Shown: positions 1 through 64,000 of the stretch, one piece after another
Layout of the letters: every line of letters begins with the position of its first letter
Numbering within the stretch: the first letter of the stretch is position 1
IMG/VR virus record: IMGVR_UViG_3300035670_000127
Location: 17,364 to 81,363 of that record
Strand: one strand, 5' to 3'
Source: a virus
DNA length: 64,000 nt
Notes under the pieces: generated by a model
What the model saw: the letters and a program-made list of their open reading frames with translations, nothing else
What the model was told of the DNA's origin: nothing
The model's database searches: none
Translations under genes and position numbers: made by a program

Positions 1-3000
1 CACCTACCACTGCAATAGCTGAATCCTGGACTACTGTGAATTGACTATAAAGAAACGAACCTATCTGCCAACCGACGAAAAATGCCGCTAGGCCACCTGC
101 GGCTGTGGATACAGCTGTGAATGCACCTCCTAGTGAGACGAGACCCATAGAGATTGCAGTGAATGCACCCATTCCTACAACCTCCAAATTTTCCATAGCT
201 AAAGCAAATCCATCTGTTAGAGGTTGCAGTAAGCCAAAAGAGGCTAACATCTCCTCAAAATCTCGTTTAAACTTCTCCTTGATTTTGCTTAAATCAAATG
301 CCGACTCTAGGTTAGCTTGGGTTTGTTGCGTTTGTGCGCTATTGTCAGGTAACATCCCCATTTCTGAAGCGGAGGCATCCTGACTTGAAAACATAGTGAG
401 ACCCACAGTGCCAGCCACCGCGGCTGTCATTATTGCGGACTTCTTGCCTAACATCCCACTTAATCTTGAACCCGTGGTCGCGGCGGCAACTTCCCCTTGA
501 GTGGTGAACCGTGCCCAGAAATTGGCAGTGTATGCAGAGGCGGCAGTGAACGCACGTCCTATGAAACCACTGACTGGGGCAATAGCAGGGGCGGCTAAAC
601 CTCTAAACCGTGCCCAGAAATTGACAGTCGATGCCGATGCAACCGTTAGACTTCGGTTAAGTAACCCAGTCGTCGTCGCTATTGCCGCAGTCCCCATGGT
701 TTTGAAACTCGCCCAAGTGTTTATCATTAGGCCGCTTCCGGCAACCCACATTCTATTCAATAATCCCACACCACCTGACGTAGCCGTCTTTAATTTGGTT
801 ACGAATGAGGAGAATAGGATTGTAGAATGGGCACTTCCTGCAATCCACATTCTTTGAATAAAACCAGTTGCTGAAGTGGTTGCTAACGCCGCTTGTTGAC
901 GGAATCGTGTCCATAGACTTTGGATATTAGGTGACAATCTTTGATAAGAGGCGGATAGATAGGTCGAGGTGGTTGTTATCGTTGCCAACGCTTTGGTTTT
1001 AAACCCCTGCCATAGAATCGAACCACCTACAGTTCCCACTACAAACATGCGTTGCAAAACCATTCCCGTGCTACGTGCGGCAACAGTGGCAGACTGGGTA
1101 AAGGACGCCCACAAAACAGGAATGCGGGTCATAGACGCATTCCAAAGGTTTAGCATAAACGGCTTAAACCCGGCGATTGCGGCTGTCCCCATGGCTTTGA
1201 ATTTTAGCCATGCGGTATTCCATAAATTGACAAACGTTGCACCCATAACAGTCATACTGCGTTGCAACATCTGTCCAACCCCTGCTAACGCCGCTTTTGC
1301 GCTGAGTTTAAAACTCTCCCAAAAACGAATTGGATAGGCACTCGCCACGACCCACATTCGTTGCATATAACCTTGCATTGCAACCACGGCACTGCTATTT
1401 TTGAATGCAGTCCAAACACGATTCATCTGTGTGGTCGCGAAGGTGCTAATTGCGGTCCATGCCCGTCGCCAAATTGAAACAGTTTCATCTGCCGAACGGC
1501 GGCCACCGCTTCTTTGTGGAGGCGGTGGCGGTGGTACCGGAGCTTGTTGCTGACTCTGTTGACCCATTGGCAACCCCTGCATCCCACCTCCTTTATTTTT
1601 GGTCATTGCTTTTTTAATAGAGGAGGTAATCGCAGAGGAGATTCCGTAACTTAATGCACCAGCAAAAACGGCCGCTAACGCCACAGCCGCTGGTTTTCCT
1701 AAGTCCTCTACTTTCTGAAGTGCCCATTCCAAACCACTGGTGATACCACCTCCTATGGATTGGCCAAAATCACCAAATAGAGATACCAAACCACGGGTGA
1801 TTAAATCACCAAGCGCACGGCCAATTTCACTGATGCCGTTTTGTTTTATGGTCTCAATAAACGCCTTAACCTCGTCCTTATAATTAGCTAATGCACCCAG
1901 TGCCGTTGGAATAAAACTTAATACCAGGGTCAAGGGATTCGTGGCCTTTAACAACAATGGAACTAACGTCATAAAAACAGGGACGAAAGCCGCTATACCT
2001 GCTATACTTGCAATAGCAATTTTTGACATGCTATCAAGGTCTTTCCACCATTTTATAATTCCGCTGATAGCATCTCCTATTTCAGTTTTAAAAGCCCAAA
2101 CCGCCTGGATTCCATTGTACAAAAGACCCCATGAGAATTTACCGCCCGCAATCAATGCTATGTTAATCAATTCGTTCCCTAGCGATTTGATTAACTTCAA
2201 TTGGTCTTTTGAGAAAATAGGGTCTTGTTCCATCACCAATTCTTGACTGGCTTTAGCAATCCCTTTCACCCCATTCTCTGCACCTACGGCATCTTCTTTT
2301 ATTAACCCAAAGGACTGCCCTAACGCAATGAAGGCACTGGCATTTATCGCCGTCGCTTTGATGACAGTGTCGGCTGTCATCTGCATAGAAATTCCTAAGC
2401 TCTCTATCTTTTTAGTGGTGAAGCTAATCGCAACCGGAATAGACTCCTTGAAGTAATTTATCACCACACTGAGCTTATCATGCACCATGAATGCAATCTG
2501 AGAGAAAATACCACCGATTACATCACTTACTTTATTAAAAGCGAAGCCGATTTTTTGGGCAATAGACATCCCTTGGGTCGCCTCTTGAAACCCAATGAAT
2601 ATTGACTTTACCTTGGTTTGCAATGCATTGATTCGTTCTAGGAAGGGGGCTATGATTGCGGCGTTAAACGATTTAGAAATAGTCGCCCAGTATAACGCTG
2701 TTACCTCCGCTGTCTCGTCCCAAAAATTACGCACTGCATAAGAAATTTTTGGCCATATACTTGCGAACTTAGATAAAACCGGGATGACCCGTGCTAAGTA
2801 TATTTCAGTGATAATTGCACCCACCGTAGTGAGGGATGCGAGTATTGACTGAGCTGATAAAATAACGAGATTACGAATGGATAAGAATGCCGTTGCAATC
2901 GCAACACGGGTTAGTTGAATAGCCGTTGCTAATCTTTGACTGTGAATCACCATGTTTGCTATCGCAATGATATACCCTTCCGCAAAAACTGACAGTGTGA

Positions 3001-5323
3001 CACCGGATAAACCAATTAGGAGACCTGAGATAACTACCTTTTGAGTGGTATCAAGTTGATTGAAAAAGTTTATGGCCGTGTCACTCCAAATCTTAATTTC
3101 ATTTAGGGAACGGTTTAGATTTTCTGTTACTGACACCTCTGCAAAAGTAGGGTGCCAATACTCACTCACTGATGCAAATAAGTCACGTACTACATTATTA
3201 AATTCTCTCCCCTGACTCCTTATCCCGGCAAGCATTGTTTCAATTAATGCCTCTCCACTTTCGTATAGAGTAGAAAACGGCCCCTCCTTTGCATTGGAAT
3301 GGGGAAAGAGATTTGCCACATAATTGAATATACTTAACACCGAGTCATAAATGTCTTTACCGGCTTGTGCAATCCCAGAGGCAAAAGTTGTCACCAGAGC
3401 GCGACCAGCGGAACTCATATCTATCATCATCAATGTGGATAGATTTTGTTCAATTTGGTCAAGAAAACTGAAATTCATTGCCAGGCTAAACTGCGCGGCA
3501 AGGTAGGCTACGCTTTGAATAAGAGAGTTTATTGAACTTACAGCTAAAAAGATAACGGGCGTGAATAGCTTTATTCCTTCAACTAGCGGCACGATTCCAA
3601 TGCTAACTACTTTTCCTAAAACAGTCCCCAATGCGTAGGCCGTTGCCCCAAATACCATGAGAGGCTCTGTCTCTCCAAATAATTTACTTAATTCATTTGA
3701 CAGTGGGGCGAAGGCTTCACTTAAAATTTTTATTGAAGGTGCAAGGGCATCAAACAAACCTTCAAATGCGAGTTGAATGGGTTCAATACCGGCTAAGAAT
3801 CCGTCTTTAAATGCAGTAATGACGGGGACGACTGACTGAATAACATCGACTATAGCTTGGATACTGGCAGTGCCTAATCGCACGATAGGGCGAAGAATAG
3901 GGACGACTATATCGAAAATGGATAATGCCATTTCCTCCATATTGCCAGTCAATTGATTCCAGTCTCCTTTGAGGTTGTCTAACATCTTTTTAGAGGCTCG
4001 GTCTGCAAACCCTGTGCTATCAGTCACGGTGGTTCTGAACTCCTTAAATTCTGTCGTCATAACCTTAACTGCTTTACCGCCTTGAATCACAGTTTTTTCA
4101 AATTCCTTTGACTTCTTAGCCAACTCCAACATAGCAGGCGTTGCTTCGACCCCAAATAGGGTTTTGAAGGTATCTAATTTGTCAGCATCCGTCATCTTTT
4201 CGGTGACTTTATTCAAATCTGCCATGATGTCGGCAAAATCACGAATTTTACCTTTACTGTCAGAAACCTTTAACCCTAAGCCACCTATAGTCTCCGCGGC
4301 TTTATCGGTCGGCCCAGCTAACCTTAACATGGCCATTCGTAAAGCTGTGCCACCTGTGGTGTCGCCAATAGCAACGTTAGCTAACATACTGGTTGCCGCA
4401 GTGAGGGTTTGAATGGATTGGTTAGCCGCGGCAAAAACGGGGGCACTGTATTTCATACTCTCCCCTAACTCACCCACACCCACATTACTTGCATTTGCCG
4501 CTTTAGCAAATAAGTCGGCAACCATAGTTGATTCTTTTGTTTCCAACCCAAATGCACGTAGCATTTTTGCCGCAATCTCACTTGACGTTGCCAAGTCCTC
4601 ACCGGATGCCGAGGCTAAGTTCAATACGCCCGGCAAAGCTGACATGGTTTCATTAACTGTAAATCCTGCCCGTGCTAAATTAAGTCCGGCATCTCCCACC
4701 TGCGTCGCACTGAAAACAGATGCCTTGGCTAGGTCGCGCATCCCCCCCCCTAGCATACTCAATTGCTGGTCGGTTGCGTCTGATACAGCCGCTATAGTGG
4801 ACATCCTAGATTCAAATTCAGAACCAATGACAACGACCTTTTTAAAAGGTTCTGCCATTTGGCTAACTGAATCGATAATATTTTTTATGCTAAAGGCGAA
4901 TTGGCCTATGGAATTAATAGAGTCCTTAAAACTCTCCTTAACCCCATTCGAAAAATCTTTGATTTTAGAATTTAAAGAAGTGAGAGGTTTTAAAGAATCA
5001 GTGGCAGAATCTTTAATGGCAGTAAAGCCACCTGCCACCTCTTTCAATTGCTTATTGACATCGGCCATTTTCTCCTTAGTTCCCGTAAGCAACCCGGACT
5101 GTTTCTTAATTTCTTCAGATGACTGTCTATTGGCATTAGCCACTTCTTTAGCATTAGCCACAGCCGCGTTAGAGGAGGCCGCGGCGATTTTCGCCATCTC
5201 CTTTAAATAGCCTGCTATTTCTTTTAAAGAATCGAGTAATTCGTTATTTGCTTTTGATACGTTGCCAGTGTCGGCCTGAAACTTAACACTGACTACCATT
5301 GTGCTATTGCTTGCCGTGCTCAT
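1..5323 (-). CDS. Tail tape measure protein (partial, runs off left edge)
   Basis: The minus strand reads open without a stop from an ATG at 5321-5323 to base 1, giving more than 1,770 residues; the C-terminus lies outside the window. The N-terminus is a coiled, polar segment. Residues of roughly 150-400 match the TP901/PhageMin tail tape measure core: an FESRMSTIAAVSDA-type start, repeated ALA/GLA helices, and a GGTALRMAMLRLAG stretch. Hydrophobic helices follow, then a W-x-x-F repeat array and another hydrophobic stretch near the window edge. Tape measure proteins set tail length and help eject DNA. The weak AGGTG Shine-Dalgarno lies 6 nt before the ATG. A run of nine C at 4742-4750 does not break the frame. 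The long plus-strand open frames across this gene are antisense shadows. Confidence 0.95.
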   Translation of the reverse strand, partial: MSTASNSTMVVSVKFQADTGNVSKANNELLDSLKEIAGYLKEMAKIAAASSNAAVANAKEVANANRQSSEEIKKQSGLLTGTKEKMADVNKQLKEVAGGFTAIKDSATDSLKPLTSLNSKIKDFSNGVKESFKDSINSIGQFAFSIKNIIDSVSQMAEPFKKVVVIGSEFESRMSTIAAVSDATDQQLSMLGGGMRDLAKASVFSATQVGDAGLNLARAGFTVNETMSALPGVLNLASASGEDLATSSEIAAKMLRAFGLETKESTMVADLFAKAANASNVGVGELGESMKYSAPVFAAANQSIQTLTAATSMLANVAIGDTTGGTALRMAMLRLAGPTDKAAETIGGLGLKVSDSKGKIRDFADIMADLNKVTEKMTDADKLDTFKTLFGVEATPAMLELAKKSKEFEKTVIQGGKAVKVMTTEFKEFRTTVTDSTGFADRASKKMLDNLKGDWNQLTGNMEEMALSIFDIVVPILRPIVRLGTASIQAIVDVIQSVVPVITAFKDGFLAGIEPIQLAFEGLFDALAPSIKILSEAFAPLSNELSKLFGETEPLMVFGATAYALGTVLGKVVSIGIVPLVEGIKLFTPVIFLAVSSINSLIQSVAYLAAQFSLAMNFSFLDQIEQNLSTLMMIDMSSAGRALVTTFASGIAQAGKDIYDSVLSIFNYVANLFPHSNAKEGPFSTLYESGEALIETMLAGIRSQGREFNNVVRDLFASVSEYWHPTFAEVSVTENLNRSLNEIKIWSDTAINFFNQLDTTQKVVISGLLIGLSGVTLSVFAEGYIIAIANMVIHSQRLATAIQLTRVAIATAFLSIRNLVILSAQSILASLTTVGAIITEIYLARVIPVLSKFASIWPKISYAVRNFWDETAEVTALYWATISKSFNAAIIAPFLERINALQTKVKSIFIGFQEATQGMSIAQKIGFAFNKVSDVIGGIFSQIAFMVHDKLSVVINYFKESIPVAISFTTKKIESLGISMQMTADTVIKATAINASAFIALGQSFGLIKEDAVGAENGVKGIAKASQELVMEQDPIFSKDQLKLIKSLGNELINIALIAGGKFSWGLLYNGIQAVWAFKTEIGDAISGIIKWWKDLDSMSKIAIASIAGIAAFVPVFMTLVPLLLKATNPLTLVLSFIPTALGALANYKDEVKAFIETIKQNGISEIGRALGDLITRGLVSLFGDFGQSIGGGITSGLEWALQKVEDLGKPAAVALAAVFAGALSYGISSAITSSIKKAMTKNKGGGMQGLPMGQQSQQQAPVPPPPPPQRSGGRRSADETVSIWRRAWTAISTFATTQMNRVWTAFKNSSAVVAMQGYMQRMWVVASAYPIRFWESFKLSAKAALAGVGQMLQRSMTVMGATFVNLWNTAWLKFKAMGTAAIAGFKPFMLNLWNASMTRIPVLWASFTQSATVAARSTGMVLQRMFVVGTVGGSILWQGFKTKALATITTTSTYLSASYQRLSPNIQSLWTRFRQQAALATTSATGFIQRMWIAGSAHSTILFSSFVTKLKTATSGGVGLLNRMWVAGSGLMINTWASFKTMGTAAIATTTGLLNRSLTVASASTVNFWARFRGLAAPAIAPVSGFIGRAFTAASAYTANFWARFTTQGEVAAATTGSRLSGMLGKKSAIMTAAVAGTVGLTMFSSQDASASEMGMLPDNSAQTQQTQANLESAFDLSKIKEKFKRDFEEMLASFGLLQPLTDGFALAMENLEVVGMGAFTAISMGLVSLGGAFTAVSTAAGGLAAFFVGWQIGSFLYSQFTVVQDSAIAVVG
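488..1480 (-). repeat. 33-residue W-x-x-F repeats in the tape measure gene
   Basis: About ten degenerate units with W (once F) at position 1 and F at position 4 lie in the tape measure protein. Repeat-start codons fall near 1418, 1319, 1208, 1109, 1010, 911, 812, 713, 614 and 515, so spacing is 99 bp (33 residues) with one 37-residue step. A further aromatic often sits at position 23. Since 33 is 3 x 11, this fits the 11-residue Trp/Phe periodicity known in siphovirus tape measures. Confidence 0.85.
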
Positions 5324-5447
5324 AGGTTCACCTGTCTTAGGGTTGCGTTTTAAATGATGTCCTTACTCTATAATTGTAATGTGCATTAATCACAAGAAAG
5401 AGGCTTTGACAAGATAAGTTTTAGGGTGAAAAAACTAACCTATTTTT

Positions 5448-5476
5448 TTGACAATAAACTAAGGCTTTGCTAGTAT
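5448..5476 (+). promoter_or_regulatory. Sigma70-type promoter for the 5.55 kb genes
   Basis: TTGACA (5448-5453), a 17-bp spacer and TAGTAT (5471-5476) lie in the divergent gap between the tape measure start and the gene at 5551. The rest of the 5324-5550 gap is AT-rich with no other clear signal. Confidence 0.65.
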
Positions 5477-5550
5477 TATAGACTATATACTACTCCCTTT
5501 TTAAGGTGATTAGTAACCACTAACTTTGCACTTAACAAGAGGTACGCAAA

Positions 5551-5793
5551 ATGACACAAAACGAAAATACGGTGGGCTTACGCCTGACAGGTAAAACCGA
5601 CCCTTTGATAAGGGAGGCAATGAGACAATTGAATGCGACTGGACTCAGTATAGACTGGGACGATAAACCGCAACGAGAGAGTCATTACAGCTATATCGTT
5701 GGCCGACTGGCTTTGGATGGTGACTTCGGTAACGAGTCGCCACTACCCACTTATCAATTAAGACCTGAAATATTTCACGGGGCGAGGGTATAG
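5551..5793 (+). CDS. Small hypothetical protein (80 aa)
   Basis: I do not recognise this protein. It begins MTQNENTVGLRLTGKTD, preceded by AAGAGGTACGCAAA, a good ribosome-binding site. The middle (IREAMRQLNATGLSIDWDD) looks helical, and there are no Cys or membrane segments. It is first in a two-gene unit behind a consensus-like promoter and 4 bp ahead of the next small gene. The size and position suggest an early phage regulator or accessory protein, but nothing proves this. Confidence 0.6.
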   Translation: MTQNENTVGLRLTGKTDPLIREAMRQLNATGLSIDWDDKPQRESHYSYIVGRLALDGDFGNESPLPTYQLRPEIFHGARV

Positions 5794-5797
5794 GGTT

Positions 5798-5986
5798 ATG
5801 GAATTGGGTAAATCGAATTCAGCTCCTGTCGGCAGTTTAAGCGCTTTGGAACTTGAGATAGAGGGGTTAGAGGCGTTAGCACGTCGCCTTGCTAATTTGG
5901 AGTTGCTTATCAAGTCTCAATTAGACTTCCTGACAGACGCGACGTCGCGCTTTTTGGAGGTGGAGAGGCAACGCGGTGAGAGGTAA
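5798..5986 (+). CDS. Small coiled-coil-like protein (62 aa)
   Basis: This is a short, acidic, leucine-rich protein. Its centre (LEIEGLEALARRLANLELLIKSQ, residues about 18-42) has heptad-like hydrophobics consistent with a coiled coil. It follows the 80-aa gene by 4 bp, so the two are probably co-translated, and a GC-rich hairpin lies just after its stop. The function is unknown. Confidence 0.55.
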   Translation: MELGKSNSAPVGSLSALELEIEGLEALARRLANLELLIKSQLDFLTDATSRFLEVERQRGER

Positions 5987-5990
5987 AAAG

Positions 5991-6029
5991 ACGCGGGCAG
6001 TAAAGAGGATTTAAGAAATCTGCCCGCGT
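5991..6029. terminator. GC-rich hairpin after small-gene pair
   Basis: ACGCGGGCAG (5991-6000) pairs perfectly with CTGCCCGCGT (6020-6029). The T-tract is on the minus-strand side, so plus-strand termination would be weak. It separates the small-gene pair from the IscB block. Confidence 0.5.
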
Positions 6030-6156
6030 TATACAATATCAAAATGATGTTCACGAGGTGTACGTTGGCAATATGGGGTTGCAGTGCATAAATATCAATC
6101 CATATCTAGTTTAAATCTAGTTACTGAATTTATTTTAACTTTTTTTCAAAAAAGAC

Positions 6157-6185
6157 TTGCATTTGTTTTTAGGAGGTGCTAGCAT
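6157..6185 (+). promoter_or_regulatory. Candidate promoter of the iscB-like gene
   Basis: TTGCAT (6157-6162), a 17-bp spacer and TAGCAT (6180-6185) lie 51 bp ahead of the iscB-like start. The gap 5987-6236 could also hold an omega-RNA, which in this family is encoded upstream, but I cannot recognise a conserved scaffold. Confidence 0.45.
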
Positions 6186-6236
6186 AAACCACAGCATAAC
6201 ATTGGCGAGGAGACCATTACCTTTTTTATAAAGTGT

Positions 6237-7642
6237 ATGAATCAAGAAACATTAGTATTTACCACCTCTCCTAAAAAAGAGGTTAAAGTTAATCGGCCGG
6301 CCGTGTATGAAGCGGGGCCGATAGGTGGAGTATTTCTACTTAACCATGATAAGTCACCATTGATACCAGTCACCAATGACAGGGCGCGGTGGCTGTTAGA
6401 TAACAAACAGGCCGCTGTTTATCGGCGCTATCCATTTACTCTCATACTGAATAAGAGTCACCAATCCCTTGAACAAGCGTACCCAATCGAGTTCAAAGTT
6501 GACCCAGGTAGCAAAACAACTGGATTGGCTTTGGTTGCCTACATCGATGGAAAATATACCGTCATTTGGGCGGCGAATCTAAGGCATAGAGGTGATATTA
6601 AAAGTGGACTGGAATCCCGTCTGTCAATTCGACGTGGGAGACGCAACCGACATACTCGTTATCGCCCGGCGCGGTTTATGAATAGGGTAGGTTCTAAAAA
6701 GGAGGGTTGGTTAGCACTGTCATTGTTATCAAGGGTGCGTAACGTAGCCAACTGGTTAACGAAGCTAAGAAAGTACGTCCCCATCACTAGCGTCGCAGTG
6801 GAATCTGTGCGATTCGATATGCAAAAACTACGCAACCCAGAGATTAACGGGGTTGGCTATCAACAAGGCGAGTTAATGGGGTACGAGGTACGAGAGTATC
6901 TACTTGAAAAGTTTAATCGCAAGTGTGCTTATTGTGGAAAGGATGGCGTCAAAGAGAAGGGCGTCAAATTACAGATAGAACACGTCACCCCAAGGTCAAG
7001 AGGAGGCGCAGACTCAGTTTCCAACCTCGTCATTGCGTGTCAAAAATGCAATCAGAAAAAGGGGTCGCAGTCCATTGAGGAGTTTTTAGCAAGCCGCACC
7101 GACGACCTTAAAAAAAAATCAAGACCCAGTTAAAGACACCTTTGAAAGACGCGGCGGCGGTAAATGCAACCCGTTATAAAATTTTAGAGGTGTTGAAACA
7201 AAGCGGCCTACCAGTGACAGACTGGACTGGGGTGCGGACGAAAATGAATCGCATTAAACAAGGCTACCCTAAAGACCATTGGATTGATGCCGTTTGTGTG
7301 GGTGAGACTGGGGAGGCTGTTAGCATCCCTGATTCTTTAAAACCATTGCAAATCAAGGCAATGGGGCGAGGCAATCGTTTAATGCAAAGCCATGATGCTT
7401 ACGGGTTTCCTAATAAGAAACCTAATAACAAAGCCAAGCGAGTGCATGGGATACAGACGGGGATATAGTGGAAGTGGAAGGGGTAACCGGACGAGTATCT
7501 GCTATTTCAGTCAACTCGCACTCTGTCAGCATCCCAGTCGATGGTAAACGTAAATCCTTCTCTCTTAGAAAAAGAGAGGCTAAAATTATACAACGGACTG
7601 ATGGGTATAAGTACGATAGAATTAAGCAAGTGCCCTTTTTGT
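6237..7642 (+). pseudogene. iscB: IscB-like RuvC/HNH nuclease, split by two -1 frameshifts
   Basis: IscB proteins are omega-RNA-guided DNA nucleases carried by IS200/IS605-type elements. The first frame holds the VFLL...RYPFT domain, RuvC-I (FKVDPGSKTTGLAL), the arginine-rich bridge (RRGRR), RuvC-II (SVAVESVRFD) and the HNH domain (CAYCGKDG...IEHVTPRSRGG...CQKCN). It stops early after a run of nine A (7110-7118). The family continues in the -1 frame (PLKDAAAVNATR, then RuvC-III HWIDAVCVG) to a stop at 7466-7468. A second -1 shift at GGGG (7459-7462) restores the usual C-terminus (DIVEV...IIQRTDGYKY) to 7642. All catalytic residues survive, but in three frames. A 29-residue N-terminal extension precedes the usual start. 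Confidence 0.85.
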
Positions 7643-7840
7643 AAAGAGGGCGTAATGACGAGGCGTGTTATATAGGGAACGCATACCTATAAAGGTCGCA
7701 GTATCACGGTGGATCAACCGGGTGAGTTTTGCAACCTTTGTGAAGAGGGTATTCTAAATGGTGATGATTTAAAATCCACCTCTGAAATTATTGTGGAGTT
7801 TCAGAGGGTAGTGGACGAGGGTAAAGCAACTTTAACTTGA
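7601..7840 (+). pseudogene. YgiT/MqsA-type zinc-finger antitoxin remnant
   Basis: The frame from ATG 7601 overlaps the end of the iscB-like gene. It reads a CPFCKEGVMTRR start, then an in-frame TAG at 7673-7675, then THTYKGRS...GEFCNLCEEGILNGDD to a TGA at 7838-7840. The two CxxC pairs and their spacing match the zinc-binding domain of MqsA/YgiT-type antitoxins of type II toxin-antitoxin systems. There is no HTH domain and I see no toxin gene beside it. With the nonsense codon it should not make full product. TAG is a normal stop elsewhere in the window, so readthrough is unlikely. Confidence 0.7.
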
Positions 7841-7891
7841 GTTAAGGAGGTGTAGTAATCAGCTAGTTATTGTCTATTTTTTAACCCAGTG

Positions 7892-7927
7892 CGGACGCCA
7901 TATTTAACTGCCCATGGCGTCCGTTTT
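7892..7927 (+). terminator. Intrinsic terminator after the IscB/YgiT block
   Basis: CGGACGCCAT (7892-7901) pairs with ATGGCGTCCG (7914-7923), followed by TTTT. Confidence 0.8.
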
Positions 7928-7946
7928 ATAGGTTAAGAAGTGCGTC

Positions 7947-7974
7947 CCTCAATTAGGATTCATGCGGGTTGAGG
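7947..7974 (+). repeat. Leader hairpin, copy 1
   Basis: CCTCAA (7947-7952) pairs with TTGAGG (7969-7974). The surrounding words (GGTTAAGAAGT, ATGCGGGTTGAGGAGGTG) recur ahead of the next gene at 8650-8700. It lies about 50 bp upstream of the HAD gene. Confidence 0.5.
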
Positions 7975-8026
7975 AGGTGGGAAGGAGGAGGGTTTGAGGG
8001 TTAAGAAGAATGAAAGGTAAGAAATT

Positions 8027-8647
8027 ATGAATGTAAAAAACTATGCAAGAATACTCTACTTTGGAAAGTATATATCTGTATTTTGCGATAGAGAGTGTCC
8101 ACCAGACGACCATACATTTGAAGGGCGAGATGGGCGACCTGAAACTCCAGACTCATTCCCGAACAAATGGTGTGTGAGACGGTGTGGGAAATGCGTTCTT
8201 TGCTATTTACATATCTTTGATGCGGATGGTACGTTACGCCGTGCGAAGTCAAATTCGTTTGCGCCGTCCAGTCCGGATGATTGGGAGCTTTTACCGGGGG
8301 TCAGGAAATGGTTTATAGATAATAAACCATTATGGGGGATTGCAAGCAATCAAGGAGGTGTTGCTTTTGGAAAGGTGAAGAGTGAATACGCTTATGAAGC
8401 ACTGCAAAGAACAGCAGCTTCATTAGGAGGGTTACCAAATGAGGCTATTCGTATGGAAACTTCCTTTGATAAAAGGAATCCACGACGCAAACCAAATCCA
8501 TGGATGTTGGTAGAGTTAATAGAACACTACAATATATCGTCCGAGAGGACATTGATGGTTGGTGATATGGAAAGTGATAAACAGGCGGCGGAAGCTGCTG
8601 GTTGTCATTACATTCATCCAAGAGATTTGTTTGGATGGGAAAATTGA
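8027..8647 (+). CDS. HAD-superfamily phosphatase (HisB/GmhB/PNKP-like)
   Basis: This 206-residue protein has the HAD motifs in order: DADGTL (motif I, near residue 65), SNQGG (motif II), KPNPWM (lysine of motif III) and VGDMESD (motif IV). The SNQ and KPNP forms resemble the histidinol-/heptose-bisphosphatase and polynucleotide 3'-phosphatase branch. The N-terminal 60 residues are Cys-rich (about six Cys between residues 19 and 64), possibly binding zinc, and are not part of the usual fold. DNA-end repair or nucleotide dephosphorylation are both possible, and I cannot pick the substrate. A weak GGTAAG ribosome-binding site precedes the ATG. Confidence 0.8.
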   Translation: MNVKNYARILYFGKYISVFCDRECPPDDHTFEGRDGRPETPDSFPNKWCVRRCGKCVLCYLHIFDADGTLRRAKSNSFAPSSPDDWELLPGVRKWFIDNKPLWGIASNQGGVAFGKVKSEYAYEALQRTAASLGGLPNEAIRMETSFDKRNPRRKPNPWMLVELIEHYNISSERTLMVGDMESDKQAAEAAGCHYIHPRDLFGWEN

Positions 8648-8659
8648 AAGTTAAGAAGT

Positions 8660-8696
8660 ACCTCCTCAAGCCTCTATTTATGCGGGTTGAGGAGGT
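8660..8696 (+). repeat. Leader hairpin, copy 2
   Basis: ACCTCCTCAA (8660-8669) pairs perfectly with TTGAGGAGGT (8687-8696), between the HAD gene and the next one. Flanking bases match copy 1 at about 7930-7980. The stem contains a GGAGG Shine-Dalgarno-like word that would be sequestered. Confidence 0.55.
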
Positions 8697-8736
8697 GAGA
8701 AGGGAGTTAATCTAAGCGTTATTTCAAAGGTGACAC

Positions 8737-9117
8737 ATGAATTTAAAATCGGAAAGAAAGAGGGTGAAAAAGTTAGATTTTCAAATAAATGAAAGAAGAA
8801 TGTTGGATGCTTACGAATTACATTTTAAATCATCTGGTTCTGACATATTCCTGTTTGATACACCTAGTAAAGAACTTGCATTCGCCGCTGAACTTATTGC
8901 AAACACCTATAGGGTTGGGGAAGGGAGGTATGAGGTCAGCGTAAATACTGACACAGACCGATACATAGTTTGCCCAAAGGAGTGGGTGAGTGAAGTCGAT
9001 GTGGTGGATGTTGATTCTCTTGAAAAAACGGGAACGGAAGCAATTCTGAAAGTTAAGGAGCACCTACCTAAAACGAAGATTAGAATTGATGAGAGAATGC
9101 GTATCATATTTTTTTAG
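8737..9117 (+). CDS. Hypothetical protein (126 aa)
   Basis: I do not recognise this protein. It is soluble and charged, with a Lys/Arg-rich start (ESERKRVKK-like) and alternating strand-like segments (YELHFKSSGSDIFLFD, RYEVSVNTDTDRYIV). An AAAGGTGAC ribosome-binding site precedes the ATG. It sits between the HAD phosphatase and the PIF1-like helicase operon, so a role in DNA metabolism is possible but unproven. Confidence 0.6.
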   Translation: MNLKSERKRVKKLDFQINERRMLDAYELHFKSSGSDIFLFDTPSKELAFAAELIANTYRVGEGRYEVSVNTDTDRYIVCPKEWVSEVDVVDVDSLEKTGTEAILKVKEHLPKTKIRIDERMRIIFF

Positions 9118-9140
9118 ACTATCCGAAGAAGGAATTAATT

Positions 9141-9500
9141 ATGCCAACTAAACAAAGGTCAATTGGAATCAATCCCCTTTATGAAACTATAGATAAGGTA
9201 CTCTATGAAGCCCTTACTTCTTTACAGGAAGGCGGACTGATTTATGGGGAGGAACTTTTTAAAAAACTACAAAAAACCGAGGCGTTCAAGGGAGTTAGAA
9301 AGACTCAAAAAACCCTCTTAGGAATGGTTAGCCGTTCCTACAAAAGGGGACGGGCGGCTGGTCAATTCAAAGGAGTGGATAAAATAAATGTGAGGTTGTA
9401 CAATATCAATGGTACTGTGTCCAATATCGTTGCTTACGAAAGAGGAATAATCAATGAATCAGATTCAAATGTGGCAGACTCAGTTCCTGACGGTGGATAG
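9141..9500 (+). CDS. Hypothetical protein (119 aa)
   Basis: I do not recognise this protein. The central part is helical and basic (FKKLQKTEAFKGVRKTQKTLL...SYKRGRAAG), suggesting nucleic-acid contact. AAGGAATTAATT precedes the ATG. Its 3' end overlaps the helicase start by 47 bp, so the two genes are probably translated from one message. Confidence 0.6.
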   Translation: MPTKQRSIGINPLYETIDKVLYEALTSLQEGGLIYGEELFKKLQKTEAFKGVRKTQKTLLGMVSRSYKRGRAAGQFKGVDKINVRLYNINGTVSNIVAYERGIINESDSNVADSVPDGG

Positions 9501-10737
9501 GAGTCAAAACGAATTAGGAAGGGAGGCTATTATTCAGTTTTTAAGAAGCGGGCACTCGGTCTTTTTAACCGGCGGTGCCGGTAGTGGTAAGACCCACATG
9601 CTTAAACAAATAGTCTCTCAATTTCAGCAGGCCGCTATCTTAGCACCGACTGGAATTGCCGCGTCGAATGTCGGTGGGCAGACCATTCATAGCTTCTTTA
9701 ATCTGCCACCGCACTTGCAGAAACCTAGCGAATTGAATGTTAAAATCAAGAACGCATACCTCATTAAGAGGTTGCAGTTATTGGTGAATGACGAGATTAG
9801 CATGGTCAATCCGCTCCTTTTGGACTGCATAGATAATTTGATGCAACGAATAAGAGGTTGCGGTCTTCCGTTCGGTGGGTGTCCAGTCCTTTTTTGTGGT
9901 GACTTGGCACAGCTACCGCCCGTTATTCAAGATAAGAAAACAGGGGACGGGTTAAGTCAGCGAGAGGTGTTAAGCAAGATGGGTTACCCCTCTACTTTAG
10001 TTACTGATTCCAAAGCGTGGAGGAGTATAAAGTACGTGGTAGATTTGCAAGGGAGCTGGCGTCAAGATGGCGACCCGCATTTCTTTAACCTCCTTTCTGA
10101 TATACGAAACCACTTATTGGATAAGAAGAGGGACTCGTTAAGAAGTACCTTTTCTGAAATCAATAGTCAATGCGTGGGTCGTAACCTACCTCCTCAATTC
10201 ACTACCCTTGCCTCTACTAATAATCGAGTGCGAGAGATTAACGGTATTGAATTGGATAAGATGCAGGGGAAGGAATGTTGTTATGATGCCACTGTGGTAG
10301 GTGAATGGCGGGACGAATTTAGCCGGGCACCTCGACAGTTAATTCTTAAAGAAGGGGTGCAAGTAATATGTGTTGCTAACGACCCACTGAAGCAATTTGT
10401 GAACGGTTCAATTGCCGAGGTGGTCGAATTAGAACCGAAGGCGGTTTGGGTTAAGTTAGAGGATAAGCAAGTTATCAAAGTGCAACCTAATCGCTGGGAT
10501 AACTGGCAGTACAAGTGGGATGAGGAGAGTGGTCGAATGTCAGTCCAGTCAGCCGGCCACTTCATTCAACTCCCTTTTCAAGTGGGGTACGCCCTCACTA
10601 TTCACAGTTCCCAGGGACTGACTTTGAAACGAGTTAATTTTATGACAGAGCGGCTGTTTGATAAACGGTTAGCTTACGTCGCTTTGTCAAGATGTCCCAG
10701 TTTGCAGTCCCTGAGTTTGTCTCAATCGCTACATTAG
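9454..10737 (+). CDS. PIF1/RecD-like superfamily 1 helicase
   Basis: PIF1-type helicases unwind DNA 5'-to-3'. Walker A is GGAGSGKT (residues about 42-49), followed by APTGIAASNVGGQTIHSFF, the typical PIF1 motif Ia. Walker B is NDEISMV, then FCGDLAQLPPV (motif III). The C-terminal motif V/VI region is GYALTIHSSQGLTL and AYVALSRC. At 427 residues it is close to a minimal helicase core with no extra domain. GAAAGAGGAATAATCA precedes the ATG. It probably assists phage replication or recombination. Confidence 0.93.
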   Translation: MNQIQMWQTQFLTVDRSQNELGREAIIQFLRSGHSVFLTGGAGSGKTHMLKQIVSQFQQAAILAPTGIAASNVGGQTIHSFFNLPPHLQKPSELNVKIKNAYLIKRLQLLVNDEISMVNPLLLDCIDNLMQRIRGCGLPFGGCPVLFCGDLAQLPPVIQDKKTGDGLSQREVLSKMGYPSTLVTDSKAWRSIKYVVDLQGSWRQDGDPHFFNLLSDIRNHLLDKKRDSLRSTFSEINSQCVGRNLPPQFTTLASTNNRVREINGIELDKMQGKECCYDATVVGEWRDEFSRAPRQLILKEGVQVICVANDPLKQFVNGSIAEVVELEPKAVWVKLEDKQVIKVQPNRWDNWQYKWDEESGRMSVQSAGHFIQLPFQVGYALTIHSSQGLTLKRVNFMTERLFDKRLAYVALSRCPSLQSLSLSQSLH

Positions 10738-10748
10738 AGGAGTTACTT

Positions 10749-10940
10749 ATGAGTTTACCGTACACTACCAGAGCCGCGGGTTTGGTTGCGTTTTTGGTGT
10801 TGGTTGCGGATTACTACCTTGTCAATTTTGGATGGTTAGAATGGCAATGGGGTAATTTGTTATTTGAGGTGTTTTGCCTCGTTTTGGCACTGCCAACCTT
10901 AACCGAGGGGTTCAATAAAGTGAGGGGGGTTAAGGAATGA
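10749..10940 (+). CDS. Small membrane protein (63 aa)
   Basis: The frame is open upstream, but I choose the ATG at 10749 because GAGGAG lies just before it and the longer form overlaps the helicase. Two hydrophobic segments (AAGLVAFLVLVADYYLV and LLFEVFCLVLALPTL) predict two membrane passes. Its stop overlaps the lipoprotein start (ATGA). The function is unknown, and a small accessory envelope protein is likely. Confidence 0.65.
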   Translation: MSLPYTTRAAGLVAFLVLVADYYLVNFGWLEWQWGNLLFEVFCLVLALPTLTEGFNKVRGVKE

Positions 10941-11341
10941 GGTTGTTATTTTTGATTCTCTTTTTGCCTCTCTTGACGGCCTGCCCTACCCAACCTGTGT
11001 GGGACGTGCAATTTGATTACAAACCGCCACCTGACAGTCAGTCGGCTTGTGTAGAGGGTTGCAATAAAACAGCGAAGCTCATAGGGTTGCAATGCACACT
11101 CTGCAATCAAAAGGAGTATAACTTGCGCCGGGATGGGTTTTTCCAAGCTAAAATGAAATGCACGAATCAAACGTGCCGTGATTTATTGGAATTAATTAGG
11201 CCAACGGCAGATTCTCATTATGAGGTATGCAATGACCAGTGTGACGACGATAAGGCTAAATTTAACGCCTGCTATGTGGGTTGCGGTGGGGAGGTCAAGG
11301 AGAGTAGGATGTGTGTAAGTAATTGTGGGAACGTGCAATAA
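10937..11341 (+). CDS. Cysteine-rich lipoprotein
   Basis: The 134-residue product starts with a signal peptide ending in a lipobox (LPLLTAC), so Cys16 is the likely lipidated residue. The mature part has about 14 further Cys, many as CxxxC or CxxC pairs (CVEGC, CTLC, CNDQC, CYVGC, CVSNC), suggesting a disulfide-rich fold in the periplasm. It is translationally coupled to the membrane protein upstream and ends at a strong terminator. Phage-encoded lipoproteins often alter receptors or block superinfection, which is an inference here. Confidence 0.8.
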   Translation: MRLLFLILFLPLLTACPTQPVWDVQFDYKPPPDSQSACVEGCNKTAKLIGLQCTLCNQKEYNLRRDGFFQAKMKCTNQTCRDLLELIRPTADSHYEVCNDQCDDDKAKFNACYVGCGGEVKESRMCVSNCGNVQ

Positions 11342-11380
11342 AAAACGGCCTGTATTGATGCCACAATACAGGCCGTTTTT
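11341..11380. terminator. Bidirectional intrinsic terminator
   Basis: AAAAACGGCCTGTATTG (11341-11357) pairs perfectly with CAATACAGGCCGTTTTT (11364-11380). It sits between convergent genes and has a T-tract in both directions. Confidence 0.93.
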
Positions 11381-11382
11381 AT

Positions 11383-11577
11383 TTAGCCGTGCGTCAAGTA
11401 AAAGTTAAGAAGGGTACCCAACACCTCCTTATTGCTAAGGTGGCCGCTATCACTAGGTCTGCCCTTTTCCATTTTCGCCCTCGTCTTCTGTAAAAGGGCG
11501 GTAATGGGGTCTTTTTTTGGCCAAATAATCGACTTCAAGGGTTCTTGCTTCAGTTTTTGGTTTTCTTTCATTTGCAT
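11383..11577 (-). CDS. Small hypothetical protein (64 aa)
   Basis: I do not recognise this protein. It is a Lys-rich peptide (MQMKENQKLKQEPLKS...KKDPITALLQKTRAKMEKGRP) ending in NKEVLGTLLNFYLTHG. AAGAGG lies close to the start. It is the last minus-strand gene before the shared terminator. The size and charge fit a small early phage protein. Confidence 0.5.
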   Translation of the reverse strand: MQMKENQKLKQEPLKSIIWPKKDPITALLQKTRAKMEKGRPSDSGHLSNKEVLGTLLNFYLTHG

Positions 11578-11586
11578 ACCTCTTAG

Positions 11587-11970
11587 TTAGAACGGTATAA
11601 TATGGTTGTCTCGCACCTCTTCCATTTTGGAATGGAAGTGTTCCTTACACATTTCCCTTAACGCGGTGTCAATCTCCTCGTCAGTTTCAGCCTCGGCCTC
11701 CGCTACCCACTCCGGCGCGTCGTTTTGATACGCATGGTAAGTCAGGTCAATCGCTAGGAAGTAAAACCCGTCCCCTGCGAGTTTGCGCTTCTCGGTAAGC
11801 CAGTCACCCTCCTCTATACTCCAGTAGCCGCCGTGGTCGGGGTTATAAGTAAGGTAGCAAGGGGAGGATAGCGTTTGCAGAGGTTTCTTTTGAAACGCCT
11901 CAAATACCGATTCTAATGAATCACACCCCTGTTTATTGGCGGGGCATATACTGCATTTGTGGTCACACAT
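11587..11970 (-). CDS. Hypothetical protein with Cys-rich N-terminus (127 aa)
   Basis: The N-terminus MCDHKCSICPANKQGC has C-x3-C-x2-C plus a later Cys, a possible zinc or iron-sulfur site. The rest is acidic (AEAEAETDEEIDTALREM) with aromatic strands (GGYWSIEEGDW, GFYFLAIDLTYHAY). AAGAGGTTATAAATAAAA precedes the ATG. I do not recognise the family. It is 9 bp from the next small gene in the same direction. Confidence 0.6.
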   Translation of the reverse strand: MCDHKCSICPANKQGCDSLESVFEAFQKKPLQTLSSPCYLTYNPDHGGYWSIEEGDWLTEKRKLAGDGFYFLAIDLTYHAYQNDAPEWVAEAEAETDEEIDTALREMCKEHFHSKMEEVRDNHIIPF

Positions 11971-12051
11971 TTTTATTTATAACCTCTTTACTGATACACT
12001 GTGATTAATTAATATATAAATATATTATATATGTGTTCTGTGGCGTATACC

Positions 12052-12088
12052 ATAGAAAATATACCTATTGTGTAGGTATATTTTCTAT
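12052..12088. terminator. Long AT-rich palindrome, likely bidirectional terminator
   Basis: ATAGAAAATATACCTA (12052-12067) pairs perfectly with TAGGTATATTTTCTAT (12073-12088) across a 5-nt loop. It lies just after the stop of the 92-aa minus-strand gene. The stem is low in GC, so it could also be an operator. Confidence 0.6.
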
Positions 12089-12092
12089 TTAT

Positions 12093-12371
12093 CTACGCTT
12101 CTGTGAGGGTTTCTACATACCCCTCTAAATTCTTCAGTTTTTCCAAAACCTCCGCGTCGTCTGCGAAATTCTCAATTCCCACCATATTTAAGTAGTCATC
12201 CATTACCTCGGTTTCCGTCAGTGTTTGTAATTCGTTCACTTCGTCAAGTACTTTATAGTAACTCCCTTTTTCTGTGCGATAATACATCCATCCAGTTTCG
12301 TCTACCCCTTTGTAAAAAATCTCAGTGGAAGTGGAGGTATTGTAAATTTTACCGTTTTTTACGATTTTCAT
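12093..12371 (-). CDS. Hypothetical acidic protein (92 aa)
   Basis: I do not recognise this protein. The first half is strand-rich (MKIVKNGKIYNTSTSTEIFYKG, TGWMYYRTEKGSYYKVLDEV), and the second half is acidic and helical (FADDAEVLEKLKNLEGYVETL). AAAGGTGATTT precedes the ATG. It is flanked by hairpins on both sides, so it probably has its own transcript. Confidence 0.6.
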   Translation of the reverse strand: MKIVKNGKIYNTSTSTEIFYKGVDETGWMYYRTEKGSYYKVLDEVNELQTLTETEVMDDYLNMVGIENFADDAEVLEKLKNLEGYVETLTEA

Positions 12372-12416
12372 AAATCACCTTTTGTAGTATGTGGATTTTT
12401 GTTTTAGCAGTATTCC

Positions 12417-12450
12417 CTGCCCATATCCTATATATATGGGCAGTTTTTTA
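12417..12450 (+). terminator. Intrinsic terminator, plus strand
   Basis: CTGCCCATAT (12417-12426) pairs with ATATGGGCAG (12434-12443), followed by TTTTTT. No plus-strand gene lies upstream, so it may stop antisense transcripts into the repeat region to its right. Confidence 0.65.
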
Positions 12451-12789
12451 TTTTTCAATACTTTTTTATAAAAATATTTTTATATATTTTTTAGGCACGA
12501 GTTAGCTATGCTTATTTATTATAAATATAGAAATAGTATGCACAAGCTACCCTCCATTCATTCTGGAATAATAAGCGGCAGGTGGTGCCGGGCGACCTTA
12601 ATGGCAGACCGTTTTACGCACCCCATACAAAGCGATGGCGGTTATGATTACTGTGTTCTAAATTCGTTCAATATAGCCTCTAAAATTCGATTTTACCTAC
12701 ACGGGTGATGACAGGCACTACACAATCACTGATTTACTGAAATTGACGAAACCTCGCGTCATTACAGCGTTTTGTGTCTAGGATACGTC

Positions 12790-13065
12790 AAGTGCGTGTC
12801 TATGCAAAACTCGTTTTTGTATAGACTGTATAGACTCTGTCATCAACCCCTAGACGGTGAAAACCCGCGCCGTTATTGGCTTGTATGGACTGTATAGGGC
12901 CAACGGGTGTTTTTTCCATTTACTTATATATCCGGCGATATAAAATACTTTCTTCTATATTAATCATGTAATGTAGTGTATACACTCTATACAGTCCATA
13001 CAAGCCTTTAAATTCGTGCCTTCCCGTTGTATAGGGTTTAAACAGGTACTCTATACACCCTATAC
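12790..13065. repeat. Inverted-repeat/AT-rich element, copy A (candidate origin)
   Basis: A perfect 20-bp inverted repeat, GGCTTGTATGGACTGTATAG at 12878-12897 and its complement at 12988-13007, flanks 90 bp of AT-rich DNA containing TTATATATCC and GATATAAAA. Extra half-motifs (TGTATAGACTGTATAG near 12820, CTCTATACACCCTATACAGG near 13050) lie on both sides. The layout and flanks recur at 49.8-50.04 kb. It abuts the 3' end of the D5 helicase gene. The rest of the 12372-13112 gap holds no gene I can support. Origin function is an inference. Confidence 0.75.
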
Positions 13066-13112
13066 AGGTTTAAAGTAATGTTTTAAAGGGTTTGTTAATT
13101 GGTTTCTGTCTT

Positions 13113-14783
13113 TTATCCCTTCGCTTTCTCTTCTAAAATCCCCAGCCAATCCGTAGTCCAGTTCCTCTCGTTTTCCATCAAATCCTGACATATCACCCGT
13201 GCGACTTTAACCGGGTGCGTAGCCAGTAATTTAGCGACGTGGGATACCACTACCCCCTGCACCCCAGTGTGATATTCCATTGCCGTGCAAAGTTCCTCTG
13301 CCAGTTCTGCGATTGCCCCGTCAACTGATTCAGTCACCTCACTACCCAACCCTTCGTTTTTAAATGCGTACTCTACAATTGAGTTTTCAGTGCCCTCTAC
13401 TATCTTGAGTCCAATGAATCCCGACCTTGTCTTTTCGCCCGGCACCCTCATCTGCCTCTTTCTTTCTACACCGTCCACACCCAGAATGATGGTAATCACT
13501 TCCTCCAACTGAGTTGAAAAAGTATTGGTGCTAATCTGCCCCTTCCGCCCGTTTTGTTTGCACCAGCGAATGAAATTTGGATACAAATAGTTGTCTGCTA
13601 ACTCAAACATATTCTCCGTACTCACACCCAAAGCACCGACTTGCACTCTCACTTCAGGTGAAAACTCGACGTTTTGAGATAACCAAGCGATAAGTGGGTT
13701 GGTTTCGATCAGGGTTGCCATTTTGGCATCTTGGGAGGATTTCACTAGGTGGTCGGTATTGCGTAATAGGCTCTCCATTCGGCTAACATCCATCCCCAAT
13801 ACCCAGTTCAGCAAGCCAGGTATCTCACCCTCAAAATCCTCAGACAAATTACGCCGTTTTGAGGGGTGTACGACATGGTCAAGCCTCGCCGATATACGTC
13901 GCCGTGCAATTGCACTGGATGTATCTGAAAAATAAATGGGTGCATTGGCCGCGATAACAACCATGCCAGTGAATGTAAACGCCTCGTCCTGCTGTTTATT
14001 TTTCACCTCCTTTCGCAGCTTATCCTGCCCAGTGAGTGATTTAAAAATGGAACCCTCCCCACCGTATTTGGATGCGTCATTAATCAGAACCAGTCTCTTA
14101 CCTTGGATAGCCGCTGTCTCAAAACGGTTTTCTTCAAGGTATTTCATTGTGGTGATATAGTAATTGGGTTCGCCAATCATAGAGGTTAGCAATCGCGTTA
14201 ACGTCCCTTTCCCTGACCCGCCTGGACCTACGATTTCCATATACCGTTGCAAGTCATACCGCCCCAATAACACGGCCAGAAAGAAGGCACGAATCAACTC
14301 TATCAACTCCTTATCCCCTTTCGTTGCTTCGAGTAACCATTTATGAATGGTTGGGCACGTTGCATCCTTATTGAAATCGTAAGGCAACTGCCAGGTGATT
14401 CTATTCATAGGGTCGTGGGAGGGTGTAAATTCATGGGTGCGAATATTAAGAGTGCCATTAGGGAACGGTATGAGGTCAGGACATACTTCATTATCCCATT
14501 TATCAACGTAGAGGTCGCCCATCAGAAATTGGGTGACACCCTGTGCAAAATTAATACTAAAATCGGAGGTAAATCGTGAGTGGATAGCCTCCCGTATGAT
14601 TTGCTGAATGTGGACTTTTTTAGCCTTGGTCCAAACGGCGTCTTGATACATCCGCCATTCGCCGGTATCTGAATCAAACGCGAGTGTGGAGGCGAAAGAG
14701 GGCGCTAATTGTCTAGCTATTTCGTTTTGGCTAGGCTTTCTAGGAGAAGCGGCAGGTTTGCCATTTTGTGACTTTTTAGACAT
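13113..14783 (-). CDS. D5/P4-type superfamily 3 helicase
   Basis: This 556-residue protein has the D5_N-type lead-in (FPNGTLNIRTHEFTPSHDP, residues about 110-130) and an SF3 helicase core. Walker A is GPGGSGKGTLTRLL (near residue 190), Walker B-like is KRLVLINDAS, and sensor 1 is MVVIAANAP. The C-terminus has a winged-helix-like segment (FIRWCKQNGRKGQISTNTF). P4-family proteins often carry an N-terminal primase domain. Here it is missing, and a separate primase gene is at 58.6 kb. The protein is the likely replicative helicase and initiator. AAAGGGACAGTATT precedes the ATG. Confidence 0.92.
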   Translation of the reverse strand: MSKKSQNGKPAASPRKPSQNEIARQLAPSFASTLAFDSDTGEWRMYQDAVWTKAKKVHIQQIIREAIHSRFTSDFSINFAQGVTQFLMGDLYVDKWDNEVCPDLIPFPNGTLNIRTHEFTPSHDPMNRITWQLPYDFNKDATCPTIHKWLLEATKGDKELIELIRAFFLAVLLGRYDLQRYMEIVGPGGSGKGTLTRLLTSMIGEPNYYITTMKYLEENRFETAAIQGKRLVLINDASKYGGEGSIFKSLTGQDKLRKEVKNKQQDEAFTFTGMVVIAANAPIYFSDTSSAIARRRISARLDHVVHPSKRRNLSEDFEGEIPGLLNWVLGMDVSRMESLLRNTDHLVKSSQDAKMATLIETNPLIAWLSQNVEFSPEVRVQVGALGVSTENMFELADNYLYPNFIRWCKQNGRKGQISTNTFSTQLEEVITIILGVDGVERKRQMRVPGEKTRSGFIGLKIVEGTENSIVEYAFKNEGLGSEVTESVDGAIAELAEELCTAMEYHTGVQGVVVSHVAKLLATHPVKVARVICQDLMENERNWTTDWLGILEEKAKG

Positions 14784-14885
14784 AATACTGTCCCTTTAGT
14801 TAAACTAAAAAATATGAAGGGCAGTATAAAGTATAAATATGGAGGGGAGGGTACTAAATTTTTTTGAAAAAGTTTCAAAAAACGC

Positions 14886-14914
14886 TTGACAATTTAGAAT
14901 TGTGTAGCTATACT
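14886..14914 (+). promoter_or_regulatory. Consensus sigma70 promoter with operator-like palindrome
   Basis: TTGACA (14886-14891), an exact 17-bp spacer and TATACT (14909-14914). A palindrome, ACTATA-GG-TATAGT (14912-14925), overlaps the -10 and start site and could bind a repressor. Confidence 0.85.
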
Positions 14915-14920
14915 ATAGGT

Positions 14921-15033
14921 ATAGTCAATAAGAAAAGCTGATTTGCCCTTCAATCAAAAATCGGTTTTTCCTTTGACTACCCTCCTAGAACCTGACGCAC
15001 TGCTTATGAAAGGAATTGCGTCAGGTTTTTTTT
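14921..15033 (+). ncRNA. Candidate small RNA, about 113 nt
   Basis: A near-perfect promoter starts transcription at about 14921, and a strong intrinsic terminator ends it at 15033. Both flanking genes are on the other strand, and there is no ATG-started frame with a ribosome-binding site between. The RNA contains a pyrimidine-rich stretch (CTACCCTCCTAG) complementary to a Shine-Dalgarno sequence, so pairing with messages is possible. The promoter-to-terminator unit is seen directly. The regulatory role is inferred. Confidence 0.65.
14989..15033 (+). terminator. Intrinsic terminator of the small RNA
   Basis: AACCTGACGCA (14989-14999) pairs perfectly with TGCGTCAGGTT (15017-15027), ending in eight T. 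Confidence 0.92.
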
Positions 15034-15093
15034 ATGCTTATGAACTTATTATAGCATAAGTGAATCTGAAAGTCAAGGTTTGGATTGCACAAT

Positions 15094-15132
15094 AAAAAAG
15101 CGGTTATAGCATGTCTGCTTAATCGCTTTTTT
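15094..15132 (-). terminator. Terminator after the WD40 gene
   Basis: AAAAAAGCGGTT (15094-15105) and AATCGCTTTTTT (15121-15132) form an imperfect stem just downstream of the WD40 stop, with a T-tract on the minus strand. Confidence 0.75.
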
Positions 15133-15136
15133 ACCA

Positions 15137-16105
15137 TTATTTAATCCTACCCTTTAACCCCGTCAACTTCGGTATAATCCGAAGTCTAACCTCCCCCGTT
15201 TCCACATCCCAAATGCGCACGGTTCTATCCCATGAACCCGATGCGACGGATTTACCGTCCGGACTGAATGCCACCGAGGTCACCCAGTCACTGTGGCCTG
15301 TCAGGGTGTGAATCAATTGCCCGTCCTGAACTTCCCAAATCCGTACCGTTTTATCGTAGGAAGCGGAGGCAACTAATTCTCCATTTGGACTGAATGCGAC
15401 TGAGGTGACGATGTCGGTATGACCTTGCAATTCAATTTCTATATTCTCTTGCGAGAATAGACGAACCGTGTTATCTGTACAACCCATTGCCAGAATACCA
15501 TAGCAATTGAATGCAAGGGAGGTGGCATACCCAGTCACATTGTAATTAAGAATCCGATACTCTTTTTCGACATCCCATACGGAAACCACACCGTTCCTTG
15601 ATGCCGACACGAGTCTATTGCCGCTGTTATTAAATGCCACCGCCGCCACACCGACGTCGTGTCCTTTTAACTCAGTTACCTCGTCCGTAATGAGATTCCA
15701 TAATTTCAAATTATGAACTGCGTTATCGACCCCGATGGCAACCACCTTGTTATCCGGACTGAATGCGACGCTTGTGATTCCACAAGGATAGCCTTCTTCT
15801 TCCACTCGAATGGGAATGGGTGTTACGCAAAATTTGGTTAGGTACTTCCCGTCTCTGTCCCGAAGCATCACGGTATTATCTCTTGACCCGCTGGCAATAA
15901 TACCTAGACCATTAATAGCAATTGCCTCAATTGTAGAGTGATGACCGTCCATTTGCTGAATTATGTCGCCACTATTTATGTCGAATACACGGATTAGGCC
16001 GTCATTGCAACCAGCGACTAATTGGGAGTAAGCATTGAAGGTAATCGAGTTAATTCTATGAGTTTCACTTTCATAGAATGGTAGTCTGCATATATTGTGT
16101 GTCAT
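15137..16105 (-). CDS. WD40 beta-propeller protein
   Basis: The 322 residues are almost entirely WD40 repeats, about seven, enough for one closed propeller. The C-terminal repeats are the most regular: GHTDIVTSVAFSPNGELVAS, RIWEVQDGQ, GHSDWVTSVAFSPDGKSVAS and RIWDVETGE. No enzymatic or membrane domain is attached. WD40 propellers act as protein-interaction platforms and are rare in phages but common in some bacteria, so host origin is likely. GAGGAAACTGAAAC precedes the ATG. The gene ends at its own terminator. The partner is unknown. Confidence 0.92.
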   Translation of the reverse strand: MTHNICRLPFYESETHRINSITFNAYSQLVAGCNDGLIRVFDINSGDIIQQMDGHHSTIEAIAINGLGIIASGSRDNTVMLRDRDGKYLTKFCVTPIPIRVEEEGYPCGITSVAFSPDNKVVAIGVDNAVHNLKLWNLITDEVTELKGHDVGVAAVAFNNSGNRLVSASRNGVVSVWDVEKEYRILNYNVTGYATSLAFNCYGILAMGCTDNTVRLFSQENIEIELQGHTDIVTSVAFSPNGELVASASYDKTVRIWEVQDGQLIHTLTGHSDWVTSVAFSPDGKSVASGSWDRTVRIWDVETGEVRLRIIPKLTGLKGRIK

Positions 16106-16307
16106 GTTTCAGTTTCCTCTGTGGAGGATAGAATTAAAGTCAATTCTCTCCTTATAATCTTGCCCGAATAAGTTTTCAACATCCTCGTTGTACCTTCTAA
16201 CCAATCCCTCTACCTCCTCAATATCCTTTCTTAGTCTGTCACAGTGACATAAAAGCAGTCTCTTCTCCTCAGGAATTGCGGATTTGTTCTTGCGTCCATT
16301 TCATGTT

Positions 16308-16508
16308 TCAGTTCCCTCTTTCTGATAATTGTAAAATACTCGCCTGATTCTCTAATGGGCATTCCAATACCCTTTTGAGTTCTTCTTTGATTTCATCCCT
16401 ACCTTGTTTTCGTTTAGCTTTTTTACGAGCCCTGTCACCTCCTCTAATTTCAGAGTATAAGCACCTTCCATCATCTACTCTGGCAGTTCTATTTGAGTAT
16501 GGTTTCAT
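16308..16508 (-). CDS. Small basic protein, doubtful
   Basis: The 66-residue frame is very basic in the middle (RARKKAKRKQGRDEIKEELKRVLE). The ribosome-binding site is weak. The same GAACTGAAAC word that precedes the WD40 start also follows this gene. It may be a real DNA-binding peptide. The 16106-16307 gap has one open but ATG-less frame, which I do not call. Confidence 0.35.
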   Translation of the reverse strand: MKPYSNRTARVDDGRCLYSEIRGGDRARKKAKRKQGRDEIKEELKRVLECPLENQASILQLSERGN

Positions 16509-16663
16509 AATTAAAGCCTAGATAGTCTTCTAATTGGCGTTCCAGTACCCTCCCTAGCCTACTAATCACGTAGCACATTCCTTGCCGACCATTTCTGTTT
16601 CACACCACTCAGGCTTTGGCAAACCGACGTGGTATCCCATGTTTATCTGTTAGCAAGAATGAT

Positions 16664-16906
16664 TTATAAATCATTATAAGCGTAGCTTGAATCAGAGGAT
16701 TTATAGAGAAACCGTCGCCTCCCAGACCATGCCAACCAACATTCTAAATCGGTCAACTCTTGCCATCGACGGAGTTGTAAAAATCTACTCTGCTTACTCC
16801 AACCTGTTTGCCATCCATAATACCCAGTTCTGTTTCTGGGTTTTAAATAGGTATCTTCGTGATACATATCGTTTGAATACCAAGGTTTTGCTATAATACT
16901 CGCCAT
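16664..16906 (-). CDS. Small aromatic-rich protein, doubtful
   Basis: The 80-residue frame is rich in W, Y and R. AAGAGGAAAGGAGG precedes the ATG, which supports translation, although the last GGAGG touches the start codon. It lies downstream of the exonuclease gene, with a GCGGGG hairpin (about 16924-16954) between. No family is recognised, and the composition is unusual enough to doubt it. Confidence 0.35.
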   Translation of the reverse strand: MASIIAKPWYSNDMYHEDTYLKPRNRTGYYGWQTGWSKQSRFLQLRRWQELTDLECWLAWSGRRRFLYKSSDSSYAYNDL

Positions 16907-16964
16907 CCTCCTTTCCTCTTGTTAAACCCCGCCTTCGCTTTCGCAGTAGCGGGGTACTGTGTTT

Positions 16965-17570
16965 TTATTCTGGTATGCCGTAACGGCTTGTTATTTTCAC
17001 CCATGCTTTCAACGCCGCGATGGCGTCGTATCGCGGGTTATGCGGACTACCGTTTGGTGGAATTACACCCTCCTTCTTTAAGAAGGAATCCACTGAATGC
17101 GGATTCTCTCCTTTTAACAGGAGAAGCGTACCTACATCATGGATGCACATGGGTGACGGTTTTGGTGAGCTTGCATCCCAAATGTTGTATCCCTCTAGCA
17201 TCCCACGGTTTTTAAGGGATTGGGCAAAATACCCCTCAGATGCAATTGTGTTAAATAACCCCGTTTCCACCGGATTTGGACAATGTGCGATGACAACGAG
17301 TTGTTCGTCTACCGTCCCTACTTGCATGTCCAACCACCAATCTGAAAAGGATTGGTAAAGTTCGGTAGTGTCTTCCACCGTTTCAACAATCACCTGGCAC
17401 TGAGGCCAAACGTTTTCTTTTACCCACTGGTCTGGCCAGTGAGTCGGCTCTTCTGCGATTCTCTTTTCAAAGAGAATTTGAGAACCATCGGTGGTGTGAG
17501 TGACAACCGATATAGCGAATGCCTTGTCACGTAAAGCAAAAGTTTCTGCGTCAATCGATATTAATTTCAT
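16965..17570 (-). CDS. DEDDh-type 3'-5' exonuclease
   Basis: The 201-residue protein begins MKLISIDAETFAL, where D-x-E is Exo I. The C-terminal motif HNPRYDAIAALKAW has the H and D of Exo III, as in the DEDDh superfamily (RNase T, DNA polymerase III epsilon, Rv2179c-like). The middle D lies near VVIAHCPN or CIHDVGT. A single-domain enzyme of this size could trim RNA or act on DNA ends. AAGAGGAAACTACA precedes the ATG. Its substrate is uncertain. Confidence 0.8.
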   Translation of the reverse strand: MKLISIDAETFALRDKAFAISVVTHTTDGSQILFEKRIAEEPTHWPDQWVKENVWPQCQVIVETVEDTTELYQSFSDWWLDMQVGTVDEQLVVIAHCPNPVETGLFNTIASEGYFAQSLKNRGMLEGYNIWDASSPKPSPMCIHDVGTLLLLKGENPHSVDSFLKKEGVIPPNGSPHNPRYDAIAALKAWVKITSRYGIPE

Positions 17571-17616
17571 TGTAGTTTCCTCTTACGTTTTGTGTTTAAA
17601 ACCTTGACGATGTTTG

Positions 17617-18015
17617 TCAGCTTGGGCATGCAATTCCAATTCTGCAATAGCCTTCTGTTTCTCGTTTCTTCTCCGCGTCTCTGCATGGTGCAATGCGTCT
17701 TTCCTTTCGGCTACGCTCCATAACAAGCACCGTCAAAGCGTTTGCTAATACCCCAGCCGCCACCCTCTCAATCGTACCTACGAAAGGAGAATTGGCGACT
17801 ACCTTATCTTGCAACTTAGCAATCACATCACCACCGCCTAAATGATTGCTAATCAATTGCACTGCCCTTTCAGTGGGTGTTACTCCAATCCTATCTGCCT
17901 CTGCGGCCAGGCAACCATACAACTTCGGATAAAGAGATAATTCTAAGTTATATGGGTCTGGTAAAGTGCAATGCACAGTGCCAGCTAATCCCGTCATCTC
18001 ATTGAACATATTCAC
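17617..18015 (-). CDS. Hypothetical protein, 3' end possibly frameshifted
   Basis: The first 100 residues look natural, with an RHH-like or helical segment (ERAVQLISNHLGGGDVIAKLQDKVV) and a hydrophobic helix (VLANALTVLVM). After MERSRK the annotated frame turns into an unlikely Cys/Arg-rich tail. The neighbouring frame gives a plausible helical tail (DALHHAETRRRNEKQKAIAE...) that ends at 17583. A one-base indel near 17695-17705 would join them. The start overlaps the upstream gene by 4 bp (ATGA). Confidence 0.55.
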   Translation of the reverse strand: MNMFNEMTGLAGTVHCTLPDPYNLELSLYPKLYGCLAAEADRIGVTPTERAVQLISNHLGGGDVIAKLQDKVVANSPFVGTIERVAAGVLANALTVLVMERSRKERRIAPCRDAEKKRETEGYCRIGIACPS

Positions 18016-18383
18016 ACCTCTCCATCCATTCTGTCACTCCTGCTATACAAGGTATGATTCAGTTTCTTAAATAAGACCGTAACCTTACCATTGTTATCGT
18101 ATCCTTTTTGCACGGATAGCAGGCATAAATGGATAGCAAAGCTAATATGTAACCACTTCTCCTCTGTTGGACTCAATCCTATACTTGCTGCACCCACTAC
18201 CGCATAATGCGACTGAATATAATTTATCACTTGCGATGGTAAGGTGTGCTCGTCCTCACCCATACAACATGCCCATAATTTATGTGACTGGGTAACCATA
18301 TCATCCCAGTCTAATACCCCTAAGGCACCGTAAACTTCACTTGCTAATATATAATTAGCACCATAGTAATTAATTACTCGCAT
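18012..18383 (-). CDS. Hypothetical protein (123 aa)
   Basis: I do not recognise this protein. It is helical with a hydrophobic stretch (WLHISFAIHLCLLSV) and several Cys. AAAGGGTGTGAT precedes the ATG, and its stop overlaps the next gene. It belongs to the run of small minus-strand genes between the Gp37/Gp68 protein and the exonuclease. Confidence 0.6.
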   Translation of the reverse strand: MRVINYYGANYILASEVYGALGVLDWDDMVTQSHKLWACCMGEDEHTLPSQVINYIQSHYAVVGAASIGLSPTEEKWLHISFAIHLCLLSVQKGYDNNGKVTVLFKKLNHTLYSRSDRMDGEV

Positions 18384-18397
18384 ATCACACCCTTTCG

Positions 18398-19246
18398 TTA
18401 AAATAATCCCGTTTGCTTCGCCTCATCTTTTTTGAGGGATGGAGGCAATTCCTTACACCCAAGCACCTCTTTATATTGGGTCGCGTTAATTGGGTGGGCA
18501 CTCTCAAAAACTGAGCCTAGCTGTTTCAAAAAGAAGTAAGTCCCGGCTACATGGCAAGCCGCCATTAAATCCACTGCCCAATCTAACAGCATGGGTCGCG
18601 CCTTCGCTTTTTGAGTGCGTTCTCCACCACAAACTACCCAGTCAACCTGACCTAATTGCGACCTATCAAACTCAATATGGGTTAGCATAGGTTCAATAGA
18701 TAGCCACATGTTTGTGGCACTGGAATTAACCAGTGAATCGATTTTATACACCTCCTCTTGACTGCAAATTGTCACCCCGACCCAAAGGTTAGGGATAGCT
18801 AAATCGTAGTGTTGCAACGATTCGTGCCTCTTAGTCAGAATAAGGAACTGCTGTTGCGGCCTCGTCCTGACAAAAGCTAATACCTTATTGACCACCTCGT
18901 CGGCCATAGACTGAGTTACTTTTTCTTTGCCGCCATCTAACTTTTCATCGAAGTGATAAAGATAAGTCGCCTCATTATAAAACTCCCTTAACCCTAGCAA
19001 ATCGCACATGTCGCCAATAAAAACAACTTCTTTTTTAGGCGCGTACCTGTTAGGATTATCCAACTCCCAACCTTTGATAGACGGCTTAAATCCAAATTGG
19101 CTATAATGAAGGTTGGGCATGTTAGACAGCCTCCTTTTTACGATAGCCTCTGCATAGCAGTTGTCACACCCATTAGATACTTTGACCATTCCGCAACCCG
19201 TAACTGGATTCCAAGTATGGTCACAGTATTCAATTTTCGTTGGCAT
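18398..19246 (-). CDS. Phage Gp37/Gp68 family protein (DUF5131)
   Basis: The 282-residue sequence starts with the family signature: TWNPVTGCGMVKVSNGCDNCYAEAI (family pattern TWNPxxGC...GCxxCYA). It continues with KGWELDNP, VFIGDMCDL, FLILTKRH, NLWVGVTI, LSIEPML and VVCGGE. The Cys arrangement is radical-SAM-like, and the family is widespread in phages and mobile elements, often called DUF5131. No reaction is established. GGAGGTAACGAAA precedes the ATG, and its start overlaps the upstream paralog pair. Confidence 0.92.
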   Translation of the reverse strand: MPTKIEYCDHTWNPVTGCGMVKVSNGCDNCYAEAIVKRRLSNMPNLHYSQFGFKPSIKGWELDNPNRYAPKKEVVFIGDMCDLLGLREFYNEATYLYHFDEKLDGGKEKVTQSMADEVVNKVLAFVRTRPQQQFLILTKRHESLQHYDLAIPNLWVGVTICSQEEVYKIDSLVNSSATNMWLSIEPMLTHIEFDRSQLGQVDWVVCGGERTQKAKARPMLLDWAVDLMAACHVAGTYFFLKQLGSVFESAHPINATQYKEVLGCKELPPSLKKDEAKQTGLF

Positions 19247-19646
19247 TTTCGTTACCTCCAGTGCTTAATGTCGTTAGATGCCCTGAATCTAATATGATTA
19301 GACCGGCATCATGTAGCTTAGTATCTAATTGAATGATTTCGTCATCTGTGAATGTCTTCTTTAAGAATGACCTTACTCTGTATATAGTCCTCTTTCTTGC
19401 ATCCTCTTTTCTGATAACCTCCGCCTCTTCATCCGAATAAGGTTCGGCTCTGCAACTATCGCAACTAAATTTTGAACTAGGCATTGTATCTGTGCCATCT
19501 ATTCGTCTAAACCGATGGCCGCCCGCCTCAAAATAGTTTTTGGTGACATGATTCACTACATGAATCGATTTCTGTTGGCCGTGGTATGTACTCCACTTAA
19601 CCGCAATTACCTTGTCACCCCGTGATAAATCTTGGAATTTTGTCAT
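19230..19646 (-). CDS. Small beta-barrel-like protein, paralog 1
   Basis: The N-terminal half is strand-rich (LSRGDKVIAVKWSTYHGQQKSIHVVNHVTKNYFEAGGHRFRR), and the C-terminal half is helical (YSDEEAEVIRKEDARKRT...FTDDEIIQL). It shares this pattern and several motifs with the gene just upstream, so the two arose by tandem duplication. GAGGAGGTGAA precedes the ATG. A CDSC pair is present here but absent in the paralog. The function is unknown. Confidence 0.65.
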   Translation of the reverse strand: MTKFQDLSRGDKVIAVKWSTYHGQQKSIHVVNHVTKNYFEAGGHRFRRIDGTDTMPSSKFSCDSCRAEPYSDEEAEVIRKEDARKRTIYRVRSFLKKTFTDDEIIQLDTKLHDAGLIILDSGHLTTLSTGGNENANEN

Positions 19647-19655
19647 TTCACCTCC

Positions 19656-20045
19656 TCAATCTTGGTCGTTATCTTTACCCAATCCCCATGCGTTAGCTTC
19701 GGTAAGTATGTCATGCAATTTCAGCAACTCATCAGGTGTGAACCTCCTTATTAGGAATCCTTTTGTTTTCGATATAGCCCGCCGTTGCCGATTTTCAGAT
19801 TCAACTTCGTCGGCGAGTTCCTTTGTATAAGGAGTTGCCGAATAACTCCATGAGTCAGAAGTTCCACCTCCTTTTTCGTCACCATTATCTTTTCTAAACC
19901 GTGTCTGTGTTCCATGATAATCCACATCAAAGAAATGTGGTGTAATATGAATAACATTAGATACTGTTCTAAGACTGATGTAATTGCCGTAAGCGGTAAC
20001 TATCACCTTGTCACCAACTGACACGCTCTCAAATTTACGTTCCAT
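19656..20045 (-). CDS. Small beta-barrel-like protein, paralog 2
   Basis: It resembles its neighbour: VSVGDKVIVTAYGNYISLRTVSNVIHITPHFFDV aligns with the other's GDKVIAV...VVNHVTKNYFEA. The tails YTKELADEVESENRQRRAI and FTPDELLKL also align with YSDEEAEVIRKEDARKRTI and FTDDEIIQL. AAGAGGCTAAA precedes the ATG. Phage proteins of this shape are usually uncharacterised. Confidence 0.65.
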   Translation of the reverse strand: MERKFESVSVGDKVIVTAYGNYISLRTVSNVIHITPHFFDVDYHGTQTRFRKDNGDEKGGGTSDSWSYSATPYTKELADEVESENRQRRAISKTKGFLIRRFTPDELLKLHDILTEANAWGLGKDNDQD

Positions 20046-20112
20046 TTTAGCCTCTTAATTAAGTTAGTATCATCCTCTAATCCACTCACTAGAATGGACT
20101 AGAGGCTAACAG

Positions 20113-20448
20113 CTACCGTCTATTCGGCGACCTCCTCGGTTCAGCGACATCATGGGTCTTGTCAAAGGATTGAAAGTATTTTAAAATTGTGCCCCAATTC
20201 AAGTCTTCTTGTCTTTTTACAATTTCGGTTGCGTACTCAATCGGCATCCAAACCACTTCACCACTGCGTACCATGTTCACATCCTCGATAAGGTTGAGGT
20301 GATGGGTATTGCAAAGTACATCGATTGATCTGTATTGGTAAAACTTCGCTGTCGCATTGAGTGATACACACCACTCCAAATCGCCACCAACCATCTGTTT
20401 TTCCACCGGCAACACCTTTTGCATTGCATCGATTTTCACTTGATTCAT
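20113..20448 (-). CDS. Hypothetical protein (111 aa)
   Basis: I do not recognise this protein. It has mixed strands and helices (MQKVLPVEKQMVGGDLEWCVSLNATAKFYQYRSI...EIVKRQEDLNWGTILKYFQSF). AAAAGGGCAGTTATT precedes the ATG. The gene is downstream of the ftsK terminator and so probably has its own promoter. A hairpin built on CCTCTA/TAGAGG (about 20075-20105) lies after it. Confidence 0.55.
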   Translation of the reverse strand: MNQVKIDAMQKVLPVEKQMVGGDLEWCVSLNATAKFYQYRSIDVLCNTHHLNLIEDVNMVRSGEVVWMPIEYATEIVKRQEDLNWGTILKYFQSFDKTHDVAEPRRSPNRR

Positions 20449-20516
20449 AATAACTGCCCTTTTAGGTTAATTTGTTAAACACACTTAGCTTATTTCACAG
20501 TTTATGCCAAAACGAA

Positions 20517-20552
20517 AAAAGCTATTGGATTCAAATACATCCAATAGCTTTT
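20517..20552 (-). terminator. Terminator of the ftsK-like gene
   Basis: AAAAGCTATTGGAT (20517-20530) pairs with ATCCAATAGCTTTT (20539-20552), followed on the minus strand by a T-rich tract. It lies about 37 bp past the translocase stop. Confidence 0.88.
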
Positions 20553-20570
20553 CATTGGTAGTGTCAAGGC

Positions 20571-20601
20571 ATGTGTCCAATTTTTGGACTACGCTTTACA
20601 C
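20571..20601. repeat. 31-bp dispersed repeat, copy 1
   Basis: The segment holds a perfect palindrome, GTCCAA-TTT-TTGGAC, and continues into the last codons of the translocase gene. It matches 29 of 31 bases of the reverse complement of 55492-55522. Its nature (recombination site, transposon end or operator) is open. Confidence 0.7.
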
Positions 20602-22628
20602 TTGCTAATTTCTGATTTTATATGGCCAATATACCTGTCTATAAGCCCGTCATTATCAGTGTGGTTTCTACTAAAAACAGGGGTGTGCAATCTCGTTACT
20701 TTGTCACCCGTATCTCTCAGCAATGCGTCCCCCGTTTCAATTAGCTTATTCGCAGGGAAGTTCGCCCCTCCAAAGGTATAAGCATCCTTCGGGCTGTTAA
20801 GCAAGAATGATAGCTTGGTCGACTCCTCTATCAATCTACTGCCACTCGCGCCAAATATCCCTTTCATTGCAAACGTGCCGACGGAGTAGAAAAAAATTCC
20901 GTACTTACGGCCAGTGGTGACAATACTAGCGATAATCGACCCCAGCCGCTCCCTAGTGCCTTTATCATTAAACAAGGCACCTACCTCCTCCAATACAATA
21001 AAGATAATAGGAAGCGTGTCTTTACCCTCTTTGGTCAACTTCGCATTTACCGTGGTGATGTGCTGACATTGATATTTCTGTAGCAATGCCACTCGATTCT
21101 GAAGCTCGTTAGCCAACTTCTCAAGCATTTTCACCGACTCAAGGTGAGAGGTTGCCGTCCCCTGAATAAAACTATCTTTTAGCGGCGCATACTTCATTGC
21201 CGTCGCCCCGTTTATATCACTGATATAATAGGCTAACTTGAGTCGCTTGGTCTTAATTGACCACAGCATTTGGTAAATCAAAATAGAGTGCAATAAGCTA
21301 CTTTTGCCACTCCCTTTACGTCCCACGATAAGAAGGTCTTGCAGTTTAAATCCGCACTTGATAACACGGTTAGCACCTACGTCTGTGCCTAGTAAAATTG
21401 GCAATTCAACACCTTTAGGAATTGATGCAATACTCCCTTTAATTAACTCCTTAAACAACACCGTTCCCCTGGCGTCGCTTGGTTTATTCACCACGTACAC
21501 GTAATGGCTATCCTGCACCTCAAAAGTGACATCGTTTTGACCTACCCCCATTAACCTAGCTATCTCCCCTTCTGCTTTACGCCACGTCTCCTGCTGGCCG
21601 ATAACAGCGGAGGTGGGAGACATGGTAAAACGAGTGGTAAAGATTCCATCGTGGCGGTTAAGGTCGGTGAAGCCTAACCCTAAAGTGATTAACCCGTCCC
21701 TTATCTTATCCTCTATTACATCTCCCTTGCTAGGGTTTGGTAATTGAGTGGTTAGTTTAGGTGACACGGCCTTAACCACTTGCAACTCCTTCTTAGGAGG
21801 TGCGGCCTTAGCCACTAGCCTGACTGGTTCTGTCACTTTAGGAGGTGCGGGCATAACAGGCGTGGTCACAATGTCTGTCAATACCGGCACCTCGTTTTGA
21901 AACGGTTTAGAAGTTATCCCAATCCTCTGGTGGCTGCTGCTGATTGGGTCGGCTGTTTCCTGAGTTAACGGCATGGGGTCTGTCGTTTCTATTGCCTGAG
22001 TTCGTTGGCCTCTCACTCGGTCTGCCCATGCGGGGAGCGTGAGAGGTGGGATTTTTTTTTTAACAGCGATTTGTATTCTATTCACTACCGGCTCCATACG
22101 GTGGCCATAGAGGTCGTAGCCCAAGACAAACATGCTTAGGCAACATACCGCAATAATCGCCAATCCCCCTAACATAACAAGCGACATAGTAACCCCAAAC
22201 CACTCGACTGGGTATAACCACACCTGCCCCACGATATTCAACATATTGCCACTTCTGTCAGTAGGGATAGGCCATTGATTCTCGATAATCTTAATCACCT
22301 CCCAACCCGATATGAAAAACTGGGTAACTATAAGGCTAACGCCTCCTTTTACCAGCACCCAAATTGTTTCGCCTTGAGTAATAATGGCCTGACATGACCC
22401 TAGCCAAAAGATGATAGACGACAGGATAATAAAAGTATCCAAATAGTATCTGCCAAATACCATCTCCAACGTCAAATAGACAGGTACTGCCACCGTACCC
22501 ACATCCCCAGGTGCGACATTGAGTGTGATAGCGTCTTGCAAATGCAACATCCCTTTGATATACCAGAAAGATATATACGAGACAATTGCACAACCCGCAA
22601 GAACTTTAATCGATCCATGTTTTTCCAT
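20589..22628 (-). CDS. FtsK/SpoIIIE-like DNA translocase
   Basis: The 679-residue protein has several N-terminal membrane segments (residues about 7-27, 60-80, 90-110, 150-175), a Pro-rich linker (about 200-300) and a C-terminal motor domain. Walker A is IVGRKGSGKSSLLHSIL, and Walker B is IIFIVLEEVGALFND. TGRKYGIFFYSV fits the FtsK core. The C-terminus ends soon after the motor, so the DNA-reading gamma domain of FtsK is absent or unrecognisable. Such motors pump double-stranded DNA at membranes. It could act in segregation or transfer of the plasmid form. GGAGGTTAAGGTT precedes the ATG. It follows a membrane gene and the centromere-like array. Confidence 0.88.
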   Translation of the reverse strand: MEKHGSIKVLAGCAIVSYISFWYIKGMLHLQDAITLNVAPGDVGTVAVPVYLTLEMVFGRYYLDTFIILSSIIFWLGSCQAIITQGETIWVLVKGGVSLIVTQFFISGWEVIKIIENQWPIPTDRSGNMLNIVGQVWLYPVEWFGVTMSLVMLGGLAIIAVCCLSMFVLGYDLYGHRMEPVVNRIQIAVKKKIPPLTLPAWADRVRGQRTQAIETTDPMPLTQETADPISSSHQRIGITSKPFQNEVPVLTDIVTTPVMPAPPKVTEPVRLVAKAAPPKKELQVVKAVSPKLTTQLPNPSKGDVIEDKIRDGLITLGLGFTDLNRHDGIFTTRFTMSPTSAVIGQQETWRKAEGEIARLMGVGQNDVTFEVQDSHYVYVVNKPSDARGTVLFKELIKGSIASIPKGVELPILLGTDVGANRVIKCGFKLQDLLIVGRKGSGKSSLLHSILIYQMLWSIKTKRLKLAYYISDINGATAMKYAPLKDSFIQGTATSHLESVKMLEKLANELQNRVALLQKYQCQHITTVNAKLTKEGKDTLPIIFIVLEEVGALFNDKGTRERLGSIIASIVTTGRKYGIFFYSVGTFAMKGIFGASGSRLIEESTKLSFLLNSPKDAYTFGGANFPANKLIETGDALLRDTGDKVTRLHTPVFSRNHTDNDGLIDRYIGHIKSEISKCKA

Positions 22629-22640
22629 AACCTTAACCTC

Positions 22641-23243
22641 CTAATAGTAGTGATGAATGACATTCCCCTTGTTACCCCCTCCTCTACGGCGGTTGCCGTG
22701 CGACTGGTTAGGGCTATACACAAAGTAGGTTAGGGCACTGATTGCCATGGCGATAGCGACTGCCAAAATAAACATAATTGCAAGGAGGTGCTCTTCGGTT
22801 GACCAAGTGGGTCTCAGTGCGACAGACTCCTCAATCATGCGGCTTAACGTGCCGCTACCTATGTATCCACCCGCATTGACCACCTCCTTTTCATTGAGGG
22901 TATAAGAGTAGGTAAAGTAGCTGGGCATCCAACTCGTTGGAATAGAAGTGGCTTGCAAGTACACATTCCAAGCTCCCGCTATCGTCGACGCGGCGACTGC
23001 TATCACCAGAAAGACAGCAATAACAAATGCTCTCCATACGGGTTTTGAGAATGACAACATAATAATGAACGCGAGGGTGGTAAGCATGGGGACGACATAC
23101 CCCACTCCCCCAAAAAGCAAAGTGAGTACCCTAGTTAGAGGTTCAAATGCCCCTGCATACAGGGAGGTAGTGAGACCGAGGCTTCCTACTATAACAAGCC
23201 CGTTGGCTATGGAAAAAAAATTTTTTTGCGATTTATTACTCAT
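22641..23243 (-). CDS. Membrane protein, likely partner of the translocase
   Basis: The 200-residue product has about five hydrophobic segments (GLVIVGSLGLTTSLYAG, VVPMLTTLAFIIMLSF, AFVIAVFLVIAVAAS, LLAIMFILAVAIAMAISAL) and a basic C-terminal tail (GNRRRGGGNKGN). AAAGAGGATTTT precedes the ATG. It lies 12 bp upstream of the ftsK-like gene and is the first gene leftward of the repeat array, so it probably forms one unit with the translocase. No family is recognised. Confidence 0.7.
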   Translation of the reverse strand: MSNKSQKNFFSIANGLVIVGSLGLTTSLYAGAFEPLTRVLTLLFGGVGYVVPMLTTLAFIIMLSFSKPVWRAFVIAVFLVIAVAASTIAGAWNVYLQATSIPTSWMPSYFTYSYTLNEKEVVNAGGYIGSGTLSRMIEESVALRPTWSTEEHLLAIMFILAVAIAMAISALTYFVYSPNQSHGNRRRGGGNKGNVIHHYY

Positions 23244-23276
23244 AAAATCCTCTTTAAAATGAAACGGTTACGGGAG

Positions 23277-23434
23277 GTTGACACAAATTGCGTTAGTTTG
23301 TGTTCGGTTGACACAGGTTGACACAGTTTGACGCAATCTGCTATTATTTTACACAAGTTGATACAGTTTAACACAATTTGTGTCAACCTGTGTTAATTTA
23401 GCACAAATTGACGCAATCTGTGTCAACTTGTGTA
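23277..23434. repeat. Centromere-like (parC) repeat array 1
   Basis: Tightly packed 10-11 bp words of the type GTTGACACA, TTGACGCAA, TGTGTCAAC and GTTAACACA occur in both orientations over about 158 bp. The array lies just upstream of parM and between divergent genes. ParM-type partition loci have such arrays (parC), bound by ParR and holding the operon promoter. Promoter-like TTGACG/TGTAAA spaced 17 bp occurs at its right end. Confidence 0.8.
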
Positions 23435-23491
23435 AAGTATCGTATAAAAATTTTTACCTGTCAAGGTATATTAAAAAGAGGGTTTATAAAC

Positions 23492-24646
23492 ATGCAGAAT
23501 TTATCTGAAATATTACTACATGGAATCACCAACGGGTTAAGAAAACCGAATATTGTTTTCGGAGGCGTCGACGCTGGGAATGGTTATTCAAAGGGGCTGT
23601 TTTACGTTTTAGTAAACAACCGCTATCAGGTGGTTGAAGTATGTATCCCATCGATAGTCGCCGCGGGTCGAATCGAGACTAATCCGTTCCTTGCTAGTAA
23701 TGAGGGGATTCAAGAGAAGCTATTGCAACTAACCAGCGGTGATGGCCTCCCTTTCACAGTGGCAATGGACATGTCCGTCGATGCAAACAAAATGAATGCG
23801 CTACCAACTGGAGGAGATGTGTATCAATCCTCTATCGCACGAGGCGCATTGGTTCACGCCGTTATTACGAAAGCATTGACTAGCATCGATGCTAATTTTG
23901 GAGGTCAGGAAATCACCTGCTATTTAGCGGGTACGACCATGGCGAGTAACTATTGGGTGGATAATGGTTTGCAAAAAAATCAGCAACGAATCGCAGAGGT
24001 TGCCGCGGCTATTGGGTCTCCTTTCAGTACCTCTAATCAGTACCCAATTATCAATATTGCCCGTACCGAGGTCTTTGGAGAGACTTTGGCCGCAATGTTA
24101 TCTGTTACCATCGATGAGAATGGAAACAATAACGGGGAGTATGCAGATGGTAGTGAAATTGTCTTTGTTGACGTCGGACATACGGACACTGTGATTTTGG
24201 TTGCGGAGATTAAAAACGGTCTCCCAAACATTATCAAACGTCAATCTATCCGAATGGGGATAGGTAGTGGTGTGTTAGAGGTCGTAGCGCATCGCGTCGG
24301 ACATGTCACCGAAAAACCAGTATCCGCCGAACTAGGTTTATTATCTCGTCCTTCGGTAAAACATCGTGGCCGGACGATAGATTTGCTTCCCTTCCAAAAG
24401 GAGGCAATGAACGGGTTAAGTCAACAAGTGCTAGGCTACATATCCAAAGCGATAGGTAGGGGTGATGATTTTGATGCGACTTACTTGGTCGGCGGTTTCC
24501 CACAAGTCGCCATCAAGTTATTCGGGCCGGGTTACTTTACCAATTACGGGCAGATACATAACTTGCAAGTGCCCGACCTGCCCATCTATGCCAACGCACG
24601 GGGCGCATTGCGGGGGCTCATTAAACGAATTATCAACAAGAGGTAG
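23492..24646 (+). CDS. parM: ParM-like actin-family segregation ATPase
   Basis: I choose the ATG at 23492, behind AAGAGGGTTTATAAAC. The frame is open further upstream but runs through the repeats. The 384-residue protein has the actin-fold signatures: GGVDAGNGYSK (phosphate 1), VFVDVGHTDTVILV (phosphate 2) and TYLVGGFPQ (adenosine). ParM filaments push plasmid copies apart using ATP. The order repeat array-parM-small basic protein is that of type II partition loci. This is the strongest evidence for a plasmid-like stage. Confidence 0.88.
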   Translation: MQNLSEILLHGITNGLRKPNIVFGGVDAGNGYSKGLFYVLVNNRYQVVEVCIPSIVAAGRIETNPFLASNEGIQEKLLQLTSGDGLPFTVAMDMSVDANKMNALPTGGDVYQSSIARGALVHAVITKALTSIDANFGGQEITCYLAGTTMASNYWVDNGLQKNQQRIAEVAAAIGSPFSTSNQYPIINIARTEVFGETLAAMLSVTIDENGNNNGEYADGSEIVFVDVGHTDTVILVAEIKNGLPNIIKRQSIRMGIGSGVLEVVAHRVGHVTEKPVSAELGLLSRPSVKHRGRTIDLLPFQKEAMNGLSQQVLGYISKAIGRGDDFDATYLVGGFPQVAIKLFGPGYFTNYGQIHNLQVPDLPIYANARGALRGLIKRIINKR

Positions 24647-24652
24647 GAAACG

Positions 24653-25066
24653 ATGCCTAAACAACGAATGACTAAACAAAGAAGGAAGGCGAAAGGAGCG
24701 GCCAAAGTGAGACGACTTAATTTGAATTTACATCCTGAGACAAACCAGCGACATGCGCTGATAGCACACCTATTAGACAGAATGGGTATCCCCACTTCGC
24801 AGGCAACTTACGAGGTGCTGTTAGAGTGGGCACTAGACACAGCGAGACTGATAGCTAAGGAGAAGTATAGGCTTGATGACATGACAATTAAACACATGTC
24901 GCCAGGCGATTTACTAAGGGTAATCACAGACGATTACGTCCCTCCAATTGCCACCGTCAAGGTGGTCCGTGAGACGACAGTTATTCCGCAAATTCCAACT
25001 GAAAGAGGACAATACAATGAAATTCAGACTGACACTAGCGACGACTTTGACATTGACAGCATTTAA
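24653..25066 (+). CDS. Probable ParR-like centromere-binding protein
   Basis: The 137-residue protein has a basic N-terminus (MPKQRMTKQRRKAKGAAKVRR). An RHH-like segment follows: a strand (RRLNLNLHP) then helices (TNQRHALIAHLLDRM, SQATYEVLLEWALDTARLIAKEK). The acidic C-terminus (TSDDFDIDSI) could contact ParM filaments. It lies 6 bp after parM, where ParR normally sits. I infer the role from fold and position. The sequence itself is not diagnostic. Its end overlaps the start of the next gene. Confidence 0.65.
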   Translation: MPKQRMTKQRRKAKGAAKVRRLNLNLHPETNQRHALIAHLLDRMGIPTSQATYEVLLEWALDTARLIAKEKYRLDDMTIKHMSPGDLLRVITDDYVPPIATVKVVRETTVIPQIPTERGQYNEIQTDTSDDFDIDSI

Positions 25067-25793
25067 TGTCTATGCACAAGCGTATGACATTTGCACGACG
25101 CCGAATGGAGGTACTACCTTTTGCAAAACAGCGGCACCTTCTAACATAATACCGCAACCCATGGCTTCGGCCAGCTTTATGCCGCAGGTGGCACCAATAA
25201 CACCGCCGCCGGTTCAAATGGCAACCCCACAAGCGGCCACGGCGCCGTGGTGGTGCAGTAATGGGAGGCCACAGAATCCAACTGAAGCGACTATTTGCCA
25301 AAACCCGTCGCTACATGCGTGGGATTCAGCTTACAACCAAGTGTGGAAGACCTTGCCGTCAAGTAGTAGGCCAACGAAGGCGACCTTAGCAGACCGCGAT
25401 AAACATGGCACGGATGTAGCGGCTATCCAATCATGGTATATGTCTGCTATTCAACAAATGCAACAACAACCAGCGACTCCCACTGCTGAGCAACCAGTCG
25501 CATTGAGTAGTGGGGCGGCAACCTTCGATTGGTGCCGGAAAAGACTCAATGAATCTGAAAGAGTCTTATGTCAAGTCGGCACCGATGAATTGGCGAACTT
25601 GGATAGACAATTGCAAGCCGCATTTAATCAAAAAAAAGCGGCTTTAAAAGGGAAGCCGGGCGAACTGGTTAGTCAGCAACGGGAGTGGATAAAGCAAAGG
25701 AACTCGATTGTATCCGCAGGTGTTTCCAACCCACAGGCGGTTCAATTACAACTAAAACAGGCTTACAGCCAACGGCTCAGTGAATTACAATAA
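25017..25793 (+). CDS. Secreted LprI/DUF1311-like protein
   Basis: I choose the ATG at 25017, behind AGAGGACAATACA, because it starts a signal peptide (MKFRLTLATTLTLTAFNVYAQA). Two LprI/DUF1311-like units follow: CSNGRPQNPTEATICQNPSL...WDSAYNQVW, and WCRKRLNESERVLCQVGTDELANLDRQL...SQQREWIKQRNSI. Paired Cys in each fit disulfides. A Pro/Gln-rich linker joins them. LprI-family proteins include lysozyme inhibitors. The next gene encodes the phage lysozyme, so a periplasmic regulator of lysis is a plausible role, not shown. Confidence 0.8.
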   Translation: MKFRLTLATTLTLTAFNVYAQAYDICTTPNGGTTFCKTAAPSNIIPQPMASASFMPQVAPITPPPVQMATPQAATAPWWCSNGRPQNPTEATICQNPSLHAWDSAYNQVWKTLPSSSRPTKATLADRDKHGTDVAAIQSWYMSAIQQMQQQPATPTAEQPVALSSGAATFDWCRKRLNESERVLCQVGTDELANLDRQLQAAFNQKKAALKGKPGELVSQQREWIKQRNSIVSAGVSNPQAVQLQLKQAYSQRLSELQ

Positions 25794-25815
25794 CTTTTAA
25801 AGAAAGGAGGGTGAT

Positions 25816-26472
25816 ATGAATCAAACAACGAACTTACTAATGATTATCATAACCCTCCTTTCTTTATTAATGCTTGATAACGGTGCCGGTGTACTGCAAA
25901 CTTCAGCGGCATCCAAAGAGGTAAAAGCCACTCTCTATCTGACCCAAGTAAATGCCTCCCTTAGCTACCCACAATCTAACTATATCAGCGGACTGGGTTA
26001 TATCGGTGGGGGAGATATGAAGTCGTTATTAGGTAGTTATGAGGGGTATCGTAATTGCAGGTATAGTGATACCAAAGGGATTCCAACGATAGGTATTGGG
26101 TGGAATTTGGAGGCGAACCGTGGGATTACGGGTCGATTAATTGGTGTTAGTATGCCTAATTGCATAAACGACGGGGAGGTCAACACACTGTATGAATATA
26201 GCGTCAACCGCGCTACCGACGAGTTATACGATTACCTCCCATGGGCACGTAATTTACCGGTCGGTGTGAGAGAGGTACTGGTTAGAATGTCGTTCAATAT
26301 GGGGATTGGCAACGATAGCCGCGGCCTCCTTAGTTTTAAGAATACCCTGGCCATGCTGAAAAGAGGTGACTATCGAGGGGCGGCGGAAGGGTTTAGAAAT
26401 TCTCAATGGTGCCGTGATGTCAAATCGCGGCGGTGCAATGAGGAAGCGGATAGAATAGCAAGAGGAGTTTAA
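25816..26472 (+). CDS. GH24 lysozyme with signal-anchor N-terminus (endolysin)
   Basis: The 218-residue enzyme has a T4-type lysozyme active site: E of YEGYRNCRYSD, then D, then T in TKGIPTIGIGWNLE, in usual E-8aa-D-5aa-T order. The C-terminal part (SFNMGIGN...LLSFKNTLAMLKRGDYRGAAEGF) is typical. The N-terminal hydrophobic stretch (LLMIIITLLSLLMLDNGAGVL) lacks a cleavage motif and has weak residues, as in signal-arrest-release endolysins exported by the Sec system. AAAGGAGGGTGAT precedes the ATG. Confidence 0.9.
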   Translation: MNQTTNLLMIIITLLSLLMLDNGAGVLQTSAASKEVKATLYLTQVNASLSYPQSNYISGLGYIGGGDMKSLLGSYEGYRNCRYSDTKGIPTIGIGWNLEANRGITGRLIGVSMPNCINDGEVNTLYEYSVNRATDELYDYLPWARNLPVGVREVLVRMSFNMGIGNDSRGLLSFKNTLAMLKRGDYRGAAEGFRNSQWCRDVKSRRCNEEADRIARGV

Positions 26473-26474
26473 TA

Positions 26475-27380
26475 ATGGAAACCACACAAACTACACAAAC
26501 CACAGACGGTCAACATATTCATGTCCACATTCACCTCTCACCTAATGAGGTGGTATCAATACCAGGAAGCAAGGGCGAGGGTGTGACAGAAACTAAAAAA
26601 GAGACACCGAAGGCAACACATCTTAACTCTCTTTTGACTGTTTTTATCATGGTGTTGCTAACCGCGGTTTTACATAAGTACGGGTTAGTTAATTTGGGTG
26701 ATGTGGGGTTAAATCTCAATGAGTTAAAAGTCGCTTTGAACCCGTTCCCATCGTCCCCATTGCCTCCACCGTTAATGTCGTCACCTCCCACGAATAGCGG
26801 CGGGTTGCAGGCCGTGAATTACAGTCCCGCGGTATTAACAACTCAGCAGTGCATAGCAAGCGGGGTGTCCCTCCAGTTAAGTGGGTACTCAGTTCCCGCT
26901 TCGGATAGCAACATAGCGGGACTACCTAAAGAAGTATGCCACAATGGTTGCATCTATACCGTAGTGGAGAATGAGTCGGGGGTTGGAATTGAGGGAGGTA
27001 AAATGAGATTCGTAGGTCGGTTTATGCCGGTCCCACGGGCTTGCAACGAAGGCAACCTAATTGAAAATAACGGAATGCAAAAGGCGAGTTTGACTATCAT
27101 TCCTTTATTGTATGGATACAAGTCATTGTGGGAATATTTTACGGGCGGCGACCCTGCGAGTGAACCGAGTGGCAAAGCAATACCACACATTCAAATCCCC
27201 TTTGTTGAAAAAAAGATTGAGGAGGCACGGATTAAGGTGGGCGAGTGGGTTAAGGCACTGACTAAATGGATAGTTATCTTTATCGGGGGGGGTGTGATTC
27301 TGATTGGATTATTCACTAATAGATTAAGTAGGTTAATCCTTATTATAACAGGTGTTACTGCGGTATGGTATGTCTATTAG
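26475..27380 (+). CDS. Membrane protein with His-rich N-terminus
   Basis: The 301-residue protein starts polar and His-rich (GQHIHVHIHLSP), then has a membrane segment (LLTVFIMVLLTAVL, near residue 52), a long Pro/Ser-rich external region with four Cys, and two C-terminal segments (WIVIFIGGGVILIGLF and LILIITGVTAVWYVY). The start nearly touches the lysozyme stop, so it belongs to the same unit and ends at a strong terminator. A lysis-related or envelope role is likely from position alone. It does not look like a spanin or holin. Confidence 0.7.
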   Translation: METTQTTQTTDGQHIHVHIHLSPNEVVSIPGSKGEGVTETKKETPKATHLNSLLTVFIMVLLTAVLHKYGLVNLGDVGLNLNELKVALNPFPSSPLPPPLMSSPPTNSGGLQAVNYSPAVLTTQQCIASGVSLQLSGYSVPASDSNIAGLPKEVCHNGCIYTVVENESGVGIEGGKMRFVGRFMPVPRACNEGNLIENNGMQKASLTIIPLLYGYKSLWEYFTGGDPASEPSGKAIPHIQIPFVEKKIEEARIKVGEWVKALTKWIVIFIGGGVILIGLFTNRLSRLILIITGVTAVWYVY

Positions 27381-27386
27381 GGAGAT

Positions 27387-27425
27387 AAAAAAAGCCCCGC
27401 TGTTTTTGAAACAGGGGGCTTTTTT
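27387..27425. terminator. Bidirectional terminator after the par-lysis operon
   Basis: AAAAAAAGCCCC (27387-27398) pairs with GGGGCTTTTTT ending near 27425. It lies between convergent genes. Confidence 0.9.
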
Positions 27426-27436
27426 ATTGGTGGTGA

Positions 27437-27937
27437 TTAGGATTCTTTCCCAAGCCATTGGTCTCTCATTCTTTCATACTTCTTGAACCTTTCGGGTTCA
27501 AACAACCTACATAATTCCATTTCTTCTCCTTTTATCCATGCGAATGGGGCTCTTTCAGCACCATCTCCGAAGTAGTGGCCCAAATTTTTGACCACGAATC
27601 CTTCGTGGTCTTCCAGCGCAACCATATAAACGGTTTCGGCTGGTGCGCCTATCCTTGCCACAACAACTTGTCCGCACCTCACCCCTCCTTTTGGGGTTGC
27701 GGAGTACGGTGTGTATCCGGTTTCCTCGCACACCTTATGGACAAGCTGAATTGCAGGGGTGATGAGTCGATTTAAATCTGCGAAATGAGGGAGTCGTGTT
27801 ATCTTGTCAACCCTTATGATCCTGTCATCTTCATCACAAATGAGTCTCTCGAACCCGCGATGACGGTAAGAGAGTTCTACTGCATGGGTTTCCGTTTTTT
27901 CAAACGAAAATAAATCTGAAAAGCTGTCTAAAAACAT
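27437..27937 (-). CDS. Hypothetical protein (166 aa)
   Basis: I do not recognise this protein. It is charged and soluble, with segments such as HRGFERLICDEDDRIIRVDKITRLPHFADL, KGGVRCGQVVVARIGAPAETVYMVAL and FEPERFKKYERMRDQW. AGAGGAAACGACC precedes the ATG. It is the last of three small minus-strand genes, each preceded by a related hairpin. Confidence 0.6.
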   Translation of the reverse strand: MFLDSFSDLFSFEKTETHAVELSYRHRGFERLICDEDDRIIRVDKITRLPHFADLNRLITPAIQLVHKVCEETGYTPYSATPKGGVRCGQVVVARIGAPAETVYMVALEDHEGFVVKNLGHYFGDGAERAPFAWIKGEEMELCRLFEPERFKKYERMRDQWLGKES

Positions 27938-28016
27938 GGTCGTTTCCTCTTTATTTTATTGGCGATAGTTAGGTTAGAAAATCACGTCCTCTTTTGGGGT
28001 TTGTTAAATTGGTTAG

Positions 28017-28066
28017 TGTTACTCTAAAATCACCCTGTGCCGGTCCCACGGAGTGACTTTAGACTA
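28017..28066. repeat. Intergenic hairpin repeat, copy 1 (degenerate)
   Basis: TTACTCTAAAATCAC and GTGACTTTAGA flank a G/C-rich loop. The same words form a perfect stem at 28333-28374. Confidence 0.6.
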
Positions 28067-28070
28067 GCGG

Positions 28071-28310
28071 CTAATCACCGTTAGAAAACAGCACCGTATC
28101 TGCCGCGTAATACCTCCCTTTGTCGTGCCAAAACGCGGTGATTCTATCCATTCCTTCGCAAAATCCGAAGGATGCAATGACCGTTTGGCCATTCGTTAAT
28201 TCCACCTCTCGCTTAAAGAACTTCGGCGGGAGTGCGTTTAAAAAGGAATCAAACTCCTCCTCTGTTACCTCTACAATCTTTCCTTCTTGAATCTCTTTCC
28301 AGTTAATCAT
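28071..28310 (-). CDS. Small hypothetical protein (79 aa)
   Basis: I do not recognise this protein. It has an acidic helix (EVTEEEFDSFLNAL) and strands (REVELTNGQTVIASFGF, RYYAADTVLF). GAGGACTACAGT precedes the ATG. It lies between two copies of the hairpin repeat. Confidence 0.6.
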   Translation of the reverse strand: MINWKEIQEGKIVEVTEEEFDSFLNALPPKFFKREVELTNGQTVIASFGFCEGMDRITAFWHDKGRYYAADTVLFSNGD

Positions 28311-28332
28311 ACTGTAGTCCTCGTTTATTGGT

Positions 28333-28374
28333 GTTACTCTAAAGTCACCTCTAACCGAGTGACTTTAGAGTAAC
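28333..28374. repeat. Intergenic hairpin repeat, copy 2 (perfect)
   Basis: GTTACTCTAAAGTCAC (28333-28348) pairs perfectly over 16 bp with GTGACTTTAGAGTAAC (28359-28374). Copies 1 and 3 are related. No T-tract follows on either strand. Confidence 0.8.
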
Positions 28375-28379
28375 GGCTA

Positions 28380-28775
28380 TTACCGAGATGCCATGCAAGC
28401 CGCATCCGAGTTCCTGTGAGCTTTTCTTATGAGACCCATCGTTTTGGAATTTTTTGGGAGTGGTGATAAAACGAAGTTGCCTTCGTGCGTCATCACCTCC
28501 AATACCTCCTTCTCTTTCACCGTCTTTGTAATCCCGTTGCCTTCGTAATAGGTTTGCCAAGTCACTCGGCAACCTTCATAGGTATCCCCAGATACAAACC
28601 CAAACCCACATTCACCCGACAAGATAATCCATGCCACCGTTCTGGCGGTTTTTTCAGATACGGTGACTCCTTGTTTTCTTGATTCTCTCAAGATACTTCT
28701 AACGTAAACTTGAGTTGCTTCCTTAGAGTAAGAGGCGGATTGTTCTGCTAATGTTTCTGCTAGTGAGTATTTCAT
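28380..28775 (-). CDS. Hypothetical protein (131 aa)
   Basis: I start it at the internal ATG 28775, behind AAGGTGTTAC; the frame is open for 14 more codons upstream. It is helical (SLAETLAEQSASYSKEATQVYVRSILRESRKQG) then strand-rich (VAWIILSGECGFGFVSG), with three Cys. The family is unknown. Downstream hairpin copy 2 follows its stop by 6 bp. Confidence 0.55.
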   Translation of the reverse strand: MKYSLAETLAEQSASYSKEATQVYVRSILRESRKQGVTVSEKTARTVAWIILSGECGFGFVSGDTYEGCRVTWQTYYEGNGITKTVKEKEVLEVMTHEGNFVLSPLPKNSKTMGLIRKAHRNSDAACMASR

Positions 28776-28837
28776 GTAACACCTTGTTAATTTTTGAGGT
28801 AGCTGCCTCGTCAGCACCGGGAGTCAATTCTCGGTGG

Positions 28838-28858
28838 ACTCCCCAAACATCGGGGAGT
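28838..28858. other. GC-rich hairpin in the activator/accessory gap
   Basis: ACTCCCC (28838-28844) pairs with GGGGAGT (28852-28858), upstream of the 131-aa gene. A CGGCTA word follows it, as it does the hairpin repeats. From here to 29330 I see no gene. Confidence 0.5.
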
Positions 28859-29112
28859 TTCGGCTATTTATTTTGGGATGCAAGTTGAATTGCATCCGCT
28901 GGACTAACCCTATACCATTTGTTTGGGAAGTGTACCCACATCGGGGAATCCAATACTATTGCTACGAAGCGACTTAAAACAGCACAAATTCCATTCTCTC
29001 GGTTTATAAATCCTTATGCAGTCTCGCGACTCTATATCCATACACTTTACGCTTAACCGTGTCTCATCCGCGCTTCGCTGGCAATTGATAATTTTTTAGA
29101 TTGTTACTTCAG

Positions 29113-29155
29113 TGTTACTCTAAAATCACCTCTAAACGAGATGATTTCGTGGTTA
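29113..29155. repeat. Intergenic hairpin repeat, copy 3 (degenerate)
   Basis: GTTACTCTAAAATCACCTCTAAACGAG shares the left arm and loop of copy 2, but the right arm is degraded. It lies 340 bp upstream of the 131-aa gene. Confidence 0.55.
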
Positions 29156-29338
29156 TTCGTTTGTAGTTACTTCGCTATCCATATAATAAGTCCATCCCTA
29201 AATTTTTCAATACACTTTACTTTAAATATTTTCTATACTAAAGTTTTCGTGTTATACTTTTTATTATTCAAGTATTGTGCCACACGCCAAAAGCTAATGA
29301 AAATGCGCCTGTAGCGAATGTGGCGGTTTTCACTTTTA

Positions 29339-29484
29339 TGACATTTTGTCAGCCTGTATTAGCATACTAATCGTGGGTCGGCGCATAAATAAAGGGTTTG
29401 CGGTATATTTGGCTGTTATGGCATTTTGTCACCTAGTCCAAGAAAGTTAATGGTGACGCGGGTTTTGATTATGACAAAATGTCA
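29339..29484. promoter_or_regulatory. Three palindromic operator-like sites upstream of the activator
   Basis: TGACATTTTGTCA (29339-29351), TGGCATTTTGTCA (29419-29431) and TGACAAAATGTCA (29472-29484) are 13-bp palindromes of form TGACA-N3-TGTCA. They lie 95-240 bp before the activator ATG, where enhancer-type activator sites are expected. Autoregulation is the simplest reading. Confidence 0.75.
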
Positions 29485-29510
29485 AAGCGATATTTTATAA
29501 GTAAAGTGTA

Positions 29511-29538
29511 TTGAAAAATATCAGATTGGCACTATATT
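29511..29538 (+). promoter_or_regulatory. Candidate promoter of the activator gene
   Basis: TTGAAA (29511-29516), a 16-bp spacer and TATATT (29533-29538). TTGGCAC (29526-29532) also matches the -24 box of sigma54 promoters, but the expected -12 GC is TATA here, so sigma70 is the better fit. Confidence 0.5.
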
Positions 29539-29579
29539 ATAATCAATAAAATAATTCACATAAGCGCGGGTGTACACGC

Positions 29580-30938
29580 ATGAAAAAAGTAGCTAAGGTG
29601 CTGATTGTATCACCAAATCATCAGTTGTCATTACACATCGGGGGTGTGGTAAAAAGGTGTGGTTATAGCGCACGGGTTATCTCGTCCGCTTTTGATATGA
29701 ATGAATTGGATGAATACCAATTCGTTCTGGTTGACGAAGAATTTGTAGAGTTTGCAAGTGAGGGTTGGATTATCCTTTGCCGACAAGAAACCGCTGATTA
29801 TCACCGTCAAAACGGCCTTATTCCTATCGTTAAGCCGTGCCTGCCCCATGATATTTACCGGTGCTTAGGGGTGTCCCCACCTAGCTTGTTAGTGGGCAGT
29901 TCCGAAGCGATGGTGTTGCTTCGGAAAATGGTTAGCAGACTTGCACCCCACGGGTTGCCTATTTACATTCATGGTGAGACGGGCGTGGGTAAAGAAGTGG
30001 TTGCAATGGAATTGCACAACCTGTCAGGCCGTCAGGGGGAGTTGGTCGTGGTCAATTGCGCCGGCTTTAGCAATGAGCTGTTAGCAAGCGAGTTGTTTGG
30101 ACATGAAAAAGGCTCTTTCACGGGCGCGGATAAGGAGAAGAAGGGGTTATTTGAACTGGCGCACGGCGGAACTATCTTTTTAGATGAGATAGGTGATATG
30201 CCTCTCCAGTGCCAGGCGAAGTTATTGAGGGTTTTGGAAAATGGTACTTTCATGCGGGTGGGAGGGACTAAACAACTTTCCTCCAATGCCCGCGTGGTGT
30301 GCGCAACCCATTACTCGCTTCCTCAATTGGTTAAGGAGAAGCAATTTAGGGGTGACTTATACCAACGGTTAAACGGCTTTACGATTAACATACCACCTCT
30401 TAGGGAACGGCTAGGTGACGTGCCCGGACTGGTTCAGTCATTCCTGCCGGGCGTCGGCTTTACTGGGGAGGCAATGCAATACATGCAATCGCTTCGCTGG
30501 CCGGGCAATGTCAGGGAACTGAAACAGGTCTGCCAACGGATTGAGATTTTTAGGGATGGGGAGGTGACTAAGGGTGTGGTCAAGATGGTCACCGACATTG
30601 ACATCGTGGTTAATGATGCACTCCCACTACCTGAGTCCAAAGGAGGGGATCATCAAGAGATTATCGGTGCGTTAGCTAACCTCACTGCGACGCTATCTAG
30701 TATGCAAGCCGGCGGGGCAGTCAAGACAGTGGTGGCAGTTGAAAAAGAAGAGAGGTCGGTTAATAATGGTGTGGTGTTGAGATTTAACGGTGTACCCACT
30801 CGAAACGACGTAATGAGGGCTTACTTCAAGGAGGTTTACGACCTTTGCGGGGGTAACATGAAACGAGTGGCAGAGGCAATGGGTATCTCTCGCACCACGT
30901 TGTACACAATGAGAAGCGAGTTAGAGTTAGAGGAATAA
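29580..30938 (+). CDS. Sigma54-dependent enhancer-binding activator (NtrC-like)
   Basis: The 452-residue protein has a receiver-like N-terminus (KVLIVSPNHQ..., residues 1-95, with VLVDEEF and IVKPC but few acidic-pocket residues). An AAA+ domain follows: Walker A GETGVGKE, GSFTGA (the sigma54-contact loop, normally GAFTGA), Walker B GGTIFLDEIGDM, and RLRWPGNVRELK-type sensor. The C-terminus is a Fis-type helix-turn-helix (CGGNMKRVAEAMGISRTTLYTM). Such proteins open promoters bound by sigma54 RNA polymerase. Finding one in a phage is unusual. Its likely operators are the palindromes upstream. Confidence 0.93.
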   Translation: MKKVAKVLIVSPNHQLSLHIGGVVKRCGYSARVISSAFDMNELDEYQFVLVDEEFVEFASEGWIILCRQETADYHRQNGLIPIVKPCLPHDIYRCLGVSPPSLLVGSSEAMVLLRKMVSRLAPHGLPIYIHGETGVGKEVVAMELHNLSGRQGELVVVNCAGFSNELLASELFGHEKGSFTGADKEKKGLFELAHGGTIFLDEIGDMPLQCQAKLLRVLENGTFMRVGGTKQLSSNARVVCATHYSLPQLVKEKQFRGDLYQRLNGFTINIPPLRERLGDVPGLVQSFLPGVGFTGEAMQYMQSLRWPGNVRELKQVCQRIEIFRDGEVTKGVVKMVTDIDIVVNDALPLPESKGGDHQEIIGALANLTATLSSMQAGGAVKTVVAVEKEERSVNNGVVLRFNGVPTRNDVMRAYFKEVYDLCGGNMKRVAEAMGISRTTLYTMRSELELEE

Positions 30939-30942
30939 AGGT

Positions 30943-31452
30943 ATGACTACCACAGAAAGAAGTAAGGGATTGATAGAAAGGGAGATGTTGAAGTTCCTTA
31001 GAAAACATCCACAGGCCGAGCTATTTTCAAGGGAGGCTATACTGGGTGAAGTTTTCACAAAAGGGGAATCTAACCTGTTAACACGGGTGCTAAAAAAGCA
31101 TGGGTTCTATCCAATCAATTCACCGCAAGGGAGGCTTTGGAGCCGCAAGCCGCGTGGTGAAAAGTGGATTAACCCAAGGAGGGCGGTTTTAGAGGCGGTA
31201 TTGGATTTATATCTAAGAAGCGAGAACCCAGAGGAGGTCACGACTCAAGAGTTCCTAACCCGCTTTTTACCCGATGCCGTGGCAACCCGGATGTCTGATA
31301 AACACCTCCTTGCAAGGATTTTGGAGAGTAAGGGATGGGCTAGGAAAAGTGAGGCTATGCCGCTTCTGAGAGGCACTCGAACGGCAATGGCTAGGGTGTG
31401 GATTAAACCTAAACCAAGACCCAAAAGACAGGAGGTTAAACCAGTAGAATAA
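30943..31452 (+). CDS. Hypothetical basic protein, possible winged-helix pair
   Basis: The 169-residue protein has two similar helical blocks: IEREMLKFLRKHPQ...ILGEVFTKGESNLLTRVLKKHGFYP and VLEAVLDLYLRSEN...MSDKHLLARILESKGWARK. Each ends near an aromatic/basic turn. The tail is Lys/Pro-rich. The internal repeat suggests two DNA-binding modules. It begins 4 bp after the activator gene, so co-expression is likely. The family is unrecognised. Confidence 0.6.
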   Translation: MTTTERSKGLIEREMLKFLRKHPQAELFSREAILGEVFTKGESNLLTRVLKKHGFYPINSPQGRLWSRKPRGEKWINPRRAVLEAVLDLYLRSENPEEVTTQEFLTRFLPDAVATRMSDKHLLARILESKGWARKSEAMPLLRGTRTAMARVWIKPKPRPKRQEVKPVE

Positions 31453-31458
31453 GTGAGA

Positions 31459-31488
31459 GGCCGTCAGCTAAATTGACGGCCATTTTTT
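31459..31488 (+). terminator. Intrinsic terminator of the activator operon
   Basis: GGCCGTCA (31459-31466) pairs with TGACGGCC (31474-31481), followed by a T6 tract. It also touches the stop of the convergent head gene. Confidence 0.88.
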
Positions 31489-32338
31489 ATTGCCCAGAGG
31501 CGGTGGCAAAATCGGCTTTGACAGTGGGTTGTATATAAGCTGGTAGGGTACTCACTCTGCTTTGTATTGCCTCGTTTGCTACTTGAGTGCCTCCCAGTCC
31601 CTTCGCATAGTTGAACCCAGGGGAAGTGCCGACTGGAATAGATTCTGTTTTGCCAGTGTGGGGATTGGTATGGGTATAAGTGTCCTTCATACTCACTTGT
31701 TTAGTCTCCCCATTTTTCCCCTTGTAGGTCATCTTATCGTTATCCGGGTCGAATGGGGTTAAGCCGTGCCTTTCCATTTGAGAGACTGAAAAACTCCTTA
31801 ATTCGCAACGGCAACGGTGGTGAAAAGGCGGACCCCCGCGACTACCCCATTGCTGAATAGTCATACTCACACCTCCCATCATTGCACAATTGCCACATGT
31901 CCTTGCGCCGCCAGCCGTCATTAGGCTGGCATAAGGGCGAGTGTCAGCCGTCTCCCGCATACGTTGCATAATCCCTGCATTTAACGCGGTGTGTAAATTC
32001 GTCTCATAAACCACCTCTGCGCGGCGTGCGATTCCCTCGCGGGGTTGGAATCCAGTTTTCTCTGCAATGGCCTTAAAATCGCGTTTAAAGTCGGCTAACG
32101 TGCCTCCGTTAGTCAACACGTTGTTTAGACTTTCGTGTACTTGTGTAATCGCGTCGGCACGTACCATTCCGGTTACATAAAAAGTTGTTTCTTGCAAGGC
32201 CGCTGCTACCTGCCCACGCATTTCAACTGGAATATCTAGTTTATTATTCAGTGTGTCAATCGCCTCGGTAAACTGCACCGTTTGCCAATCAAAATTACTG
32301 CCAGTGGATTGGGTTAAATTAGTTTCGTTAGGGTTCAT
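31487..32338 (-). CDS. Mu gpF/SPP1 gp7-like minor head protein
   Basis: The 283-residue protein carries the head-morphogenesis signature: Cys pair RTCGNCAMMGGV, then a GPPFHHRCRCELR motif (residues about 145-180), as in phage Mu gpF and SPP1 gp7. The N-terminal helical region holds FDWQTVQFTEAIDTLNNKL. These minor head proteins are ejected or bind the portal during assembly. The gene follows the portal gene on the same strand, with the repeat region between. Confidence 0.88.
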   Translation of the reverse strand: MNPNETNLTQSTGSNFDWQTVQFTEAIDTLNNKLDIPVEMRGQVAAALQETTFYVTGMVRADAITQVHESLNNVLTNGGTLADFKRDFKAIAEKTGFQPREGIARRAEVVYETNLHTALNAGIMQRMRETADTRPYASLMTAGGARTCGNCAMMGGVSMTIQQWGSRGGPPFHHRCRCELRSFSVSQMERHGLTPFDPDNDKMTYKGKNGETKQVSMKDTYTHTNPHTGKTESIPVGTSPGFNYAKGLGGTQVANEAIQSRVSTLPAYIQPTVKADFATASGQ

Positions 32339-32399
32339 TTAAGTCACCTAGAGGGTTTGGTTAATTGATTGCTTGTCTTTGGGTAGAATACCCCTTTAG

Positions 32400-32780
32400 A
32401 AAATCTGTATAGACTGTATGCAGTCGGTTAATCGAACCCCATACACGGAACCCTGCATATCTACAAGCCCCTATCCGTGCGGGTTTCCACCGTATAGGGT
32501 TCGATAATGGAGTGCATACGGTCCTATACAAATTCACTTTTGTATTGGCCAACCCCATACTGGCAGTTTCATAAGAAACCTAGCAACGGCGCGGTGTTTA
32601 GTTAAATTAACCTCGCTGTCAGTGCGTATAGGGTTGTATGCCGTAGTGGGTCTGTATAGACTGAAAACAGGATTTTACCGAATCCTAGAGTGCCCTGTTT
32701 ATGCGGGTCTAGGGGATTCGATAATTGCGTTTAAAGACCCTATTTTTACCAAACCCTATACAAGTCTATACAGTCTATAC
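32400..32780. repeat. TGTATAGACTGTATAG repeat region, copy C (diverged)
   Basis: Between the portal and minor head genes lie words shared with the elements at 12.8 and 49.8 kb: CTGTATAGACTGTATGC (near 32407), GTATAGGGTTCGATAATGG, TGTATAGACTGAAAAC (near 32650), and CTATACAAGTCTATACAGTC near 32757-32778. The long inverted repeat is degraded here. No gene is supported in this 436-bp gap. Confidence 0.65.
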
Positions 32781-34589
32781 ACTCACATCCGCCCATTGTT
32801 TTTCCTTTTCGTACCCCAATAGCCATGCCAAAACCATCGATTCAGTCAAGGCGGTTTGCGCCTCTTTACGTGGGAGTTGATAGAATCGGATTAACTGAGT
32901 TTGTAGGTCGGCGACCGAGTCGGCTTTTTCAACTATGTCCACTAATCGTTCTAAGTCTTTAGCTAAGAAACGGCTGTAGCTTTTTGCCGACCTTAGTTTG
33001 ATAATATCCAGTGGGTCATTAGGGGATAAGGTACTCACCCAATCTCTATTCCCGGCACTGTATTCATGACCACATTCACCGCATTGGCAACCCTCCCCAT
33101 GGTATGCTGAAAACGCCACCGTGTCTCGATGTTCAAGGTCGTCAGGAAGTGCGAGACCATCTTCAATTTGTCTCTCTTCTTGAGGTAGGTCGGCCTCTAC
33201 CACATCTTGAACCGTTGGTTCATTGCTATCTGATTCACTGCCAACCTGAGAGGATTCAGTCACCACCTGAGTCGCTTCCTCTAGCGAATCCCATTCACCC
33301 TCATACCCAGGTAAAATCGCCTCACCTTTGGTTGCTAATTCTACTTGCAATCTATCGCTTACAAATTGCAATGGTAAGGGTAGGTACTTACGGATAATAT
33401 CAAAACTCTCAGCCGCGGTCTTTTTAGCCTCACTTTCCTCGTAAAACTCAAAATAAGGAGATCTAACCTTCTCTCCAAAGTTAAACCGCGTGACTAAGAA
33501 AAAGAGGTGATTCATAGTGGAGGCTATCATCTTACGATGCGCCTCGGTGACCATCCCTTCGGATTCCAAATGAGTAGCGGCGGCGGCCCGTGAGCCTTGG
33601 TCTGTGATTTCAACTCCTAAAGTAGAGGATAGAATCGCTTTGGATAACTCACTATTCACTAGGTCAATAAAGCCACTGTGAATCATTTTCTCACTCGTCT
33701 TAGCCTCCATAAATTCGACGGCGACGTTATCCGGGACGGCGGCGCAAGCCGAATCTAACATGTTGCTTAACTGATTCAGAATGGTATCAATTGCCTCCGC
33801 TTTGGTGCCGGGTGGGTATTTACCAATTGCCCATGGACTGCCATGCCGTTCGATAAATTTGACATAATACTCCATCACCATGCGCTTGAAATTCACTAGC
33901 CAATAGCAGGAGGATAGAGCGGCAAAACCGTAGGGATTATCCACTGTCGCACGGTGGCGAGTAAGGAGGTAATTATTGGGGTGCAAGGGTTCACCTAAGA
34001 AGTTCCCACGAGTCCTGACCAAAGGGAGGCCGTAAGGTGTGAATAACACCCGTCGCCTGGGCACGTCAATCAATTCGATAGGTAACAGATACTTGCCTTT
34101 GTAATCCCAAACAATCTCCTTTAAATCAAAACCATAAAGGACGCATTCATAAACCTTAAAATAGAAGTCATCCCAGCTAAAGTTAGGGGAGGGTGGCGTA
34201 TCCAAAATCTTTTCACACAATGCCGCGGCCAGCTTATCTACTTTACGCAACCCGCCCGGCTGTACGTGCGTCTCAAAACGTACTAAACCGGCATACATTC
34301 TTTGGATAATGCCAGCGACATGCGCATCCTCTGCCAACCTCTCATACACGGGCACGGTCTGGGCGTACCCTAGCCTAGCCAACGTTGGGTCGGGGTTAAG
34401 GACGTAAGGGAGAGCGTGAATGAAGTCAGGGTCGTTGTCGACGCTAGTGACTCGTTGCCCGGTCATCTCCCCAGTTGTATTCTCTTCCCCTTGTTGATAG
34501 GTTGGGATAGATAACGTTGGAAACGGCGCACTGAATTGATAGGCTTTTATTAACGAATCGTAAAGACTGGGTCGGTTAATGCTTTTCAT
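32775..34589 (-). CDS. Portal protein, Mu gp29-like (DUF935)
   Basis: The 604-residue protein fits the DUF935 portal family of Mu-like phages. It has NPDPTLARLGYA, YERLAEDAHVAGIIQRM, FYFKVYECVLYGFDLKEIVW, LTRHRATVDNPYGFA, VNFKRMVMEYYVKFIERHGSPWAIGKYP and VEITDQGSRAAAATHLE in the usual order. The long C-terminal extension (residues about 420-604) is acidic, with CQCGECGHEY, a possible zinc motif. The portal forms the dodecameric DNA entry ring. Confidence 0.93.
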   Translation of the reverse strand: MKSINRPSLYDSLIKAYQFSAPFPTLSIPTYQQGEENTTGEMTGQRVTSVDNDPDFIHALPYVLNPDPTLARLGYAQTVPVYERLAEDAHVAGIIQRMYAGLVRFETHVQPGGLRKVDKLAAALCEKILDTPPSPNFSWDDFYFKVYECVLYGFDLKEIVWDYKGKYLLPIELIDVPRRRVLFTPYGLPLVRTRGNFLGEPLHPNNYLLTRHRATVDNPYGFAALSSCYWLVNFKRMVMEYYVKFIERHGSPWAIGKYPPGTKAEAIDTILNQLSNMLDSACAAVPDNVAVEFMEAKTSEKMIHSGFIDLVNSELSKAILSSTLGVEITDQGSRAAAATHLESEGMVTEAHRKMIASTMNHLFFLVTRFNFGEKVRSPYFEFYEESEAKKTAAESFDIIRKYLPLPLQFVSDRLQVELATKGEAILPGYEGEWDSLEEATQVVTESSQVGSESDSNEPTVQDVVEADLPQEERQIEDGLALPDDLEHRDTVAFSAYHGEGCQCGECGHEYSAGNRDWVSTLSPNDPLDIIKLRSAKSYSRFLAKDLERLVDIVEKADSVADLQTQLIRFYQLPRKEAQTALTESMVLAWLLGYEKEKQWADVSV

Positions 34590-34591
34590 AT

Positions 34592-34936
34592 TTAGGTTAC
34601 CTCTTTAGGTACGCTTCGCTTCAGCTCCCCATTGGCTTGCATGTACTCAACTAAGAGGTTCACGGCGGTACTCAATACACCGTCTTTTAGAGTGTACACG
34701 TTAGACAGTAGCTGGTGTTGCATGTCATCAATTCGCCGCATAACATACTTCTTTTTTTCTGCGCTACTGATGTCCAAACGAGCCGCCTCCCTAATCAGTT
34801 CATAGATAAGGGATTGTATGTCAGGGGTAATCAGTTTGTTGATAAGCAACCAAAGGAGGTCGGTATCATTTTGTGCATTAACCAACCCCTTTAACCACAC
34901 CCATATCAACTTCAAATAATAGCTAAGAGTCTGCAT
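34592..34936 (-). CDS. Hypothetical small helical protein (114 aa)
   Basis: I choose the ATG at 34936, behind GAGGAGAAGCAAA. It has a membrane-proximal hydrophobic start (YYLKLIWVWLKGLVNAQ), then helices (LIYELIREAARLDISSAEKKKYVMRRIDDM). It starts inside the 3' end of the upstream gene and stops 2 bp before the portal start. The function is unknown. Confidence 0.6.
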   Translation of the reverse strand: MQTLSYYLKLIWVWLKGLVNAQNDTDLLWLLINKLITPDIQSLIYELIREAARLDISSAEKKKYVMRRIDDMQHQLLSNVYTLKDGVLSTAVNLLVEYMQANGELKRSVPKEVT

Positions 34937-35444
34937 TTTGCTTCTCCTCTTTGAATTTACATTTCGCACATTTGCACTTACGGCACTTAGATTGATGCCA
35001 GTTACTTTGGGTATATAATCGTCCCTTTAGAATCCGTGTAATAATCCCTTCCTTGCTATGGGGGTCGGTGGACTCATAAAAATTCAGTTCTAAATTGACT
35101 TGGAAAATGAGGTATAGTAACACGATGCCCTGGATACTCTCCAATAGAGTCCACAATACATCAAGCGTATCACCAATTAACCCGCCGCTACCTTGCAACA
35201 CCCAGCTCGTTTCTAGGAGGGCATACATGATAGTATAGAAAATGATAAGCACCACCCCGCGTCCCCGTTCCTGTTTGGTGATAGCGGGATTCTCCCACTT
35301 CTTTCTATTCATACGATACAGCGTGTAGATTCCAAAAGAAGCGGTGATTAGAAACAGTATGATGTTCCCTACCCCATTAGGGAATGCGAATAATAGCACT
35401 CCAATGGCAATTAAAAAATAGAGCGTCTGCCAATTAATATTCAT
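34923..35444 (-). CDS. Multi-pass membrane protein with Cys/Lys-rich tail
   Basis: The 173-residue product has four hydrophobic segments (LYFLIAIGVLLFAFPN, IILFLITASFGIYTL, VVLIIFYTIMYALLE, IQGIVLLYLIFQV). Its C-terminal tail has many Cys and Lys (CRKCKCAKCKFKEEKQ). It overlaps the upstream membrane gene by 4 bp, so the two are coupled. A lysis or envelope role is possible. Confidence 0.65.
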   Translation of the reverse strand: MNINWQTLYFLIAIGVLLFAFPNGVGNIILFLITASFGIYTLYRMNRKKWENPAITKQERGRGVVLIIFYTIMYALLETSWVLQGSGGLIGDTLDVLWTLLESIQGIVLLYLIFQVNLELNFYESTDPHSKEGIITRILKGRLYTQSNWHQSKCRKCKCAKCKFKEEKQNADS

Positions 35445-35842
35445 TTGTCCTTACCTCTATTTGAATCATCAGTGGTGAGGGTTGTTTGCACTGGTGATTG
35501 GTCGACGTCGGTACGCTTTACGCTAGTTCCTCCCATTTCAATAGTCCCCTTCATATTATCAAACCGCCTCCTTAATAAAAAGAGAGCCTCATCGTGAAAA
35601 GCACCGGATAATACCGTAAATCCCATTTGCAGTTTAACATCCACAAAGCCTGCGAGTAGGATATAGATAGTGGGTGACACAAAGCTAACTGACAATATGA
35701 TTCGTCCTACTTGAAACCCGTTTCTAAAATCCTTTTTGGAGAGTGCGTTGACGAATGCACCTAGCAACCCTAATGTACATGAAATAGCTAAATTTACAAT
35801 ATGGTCGTGGTTTTCATTAATTAATTCCAGAATCACATCCAT
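35441..35842 (-). CDS. Membrane protein, holin candidate
   Basis: The 133-residue protein has two or three hydrophobic segments (NLAISCTLGLLGAFVNAL, IILSVSFVSPTIYILLAGFV, LQMGFTVLSGAF) and an acidic, charged C-terminus. Size and topology fit small phage holins of the LydA kind. It lies in the head-tail operon rather than next to the lysozyme gene, so the holin call rests on topology alone. Confidence 0.5.
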   Translation of the reverse strand: MDVILELINENHDHIVNLAISCTLGLLGAFVNALSKKDFRNGFQVGRIILSVSFVSPTIYILLAGFVDVKLQMGFTVLSGAFHDEALFLLRRRFDNMKGTIEMGGTSVKRTDVDQSPVQTTLTTDDSNRGKDK

Positions 35843-35854
35843 TTAAATCTCCCT

Positions 35855-36214
35855 TTAATTTTTATCACCTGCCCGTTTCAAAGTGCGATTCCATACCGTG
35901 GTGAATCGTGGAACGTTCAATTGGCAGCCACGGTATTGCATAAGGAGTAGGGTGCGCGACTCAGTGGGCAGGGAGAGTAAAATTTGATAGATAGGATTAT
36001 TGTGGTTACGTTGTAAAGTCGCCTCCTTTTTAGGGATTCGTAGCTTGGTAGTGAGTAGGCAAATTTGCAAGGTACGGTCAATTCCAATAAGTGACACGAG
36101 AGGTCGAATCGCCTTTGGGAAGCAATCCGTGTCCACTCGTTCGAAAAAGACCTGTACCTTGTATTGCATACAGGCCGACATCATACCTTGTAATTCCTTA
36201 CTTATGCTTTTCAT
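35855..36214 (-). CDS. Hypothetical phage protein (119 aa)
   Basis: The protein has two weakly similar units, LVSLIGIDRTLQICLLTTKLRIPKK and LLLMQYRGCQLNVPRFTTVW, each ending in L-x-I/V-P. This recalls the duplicated N-terminal part of Mor-like activators, but no helix-turn-helix is clear. Its ATG lies inside the end of the frameshifted tail chaperone gene. Confidence 0.5.
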   Translation of the reverse strand: MKSISKELQGMMSACMQYKVQVFFERVDTDCFPKAIRPLVSLIGIDRTLQICLLTTKLRIPKKEATLQRNHNNPIYQILLSLPTESRTLLLMQYRGCQLNVPRFTTVWNRTLKRAGDKN

Positions 36215-36641
36215 TCAACACCCGTCTCGCTTCGCGTTCCATAATCTCTATACCCTCTATCATCAATAAGGACACACGTCCGAAGCCATAACGCTCTCGC
36301 ACCTCTTCCTCTGGGGAGAGGTGATAAAGATTCACTTTGGCGTACAAAACCGACCAGTCCAATCCCAGAATGCCCCCCATGGCACCGTATAACCAATGAC
36401 TGGATACACGTTGCCAAAAGAGGAAGGTTTCCCAGTTTTTAGGGAGGATATGACATTCGTCAGGGGTTGCCATTTGCCTAAATTGTTCGGCTAACTTAGC
36501 CGCGGTATCGGGGTCAACAAGGAGGTTAATATCAGACTCAACCTCCTCTATAGGTTTATCGTCGCCCCCTTGACCGCTGGCCCAATAATTGGCAACCTCA
36601 ACTAAATTATCCTCCTCAAATTGATTGCGGTACGACCCTAC
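36198..36641 (-). CDS. Tail assembly chaperone, frameshift-fused second domain (DUF1799-like)
   Basis: The frame is open upstream with no good start of its own and joins the 168-aa chaperone by a -1 shift, giving a fusion of about 315 residues. The C-terminal part matches DUF1799-like lambda-type T domains: ILPKNWETFLFWQ...HWLYGAMGGILGLDWSVLYA...MEREARRVL. In lambda-like phages the fused form (GT) loads tail tube subunits onto the tape measure. An internal ATG at 36473 could give a short form. Confidence 0.85.
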   Translation of the reverse strand, partial: VGSYRNQFEEDNLVEVANYWASGQGGDDKPIEEVESDINLLVDPDTAAKLAEQFRQMATPDECHILPKNWETFLFWQRVSSHWLYGAMGGILGLDWSVLYAKVNLYHLSPEEEVRERYGFGRVSLLMIEGIEIMEREARRVLNEKHK

Positions 36642-37144
36642 TTTTTTTTGTCGGGTTGGTGAATATTAATGACATTCTTTGAGTAGTATTCCACTACTTG
36701 CTGAACCGTGGTGACAAAGCTAAAGAAGGCGTCTAACACCTCCCCTTGCATAGCGTCGCCTTTCTTTAATTGGGCAGTCACTTTACGAGTAATGGGTTTA
36801 TCATACTCGTCTTTCAGTGGGTTGCCGTCGCCGTCGGTTTCCGGAACTGACAGGTCAATAACCAGTCCGTCCTCACTCAATACCACGACCTCTGTGCAAA
36901 CCTCTAATACAGCCTTTTTGTTAGACCGCAGGGTATCTACAAATTTTCGTTTAGGGGCTTTGACTACCTCGCCGCCCTCGTCAACTGTGTCCTCTGTGTC
37001 AACCATCTCGCCGATGTACTCACCCCATTTTTCGGCATCCATCACATAAAACTTGACTCCTAACATGACAGCATTTCGTTCGCCGCGACCTAAGCTAATC
37101 TTGACGCTTTTCTGATTCGTGATATTACTAAATGTTAAAGGCAT
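36638..37144 (-). CDS. Tail assembly chaperone, first domain (G-like)
   Basis: I start it at ATG 37144, behind AAGAGGTTCAAAT. The frame extends 27 codons further upstream. The 168-residue acidic protein (MPLTFSNITNQKSVKISLGRGER...) lies between the tail tube gene and other tail genes. It ends NIHQPDKKK at a stop beside the slippery run. Position, order and the shift site identify it as the G-type chaperone. Confidence 0.82.
   Translation of the reverse strand: MPLTFSNITNQKSVKISLGRGERNAVMLGVKFYVMDAEKWGEYIGEMVDTEDTVDEGGEVVKAPKRKFVDTLRSNKKAVLEVCTEVVVLSEDGLVIDLSVPETDGDGNPLKDEYDKPITRKVTAQLKKGDAMQGEVLDAFFSFVTTVQQVVEYYSKNVINIHQPDKKK
36641..36647 (-). promoter_or_regulatory. Slippery heptamer A-AAA-AAG for -1 frameshift
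   Basis: On the minus strand the run A8-G ends with A AAA AAG (X XXY YYZ) immediately before TAG. Slippage by -1 reads on as GTA GGG TCG into the open second domain. This is the expected arrangement of a programmed frameshift in tail chaperone genes. Confidence 0.85.
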
Positions 37145-37217
37145 ATTTGAACCTCTTGTAATGAAATAAATTGAGGTTAATGCCAGCGACTTTATCACTA
37201 GCATTAACCAGTCGACA

Positions 37218-38714
37218 CTAGACAAAAAGGATATAGAACTCGTCGTCTCCTTTGTTGCCAGTGCAAGTGAAATTTAAGTTATAGACTACCAGTTCCTCAC
37301 GGTCTCCTAATTCTGGCATGTCCAACTGAGCATAAGGGATAACCACTTTAAATCGGTTGCCGTGCGTACTCCCAAACAAAGCCTCAATCCTTAACTTGGT
37401 GCCGGCTTTCGCAATTGCGATAGGGTTAAAGTCAGCCAACGAGGAGGGTGCAAGCGGGTCAATTGAACCCGTGGGTTTCCGTCCCGTGATACCGACACTG
37501 GACATACCGTTAGCATCAGATAGGTCCATGTGTTTAGTGACGGTGTTGGCTAATTTCAGTTCCAACTTACTGCACGCCATCAAAGTGGGAGACAAGTCGC
37601 CAATTACGATGGTTGCACCCATAAGAGGGAACGGTAAAATACTAGGTACGGTTGCTGTTGGGGGGCTGGTATCGGTGGGGTCGGTGTAAAGACCTGTCAA
37701 GGCAAAGGAGGCGGTGGCCAATTTACCCACTTCAAAGGTAAACGTCGGGTCGGCTCGCATTCCAGTTGAAATATGCTTCATTAGGTCTCGTACATAATGC
37801 AGTGTCATTGATTCCATTTCACTGCATGAACTGGTTGGCACGTACACAATACCATCAGACGCCGTTGCCACCGTGGCAGAGCCTCCCCCCGCCCCTGTCA
37901 CTGCACCGATTCCAAAGCTCCCCGTGGTAACAACCGTCAAGGTTGCGGCCCCGCCTCCGCCCGTCTTCGCATCCAATAGCGTCCCAGTCACCGCCGCGGT
38001 GCCGGTATAAGTGCCCGCCGTCCACCCTAAAGTGGCGAGTGCGTTAGGACTGCCAGCGGCTAAAATAAAGGTTTGTGTACCTCCTGCCGTGGTTGTGCGA
38101 ATGCCGACGTAATTGGTGCTGGCATACGCCTCCACACCTGTTACGTTCGCCGTGCCCAATTGGGCATTAATTTCAGTGACCACTTCAGCTACATTTGCAC
38201 ATGCACTGTCAAGGGTGACCTCGGTGGCCCCGGCGTTATTCACGTTAATAGAAAAGGTTTGCGACGTGCCACTCCAATCGTGTCCACTAGACAAGTTAAC
38301 CGTGCCGACGTGCGTTGCTTTCGTGGCCGCTTGGGTTATCGTTTCAGTGGTGACCCAGCTTCCTGTACTGCCCGTGCAAGTGAGTAAGTAGGCCGCTTTT
38401 TTCACTAACCCACTGGCTTGCATTAAGTCGTCATAGAAAGGAGCTTGCACCTTGTTACTTTGGTCAACTCCACCTCCTAAAAATTCAACTGCAATCGTAG
38501 AGGTAGCCGACATCGCACCACTGAGTTTGCCAACTGGGGAGAAGTTAGGCATCATCATGGTACGCTCTTGCATATCATTTTCCATTTTAAAGTCGGCACC
38601 GCTATTCACTGGGATAGTGGTATATCCACTTAATGGGTCGACTCCGTATTGGGATTCAAGGACGGTTAACGCTCCTATTTTTTTGGACATCAGTCCACAA
38701 TTTTGAAAGGCCAT
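37218..38714 (-). CDS. Major tail (tube) protein with inserted domain
   Basis: The 498-residue protein begins MAFQNCGLMSKKIGALTVLES, with ADFKMENDMQERTMMMPNFSPVGKLSGAMSATSTIAVEFLGGG, a tube-protein core. Residues of about 115-300 form an Ala/Gly/Thr-rich insertion: SINVNNAGATEVTLD, EVVTEINAQLG, GVEAYASTNYVGIRTTTAG, LATLGWTAGTYTG. This pattern resembles flagellin-IN-type domains. The C-terminal part returns to the core (THGNRFKVVIPYAQLDMPELGDREE). Its order before the chaperone gene supports the call. Confidence 0.82.
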   Translation of the reverse strand: MAFQNCGLMSKKIGALTVLESQYGVDPLSGYTTIPVNSGADFKMENDMQERTMMMPNFSPVGKLSGAMSATSTIAVEFLGGGVDQSNKVQAPFYDDLMQASGLVKKAAYLLTCTGSTGSWVTTETITQAATKATHVGTVNLSSGHDWSGTSQTFSINVNNAGATEVTLDSACANVAEVVTEINAQLGTANVTGVEAYASTNYVGIRTTTAGGTQTFILAAGSPNALATLGWTAGTYTGTAAVTGTLLDAKTGGGGAATLTVVTTGSFGIGAVTGAGGGSATVATASDGIVYVPTSSCSEMESMTLHYVRDLMKHISTGMRADPTFTFEVGKLATASFALTGLYTDPTDTSPPTATVPSILPFPLMGATIVIGDLSPTLMACSKLELKLANTVTKHMDLSDANGMSSVGITGRKPTGSIDPLAPSSLADFNPIAIAKAGTKLRIEALFGSTHGNRFKVVIPYAQLDMPELGDREELVVYNLNFTCTGNKGDDEFYILFV

Positions 38715-38731
38715 GGTTTAATTCCTCAAGG

Positions 38732-39526
38732 TTAAAAAGTCACTGGCTTAGGTCGGTTTCTATAACTACAAATTTGAGAGGTACAAGAGAACTGGTCAAG
38801 CCAGTGATATGAGTCCAGTTCTAAACCGTAAGCCGTCCCGCCGCGGTAGGTTAAGGGCATGGTAGGACGGTCAAATTCAGTGGTAGGGAGTTGCCAGCCC
38901 AGCAGGGAGTCCACTATCTTAGTATGCAATGCCCAAATAATATCCATTGAGTTCACGCCATACTCATCTGTCACATTGTCTGCCACTAACAGGATTCCAA
39001 AATAGTCCTCCACCTGCTGTCGCACTTCATACCCTAACGTCTGATTAGCAGTGGACTGAGTGCGTAATCGCATCACAAAAACCGCTGGTGTGGAGGCCAC
39101 TTGGTCTTCGGTTAGAAGCCCTCTAAAGTCAGTCGTGCCCTCTACTTGAGTCACCTCGTTTTTGAAGTCATCAATGGCGATTTGACCATAGAGGTCTTCC
39201 CTTAGTTTCAACACAATATTACGCCTGGCGGTGGAGGCTAAGGTCTGATTAAAAGTCGGCTGTAACTCTAACGTGCCTGCTAACTCTAAGGAGGGGTTGG
39301 TTAATAAGTTTATGTCACTTATTAACGTCACCTCCCCTGCTAGGGTTTGGGTACTCAATTCATAGTTTTGTGTCTCACCCGTACTAGATTGCCTCCCACT
39401 TGCACGGCGACTGACTATGGGAGTGTCGGTGGCAGACGCGGCACTGGCCGACCTGCTATTGAGGTCGGCTTGTGCAATTGCACCCGCTGTCACAGTCGCG
39501 CTGGAGGTGGAGGTGAAATTAATCAT
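38732..39526 (-). CDS. Tail terminator-like protein (Mu gp37-like)
   Basis: The C-terminal two-thirds fits the Gp37/DUF1834-like tail terminator family: NIVLKLREDLYGQIAIDDFKNEVTQVEGTTDFRG, PAVFVMRLRTQ, and DIIWALHTKIVDSLLGWQLP. The N-terminal 80 residues are Ser/Thr/Ala-rich and not part of the family. Tail terminators cap the tube at the head side. The gene sits between the neck genes and the tube gene, and its start overlaps the upstream gene by 4 bp. Confidence 0.72.
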   Translation of the reverse strand: MINFTSTSSATVTAGAIAQADLNSRSASAASATDTPIVSRRASGRQSSTGETQNYELSTQTLAGEVTLISDINLLTNPSLELAGTLELQPTFNQTLASTARRNIVLKLREDLYGQIAIDDFKNEVTQVEGTTDFRGLLTEDQVASTPAVFVMRLRTQSTANQTLGYEVRQQVEDYFGILLVADNVTDEYGVNSMDIIWALHTKIVDSLLGWQLPTTEFDRPTMPLTYRGGTAYGLELDSYHWLDQFSCTSQICSYRNRPKPVTF

Positions 39527-39903
39527 ATCGTGTCGATGTTAATCACTATATCCCCACTGTCAAAAAACAGCGGTTTACCGGGCGTAAGTACCGCGGGGTT
39601 GGTCAGAGGAGCGGCCCATAGAATCTTATCGGCATCGGCGTCCAGGATACCGATATAGGTGATGGTGACCTCGGTAGGGGGGCCTGCGAAAAAGACTGGA
39701 CTATTCACACCCGTACCATCAAACGTAATCACCTTGCGTTCATAACCCACGTAAGACGCTTCCTGACTTGCATTGTTTTCTCTAATTCCGTCGCTTCCTG
39801 TATAGGCCGCTATGTGTAAAGTGGTAGGGAGTGCAAACGCATCTGCCCCTTGAACCAATTTCTTTAATTTATTTGCAGTGTAAGCCGTGAATATGCCTGC
39901 CAT
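39523..39903 (-). CDS. Phage structural protein, tandem paralog A
   Basis: The 126-residue protein begins MAGIFTAYTANKLKKLVQG and follows the widespread phage pattern: LHIAAYTGSDGIRENN, VGYERKVITFDG, FFAGPPTEVTITYIGILDADADKILWAAPL, and DSGDIVINID. The next gene is a paralog in the same order. Such proteins are often called tail fibre or neck-associated. Their exact place in the virion is unknown. Confidence 0.65.
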   Translation of the reverse strand: MAGIFTAYTANKLKKLVQGADAFALPTTLHIAAYTGSDGIRENNASQEASYVGYERKVITFDGTGVNSPVFFAGPPTEVTITYIGILDADADKILWAAPLTNPAVLTPGKPLFFDSGDIVINIDTI

Positions 39904-39912
39904 AATGAAGCC

Positions 39913-40296
39913 CTATATATCTGTCAACTCCAGTGTGATTTTACCAGTCTCATACCAAAGCGGTTGACCTATTAAAGGAGTGACTGGCAGTTCAAAAGGA
40001 ATAGCTATTAAGATTCTATCCACCTCCTCCATCGTGCCTACTAAGGCTTGGTGCGTGATACTCACTTCGGTGGCAAAACCGTCAAAATGAAACGGCTTGC
40101 TTATCATACTTTCGTCAAATAGCACCGGCTGTTTCTGATAGTTGACGTCGGCCACCTCGCCCGTCGGGGTATCTGTCTCAATGCCGTTGCCACTGGTATA
40201 AAGCGCGAGTCTCAAATTGGTGACAGGTGGGAGTGTTTCAATTCCAAGGAGGTGTTTAACTAACCTCTCTTTCATATAATCTGTGATAATTGCCAT
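39913..40296 (-). CDS. Phage structural protein, tandem paralog B
   Basis: The 127-residue sequence aligns throughout with its neighbour: MAIITDYMKERLVKHLLG, LRLALYTSGNGIETD, VNYQKQPVLFDES, FHFDGFATEVSITHQAL, and ETGKITLELTDI. The duplication is old, since identity is low. Both sit between the gpG-like and terminator genes. Confidence 0.65.
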   Translation of the reverse strand: MAIITDYMKERLVKHLLGIETLPPVTNLRLALYTSGNGIETDTPTGEVADVNYQKQPVLFDESMISKPFHFDGFATEVSITHQALVGTMEEVDRILIAIPFELPVTPLIGQPLWYETGKITLELTDI

Positions 40297-40302
40297 ATTT
40301 TC

Positions 40303-40743
40303 TTATCCTCTCAAACGTAGGAATTTTTCAATGATACGTTGCGCTTCGTCTATGTCATCTTGATTAATGCCTAAATAGGGTCGCGCAGGTAAATTCAGTC
40401 TATGTCCTTTTCCGGTTCGCCCACCGTATTGGTGAATACGTGCATACACTGGAAAATTGCCGACTCCTATTTCAACCTCATCTTTACTCGCTTTATAGTT
40501 AATAGCTTGTCTTAGCATTCCTTTATCCACTAGCGTTTTACCGCCGTCGCGGATGGCGCGTTTTGACTTTAGCCACGGTTTGCCATCGGGGTCGACTCCT
40601 TTGTCAAAACGCATGGCAATCTCTGTCATCATATACTCCCCTATTTCTTTAAAGGGGTAGCTAAGGTCGCGGATGCGTGAATTTAATTCCCGTATTCCTT
40701 TCTCACTTCTATTTGTATCCACTTCTATCTGTAGCGGGACCAT
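40303..40743 (-). CDS. Mu gpG-like virion morphogenesis protein (tail completion)
   Basis: The 146-residue protein matches the phage virion morphogenesis family: MTEIAMRFDKGVDPDGKPWLKSKRAIRDGGKTLVDKGMLRQAINYKA, then VYARIHQYGGRTGKGHRLNLPARPYLGI. Family members act in neck or tail completion. It overlaps the upstream gene by 19 bp. Confidence 0.85.
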   Translation of the reverse strand: MVPLQIEVDTNRSEKGIRELNSRIRDLSYPFKEIGEYMMTEIAMRFDKGVDPDGKPWLKSKRAIRDGGKTLVDKGMLRQAINYKASKDEVEIGVGNFPVYARIHQYGGRTGKGHRLNLPARPYLGINQDDIDEAQRIIEKFLRLRG

Positions 40744-41258
40744 GCGATTTTACTTACACTCTGTTTAACTGAAAAAGGAGGAGAAAGGGAAGGGTAGGTT
40801 AGGGTGATGTTAGCTTCCTCTTCTCCTAAACTGAGTCCTCCGCGGTTGCCAGTGGTGATACCGTCTAACCAGCTAATTGAAGTATCGTAGGCCGACTTAA
40901 TCGTGGCACTGGGTTTATGCGCGGCTAGGAGGTAGCGTGCGATAAAATTGGTATGCCGTCTTAATAACTCAAGGTTTGCTGAGAGGAGGTCGTCACTCAA
41001 AGGGACTTGATAGCGGCGTATGAGGTAGGCGTTCACCACACTCTCAGCCGCTGTAATATTCTCCTCTAACCGCGTCAATGCACCCTGCCCTAATTCCAAT
41101 TGTTCATTGGAAAAAGAAGAGGTGTCGCCACCTGTAATGATTGCCCTTAGCACGGCGGCTGGGACTACCTTAATCACCACCGTGTCGATTGGGGAGGCGT
41201 ACTTAGTAAGCCGTTGGACTCCAAATTGTTGCATCATTGCAAGCGGCGACGTGTACAT
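40725..41258 (-). CDS. Mu gp36-like head-tail connector (DUF1320)
   Basis: The 177-residue protein begins MYTSPLAMMQQFGVQRLTKYAS and continues with ALTRLEENITAAESVVNAYLIRRYQVPLSDDLLSANLELLRRHTNFIARYLLA, the helical pattern of the DUF1320 family (Mu gp36). It follows the capsid gene, where such connectors lie. Confidence 0.85.
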   Translation of the reverse strand: MYTSPLAMMQQFGVQRLTKYASPIDTVVIKVVPAAVLRAIITGGDTSSFSNEQLELGQGALTRLEENITAAESVVNAYLIRRYQVPLSDDLLSANLELLRRHTNFIARYLLAAHKPSATIKSAYDTSISWLDGITTGNRGGLSLGEEEANITLTYPSLSPPFSVKQSVSKIAWSRYR

Positions 41259-41270
41259 GGGGTATGCCTC

Positions 41271-42389
41271 TTAAACCGCCTTGATACTAGCGAAGCATTC
41301 GGGCCGCACCATGATGGGCAGAGGTGCCGACTGAATCATTAGCATTTGTGCAGACGGTTCCTCAGTGAACCACGTTTTTGGAAACCGTGACATAGCGTAT
41401 AGGTTATTACGTGGTAAAGTGGGGAGGGTGTTAGGCATACGGGAAGCATTGGTGGTGGCCGTCGGGCTTTGAAAATCTTGAATAGCACCGTAAGCAAAAA
41501 TATTACGGGCGCCGCTAAAACCGATGAAGATTTTATCCGCCGGCATCATGTCACAAGTGTTGCCATTATCATCTTCATAATACTGGTTGTAAGCATACAA
41601 ATTGAGACCACCCATGCCTTTAAGGGTACCTAAAAACTCAGCCCCATTGGCTTGAATGACAGTAGGGTTAATCACGCCTAAGTCCACTCGCAGTGTGTTT
41701 AGAAGGGAGGTGGCATTAGCAGAGATTTTCGGGTGCGACAAAAAGGCATCGCGGACATTTCGACCCATGATAACGAAGTCAGCCGGGCCCATTTTACCGT
41801 CTTGCTGAATAAGGCGTTGCCATGCGGTAAAGAGTGCAATCGGGTCGCTGTTAGAACTGCTAAATAGGTCGTTGCCGGTGAGGATGATTTTGTGGGTCGA
41901 CGGCATCTCGTAGTCTATTATCTCGTTAACACCGTCTCCTCCAATGGTGATAGACCCCGTATCAAGTAACTGGCTAATCATCCATTCCTCACGGCGAGAG
42001 ATACGGTCACTCAGGTCTTGCAGTTCCCAACCCAGTAATTCCATTGCCCGTTGCTGTTGATTAAACGCCCCGCCCGTGGTAAATGGCAGTTCACCTGGTA
42101 GACGGTTAAGAGCATCAATCGCTTGCAGACTCTTTTTCGCCTTGACTAAAGGAGGCCGATAAATTTTGGTGCTAATGGGTAATTTTTCCACATTAGGGGC
42201 GACGGTGTTACTGGCAACAAATGGTGCGAGGCGCCGGCTACCGATAAGCTCATCAATAGCCACCGATAGGGTTTGCGATTGTTGCGTCTCCTTAAACAAA
42301 AAGTCGCGCAAAAAAGTAGAGAGCGGTGGGATAGTTTTAACCGCGCTCAGTAGCGTAATGGGGTTAAGTAATAATTCAGTGACAGTCAT
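41271..42389 (-). CDS. Major capsid protein (lambda gpE-like)
   Basis: The 372-residue protein fits the phage_cap_E family of HK97-fold capsids: FLRDFLFKETQQSQTLSVAIDEL near the start, RLAPFVASNTVAPNVEK, STKIYRPPLVKAKKSL, ISRREEWMISQLLDTGSITI, and KIFIGFSGARNIFAYG. The order protease-decoration-capsid-connector agrees with Mu- and lambda-type head modules. Confidence 0.92.
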   Translation of the reverse strand: MTVTELLLNPITLLSAVKTIPPLSTFLRDFLFKETQQSQTLSVAIDELIGSRRLAPFVASNTVAPNVEKLPISTKIYRPPLVKAKKSLQAIDALNRLPGELPFTTGGAFNQQQRAMELLGWELQDLSDRISRREEWMISQLLDTGSITIGGDGVNEIIDYEMPSTHKIILTGNDLFSSSNSDPIALFTAWQRLIQQDGKMGPADFVIMGRNVRDAFLSHPKISANATSLLNTLRVDLGVINPTVIQANGAEFLGTLKGMGGLNLYAYNQYYEDDNGNTCDMMPADKIFIGFSGARNIFAYGAIQDFQSPTATTNASRMPNTLPTLPRNNLYAMSRFPKTWFTEEPSAQMLMIQSAPLPIMVRPECFASIKAV

Positions 42390-42412
42390 AATTTAGTTCC
42401 TCTCTCGTCTCG

Positions 42413-43057
42413 TTAAGTCGTCTGAAAGGCTACGGCGTGAATGCCTAAAGCCCGTAATGGCCATTTCACAGTACCGAAGGTATGACCCGTTCCGTAGCTA
42501 AGGTCGCGGGCGTTAACCCTCCCTGCTAATAAGACAGGGGCAGTTTGTTCGGCGGAGGTTGCGTCGGTATCTTGCAGTAGGATAGCCACTGGCGTAGCTG
42601 ACCCGTCCACCGCGGCACTGGCTGACAATTTGTAGTTAGAGGCTAGGACTGGTACGGTGATAACGTCATCAGTTGCAAACGCCGTCCCGCCCGCCGTGAT
42701 GGTAAATATCAAGTGGGTCGTGGTCTGCTGGGAGCCGGTGGCAATCGTAGTACTAATCACGTTGCCTAGTGGGTCGGTTAATGTGAATTTAGCAGTGCTT
42801 CCCGACGTAGGTGCCGTGTTGCAAATAAGACCGTACACACCCCCAATCACTTGTGCGCCGAGACTAATCGACCCTATCGTGCCGTTGCCGGTATTGTCAG
42901 CACCGTAAGCAGGAGTGCCAGCGGCGGTGGCGATTCGACCTAGCACTGCACCAGCGGTTAGGTTGCCCGTGGTGATAATGCCCGACTCAGTATGAATAGG
43001 GTAGTTGCCGTCTAGGAGATTGGAAGGTGCTAATTCAACTTTCGTGTATAGGTTCAT
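42413..43057 (-). CDS. Head decoration protein (lambda gpD-like)
   Basis: The 214-residue product has the gpD-type edges: SNLLDGNYPIHTESGIITTGNLTAGAVLGRI near the N-terminus and VLLAGRVNARDLSYGTGHTF near the C-terminus. A Gly/Thr-rich insertion (TLTDPLGNVIST...TAFATDDVITVPV) makes it longer than lambda gpD (110 aa). Trimers of such proteins stabilise the expanded capsid. The ATG overlaps the protease stop. Confidence 0.85.
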   Translation of the reverse strand: MNLYTKVELAPSNLLDGNYPIHTESGIITTGNLTAGAVLGRIATAAGTPAYGADNTGNGTIGSISLGAQVIGGVYGLICNTAPTSGSTAKFTLTDPLGNVISTTIATGSQQTTTHLIFTITAGGTAFATDDVITVPVLASNYKLSASAAVDGSATPVAILLQDTDATSAEQTAPVLLAGRVNARDLSYGTGHTFGTVKWPLRALGIHAVAFQTT

Positions 43058-44271
43058 GGGTGCATTCCTCTATAGGTAGGGGTAAATGCCGTCGGCGGTT
43101 GTCGGTAGCCGGCTGTGATATGTTGCACAACCTCGTTAAATTGTTGTGCGGGGTCGGCGACAGGCATGGCGGTGTAATCGTGCCGACTGTTTTGATATTG
43201 AGTAGGGAGCTTCTCTAAAAGAGACTTAAAGAAATCGACGGGTCTCGCTTCGATCATTTGCCCACTCTCGTTTTGATACGTCACTTTCTTAGCGGCCAAT
43301 TTGGGATTAACCGAAGCGGCGTAGGCAAAAATAGGATTGGGGCTGTCAATTCGTTCTAAGAAGCAAATGAAGTCGGCAATCCCGTCGAGTAGGGCGGGGG
43401 TGACTTTACCGGCGGCTTGCAATTGACTCACGAATAACTGGGCACTGGCAAGCATTGCTTCGGCGGCGGAGGCGACCCCTTGATTTAACAAGAGTTGCCT
43501 TTCGTGCTCACTCATTATCACCATGCCGGGCGGCGGGGTAGCTGGCGCCGGCGGTTTCATGGGTTTGGGCGGGGGAGGTGGACTGGCGTCGGCAACCACT
43601 GGGGGTTGGTCGATTGCCAATTCGTAATTGAGAGGTTCTTTTTCGTTGGCGGCTTGTGGGTCGCCCGTCTTTTTTGGTGGAGTGGCGGCTTCAGAAACAG
43701 TTTTGTCAGGCTGTTTAGTTTCCGTTTCCATTGCCACTTCTTTACCGTCAGGTTGTTTGATAGGCATGGCCATAGTTAATTCTCCTGTCATTAAGGATAA
43801 GGGTTGAGTCGGTGAGGCTTCGGGGGACGGTACGGGGAACTCGTGGGAGCTTATATACCGTTTAAATTGAATCGCGGGTTGCAATTCTATTGCGGGGGGG
43901 ACGGCACCTAGAAAAGCTAGGTGACCTAATTCAAAACCGCGGTCTGTCTGGTCTATCCTGACAGAGCGATTGGGATATTGTTTGTTTTTAAAACTGATTG
44001 CAAATGTTTCTAATACATTTGCTAATTTTGCGTAGAGTCTGTCACCTTCTTTTTTGAGGTGAGAGACCCATCCATAGGCGGGAGAAGCGTCCGAAGTTTG
44101 ATGGCCTAAGACGATTGGAACGGAGAAGGTATTAGGTTGAAAGTTGGCCACTATGTCGTCAAGGTTGCCCTCTGTCCAAGTGGTCTCGTTGCCCTGGCTA
44201 TCAATATGTTTGCCAGCCCTAAAAACCTCCATCCATTCAAACAGCTCAGGCACCGTGTCTTGAATATTCAT
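43054..44271 (-). CDS. Mu gpI-like prohead protease/scaffold
   Basis: The 405-residue protein has the Mu protease N-terminal domain: WMEVFRAGKHIDSQGNETTWTEGNLDDIVANF, SVPIVLGHQTSDASPAYGWVSHLKKEGDRLYAKL, and RSVRIDQTDRGFELGHLAFLGAVPPAI. A Pro-rich linker (residues about 220-255, PPPPPKPMKPPAP) leads to a helical scaffold-like tail. It cleaves head proteins during maturation and probably scaffolds the prohead. Confidence 0.88.
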   Translation of the reverse strand: MNIQDTVPELFEWMEVFRAGKHIDSQGNETTWTEGNLDDIVANFQPNTFSVPIVLGHQTSDASPAYGWVSHLKKEGDRLYAKLANVLETFAISFKNKQYPNRSVRIDQTDRGFELGHLAFLGAVPPAIELQPAIQFKRYISSHEFPVPSPEASPTQPLSLMTGELTMAMPIKQPDGKEVAMETETKQPDKTVSEAATPPKKTGDPQAANEKEPLNYELAIDQPPVVADASPPPPPKPMKPPAPATPPPGMVIMSEHERQLLLNQGVASAAEAMLASAQLFVSQLQAAGKVTPALLDGIADFICFLERIDSPNPIFAYAASVNPKLAAKKVTYQNESGQMIEARPVDFFKSLLEKLPTQYQNSRHDYTAMPVADPAQQFNEVVQHITAGYRQPPTAFTPTYRGMHP

Positions 44272-44358
44272 TCGGTGTGCCTTTTAGCTTGCTTTAATAC
44301 TATATTATATAGTGTGATAGGTTTTTTTCACTTTGTCAATAGGTAGTGAAAAAATATT

Positions 44359-45384
44359 TTACAAGAGGCGATATTGTTTTGGTGACGGGGTTTCGTTTGA
44401 GGTCACGTCGGTCTCACTGGCATCGTCAACGGTGCCCGTTGCTATCCTTTGACGGGCAATTTCAAAGTAACCTGGGTCTAATTCTATCCCAATGAAGTCG
44501 CGACCTAAATTTTGACAGGCCAAGCCCGTGGTGCCACTGCCCATGAAGGGGTCTATGATGACCTCGCCCGGCTTTGTAGTCAAGTCGGCTAACCATTCCA
44601 TTAATTTGATAGGTTTAACCGTCGGGTGTTTGATATTGTACTCGCCTTTGCCTTCGCCGGAGGGGTCGTAGCCGACTAGATTGTGTGGCAGAAATGAAAC
44701 AAGGTTTTGAGGTGGCTTACCCATTACAACTGCACCCAAAACAATAGTATTTGCTGGCACTCTTTTCATTCGTCGTTGTTTGTTGAAACTTGCATTTTGT
44801 TCATTGTTGCGTGAAAAATCCTCAATTAAAAATTGTTTAATAGATGTATTATTTTGCTTTGCTTCTAAATAACGAAGTGCCTCCTCATATTTCATTTTGT
44901 CACGATAGGGAGTTATCACTTTATTAAAAGCCCCTTTAATACCGCTAAGGTTCGTAATATCCGCCATGCTTTCAATAAAATCAAGATAGGGTATCCTAGT
45001 CTCGTTAAATCGCTTGTTATCCCCCTTGCACACTATCATTATATTCTCATACACTCTCCCCATGTCCCCCATTGGGGATGACCGGAACCGCTTATACCAT
45101 ATCACCTCATTCTTATACCTAAAGAGCTTAAACGCTTCGGTATTCCAGAGGGTGAGGGTGGGCTGACGCCCAAAGTAAATAAGGAAGCAATTCGGCTTCA
45201 GAATACGGTAGCACTCTTGAAGGAAGCGGGGTATGTCAATGCCTGTCTCGATTTTATGTTTCAAAATACCGTAGGGCGGGTCCGTCACCACCGCGTCCAC
45301 TGACTCATCGGGCAGTGACTTCAAAACTTCAAAGCAATCCCCACGGTAAAGTGTAGATTGCTTAACTTGATATTTGTCTGTCAT
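44359..45384 (-). CDS. Beta-class DNA methyltransferase (N6-Ade or N4-Cyt)
   Basis: Motif IV is VVTDPPYGILKH (residues about 31-42). Motif I lies near the C-terminus, DPFMGSGTTGLACQNLGRDFIGIELDP, and the AdoMet-binding F-x-G is FMG. This IV-before-I order defines the beta class. The middle (about 100-240) is the target recognition domain. No restriction gene is adjacent, so it is probably a solitary protective or regulatory methylase. Its ATG overlaps the adenosyltransferase stop. Confidence 0.92.
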   Translation of the reverse strand: MTDKYQVKQSTLYRGDCFEVLKSLPDESVDAVVTDPPYGILKHKIETGIDIPRFLQECYRILKPNCFLIYFGRQPTLTLWNTEAFKLFRYKNEVIWYKRFRSSPMGDMGRVYENIMIVCKGDNKRFNETRIPYLDFIESMADITNLSGIKGAFNKVITPYRDKMKYEEALRYLEAKQNNTSIKQFLIEDFSRNNEQNASFNKQRRMKRVPANTIVLGAVVMGKPPQNLVSFLPHNLVGYDPSGEGKGEYNIKHPTVKPIKLMEWLADLTTKPGEVIIDPFMGSGTTGLACQNLGRDFIGIELDPGYFEIARQRIATGTVDDASETDVTSNETPSPKQYRLL

Positions 45385-45914
45385 TCAGACTCCTCTTTCA
45401 AATTCTTTTCTAACAGCCGGCCTAGTAACCATAGCAGGTCGGCCAACCTATTCAAGTACACAGGCACGTATGGATTAACATACTCTCCTGTTTCTTTTAA
45501 TGCAACCACATTGCACTCTGCACGGCGGCAAATGGTACGGGCGACTTCTAAAACAGCAACGTCTAGTCTATCGCCAGGCACTGACCATTCATAGCGTACC
45601 CCTTGAGATTCAATAGCGGCGACGTGTTTATCAAGGGACTGGACTATCTCTAGCCCGACCTTTTCTTGAATACTTGTGCCTTCAATAGGGGTTGCCAGTG
45701 AGGCGCCTAAGTTGAATAAATCATATTGCACCATCTTAATGATACATGCAACTTTTTTATCACTGCAAAGCGCACGGGCGACTCCCAGCTGGGCGACTAA
45801 TTCGTCAAGGCTACCCATTGCAATAATCCGTGGGGAGGCTTTAGAAACCCGTCCCTCTGCTATCAATCCAGTCAGGCCGTCGTCGCCTTTTCTAGTCACA
45901 ATCGATTTTGGCAT
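45381..45914 (-). CDS. Cob(I)alamin adenosyltransferase (PduO-type)
   Basis: The 177-residue enzyme carries the PduO-type signature: ITRKGDDGLTGLI, GSLDELVAQLGVARAL, VQYDLFNLGASLATP, EWSVPGDRLDVAVLEVARTICRRAE, and YLNRLADLLWLLGR. It makes adenosylcobalamin from cob(I)alamin and ATP. The next gene upstream encodes a class II ribonucleotide reductase that needs this cofactor, so the two form one functional unit. Its stop overlaps the methylase start. Confidence 0.9.
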   Translation of the reverse strand: MPKSIVTRKGDDGLTGLIAEGRVSKASPRIIAMGSLDELVAQLGVARALCSDKKVACIIKMVQYDLFNLGASLATPIEGTSIQEKVGLEIVQSLDKHVAAIESQGVRYEWSVPGDRLDVAVLEVARTICRRAECNVVALKETGEYVNPYVPVYLNRLADLLWLLGRLLEKNLKEESE

Positions 45915-45978
45915 AATTGATTCCTTATGGCAATACCTATTCTCTTAGGGTTTGGAAAATAGGTATTGTCTCTCACTG

Positions 45979-47985
45979 TTAGTTGATTAAGTCTATACTG
46001 CATTGCCCTGATTTGCAATCTTCGGATTCGGCTGCAACCCGTCGGTCAAATTGTCTGTCTAAATTGGTGTTATCCCAATCAATCGACTTGATTAATTCCG
46101 AACGCCGTTGGTATTCGGCGGCTGTCACTGGGGTTTGTGGGAGGTACGACTTGTTATCAATACTATCATAATTTTCGTATTTAAGCATAAATGCAGTGCT
46201 CACGTAGTCATCCCAATTTCGATAAATCCAGTTGGCCATGCCGTCAAGCTCTGGTTCCGTAAAAGTGACGGTGCTACTTACGCTGGTGCCGGAGTAGTTT
46301 CTTATTAGCACTTGATAGCGATTAAGTTGGTCAAGTGCCGTCTCAGCGCACATGTCGATACCAGCCGCATTCGTCTGCCATTTGAAATCACCTTCCCAAT
46401 GAATTGGAAACCCAATGATTACTGAACCCTCTATGTGAGGATTGGGTCGCACTTCAAGGCCGTGCGATTCTAGTAACGGCACCACCGGATCCGAGCCTGC
46501 AAAATTAACATAGTTAATTAAGTGTTTTGCAATTGGATGGTGTGTACCCTCAGATGTCATAAATATACCTTTGCCGACGGTGCCATCTGGTTTAACTGTT
46601 GTGTACGTTGCGGAATGAGGTAAATCTAATTCGTCTGCCATGTCATTAGCACCCTGAATCACGGCCTGCCGCAAACCCCTTAATTCTTCAGGACGATGAT
46701 ATATGCCGCTTTGTACAATACCAGAGATACCTGCACCAATATGGTGGTCGCGTTCGTTATTCCGCGACCACCTTGGGTCTAAAATCCCATCGTCTAACTT
46801 GACGAGAGTTTGGCGGTAGGCAACCCTGGCCGCTAGGTAAGCCACGCGCCGTTGTTGTTGATAGGTGCCTATGTTGGCGTTAATCGTGACTTGGTTGCAA
46901 AGGCCAAAAAAATCTAATAATTGTTCGCCGCATGGATTAACACCCTTGCAATGTGTAAAGCGACGTTGCGCCGCCTCTAGGTTAATAAACCCAGGTTCGC
47001 TTCCTCCGCCTTCATAGATGAGTTGAAATAACTCACGAATGGTACTCAGGGACGGTCTGGAACTAAACAGTAACGAGTGATTCGCAATGTAACGATGGCT
47101 AGTCAAGGGATTATCATAATACCTGTCCTTGGAGTGGATAAAACCGTTTCGTTCCTCATGACCGTAAGGCAATTGCATCAAGGCCGCCGACCTGCGACTT
47201 GATAAAATGGTTGCGCTTAACCCCACCACATCTATAATATCTATCGCTGTTAAAGGTTTTTGTACGCGGTTGTTTAACAGCATGGCAATTTTCAGATAAG
47301 AGTCGGCAATTCTTTGGTCGCCACTCGTTTTCCACTGATACCCCGAAGTCTGTTGACCTGCACCCCGAATATTGGAAAAATCCAATACAAGCTCAGTGGC
47401 GCGGATTTCTACACCATTAAATTGATGTGTCAGGAGTATTCCAAAAGCCTCCGCCCATGCAACGGCACTGTCACCCACACTGATTGTCCACACGCCATTC
47501 TCTAAAGTTTGCGTGTTAAAGGTACGTCCCTTCTCTATACGGGTGGAACGAATCACACTGACTTTGGGGATGTAGTGGGAGAATCCAAAAATACCCCCAG
47601 TCCGCGGTTGCACAGAGACACCGCAACCTTGCAATAATAACCATAATGCGTTAACTGCATTGTCGGGCGTATGAACCTCTAATAGTGAGCAATTGAAGCT
47701 CGTCACCTCAACTTCCCGTGATTTAGCTGTCCCGCCTAGCCAATTCACACGCCCCGCCGAACTCCACATCCGTTGGGCTTTATAGTGGGTGTATTCGGCT
47801 ATCTCAGAACGCTCCTTTGCGTTAAGTTCTCGACCTAGTTGTCGTTGCCATAAGTAAGCGTCGTGCTCTGCTGTGCGGTTTAGCATATCCATATACGTTT
47901 CTTGCACACCATCGGGTTTCATTCGTAAATATTTTTGGCGTAAAATCGTTTCTGCGCGTGCCAGCATAGAAAAATTGTATTCCAT
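45979..47985 (-). CDS. nrdJ: Adenosylcobalamin-dependent (class II) ribonucleotide reductase
   Basis: The 668-residue enzyme resembles monomeric triphosphate reductases. Likely active-site residues are visible: SFNCSLLEVH (first redox Cys), HCKGVNPCGEQLLDFFGLCNQ (catalytic Cys and Glu of PCGE plus the second redox Cys), PDGTVGKGIFMTSEGTHH, and a C-terminal CKSGQC pair for re-reduction. It makes dNTPs without oxygen, using B12. It is paired with an adenosyltransferase and a thymidylate synthase-like gene in one operon. Confidence 0.93.
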   Translation of the reverse strand: MEYNFSMLARAETILRQKYLRMKPDGVQETYMDMLNRTAEHDAYLWQRQLGRELNAKERSEIAEYTHYKAQRMWSSAGRVNWLGGTAKSREVEVTSFNCSLLEVHTPDNAVNALWLLLQGCGVSVQPRTGGIFGFSHYIPKVSVIRSTRIEKGRTFNTQTLENGVWTISVGDSAVAWAEAFGILLTHQFNGVEIRATELVLDFSNIRGAGQQTSGYQWKTSGDQRIADSYLKIAMLLNNRVQKPLTAIDIIDVVGLSATILSSRRSAALMQLPYGHEERNGFIHSKDRYYDNPLTSHRYIANHSLLFSSRPSLSTIRELFQLIYEGGGSEPGFINLEAAQRRFTHCKGVNPCGEQLLDFFGLCNQVTINANIGTYQQQRRVAYLAARVAYRQTLVKLDDGILDPRWSRNNERDHHIGAGISGIVQSGIYHRPEELRGLRQAVIQGANDMADELDLPHSATYTTVKPDGTVGKGIFMTSEGTHHPIAKHLINYVNFAGSDPVVPLLESHGLEVRPNPHIEGSVIIGFPIHWEGDFKWQTNAAGIDMCAETALDQLNRYQVLIRNYSGTSVSSTVTFTEPELDGMANWIYRNWDDYVSTAFMLKYENYDSIDNKSYLPQTPVTAAEYQRRSELIKSIDWDNTNLDRQFDRRVAAESEDCKSGQCSIDLIN

Positions 47986-48015
47986 TTTTAAATTCCCCTT
48001 ATAGTCTCGTTAATT

Positions 48016-48327
48016 CTAGTTATTCTCTTTTTGTGATTTACTACATTCTGATTCTAGCCAACTCAGTGCCGCTTCATAAACGGTAACCGGGTTAGCACCC
48101 TCTTTTATACGAACCTCTAAACCACGCACCAGTCGCCTTGCTAATTCCATTGGGTCAGGGTGGGAAATAAGGAGGTTTCGTATATACTTACTATTGCCAA
48201 AATCGTGCCCAAATAGGTTGGTTGTGTGGGCTTTGATGAGGTCAACACCGTCATCTGCAATCTCGTAATGACTGACAGGTCGAACGGTTCTGTCCTCTGC
48301 CAGTCGGCAATACTTTACTCGCTTCAT
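48016..48327 (-). CDS. Hypothetical protein (103 aa) between dNTP genes
   Basis: I do not recognise this protein. It begins MKRVKYCRLAEDRTVRPVSHYEIADDGVDLIKAH and has a helical C-terminus (RLVRGLEVRIKEGANPVTVYEAALSWLES). It overlaps the thymidylate synthase-like gene by 4 bp (ATGA) and precedes the reductase by 30 bp, so it is co-expressed with dNTP synthesis. Confidence 0.6.
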   Translation of the reverse strand: MKRVKYCRLAEDRTVRPVSHYEIADDGVDLIKAHTTNLFGHDFGNSKYIRNLLISHPDPMELARRLVRGLEVRIKEGANPVTVYEAALSWLESECSKSQKENN

Positions 48328-49763
48328 TTTGGGGTTGCCTCTCCTAATCTGTTTTCAGCACGGGCTAACTCACGGCCAACGTAAAGCGCATGGGATATAT
48401 CTGAAATAGCCTCGTCGCGTGCCAATTCTCGTTCTATCTCTTCACTTGTTGAACCGCGGTATTCTTTTATCACGGCCCCTTGATAGGTGTGTTGAACCAC
48501 TATTTGAGAGGTTGTCTTATCCACTGTCACCATCATGTTGCCATAGGGGTCGAGTTGTAATTCAACTCTCTTTTCTTTAGAGGCTACTCGACTGGCACGG
48601 TCAAGGCTGTCTTCACTGATACTAATTGAGTGGCTAAAGATGGTGATGGCACCCGGCTCCATGCCCGTCCCTTTGGCAACGTAATGAAGGATAGCTATGA
48701 GACCGTACATATTCTCTAACCACGCATCCATTGCGTTATGGGTTCTAAAGGAAGCGGTTAGGGTTAGTTTGCCTTCAAAGTATCTGAAAAAAAGCGAGAC
48801 TAGGCATGGGCAATGATGTCCCTCTGGCAAGTCTTTACTATTATCCCATAACGAGATATAAACATGACGCGATTCATTATCCTCTTGCAACCGTTTAATT
48901 GCAATAGCGAGTGAGTCCACTACTCGACCATGATAGCTAAAGTAACCACGAATGCGGTTGCCATAAGTGTACGGTTGGTCATTGGGAGAGGGGTCTAGGA
49001 TTTGATTCTGGTATTCTAGGAAGTGGGTAGTGGAGAAACCGTACTCCTCTAAATCACTCATGTCAATTGCCGTGTCAGTCACCGTCACCTTGACGTTTTG
49101 CAACTCGCGGCGACCTCCTTTCTTTAATCTCACCGCATGGCCAAAACGCATCAATCTAAATACCACTTCACGCCATGCCTTGATAGGGGTTGATTCCAGG
49201 ATACTATGATGCCGTGGGTCAGACGGATAACGTGTCACTTTAAGCCTTGAGAGTGGAATATTAACCCTATCTAGGTCGCCGTGGCATTCAGGGTTGGGTA
49301 ATTGTTGGAACGCTTCTTTTATCCTCTCTATTGATTCACTGAGTCGCCCCATTGGTAGGAGGTGTAATCCGTATTTGAAGTCGGCGGGTGTAACTAGGTT
49401 ATCAATCATGCGTTGGCTACCTTTGATACGGTATGCCGGGCTACCTAAATAGGTGACCTCCTCAATGCCCAGTTGAAAGAAATTTAGCAGGTCTTCGCGT
49501 GATCCAGAAAGGTTTTGACCCACGATTAAAAGATGGCGGATTTGAGGATTCCATAGCAGGTTTCTAAGTAATTCAGGTAGGCCGTTGCCATAAAGGTTGC
49601 CTATCGTTGCTATACGGGAGGTGTGAATGGATAAATCAATGCCCGCAGTCCAAAGCGACTTGACCATCTGTTTAATGGGGGTCCATAGAGTCACTATACC
49701 TACGTCCCCACTGGGATTTATCACTCTAATTTTGTCAGGGTAGTGTAGGGGTTCAAATTTCAT
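48324..49763 (-). CDS. Thymidylate synthase-like enzyme with DUF4346-type N-terminus
   Basis: The C-terminal half aligns with ThyA: TYGNRIRGYFSYHGRVVDSLAIAIKRL, SRHVYISLWDNSKDL, HHCPCLVSLFFRYFEGKLTLTASFRTHNAMDAWLENMYGL. The nucleophile would be Cys of PCL. The Asn that selects dUMP is kept (LEN), while the ThyA Asp of RSxD is Asn. The N-terminal half (ATIGNLYGNGLPELLRNLLWNPQIRHLLIVGQNLSGSREDLLNFFQLGI) resembles the DUF4346/MtrA-like domain of archaeal-type synthases. It could make dTMP or hydroxymethyl-dUMP. First gene of the dNTP/virion operon. Confidence 0.8.
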   Translation of the reverse strand: MKFEPLHYPDKIRVINPSGDVGIVTLWTPIKQMVKSLWTAGIDLSIHTSRIATIGNLYGNGLPELLRNLLWNPQIRHLLIVGQNLSGSREDLLNFFQLGIEEVTYLGSPAYRIKGSQRMIDNLVTPADFKYGLHLLPMGRLSESIERIKEAFQQLPNPECHGDLDRVNIPLSRLKVTRYPSDPRHHSILESTPIKAWREVVFRLMRFGHAVRLKKGGRRELQNVKVTVTDTAIDMSDLEEYGFSTTHFLEYQNQILDPSPNDQPYTYGNRIRGYFSYHGRVVDSLAIAIKRLQEDNESRHVYISLWDNSKDLPEGHHCPCLVSLFFRYFEGKLTLTASFRTHNAMDAWLENMYGLIAILHYVAKGTGMEPGAITIFSHSISISEDSLDRASRVASKEKRVELQLDPYGNMMVTVDKTTSQIVVQHTYQGAVIKEYRGSTSEEIERELARDEAISDISHALYVGRELARAENRLGEATPK

Positions 49764-49799
49764 TCTTCAAATATCCTCTTAGATTATGTGTATAGACTT

Positions 49800-50040
49800 G
49801 TGTAGTTTTGTATAGGCTGTATAGGGCCTGTCATCACAGCCCTATACACGGAAACCCGCACGGATAGGGGCTTGTATGGACTGTATGGGGTTAGCGGGCA
49901 TTTTTTTCACTTGCTTATATATTTGGGCAATGCTTTTTTTACATTTCAAAATAATATATGTGTGTATACACCCCTATACACCCTATACAGTCCATACAAG
50001 CCTTTATTCATGCGGGGTTCCACCGTCTAGGGGTCGATTA
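49800..50040. repeat. Inverted-repeat/AT-rich element, copy B (candidate origin)
   Basis: GGCTTGTATGGACTGTATGG (49869-49888) and its near-complement at 49983-50002 (19 of 20) flank 94 bp of AT-rich DNA with TTATATATTTGGG and T-runs. The flanks (TGTATAGGCTGTATAGG, ACGGAAACCCGCACGG) match copy A near 12.85 kb. It lies between the dNTP operon and dnaN, which diverge from here. Confidence 0.75.
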
Positions 50041-50095
50041 GCTAACTGCTTACAGTCTATACAGACTCCCTGAAAGGGTATTCTAACAAACCCTT

Positions 50096-50310
50096 TAAAC
50101 AAGCCACTCTTAGCTAAATCGCACACTTTGTAAGTAGGCTTGCGTAGAGTGTACGGGGTAGCCTTAAAGGCTTTTTGCAAAGTCTTACTCGAAACCTCAA
50201 AAAACCTAGATACCAAGCCACTCTCAGTGAGATTTACCAAACCCTCAAATATCCAAAAAACCGTTTGTATAGGGTTGGCCGAAAAGCTAGGCAGTAAGCC
50301 ACTCTCAGCC
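50096..50310. repeat. AAGCCACTCT direct repeats
   Basis: AAGCCACTCT(C/T)AG occurs three times, near 50102, 50216 and 50296, in the gap between the element above and the clamp promoter. A frame across it is not convincing. The repeats may be protein-binding sites. Confidence 0.45.
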
Positions 50311-50346
50311 AATTTTGGATAAAACGCTAAAACAGCCCTACTTTAA

Positions 50347-50373
50347 ACCTGTATAGGGTTAGTCTATACAGGT
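50347..50373. promoter_or_regulatory. Palindromic site upstream of the clamp promoter
   Basis: ACCTGTATAG (50347-50356) pairs with CTATACAGGT (50364-50373), reusing the CTGTATAG word of the large elements. Confidence 0.6.
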
Positions 50374-50395
50374 AAAAAATATGGTCATTGACCAA

Positions 50396-50437
50396 TTGAC
50401 TTATTGGGTGAAGTATTGTACTCTATAATAATAGAGT
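50396..50437 (+). promoter_or_regulatory. Promoter of the clamp gene with operator-like palindrome
   Basis: TTGACT (50396-50401), a 17-bp spacer and TACTCT (50419-50424). ACTCTAT-AATA-ATAGAGT (50420-50437) overlaps the -10 and resembles the palindrome at the small RNA promoter. Confidence 0.6.
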
Positions 50438-50477
50438 CACGGCACTTGACATAACACCCTTTTAATCAGATAAAACT

Positions 50478-51632
50478 ATGAATTTAGAACTAACCAAAAA
50501 AGAGATTCTCCCACCTTTAAAAATAGTCGGCGGCGTGATAGAAACGAAACAAGTCATGTCTATTATGAGTCATTACCTCCTACGCACCGAGGGCGCCGTA
50601 TTGACTATCATAGGGGGTGACAATGAAGTTGAAATGCAACACACGATTCCAGTTGAAACTGGCAACGATTTTAGTGTCACCCTCCCCCGTAAGGTTTTAG
50701 ATGTAATTCGTTCGTTGCCAGACGGCAGTGATGTGTCTATCAAAAGCAAGGGTGATTCTGACTCTGGACAGGTCGTGGTTGCCTCCGGTAAAAGCCGCTT
50801 CACTTTAGCTACCCTCTCAGCCGAGGACTACCCTAACAGCCCTGACATACAGGCGTCTGCGCCTTCTAAAAAGAAAGGGAAGGATAAGGGAACGGTGACT
50901 CAATTTACCCTCCCACAAGCCGATTTAAAGACATACCTATCAAGGGTGGCATTTTGCATTGCCTCCAATGATGTGCGATACTATTTAATGGGTGTGAAAT
51001 TAGAACTGCACGACGACCAGCTATCCCTAGCCGCAACGGATGGCCATCGTCTCGCTGTTGCCAGTGCTGAATTGGAGACCAATAGCACGACGGGCGACAT
51101 AGATGTGATAGTCCCACGAAAGGCCGTTTTGGAACTGTTAAAGTTACTGGGCGACGAGGGTGAGGTAACGGCGCTATGTAGTCCTACTCATTGCAAATTC
51201 ATTATTCGTGATAACCTCACTCTCGTTAGCAAGTTGATTGATGGTAGCTACCCTGACTGGCAGAGCGTCATTCCCCAAAACGCGGGCATGTTAGTCGTAG
51301 CTGACACAGCTCAGTTAAAACAGGCAATTCAAAGGGTGATGTTGCTTTCCAATGAAAAGTACAAAGGAGTGCGACTGACGCTAGGTGAAAACCTCCTGAC
51401 TTTGAACGCTAGGAATCCTAACCAAGAGGAGGCCAGCGAGGAGTTAGAAGTGGTTTATACAGGCGACGCTTTAGAGATTGGGTTCAATGGGCAATACCTG
51501 TTAGAGGTGCTAAGTACCATCCCCACCGCGAAGACTCGACTGGCATTCACCGATTCAAATTCCAGCGTACTCATTACCCCACCCGACGAGCATCAGTTAA
51601 TGCAATGGATAGTGATGCCGATGCGATTATAG
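50478..51632 (+). CDS. dnaN: DNA polymerase III beta sliding clamp
   Basis: The 384-residue protein is full length for DnaN. It keeps typical sites: VIPRKAVLELLKLL, DGSYPDWQSVIP, ATDGHRLAVA, GFNGQYLLEVLS, LITPPDE and the C-terminal MPMRL. The clamp holds the replicative polymerase on DNA. No phage polymerase is visible in this window, so it may recruit the host enzyme or a polymerase outside it. It has its own promoter and follows origin-like element B. Confidence 0.95.
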   Translation: MNLELTKKEILPPLKIVGGVIETKQVMSIMSHYLLRTEGAVLTIIGGDNEVEMQHTIPVETGNDFSVTLPRKVLDVIRSLPDGSDVSIKSKGDSDSGQVVVASGKSRFTLATLSAEDYPNSPDIQASAPSKKKGKDKGTVTQFTLPQADLKTYLSRVAFCIASNDVRYYLMGVKLELHDDQLSLAATDGHRLAVASAELETNSTTGDIDVIVPRKAVLELLKLLGDEGEVTALCSPTHCKFIIRDNLTLVSKLIDGSYPDWQSVIPQNAGMLVVADTAQLKQAIQRVMLLSNEKYKGVRLTLGENLLTLNARNPNQEEASEELEVVYTGDALEIGFNGQYLLEVLSTIPTAKTRLAFTDSNSSVLITPPDEHQLMQWIVMPMRL

Positions 51633-51700
51633 CACTTGAAAACGGGCAGGGACGCCCTTAGCTTAAAACCACATAAAAAACGTAAAGTCTGTAAATTACT

Positions 51701-52066
51701 ATGAAAGAAAAGTTTAGTCACTCTAAAATTAAAGCCGCTATCAAGGGTAGCGGGGGTGTGAAGTTAAGAGTATGTAAGGCTATTAATATATCTCGTCCCC
51801 ACCTTGACCATTTATTAAAGAAATGGCCTGACTTGCAAGCCGCTATAGAAGCTGAAAAGGAGGATATGGTTGACATGTATGAATCAACACTACATACTAT
51901 TGCCATTAAAGAAAAGGACATAAAAGCTATTATGTTTTATTTACGCTACTCAAAAGCTGGCCGCAACCGTGGCTACGGCATTGAGTCCGAAACCCCTAAA
52001 GGAGGCAACGTTAACGCCATCCTAGAAGGATTAGCTAATAAAATTGAACAAGGTGGAGACGAATAA
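51701..52066 (+). CDS. Small terminase subunit-like HTH protein
   Basis: The 121-residue protein has an N-terminal helix-turn-helix (HSKIKAAIKGSGGVKLRVCKAINISRPHLDHLLKKWPDLQAAIEAEK) and the segment TIAIKEKDIKAIMFYLRYSKAGRNRGYG, typical of small terminases. It probably recognises the packaging site. It starts the packaging cassette 2 bp before the ParB-like gene. Confidence 0.75.
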   Translation: MKEKFSHSKIKAAIKGSGGVKLRVCKAINISRPHLDHLLKKWPDLQAAIEAEKEDMVDMYESTLHTIAIKEKDIKAIMFYLRYSKAGRNRGYGIESETPKGGNVNAILEGLANKIEQGGDE

Positions 52067-52068
52067 TT

Positions 52069-52686
52069 ATGCCTTATAAACAAGATAAACGCAATGCCAA
52101 CCGCGGGACCGACCGCGGTCGTGACGAGTTAAGACAGTCCCTTAAACGTCTCGGTGCAGGCCGTTCGGTTCTAGTGGATAAGAATGGTGTTGCTATCGCA
52201 GGCAATAAAACTTTGGAAGCCGCCACTGAGCTTGGTTTAACTAAAACACTGGAAGTTGAGACCGATGGTAACACATTGGTCGTGGTGAAAAGAATTGACC
52301 TTGACTTAGAAACTGATATTAAGGCGAGAGAGATGGCTTTTGCAGACAACAAGATAGGTCAAGATAACCAAAACTGGGACCCGGAGATACTCAAAACTGA
52401 CTTGGCGTTATTAGACAGCGACTTCTTGAATGGGTTATGGAAAGAGGATGATTTATCCGTCCTTTCAGTTATCGGTGATGATATAGAGAAGTCAGGTACA
52501 TTAAGTCCTCAATGGGGTAAAATAGGTGATACAAATACAATCAAATGCTTGATTGGAGAGACTGAATTTAGAGTCTCTGAATCCTCCTACATGGCTTTTA
52601 TGGAATCAGTTGAAAGGTTTATGCCTGAGCTATCCCAAAAAAATTCAGCACAAAAGGTATTTGAGGATGCGTTTCGCGATAATTGA
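52069..52686 (+). CDS. ParB/Srx-like domain protein
   Basis: Residues of about 10-120 match the ParB-N/Srx fold seen in phage DNA-modification contexts: RDELRQSLKRLGAGRSVLVDKNGVAIAGNKTLEAATELG, then KAREMAFADNKIGQDNQNWDPEIL. There is no HTH or C-terminal dimer domain of true ParB partition proteins. The last 55 residues are different and may interact with the next protein, whose start overlaps by 20 bp. Confidence 0.78.
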   Translation: MPYKQDKRNANRGTDRGRDELRQSLKRLGAGRSVLVDKNGVAIAGNKTLEAATELGLTKTLEVETDGNTLVVVKRIDLDLETDIKAREMAFADNKIGQDNQNWDPEILKTDLALLDSDFLNGLWKEDDLSVLSVIGDDIEKSGTLSPQWGKIGDTNTIKCLIGETEFRVSESSYMAFMESVERFMPELSQKNSAQKVFEDAFRDN

Positions 52687-53956
52687 TGTGACCGGTAAAG
52701 CCGACGATCCACGCTTTGATGGTATGGCAGTTAGATACCTAAAATACGAATTAGAACGACTAGGAGCCACCGTAGTTAACTTACCCCAATTAGCCGACAT
52801 AGTATTGCTATCCAGTGTAAGCGCGGCTCACTGGAAATCAGTACCCTCCCTCATTAAGAAAAACGGTATCCGACGCAATAGGCAAAAAATCATACTAGGA
52901 GGCCAATGTTCGACCTCTCCAAAATCTTTTGAGGATTATGTCGATATTATTTGTGTAGGGGAGGGTCGCAGGTTTATAGAGACATTAGTAAATGGCGGAT
53001 TTAATGAAGCCGCCAAATTACCTAACAGTTGGATAAAAGGGGAGGATAGAGAAGTTATACCAGACTATGACTTCCCTTACGATATTCCACCTATTAAGTG
53101 CCTTGACGGGCAGACGCGAATATTTGCATCAAGGGGTTGCAAAAAGAAATGCCTATTTTGTCAAATTGGCTGGGATAGAGAGTATACAGAAAACAGTCCA
53201 GAAAGAGTAGCATACTTAGAAAAACAACTTATCACTAACAGACATAAAATCAACTATGTAACCAATGATTTACCTAGCCTGAGCTTCTTTAATCAACTGA
53301 ATCATTACGAGCATTTTTCTGGGAGCTACTCTCACTTAAAAATAATGCTACAGGAAATCGGATTAAAATCCCTATATAGCAAAATGGGTGATAACCCTTC
53401 TATAAGGATAGGTGTAGAGGCAAGTAGCGAAAGACTAAGGAGGTTCATTGGTAAGCCAATAAAAACTAAAGATTTACTTGAAACAAGTTGCCTTTTGCTT
53501 AACTACGGTTTCAAGGTCAAGTGGTTTATGATTCTAGGGTTGCCTGGCGAAACAGACGATGATTTTATGGAGCTAAGAGAGTGCGTAAATTACGTTAAGC
53601 ATAATGTAACCAGAGGGTTATTAAGAATTAACTTTACGGCATTCCAACCCTTTCCGTCTACTCCTTTATGTATCCCTCCTTTAGAGGATTCATACCAAAC
53701 ACGGATTGATAGTTTTTATGATTGGTTTTTTGAAAAGAGCGGCTACACTTGCAGAGTGCAACTTTTAAGAGGCTGCAAGCCCGCCTCACGCCTAGAACAA
53801 GCCATGGGTATTATGAGTTGCACTGAAGAGGAATTACGTCGCGGCTGGTTATTTCATGACCCTCCTAATTGGAGAGTCAGGTATGCCTACCGCGATAAAA
53901 TCAGAATAGCCTATAACGCTTATGCCAAAAAGACTGGGTTGCCAGTCGGCAAATAA
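52667..53956 (+). CDS. Radical SAM protein with B12-binding-like N-terminus
   Basis: I start at ATG 52667 (MRFAIIDVTG), inside the ParB-like gene. A frame is open further upstream. The N-terminal Rossmann-like part (ADIVLLSSVSAAHW..., KIILGGQCST, VDIICVGEGRRF) resembles B12-binding domains but lacks the DxHxxG loop. Residues of about 150-160 carry CKKKCLFC, the CxxxCxxC cluster site. Then follow RIGVEASSERLRRFI and WFMILGLPGETDDDF. Its substrate is unknown. It lies between the ParB-like gene and the large terminase. Confidence 0.85.
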   Translation: MRFAIIDVTGKADDPRFDGMAVRYLKYELERLGATVVNLPQLADIVLLSSVSAAHWKSVPSLIKKNGIRRNRQKIILGGQCSTSPKSFEDYVDIICVGEGRRFIETLVNGGFNEAAKLPNSWIKGEDREVIPDYDFPYDIPPIKCLDGQTRIFASRGCKKKCLFCQIGWDREYTENSPERVAYLEKQLITNRHKINYVTNDLPSLSFFNQLNHYEHFSGSYSHLKIMLQEIGLKSLYSKMGDNPSIRIGVEASSERLRRFIGKPIKTKDLLETSCLLLNYGFKVKWFMILGLPGETDDDFMELRECVNYVKHNVTRGLLRINFTAFQPFPSTPLCIPPLEDSYQTRIDSFYDWFFEKSGYTCRVQLLRGCKPASRLEQAMGIMSCTEEELRRGWLFHDPPNWRVRYAYRDKIRIAYNAYAKKTGLPVGK

Positions 53957-53959
53957 CTT

Positions 53960-55243
53960 ATGCCATGGAAAATCCCAGCCCGTAGCACCCTCCCACACCG
54001 CTCTATCCTAACCTCCGCTGACCCTGACGGGTCGCGGTTAAACCTTTGGGTAGGGTCGGTGCGTTCGGGCAAAACCATCACCTCCTTACTCGCCTTTCTG
54101 AAATGGCTAAACCATGCACCGCCGGGTCCACTCGCCATCACTGGCAACACGAGTGACACGATTAACCGTAATATCCTACTCCCCTTAATGGACTTTTTAG
54201 GAGGTGAGCCGCTCTGTGATTTTTCCGTGGGGAGACGAATAGGGAAGTTATTTAACCGCACGGTGCATATCGTATCCGGCAACGATGAGTCCAGTTACAA
54301 GCGATTGCAAGGGGCGACCTTCGCTGGCGCCTACTGCGACGAGGTGACAACCTATCCTAAATCATTCTGGCTAATGCTACTCAGTCGCCTGTCATTAAGA
54401 GGCGCGAGACTATTCGGCACGACCAACCCAGACGTGCCAACCCATTGGCTAAAGACTGAGTTTATAGATAACGAGGAGGTGGATAACAAACGGGTCTTTC
54501 AATTCAGTTTATACGACAATCCATTCCTAGACCCTGACTACATTCACTCCTTAGAAACTGAGTACACTGGGGTTTGGAAAAAGAGATACATAGAGGGGCT
54601 TTGGGTAGCTGGGAGTGGGGTGATTTACGATTGCTTTGGGGAGGCTAACATCATTGCAGATAGTAAGCAATACCTATCGCGTTGCCAACGGGTGTGGGCA
54701 GGCTGTGACTACGGTACCGTCAATCCCCTGGCGTTCGGTTTATTTGGACTGGACTATGACGGGCAAACGATATACCAGTTTGCAGAATATTACTACGATT
54801 CTAAACAAACTGGTATCCAAAAAAGTGATGACGATTACGTCGTGGCCATTCAAGAATTTTTAGAAGGGTTGGGGATGCAAGTGAGTACCCTTGACGGCAT
54901 GTACGTCGACCCCTCCGCCGCTTCTTTTATCCTAGCTTTACGGCAAGCCGATGTACCTGTCATTCCTGCCCATAACGCGGTATTAGATGGCATTCAACAC
55001 GTCTATACACTTCTCTCTAAAAAACAACTCCTTATTGATGTGGGGTGTGTCAACACCATCAAACAACTCTATAGTTATTCGTGGGATACTCGCGCATCCA
55101 ATCGTGGTAAAGAACAACCTCTTAAATCAGATGACCACGCGGTGGACTGCCTTCGCTATGCGCTTTGGTCAACTAAAATTAGAGAATCGGATTACACCGG
55201 CCTAGAAGGAATTGTCACCCGTCCCCGTACTAGGAGGGGTTAG
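53960..55243 (+). CDS. Terminase large subunit
   Basis: The 427-residue packaging motor has Walker A GSVRSGKTITSLL, Walker B AGAYCDEV with ATFAG before it, and coupling motif FGTTNPD. The nuclease half has CDYGTVNPLAFGLFGLD, YVDPSA, and DDHAVDCLRYALW, whose Asp residues bind metal. It cuts and pumps DNA into the prohead. It starts 3 bp after the radical SAM gene. Confidence 0.95.
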   Translation: MPWKIPARSTLPHRSILTSADPDGSRLNLWVGSVRSGKTITSLLAFLKWLNHAPPGPLAITGNTSDTINRNILLPLMDFLGGEPLCDFSVGRRIGKLFNRTVHIVSGNDESSYKRLQGATFAGAYCDEVTTYPKSFWLMLLSRLSLRGARLFGTTNPDVPTHWLKTEFIDNEEVDNKRVFQFSLYDNPFLDPDYIHSLETEYTGVWKKRYIEGLWVAGSGVIYDCFGEANIIADSKQYLSRCQRVWAGCDYGTVNPLAFGLFGLDYDGQTIYQFAEYYYDSKQTGIQKSDDDYVVAIQEFLEGLGMQVSTLDGMYVDPSAASFILALRQADVPVIPAHNAVLDGIQHVYTLLSKKQLLIDVGCVNTIKQLYSYSWDTRASNRGKEQPLKSDDHAVDCLRYALWSTKIRESDYTGLEGIVTRPRTRRG

Positions 55244-55415
55244 GGTCGCAGTGGAGGTGATAAAAAGTCGCCTCCACCTCCTTTGGCCTACCCTCTTTTT
55301 CCATCCCTTGAATTGCATACCGAATGAAGGGCGACTCGACCTCAATAATCGACCCGCAACCCTTGCATAACATCACGGTATCATTACGCTTTGAAAGCAT
55401 GTCTAGTTGAAACAT
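55230..55415 (-). CDS. Small putative zinc-finger protein (61 aa)
   Basis: The 61-residue protein has CKGCG near residue 17 and HLHC near the C-terminus, enough for one zinc site. AGAGATAGGTAT precedes the ATG. It converges on the terminase gene and overlaps its end by 14 bp. A hairpin (GTGGAGG 55251-55257 with CCTCCAC 55271-55277) lies in its 3' end. Confidence 0.5.
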   Translation of the reverse strand: MFQLDMLSKRNDTVMLCKGCGSIIEVESPFIRYAIQGMEKEGRPKEVEATFYHLHCDPNPS

Positions 55416-55491
55416 ATACCTATCTCTAATCGTGGTTTTATATCACTATTTCAAAATCAGTGCCACCTTATAATAATTATCTATTCCTTAA

Positions 55492-55522
55492 CAGTGTAAA
55501 GCGCAGTCCAAAAATTAGACAC
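55492..55522. repeat. 31-bp dispersed repeat, copy 2 (opposite orientation)
   Basis: The reverse complement matches 29 of 31 bases of 20571-20601. The central palindrome is imperfect here (GTCCAAAAATTAGAC). It lies in an intergenic gap, not in a gene. Otherwise 55416-55643 shows no clear feature. Confidence 0.7.
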
Positions 55523-55643
55523 AGGAATGGATACTGACACACCACTACCATACCAAACCCCGCATGGCTAGTGATAAATTCCTGAGTGGCATAAGGATTG
55601 AAATACATTAGACATTATCGTCAACAAAACAAAACAAAAGCGT

Positions 55644-55859
55644 ATGACAAAAGCAATAATGCAACGTTACGCGCCGCCCCAAAGCGAAGACACCCTCTTA
55701 GTTGTAGTTCCAGTGGGTGCGGTAGGGGAGGCGATAATAATTGGGGTACTGAATAGCAACGGTTTTAATTCAGTGCCTAAACAAAAACGATTCCGTATAA
55801 ACGGCTTGTTGCCAAACGGGATATTTAATTTAGAGGATTATTTACCATGTTCGATTTGA
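55644..55859 (+). CDS. Small hypothetical protein (71 aa)
   Basis: I do not recognise this protein. It has strands (DTLLVVVPVGAVGEAIIIGVL) and a basic patch (PKQKRFRINGLL). Its 3' end overlaps the next gene by 13 bp, so the two are probably coupled. It starts the recombination operon. Confidence 0.5.
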   Translation: MTKAIMQRYAPPQSEDTLLVVVPVGAVGEAIIIGVLNSNGFNSVPKQKRFRINGLLPNGIFNLEDYLPCSI

Positions 55860-56176
55860 ATCAGAAAGTTGCCTCCGCTGGGGAGTTGTACGACCTCCTT
55901 AGTGACACGGCTAGGGTGTTAAATAATGGGATGCCACCTGACCCGACGCCAGAAATATTACAAATGGAGAGTGACCTAAGACTGCGTATCGCGGGAGGTA
56001 TTATCAATATACTACGGGATGCCAACCTACCTGTTACTACCTTGGTTACAGAAACAGTCGGTGATGAGCCTGTTACCTATCCTGCGACCATCATTGGCTT
56101 GTTGTATAGGGGTCAGTATGATGACTTTATCACCGCGGTTCAAAAAATTAAGGCGGGGGAGGCGGGTCAAGTATGA
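55847..56176 (+). CDS. Hypothetical protein (109 aa)
   Basis: I do not recognise this protein. It is mainly helical (KVASAGELYDLLSDTARVLNNG, RLRIAGGIINILRDANL) and overlaps the RecE-like gene by 4 bp. GAGGATTATTTACC precedes the ATG. Position suggests a small recombination accessory protein. Confidence 0.6.
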   Translation: MFDLNQKVASAGELYDLLSDTARVLNNGMPPDPTPEILQMESDLRLRIAGGIINILRDANLPVTTLVTETVGDEPVTYPATIIGLLYRGQYDDFITAVQKIKAGEAGQV

Positions 56177-56967
56177 TTTACCATCCCACTGAAAAACAAA
56201 AGCCGCTTCATTTTAGCGGCTTGTCTATCCTCCTAAATAAGAGTCCAGCGCATTATGCCGCGGCCAAATTCTTTAGAGAGGATAGGGATAGCCAATCCTT
56301 TAAAATCGGACGGGCTTTTCACTACCTGTTACTGGAATGCACCCCAGAGGAGCGTCGGGCTTACTTTGATAAGTTTTGGGTTATGCCAGAGGGTCTCACT
56401 TTACGGCATAAAAAAGGCAAGGAATTTGCCGCAACCCACGACCCACTACTTAGATTAACCCCGTCGGTTAGAAAACAGCACCGTGTCTATACTGACATGA
56501 TAGCCGCTTGTGAAGCCTCGCCGCTGGTAGCGAAGTTTCTAACCACTCCAAAGGAGTTAAGGGAGGTGAAGTTAGAGTGGTATGACCCATTCTTGGGGCT
56601 TGATTGTGCAGGCCGTGCCGACCTCATTTTATTAGAGGAGAATCAACGCTATCGGATAGTGGACTTCAAAACCACCGAGGATTGCAGTATCCAAAAATTT
56701 GGCCGCAGTGTGGAAAAATATATGTATCACATGCAAGCGGCCATGTATAGGGAGGGGTTGCAATTTGAGTACGGGTTAGACTACCTACCCAGCTACTCGA
56801 TTGTGGCAATTGAAAAAGTCCCACCTTTTGCTTTACAGGTGTACTCACTCAGTGAATCAATTCTTGAGGTTGGGAGTCAGTTGTATAAACGTGCAGCTGA
56901 GATTTATAGCGGCTGTTTAAAGTCTGGGCAATGGCCTTCTTATAGCACTGAATCTATCGTGTTATGA
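56173..56967 (+). CDS. RecE/DUF3799-like PD-(D/E)XK exonuclease
   Basis: The 264-residue protein matches the RecE C-terminal nuclease family: LHFSGLSILLNKSPAHYAAAKF, KIGRAFHYLLLE, EVKLEWYDPFLGLDCAGRADLIL, RYRIVDFKTTEDCS, and MQAAMYREGL. The nuclease signature is D (GRAD) and D-x-K (VDFKTT), with the QxxxY motif after. It resects 5' ends for the annealase encoded next. Confidence 0.9.
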   Translation: MIYHPTEKQKPLHFSGLSILLNKSPAHYAAAKFFREDRDSQSFKIGRAFHYLLLECTPEERRAYFDKFWVMPEGLTLRHKKGKEFAATHDPLLRLTPSVRKQHRVYTDMIAACEASPLVAKFLTTPKELREVKLEWYDPFLGLDCAGRADLILLEENQRYRIVDFKTTEDCSIQKFGRSVEKYMYHMQAAMYREGLQFEYGLDYLPSYSIVAIEKVPPFALQVYSLSESILEVGSQLYKRAAEIYSGCLKSGQWPSYSTESIVL

Positions 56968-56985
56968 TAGCCTAAAGAGGAACGA

Positions 56986-57819
56986 ATGATGACGTTAGAA
57001 CAAAACCCTTATCAAGCAGGATACTCGATTATCCCTGACACAGAAAGTAGGCAACCACAAGGGACGGATTTCTTAGATGACTGGCAGTTAAAGGCATTAG
57101 GTAGCCCGACCCCTAAACCACTGATACGAGCCCGTAAAGGACAGGGCGGGAAGGTGTTTTATTATGTTCCTACCAGTTTCGTGATAGGCATATTAAACCG
57201 CCACTTTAGAGGGAACTGGTCAACGCAATTGGATGTTATCCATATACCCAGTCCAATTAAGAAAGGAGTGGATGACAATGTAGTGGTTAAGATTAGGTTG
57301 ACGGCTGTAGCCAATGGTATTTCCGTCACAAAGGAGCAGTTTGGTGAACAGGTCATCCCAATTAGTGATAGCGGCTCATTAGGTATGAGCTTAGGGGATG
57401 CACTCAAGGCGGCGGGCAGTGACGCTTTGAGAAAGGCGGCCTCTTTATTCGGAGTCGCAATTGACTTGTACAACCCCGTAAAAACTGATGGCCCACAAGT
57501 AGTCAATGTGGAATCAAAGTATGAGGCATTTCCACAAGGGATTTATGAGTCTCCTGAACTCCCAAGAGAGAGCATAGAATTTACCCAGCGACGGGCGGCG
57601 TTGCAACTGATGGTGAATCAGTTACCTGACATACCTAGAAAACGGTTTGAACGTATGCTAGTGAATATCACAGAAAAGCTGGCGACCACTGGTGCAAAAA
57701 CCTTTACCCTTGATAACGTGCCGCAAGAAGTGCTTGCTAACTTAGAAAACTGGGTAACGAAGGCAATTGAACCGACACAGATAGCCACCGAAGCAGAAAT
57801 GAATGTCGGTGCTCCGTAA
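56986..57819 (+). CDS. Rad52/Rad22-like single-strand annealing protein
   Basis: The 277-residue protein has the Rad52-type segment YYVPTSFVIGILNRHFRGNWSTQ, VKIRLTAVANGISVTKEQFGEQ, and SLGMSLGDALKAAGSDALRKAASLFGVAIDLY. This fold anneals single strands. With the RecE-like nuclease it forms an exonuclease-annealase pair for recombination and replication restart. GAGGAACGA precedes the ATGATG start. Confidence 0.88.
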   Translation: MMTLEQNPYQAGYSIIPDTESRQPQGTDFLDDWQLKALGSPTPKPLIRARKGQGGKVFYYVPTSFVIGILNRHFRGNWSTQLDVIHIPSPIKKGVDDNVVVKIRLTAVANGISVTKEQFGEQVIPISDSGSLGMSLGDALKAAGSDALRKAASLFGVAIDLYNPVKTDGPQVVNVESKYEAFPQGIYESPELPRESIEFTQRRAALQLMVNQLPDIPRKRFERMLVNITEKLATTGAKTFTLDNVPQEVLANLENWVTKAIEPTQIATEAEMNVGAP

Positions 57820-57829
57820 TTAACCACCG

Positions 57830-57856
57830 CCTCCTGACTAAGTCGGGAGGCTATCA
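57830..57856 (+). terminator. GC-rich hairpin after the annealase
   Basis: GCCTCCTGACT and CGGGAGGC form a stem just past the annealase stop. No T-tract follows, so it may only stabilise the message end. Confidence 0.45.
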
Positions 57857-57874
57857 CAAACAAATGAGGTCTTT

Positions 57875-58129
57875 ATGACATTTAACGAGTATGTAGTAAA
57901 GTATTGTACTAATAGAGGCATGTGGCCTGACCAAGCTGAAAAGGTACTGGAGAACATGCGGCAGACGCAGGCAACGATTGGTTTTGACGACTTGCGTTGG
58001 CAAGACCATATTGAAGGTTATCCACCTATGCTTATGATAGGCTTTGGTTTGAACATCAAAACAGCGGCATTAAAGTTTATTGACGAAACAATACCGCAAG
58101 CTTTTTTCAGACCTCTTTTCGCTGATTAA
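57875..58129 (+). CDS. Hypothetical protein (84 aa)
   Basis: I do not recognise this protein. It is helical (MTFNEYVVKYCTNRGMWPDQAEKVLENMRQTQ) then strand-rich (MLMIGFGLNIKTAALKF). GAGGTCTTT precedes the ATG. It lies between the annealase and the primase genes. Confidence 0.6.
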   Translation: MTFNEYVVKYCTNRGMWPDQAEKVLENMRQTQATIGFDDLRWQDHIEGYPPMLMIGFGLNIKTAALKFIDETIPQAFFRPLFAD

Positions 58130-58293
58130 GATGCAACCTACAATACCCTGAGACGACGGCATACCATTCTAAACTATACTACTCAGCCGCTTGATTCAAT
58201 AAGGGGGCGGCTTCCTATAAGTGCCCTTACTTAAAAAATTAACCGCCTCCCCTGCGTTATGCAGTGGGGGCATCCATAAGAGACTAATAAAGT

Positions 58294-58608
58294 ATGAAAC
58301 ATGCGTTACTAATTGGGTGTGACGGGAAGTATCTAAAAAGCATCAAAACAGTCCTGGCAAGCTATGAAATATCAGTCATTCGTCATGTCGAAGGCAGGCA
58401 TAGACATGAACAATCACGAGTGACTGTCAACATCCCACAAAAGACCGACTTAATGATTATATTCACTGATTACTTGGGTCATAATATAATGAATTTGTAC
58501 CGTGACGCGGTAAAAGGTACGGGAGTAAAGACTATCCTCTGTAAGAGGTCTGCACCGTTATTAAATCAGCATTTGGAGAAACTATATGCTACAGAAACGA
58601 CGGTTTGA
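58294..58608 (+). CDS. DUF2325-like protein
   Basis: The 104-residue protein begins MKHALLIGCDGKYLKSIKTVLASYEI and has QKTDLMIIFTDYLGHNIMNLYRDAVKGTGVKTILCKRSAPLL, the pattern of the DUF2325 family: a DLVIvFTDyvsHn core and a CKRS end. No reaction is established. It overlaps the primase start by 23 bp, so a link to replication control is possible. Confidence 0.75.
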   Translation: MKHALLIGCDGKYLKSIKTVLASYEISVIRHVEGRHRHEQSRVTVNIPQKTDLMIIFTDYLGHNIMNLYRDAVKGTGVKTILCKRSAPLLNQHLEKLYATETTV

Positions 58609-59590
58609 TGTGGGTTTCGTAAGGGGGTTGACTCATTCAATTGATTTACCGTCCTTAATGAGTCGGTATAATATTGAATTAGTTAGAAAAGGAAAGGTAT
58701 TCAAAGCCCGTTGCCCATTCCATGATGACAGCACACCCTCCTTTGTGATAGGGGAAGGTTCATCACATTATCATTGCTTTGGATGCGGTGCAAAAGGCAA
58801 TGCCCTGTCATTTCTGATAACCTATGCTAACCTTGATTACGTCAAGGCGGTTCAAGAGTTGTCAGGATTCGTGGGCAGGGAACTGGTTTATGAAGGAGGG
58901 AATGGGTTGGGTAATGCGGTGACTCACTCAAGCAACACCGTCTTTACCAAACCCCCTCGCCCCAAAACAGTCAAGCTACTCGAACCGTATGCACCCGTGT
59001 TGCCAAAGGAGTCGCATCGCTTTATCCCTAAGTCTCACTTTGAACTGGGAGAGCCGATTAATGTGTGGTGGTATACTGATTCATACCTAGTGTATTTATT
59101 CCCTTATCAGTATGATGCGCAAGGCAATAAGAAAAAGGAGTTTCGACCTGTGCATTGGCAACCTTTTAAACAGCGGTGGGTTTTTGGAGACCCTAGTGAC
59201 TGTCTATTGCCTCTCTACAAGATTAACGAACTGACAGAGGGGCAAAAGATAATTTTCTGCGAAGGTGAGAAGGCCGCGGATGCCGCCAGTTATTACTTTA
59301 AAACGGGCTTGTGTACAACCACCGCCCATGGTTCTAAATCACCCTCGCGCTCTGATTTTGAACCCGTAGTTGGCCATGAGGTGTTGATATTTCCTGACAA
59401 TGATTTACCGGGATGGTTGTATGCCTGTGAAGTGGCTAGTTTATGCAAGCGGGCAGGGGCTAGGGAGGTTAAGGTTGTTTATTGGGATTGTGGTCAGGTA
59501 CCAGCGAAGTGGGATTTAGCCGACCCACTAGAGGCTGGTTGGAGTAAGGGGAGGTTAGTTAACTCTGTTAAGGTATTTAATTATGAGTAA
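58586..59590 (+). CDS. DnaG-like primase (CHC2 zinc finger plus Toprim)
   Basis: The zinc finger is CPFHDDSTPSF...YHCFGCGAKGNALSFL (residues about 40-70). Toprim elements are IIFCEGEKAADAASYY with the catalytic Glu, and EVLIFPDNDLPGW with the acidic pair. The linker is short, and the protein is 334 residues, shorter than host DnaG and lacking the helicase-binding domain. It makes RNA primers and complements the D5 helicase that lacks a primase domain. GGAGAAACTAT precedes the ATG. Confidence 0.93.
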   Translation: MLQKRRFDVGFVRGLTHSIDLPSLMSRYNIELVRKGKVFKARCPFHDDSTPSFVIGEGSSHYHCFGCGAKGNALSFLITYANLDYVKAVQELSGFVGRELVYEGGNGLGNAVTHSSNTVFTKPPRPKTVKLLEPYAPVLPKESHRFIPKSHFELGEPINVWWYTDSYLVYLFPYQYDAQGNKKKEFRPVHWQPFKQRWVFGDPSDCLLPLYKINELTEGQKIIFCEGEKAADAASYYFKTGLCTTTAHGSKSPSRSDFEPVVGHEVLIFPDNDLPGWLYACEVASLCKRAGAREVKVVYWDCGQVPAKWDLADPLEAGWSKGRLVNSVKVFNYE

Positions 59591-59945
59591 CTTTACGGTA
59601 GGCCAGAAACGGCTGTCGCTTAACAGCGATAAGCCGGATGATTTAGAAATAATCAAAGGGAGTGGAGGTCAACTGAACACGCCACACTTATTAACTGTAA
59701 CTAAAACAAGTAAGCAAATGGCAACACTTGTTGATAGACATGCTAATAAGTATTATTTTTCACTGAAGACAGGGAGAGAGAATGGTGGTGTGCGTTATAC
59801 CCGTCTAGCGACTAAGGAGGAATTGAAGGAATTGGAATCCATTCTCTCCTATAATGCAGAGGTGTCAAGGATACGTGAGTTGTTAGAAGACCCGCAATAT
59901 TGGCCTCTGCTTATAAGGATGTTTAACCTTTCTAGCGCGGGTTGA
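59583..59945 (+). CDS. Hypothetical protein (120 aa), beta-plus-helix
   Basis: The N-terminal half is strand-rich (FTVGQKRLSL, ATLVDRHANKYYFSLKTGRENGGVRYTRL), and the C-terminal half is helical (TKEELKELESILSYNAEVSRIRELL). This shape resembles the paralog pair at 19.2-20.0 kb, but similarity is too weak to call homology. It overlaps the primase by 8 bp and its stop enters the second repeat array. Confidence 0.55.
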   Translation: MSNFTVGQKRLSLNSDKPDDLEIIKGSGGQLNTPHLLTVTKTSKQMATLVDRHANKYYFSLKTGRENGGVRYTRLATKEELKELESILSYNAEVSRIRELLEDPQYWPLLIRMFNLSSAG

Positions 59946-60110
59946 CACAAACTGCGTTAATTTGCGTTAACCTAACGCAATTTTTGTTAAATTATGTCAA
60001 CCCGCGCTAAATTAACACACTTAAACACAGAATGCGTTAATCTGTGTTAATTTGACACAAACTGACAACAAGCTAACGCAGGTTGACACAAATTAGCACA
60101 AATTGCGTCA
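59941..60110. repeat. Centromere-like repeat array 2
   Basis: Words such as GTTGACACAA, GCGTTAA, TAACGCAA, TGTGTTAA and GGTTGACACA fill about 170 bp in both orientations. They share sequence and spacing with the array upstream of parM (23277-23434), though GCGTTAA words are more frequent here. It separates the primase operon from the VRR-NUC gene. Confidence 0.78.
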
Positions 60111-60123
60111 GAGAGGGTAAAGA

Positions 60124-60414
60124 GTGAGGCAGTACGCCAAGAAAATAGACACACTTCAAACTGAAGTGGTGAGTGCATTAAGAAAAATCGGTGCTAGTGT
60201 CACTATCCTAAGTGCCGTGGGCAGGGGGGTACCGGACTTGCTAGTTGGCTTTAGGGGAGTGAATTTTTTAATTGAGGTCAAGTCACACTCAAAAGCGAAG
60301 CTCACACCAGACCAAGTGGTATTTTTTGGGACGTGGTGTGGACAAGTGAGTGTGGTTTATTCGGTGGAGGAGGCTATCAGTTTAGTCACCTCTGGAAAAA
60401 AGGATATGCAATAA
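60124..60414 (+). CDS. VRR-NUC domain nuclease
   Basis: The 96-residue protein starts at GTG 60124, behind GAGAGGGTAAAGA. It has the VRR-NUC core: ETEVVSALRKIG-like helix, then VGRGVPDLLVGFRGVNFLIEVKSHSKAKLTPDQVVFF, where D, E-x-K and Q are catalytic. Single-domain VRR-NUC enzymes in phages act on DNA junctions or flaps. It begins 14 bp after repeat array 2. Confidence 0.9.
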   Translation: MRQYAKKIDTLQTEVVSALRKIGASVTILSAVGRGVPDLLVGFRGVNFLIEVKSHSKAKLTPDQVVFFGTWCGQVSVVYSVEEAISLVTSGKKDMQ

Positions 60415-60427
60415 AGAGGTATTATCA

Positions 60428-60685
60428 ATGTTTAAGAAAGTGCCATATACAAAAGGGTCAAAGGCTGGCAAAGGAGGCGGGTCAAATTGGGCTACGTCTT
60501 ATTCTCTGCGAAAAGGTCAAGGTCAAAAAGAGAGTATTAACATGGCCGACCTACGCAAACAAAACCTCCACTCTCTTAACGCCTTACGCATCCTGAGTGG
60601 TGAAGAAGGGGTGGAATTAGATGATGCAATCACAATCCAACGAAACCGTGTCGCTACTCAAAAGCCGGCGACGCTATCACCCTAA
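60428..60685 (+). CDS. Small basic hypothetical protein (85 aa)
   Basis: The N-terminal half is Gly/Lys-rich (KKVPYTKGSKAGKGGGSNWATSYSLRKGQGQKES), suggesting nucleic-acid binding. The second half is plain helical. AAAGAGGTATTATCA precedes the ATG. It overlaps the next small gene by 65 bp. The family is unknown. Confidence 0.5.
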   Translation: MFKKVPYTKGSKAGKGGGSNWATSYSLRKGQGQKESINMADLRKQNLHSLNALRILSGEEGVELDDAITIQRNRVATQKPATLSP

Positions 60686-60815
60686 GACAGGGGCACGGAT
60701 TTTAAAAGTAACCATTCGCCTCTATCCAGAGGAGCTGACTTTTTTGGAGACAGAGGCGAATCAACAAGGTATGAGTGTAGGTCAACTCATTAAACAAAAA
60801 CTTTTACAGAGGTAA
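60621..60815 (+). CDS. Small RHH-like DNA-binding protein (64 aa)
   Basis: The 64-residue protein has a strand plus two helices: ILKVTIRLYPEELTFLETEANQQGMSVGQLIKQKLLQR, the pattern of ribbon-helix-helix or MobC-type proteins. GGGGTGGAATT lies before the ATG. It is 511 bp from repeat array 2, so it is a candidate binder of that array. Confidence 0.6.
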   Translation: MMQSQSNETVSLLKSRRRYHPKTGARILKVTIRLYPEELTFLETEANQQGMSVGQLIKQKLLQR

Positions 60816-60821
60816 AGAGGC

Positions 60822-61340
60822 ATGGCAAAAGGAGTCAACATAGTCACACTGATTGGGTATTTGGGTCACGACCCAGAATCTAAGGTATCGCAGTCGGGCG
60901 GGGTGGTTGTAAAGCTCAGTGTGGCAACCAATTATTCGGTTAAGGGGGCAGACGGGCAATGGACTGAAGAGACTGAATGGCACCGCGTAATCGTATTTGG
61001 GAGGTCCGCGGAGTTTTGTAGAGACCACCTAAGAAAGGGTAGTCAAGTTTATATCGATGGCCGTCTGCAAACCCGTAAGTATCAAGACCAACAGGGGCAG
61101 GAGAGAACGATAACTGAGATTGTGGCCAATGAGGTACTGGGTGTCGGTGGCAAAGGGGGAGGTCAAAACGAAGCCGTCCCTAATGGCAATGGAGGTGGTA
61201 ATCCGCAAGCTGACTCAAGGGCGCCGCGAGGTGGCAATGGTGGTCAACAATACAGACAACCAGCCCCTCCACCTCAGTTACCTGCACCTCAGTCGCCACC
61301 ACCCATAAATCCAAAAATGGATGACGATATACCCTTTTAG
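60822..61340 (+). CDS. ssb: Single-stranded DNA-binding protein
   Basis: The 172-residue protein has the bacterial SSB OB-fold: NIVTLIGYLGHDPESK, VVVKLSVATNYS, EETEWHRVIVFGRSAEFCRDHLRKGSQVYIDGRLQTRKYQDQQG. A Gly/Gln/Pro-rich linker leads to the acidic tip DDDIPF, which recruits partner proteins. It coats single strands during replication and recombination. AAAGAGGC precedes the ATG. Confidence 0.95.
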   Translation: MAKGVNIVTLIGYLGHDPESKVSQSGGVVVKLSVATNYSVKGADGQWTEETEWHRVIVFGRSAEFCRDHLRKGSQVYIDGRLQTRKYQDQQGQERTITEIVANEVLGVGGKGGGQNEAVPNGNGGGNPQADSRAPRGGNGGQQYRQPAPPPQLPAPQSPPPINPKMDDDIPF

Positions 61341-61341
61341 A

Positions 61342-61668
61342 TTACATCTCGCGCCCGGTATTGGGTTCTACTCGACGGGCGAGGTCATCCCAAATTTCTG
61401 AAAAGGAATAGAGTTTTGTAGAGGTGGCTGGCAATCGGACCCCTACATGCTTTTCAGTCCAGTCCCCTATCGCTTTTTCAACTATTTCACGGGTGGATAT
61501 TTCTGTCATTCTGGCAGTGAATATCCACACCTTATGCCCCTCCTTTAACCACCCCTGCACCCGTTTAACCATCGCAGGGATAGGTTCACCAATTTTAGTA
61601 GGTGACTCCCATTCAGTGTAGTAAGCCAGAGTGGCATCTAAGTCAACCGCTATCGTTTTCGTTTTCAT
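61342..61668 (-). CDS. Small HAD-superfamily hydrolase
   Basis: I prefer ATG 61668 over 61674 because AAAGGA then has proper spacing. The start KTIAVDLDATLAYY gives the HAD motif DxDxT, and WIFTARMTE gives motif II. It is a small cap-less phosphatase. It lies convergent to ssb and downstream of the distal tail genes. A nucleotidase role is possible. Confidence 0.8.
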   Translation of the reverse strand: MKTKTIAVDLDATLAYYTEWESPTKIGEPIPAMVKRVQGWLKEGHKVWIFTARMTEISTREIVEKAIGDWTEKHVGVRLPATSTKLYSFSEIWDDLARRVEPNTGREM

Positions 61669-61678
61669 AGTCATTCCT

Positions 61679-62047
61679 TTAGCTAATCACGGTGTAGGAG
61701 GCGACAGCGGTCATGGTTAAGTCATTACTACCCCTAACAGGATTAATAATGAGTTTATCCCCAGTTTCTAAAACTAGGTAGTTATTGGGTATTGAACCGT
61801 CCTTTGTAATCATTTCGTAATAGCCAGGAGCGGCTGGTATGTAGGTAAAGATAGTGTAGGCACTCCCACCGCTTTTTTGAATTTTGATATTAACTGGGGT
61901 GCTAGTATAATTACCGGTAGAATAATTGCAAACTATCGACTTAACCACCGTCTGCCCGGTGGCGGTGAATAAATCAGCGGTTGGACTGGGGGTGCCGCTA
62001 GTGGCTGTTACTGAAGCAACAGCTGATTTGAGAGTATAAGTTGCCAT
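61679..62047 (-). CDS. Putative virion surface protein (122 aa)
   Basis: The protein is all strand-like and rich in Thr, Ser and Gly: MATYTLKSAVASVTATSGTPSPTADLF, KIQKSGGSAYTIFTYIPAAPG, YLVLETGDKLIINP. Such small beta-proteins at the end of tail operons often decorate fibres or baseplates. AAGAGGTTAAATT precedes the ATG. Family not recognised. Confidence 0.6.
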   Translation of the reverse strand: MATYTLKSAVASVTATSGTPSPTADLFTATGQTVVKSIVCNYSTGNYTSTPVNIKIQKSGGSAYTIFTYIPAAPGYYEMITKDGSIPNNYLVLETGDKLIINPVRGSNDLTMTAVASYTVIS

Positions 62048-62061
62048 AATTTAACCTCTTG

Positions 62062-62664
62062 TTAGAATAAGAAACAATCGCAAAGGATTGACCGGGTAAA
62101 GGACAGCTCTCTTTGCAAATCGAGTATTGTTTGCCCAGTGAAGCCCGTGTTGTCACTGTTAATGCGGACGACGCTATCGGACGCCCGATTTGCAGTGAGG
62201 TTTGCATAAACCTGTGCGTAAGTTAAGCCAGTGAACGCATCGCCTGCACCGTTAATTGTCACCACTGATAACGCGGGGCCAATCGCTGGGATATTGGGTC
62301 CCCCTTGAACCACGCTTTGCACATATTGTTGCATAACGGCGGTGGTGGAAAATAGCGAGAATGTACTTAGTAGGTTGGCTTGTGCGTAGTTAGTGTTAAC
62401 ATTGTCAATTTGGGTTTTGTAGGTTGCTATCGTATTGGTGTTGTTAGTGACCTGCGACTGTAAAGCCGAATCACCACTGCTAATTTGACTCTCTACATGT
62501 GACTCTAACCATGTCAAGGTGGTGGCTAAATTAGCTTGCCCATGCGTCGCGTTAGCGTTATCAATTTGGGTTGCGTACCCTTGGGTTGTATCAACAAAGG
62601 TATACCAATTTGAATACCACTGACTGCCAATCGTAGGGTTGCGGAAACTTGAAAAATCTGCCAT
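62062..62664 (-). CDS. Tail fibre-like protein with helical repeats
   Basis: I start at ATG 62664, which overlaps the upstream stop (TAATG). Two similar helical segments, YATQIDNANATHGQANLATTLTWLESH and YKTQIDNVNTNYAQANLLSTFSLF, suggest a coiled shaft. The C-terminal INSDNTGFTGQTILDLQRELSF is plausible for a fibre. It lies in the distal tail gene set. Confidence 0.6.
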   Translation of the reverse strand: MADFSSFRNPTIGSQWYSNWYTFVDTTQGYATQIDNANATHGQANLATTLTWLESHVESQISSGDSALQSQVTNNTNTIATYKTQIDNVNTNYAQANLLSTFSLFSTTAVMQQYVQSVVQGGPNIPAIGPALSVVTINGAGDAFTGLTYAQVYANLTANRASDSVVRINSDNTGFTGQTILDLQRELSFTRSILCDCFLF

Positions 62665-63491
62665 TAGATTACCTCTCTTAAAGTGAAACTGCAACTGCGG
62701 AGACACACATCGTTTTTAGACAATTCACTCCATTCTGATAGTAAAGCAAACATCGTATGATGCCGGCGTAATGTTTGGGCGGCTGTGGGGTAAATGGATA
62801 CTAGCAAGGGGATTGATTTACCATTAATATACTTCAAATCCAATAGGTTTAACTCGTCACTCTCACTTAGATAATCAAACTTGACCCCCATGCTACGCCA
62901 TGAGGGCTTCTTTTCAGTGTATATCCCACCACTTTCTAATGCCGTTTGGCGACTCTCATCCTCTCGTTTGAGGGTATAACCAAAGGAGATATTGGATGCC
63001 TCCGGTTGCCAGTATGAACCGATGCGTAAAATGCCCGCTTGATAGTAACTACCTGTCGTCCCGGATAACGTGACTTTGAATGACTTCGCCGGGATACTTT
63101 CAAAAAAGTAGATAGAGTAGCGAGTCATAAACCCCTCACTACTAAACCCTCCAAAATAGAGACCAAAATGCTCTCCAAAATTGTAAGTTGGACTCGTTGC
63201 ATCCCACTGGTTGTCATACAATAACGTGGTTTGTGCGTCATCTGCATACAGTTGTAATCGCACTTGCGCCACGAAACTTAAATTGTGATTATACAGGCAC
63301 AGGTAGGAAACGGGTCTTAAATAGTCAAGATTGCCAGTCAAGGTTTGATTACTTGCGCTGGTTGACCGCCACACCAAAAAGGGTTGGTTATTAAGTAAAT
63401 TTGACGACGGCATCCCAGATTGCTGACTGGTTGCCGTAACTGAGGTTGCCCAGTTTTGCCAAGCGAGACGAATAAAATGACTGGTATCCAT
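62664..63491 (-). CDS. Distal tail protein (jelly-roll-like)
   Basis: The internal ATG at 63491 overlaps the upstream stop (TAATG) and is preferred. The 275-residue protein begins MDTSHFIRLAWQNWATSVTATSQQSGMPSSNLLNNQPFLVWRS, then has strand-rich parts (RVRLQLYADD..., RYSIYFFESIPAKSFKVTLSG). This fits F5/8-like or baseplate tail proteins of siphoviruses. Exact role unknown. Confidence 0.65.
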   Translation of the reverse strand: MDTSHFIRLAWQNWATSVTATSQQSGMPSSNLLNNQPFLVWRSTSASNQTLTGNLDYLRPVSYLCLYNHNLSFVAQVRLQLYADDAQTTLLYDNQWDATSPTYNFGEHFGLYFGGFSSEGFMTRYSIYFFESIPAKSFKVTLSGTTGSYYQAGILRIGSYWQPEASNISFGYTLKREDESRQTALESGGIYTEKKPSWRSMGVKFDYLSESDELNLLDLKYINGKSIPLLVSIYPTAAQTLRRHHTMFALLSEWSELSKNDVCLRSCSFTLREVI

Positions 63492-64000
63492 TAGAACCAC
63501 CCCTCTATTTCAGTGAGACCATCTTTCATATTGGCCTTGAGTATTTGAATGTTTTTGCCAGTGAGACCGTACCTGTTAGCCACTATCTGAATCACGTCGC
63601 CGGGCAAACCTAAAAAAACAGGCGTGCTAAATGTGCATAGATAGCGCGGTTGTTTTAGGATAGTGAACCGTAAATTGGCCTCCGTCGTGGCATAACGCGG
63701 TGTGAGAATCTCAACCGGGCAAGTCACCACGGGTTGGTTATTATTGGCCGCACTGGATGCGTATACATCTGCCCGTAACTTCTTATTGACGTTATCAATC
63801 GATGTGATTGGCCAGGTCCCACGGTTTTTGGCAACACACCCCCTAAAAATCTTTAACCCGTCCCCTATTTGAACCCCACTTAGGTCGGGTGTCCCAGAAA
63901 AGGTAAAATCTACTGAGCTCCCTGACACGAAAGTAATAGCCGTGCAAGTGAGGTTCATTAGGTAGCTATCTATAATACTCTGCATTTGTTCCCCGTCAAC
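63491..64000 (-). CDS. Tail hub-like protein (start uncertain, may extend off right edge)
   Basis: The frame is open to the window end, so the ATG at 63985 may not be the true start. The C-terminus LPGDVIQIVANRYGLTGKNIQILKANMKDGLTEIEGWF is typical of phage baseplate or tail-hub proteins. If the genome is circular, this gene lies downstream of the tape measure gene at the left end, in the same direction. Confidence 0.6.
   Translation of the reverse strand, partial: VDGEQMQSIIDSYLMNLTCTAITFVSGSSVDFTFSGTPDLSGVQIGDGLKIFRGCVAKNRGTWPITSIDNVNKKLRADVYASSAANNNQPVVTCPVEILTPRYATTEANLRFTILKQPRYLCTFSTPVFLGLPGDVIQIVANRYGLTGKNIQILKANMKDGLTEIEGWF

Follow-up and report, generated by a model that had tools for sequence, protein, structure and literature searches.

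Genomic setting

The DNA described here derives from an 81,363-bp virus record, and the analysis was centred on its 64-kb window, meaning the whole 64,000-nucleotide stretch to which positions refer unless another sequence is named; the records used are metagenomic. The phage encodes its own portal, capsid and terminase together with a giant ORF, and it also carries Mu-like head genes and a ParM-like gene. The giant ORF (7052 aa) occupies positions 1-5323 of the window, where it is cut through by the window edge, and 1528-22686 of the record on the minus strand. The gene for an SF3 helicase of 556 aa, a P4-family primase C-terminal protein, is located on the minus strand at 13113-14783, and the sliding clamp gene dnaN, with three DNA_pol3_beta domains, is on the plus strand at 50478-51632. 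Two copies of a palindromic, AT-rich element are found beside these genes, one (E1) directly behind the helicase gene and the other (E2) between dnaN and an operon for nucleotide reduction (nrd) and thymidylate synthesis.

Anatomy of the elements

E1 (12818-13066) is an 80-nt imperfect palindrome (12818-12897 against 12987-13066, 70% complementary) that lies 47 bp from the helicase stop codon. Its outer left iterons, TGTATAGAC TGTATAG, extend from 12818 to 12833 on the plus strand and were read from the sequence and by heptamer count. The inner left arm, an exact match to GGCTTGTATGGACTGTATAG (12878-12897, plus), contains TGTATGGAC TGTATAG at 12882 and is followed by the AT-rich centre, 89 bp in length (12898-12986), which is the proposed melting site on the basis of its AT content and conserved spacing. 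To the right of the centre the inner arm is GGCTTGTATGGACTGTATAG inverted, again exact (12987-13006, minus), with CTATACAGT CCATACA at 12987, and the outer right iterons (TGTATAG, then CTATACA CC CTATACA), identified in the same way as those on the left, occupy 13028-13066, with CTATACACC CTATACA at 13051. The best 60-bp window of the centre is 77% AT against a genome mean of 54%, a value reached by 0.4% of genome windows. A preliminary description had noted a perfect 20-bp inverted repeat around some 90 bp of AT-rich DNA, and the repeat is indeed exact, with 89 nt between its arms. The same description placed this copy beside the SF3 helicase gene; the adjacency holds, but E1 is at the 3′ end of the gene and not upstream of it.

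E2 (49789-50063) repeats the layout 37 kb away, as had been claimed. Motif searching located an inner left arm with one mismatch to GGCTTGTATGGACTGTATAG (49869-49888, plus) and an exact inner right arm (49983-50002, minus), separated by a 94-bp centre (49889-49982) recognized by its AT content. The palindrome is shorter but better matched than that of E1 (49850-49891 against 49980-50021, 42 nt, 86% complementary), and the best 60-bp window of its centre reaches 80% AT, equalled by 0.2% of genome windows. The position beside the clamp gene is also borne out, as E2 lies between a divergent thymidylate synthase and ribonucleotide reductase (RNR) operon that starts at 49763 on the minus strand and dnaN, which starts at 50478 on the plus strand; further TGTATAG heptamers, found by heptamer search, are scattered between E2 and dnaN (50266-50370). 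The first gene of the operon, identified by domain matches, encodes a thymidylate synthase with DUF4346 (48324-49763, minus), and the same operon includes an adenosylcobalamin-dependent RNR (45979-47985, minus; TIGR02505, 4.5e-98, 329 bits against a cut-off of 340). In the thymidylate synthase the DUF4346 domain is C-terminal and pterin-binding, and the closest model is the methanogen-type TIGR03283, matched below its cut-off.

The unit of the arms, overlooked in the preliminary description, is the heptamer CTATACA/TGTATAG, arranged in tandem at a spacing of about 9 bp (iteron TGTATAGac). This heptamer occurs 30 times in the window against 7.6 expected, and 23 of the 30 occurrences fall within E1, E2 and a third copy, E3. 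At up to three mismatches, GGCTTGTATGGACTGTATAG itself has four matches in the window against 0.01 expected from shuffles, and none of 100 shuffles reaches four. E3 (32379-32785, minus), also overlooked earlier, is a degenerate copy that lacks the AT-rich centre and resembles an inverted E2: positions 32379-32444 are 79% complementary to 50025-50090 of E2, and 32462-32488 are 100% complementary to 49850-49876. It is located between the portal and gpF-like genes, where the gap in a related phage of 83,384 bp (G002) is just 17 bp, so that E3 is inserted at this place in the phage of the window.

Counterparts in related phages

Neither the exact motif of the window nor its helicase sequence on its own retrieved any viral contig. 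Relatives were recovered by a terminase search followed by alignments of terminase, capsid, clamp and helicase, and these yielded G002 and several fragments, including L150, L016 and L018. Most genes are common to G002 and the phage of the window, with protein identities of 86% for the capsid protein, 54% for the helicase and 50% for the clamp. Terminase relatives in bacterial genomes are 30-46% identical, too distant to point to a host. The head-gene block at 29580-44271 (capsid, portal, gpF and a sigma-54 activator) has opposite orientations, with respect to the genes around it, in G002 and in the phage of the window, and the relative of the giant ORF in G002 encodes 7676 aa (56275-79305).

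G002 contains three copies of an element of about 257 bp, 75-82% identical to each other in local alignments. One (gC, 6785-7047) lies 55 bp from the stop of the helicase gene (7102-8763, minus), another (gA, 36827-37081) in the gap that separates dnaN from the nrd operon, and the third (gB, 79360-79615) upstream of the 7676-aa ORF, where a divergent gene also adjoins. In L150 the copy (11641-11935) directly follows the helicase stop at 11634, while in L016 it lies at approximately 2875-3060, between an RNR gene (696-2675, minus) and a plus-strand operon with dnaN; L018, grouped with G002, has the element between nrd and dnaN as well. A pattern scan for contigs with the right arm of the G002 type returned only G002, L018 and L150. 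In three phages (window, G002 and L150) no more than about 60 bp separates the element from the stop of the orthologous helicase gene, and three (window, G002/L018 and L016) have it in the interval that divides nrd from the dnaN operon; its retention near both genes in related genomes, proposed earlier as a check, is confirmed on small numbers, namely three to four phages among the collections searched.

What is conserved is the layout. The iteron sequence has changed between phages, from TGTATAGAC in the window to GTATAGGTC in G002 and L150, and the centres themselves have diverged, yet the inner arms of seven copies are separated by 89, 94, 84, 85, 85, 85 and 84 bp, where the arm edges were set by eye from aligned iterons and single values could shift by one iteron. 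Copies within one genome (64% identity between E1 and E2, 66-75% among the G002 copies) resemble each other more closely than do elements at corresponding positions in the window and G002 (47% for E1 and gC, 54% for E2 and gA). The copies behind the helicase gene in G002 and L150 are about 73-75% identical, and these two phages are themselves close. Likeness within a genome would fit a single DNA-binding protein per phage that reads all copies, or gene conversion between copies. Copy number and some of the positions vary, with E3 found only in the phage of the window and gB only in G002. What is observed directly is how the element is built, that it is repeated, that it is conserved at both positions and that copies in one genome resemble one another.

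Outside this group, LR797314, which gives the best helicase match among annotated sequences, carries five repeats of the TGTGCTGTT type no further than 125 bp from its helicase stop (28948), and other clusters of this unit occur near 22.8, 27.4 and 31.2 kb. Synechococcus phage S-EIV1, a helicase relative, was considered and rejected as a carrier of the same element, as it has one inverted repeat, located past the glycosyltransferase gene that follows the primase, and no second copy.

The helicase as a candidate initiator

The helicase matches D5_N (7.5e-17) and, above the cut-off of 108.7 bits, TIGR01613, the model for P4-family primase C-terminal proteins (3.2e-41, 141 bits). It also matches a solved primase-helicase, PDB 7ola (2.5e-20), which we take to be SaPI5 Rep. 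A weak Pox_D5 match at the C-terminus (residues 395-432) scores 19.3 bits against a cut-off of 21.4, with 2.1e-5 for the best member. The protein matches only D5_N and helicase profiles, with no fused primase (Toprim) domain, and a DnaG-like primase is encoded by a separate gene at 58586-59590. A structure model built from three sequences had a mean pLDDT of 36.5 and was unusable. In its C-terminal part the helicase of G002 is 81% similar to that of L150 and 60% to that of the window; iteron similarity among the three phages follows that of the C-terminal regions, although the protein as a whole shows this trend too.

Comparison with known origins

Origins of phage-inducible chromosomal islands (PICIs) are located immediately 3′ of the initiator gene and consist of two iteron sets around an AT-rich region (PMC6092414). 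The Rep protein of the SaPIs and Cch2 of SCCmec, the latter a D5_N/Primase_Cterm protein, recognize iterons directly downstream of their own gene by means of a C-terminal domain (PMC7581432). SaPI5 Rep and SCCmec Cch2 belong to the same Primase_Cterm/D5_N group as the helicase of the window, and a placement immediately 3′ of the helicase gene is seen for E1 and for the corresponding elements of G002 and L150, but not for E2. The differences are that the replicon here is not a small island but a phage of about 81 kb, whose head genes are Mu-like and which has a ParM-like gene, that its iterons form long palindromic arms, and that a further copy of the module sits close to dnaN and nrd.

Phage P4 and its alpha protein provide a second likeness, given that the helicase here is also of the P4 family. 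P4 has two cis-acting repeat regions, one of which is beside the alpha gene, and the sequence of its iterons differs from that of the window. In the window the second site is 37 kb away beside nrd and dnaN and, unlike in P4, the helicase has no primase domain fused to it. The P4 repeats are bound by a winged-helix domain of the helicase protein (PMC4234260). In plasmid pRN1 the origin is a stem-loop of about 100 bp (21-nt stem and 58-nt loop at 75 °C), 54 bp downstream of the SF3 replication gene (PMC4234260). E1 resembles the origin of pRN1 and the one proposed for phage BIP-1 (PMC4234260) in having an inverted repeat with a large loop, of about 100 bp in those systems, that lies downstream of an SF3 replication gene at a distance of some 50 bp. 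Iterons are absent from pRN1, which depends on an intact stem-loop; the arms of the window elements, by contrast, are built of iterons, and pairing inside a copy is not preferentially maintained.

A probable replication origin and its possible mechanism

E1 is probably a replication origin read by the D5/P4-type SF3 helicase of the phage, with E2 a second copy of the module. This reading is favoured because E1, like its counterparts, lies near the helicase stop, because there is published precedent for such a position, and because LR797314 also carries repeats behind its helicase gene. The preliminary description had left the choice between replication origins and a shared control site. This pair of readings is partly borne out by the conserved positions, and the layout agrees with that of published origins; GC skew is uninformative, as it follows the gene strand and shows no origin-like switch at E1 or E2.

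From the sequences and the systems compared above we infer that the iterons are bound by the helicase, that melting takes place in the centre and that the element is where replication begins. In E1 and E2 clusters of iterons spaced at about 9 bp, in opposite orientations, flank the AT-rich centre (84-94 bp across the copies), and the helicase would bind these iterons through its C-terminal domain. Assembled on both sides, it would melt the centre and be loaded for bidirectional replication, after which the separate DnaG-like primase, the clamp and SSB would join. As E2 has the arms and AT-rich centre of E1, the same protein is predicted to bind it, and E2 would probably add a second initiation site or a helper site like crr of P4. 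Through E2 the initiator may also control the divergent nrd and dnaN operons, a transcriptional role that is possible because E2 sits in a divergent promoter region. E2 may thus be a second origin, a crr-like helper site or an operator acting on nrd and dnaN, three candidate roles with which its sequence is compatible.

Alternative readings

The elements could instead be operators, bound by a repressor or activator of the phage other than the helicase, that govern a number of operons and chiefly the divergent pair of nrd and dnaN. The copies E2, gA and that of L016 are in divergent intergenic regions, gB is upstream of the giant ORF and of a divergent gene, and the copies have the same iterons in common, all of which would suit a regulator. 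This is nonetheless unlikely, as E1, gC and the L150 copy adjoin the helicase stop with the next gene start hundreds of bp off, and it is unusual for an operator to have long palindromic sets of iterons held apart by a fixed AT-rich spacer of 84-94 bp. Sigma-70-like promoters, moreover, show no enrichment, with 1 in each of the two element regions where 2.9 and 1.5 are expected, and a sigma-70 promoter cluster was rejected on this ground.

Spread of a non-coding, MITE-like mobile repeat without function would account for the variable copy number and for positions seen in one phage only, as with E3 and gB. Diverged phages, however, keep the element at two positions, its spacing is under constraint, the copies within a genome are alike, and no transposase gene adjoins any copy in the sequences examined, so that this origin of the repeats is very improbable.

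Selection for a structured RNA or for hairpin pairing is suggested by single-strand DNA folding, in which most copies surpass shuffled sequences (z of -5.7 for E1 and -6.9 for E2), but folding is weak for the copies of L150 and L016 (z of -1.8 and -1.6) and no Rfam match is found at the elements. When left arms are compared with right arms, those of a single copy score no higher (mean 26.7) than those taken from different copies of one genome (mean 27.1), which indicates that hairpin pairing is not the selected feature and makes this explanation scarcely tenable. Equally implausible is that the elements are enhancer sites for the sigma-54 activator of the phage, for although such activators bind inverted repeats and the gene is intact, with a Fis-type HTH (29580-30938, plus; Sigma54_activat, 7.9e-62), and conserved in G002 (47% identical), none of the -24/-12-like sites, of which there are 12 in the phage of the window and 5 in G002, lies within an element.

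Implications and further observations

Full-size tailed phages are here seen to carry, in multiple copies, a layout that had been regarded as peculiar to phage-inducible islands (PMC6092414). If E1 is an origin, iterons around an AT-rich centre of about 85 bp directly behind a D5/P4-type helicase gene could serve as a rule for finding origins in uncultured phages. A broader proposal, put forward tentatively, is that a lineage of large phage-plasmid-like phages may carry multiple origin modules for an initiator helicase, evolving in concert at the helicase gene and at nrd/dnaN, such that one protein would couple origin firing to the supply of clamp and nucleotides; damaged copies such as E3 would then reflect movement or copying of the module within genomes. 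The question raised is whether extra copies of an origin tie replication to nucleotide and clamp supply.

Other repeats and genes of the window deserve mention. Two arrays of TTGACACAAATTGCGT-like iterons (23265-23440 and 59930-60121) probably represent a centromere, which is also duplicated; the first is just upstream of the ParM-like gene (23408) and a small partner gene, and G002 has a repeat array at the place of the second. As these arrays differ in sequence from the elements, a ParC centromere was rejected as an identity for the latter. An IscB-like protein with RuvC-like and HNH motifs, judged from sequence only, is encoded at 6237-7133 on the plus strand, and shortly past its gene there is a gap of about 560 bp without long ORFs (7469-8026). 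Finally, an intergenic type II hammerhead ribozyme (Rfam RF02276, 48.6 bits against a gathering threshold of 37) is present at 28797-28865 on the minus strand, and short repeats, GTGTTACTCTAAARTCACC, occur near it at 28016, 28331 and 29112.
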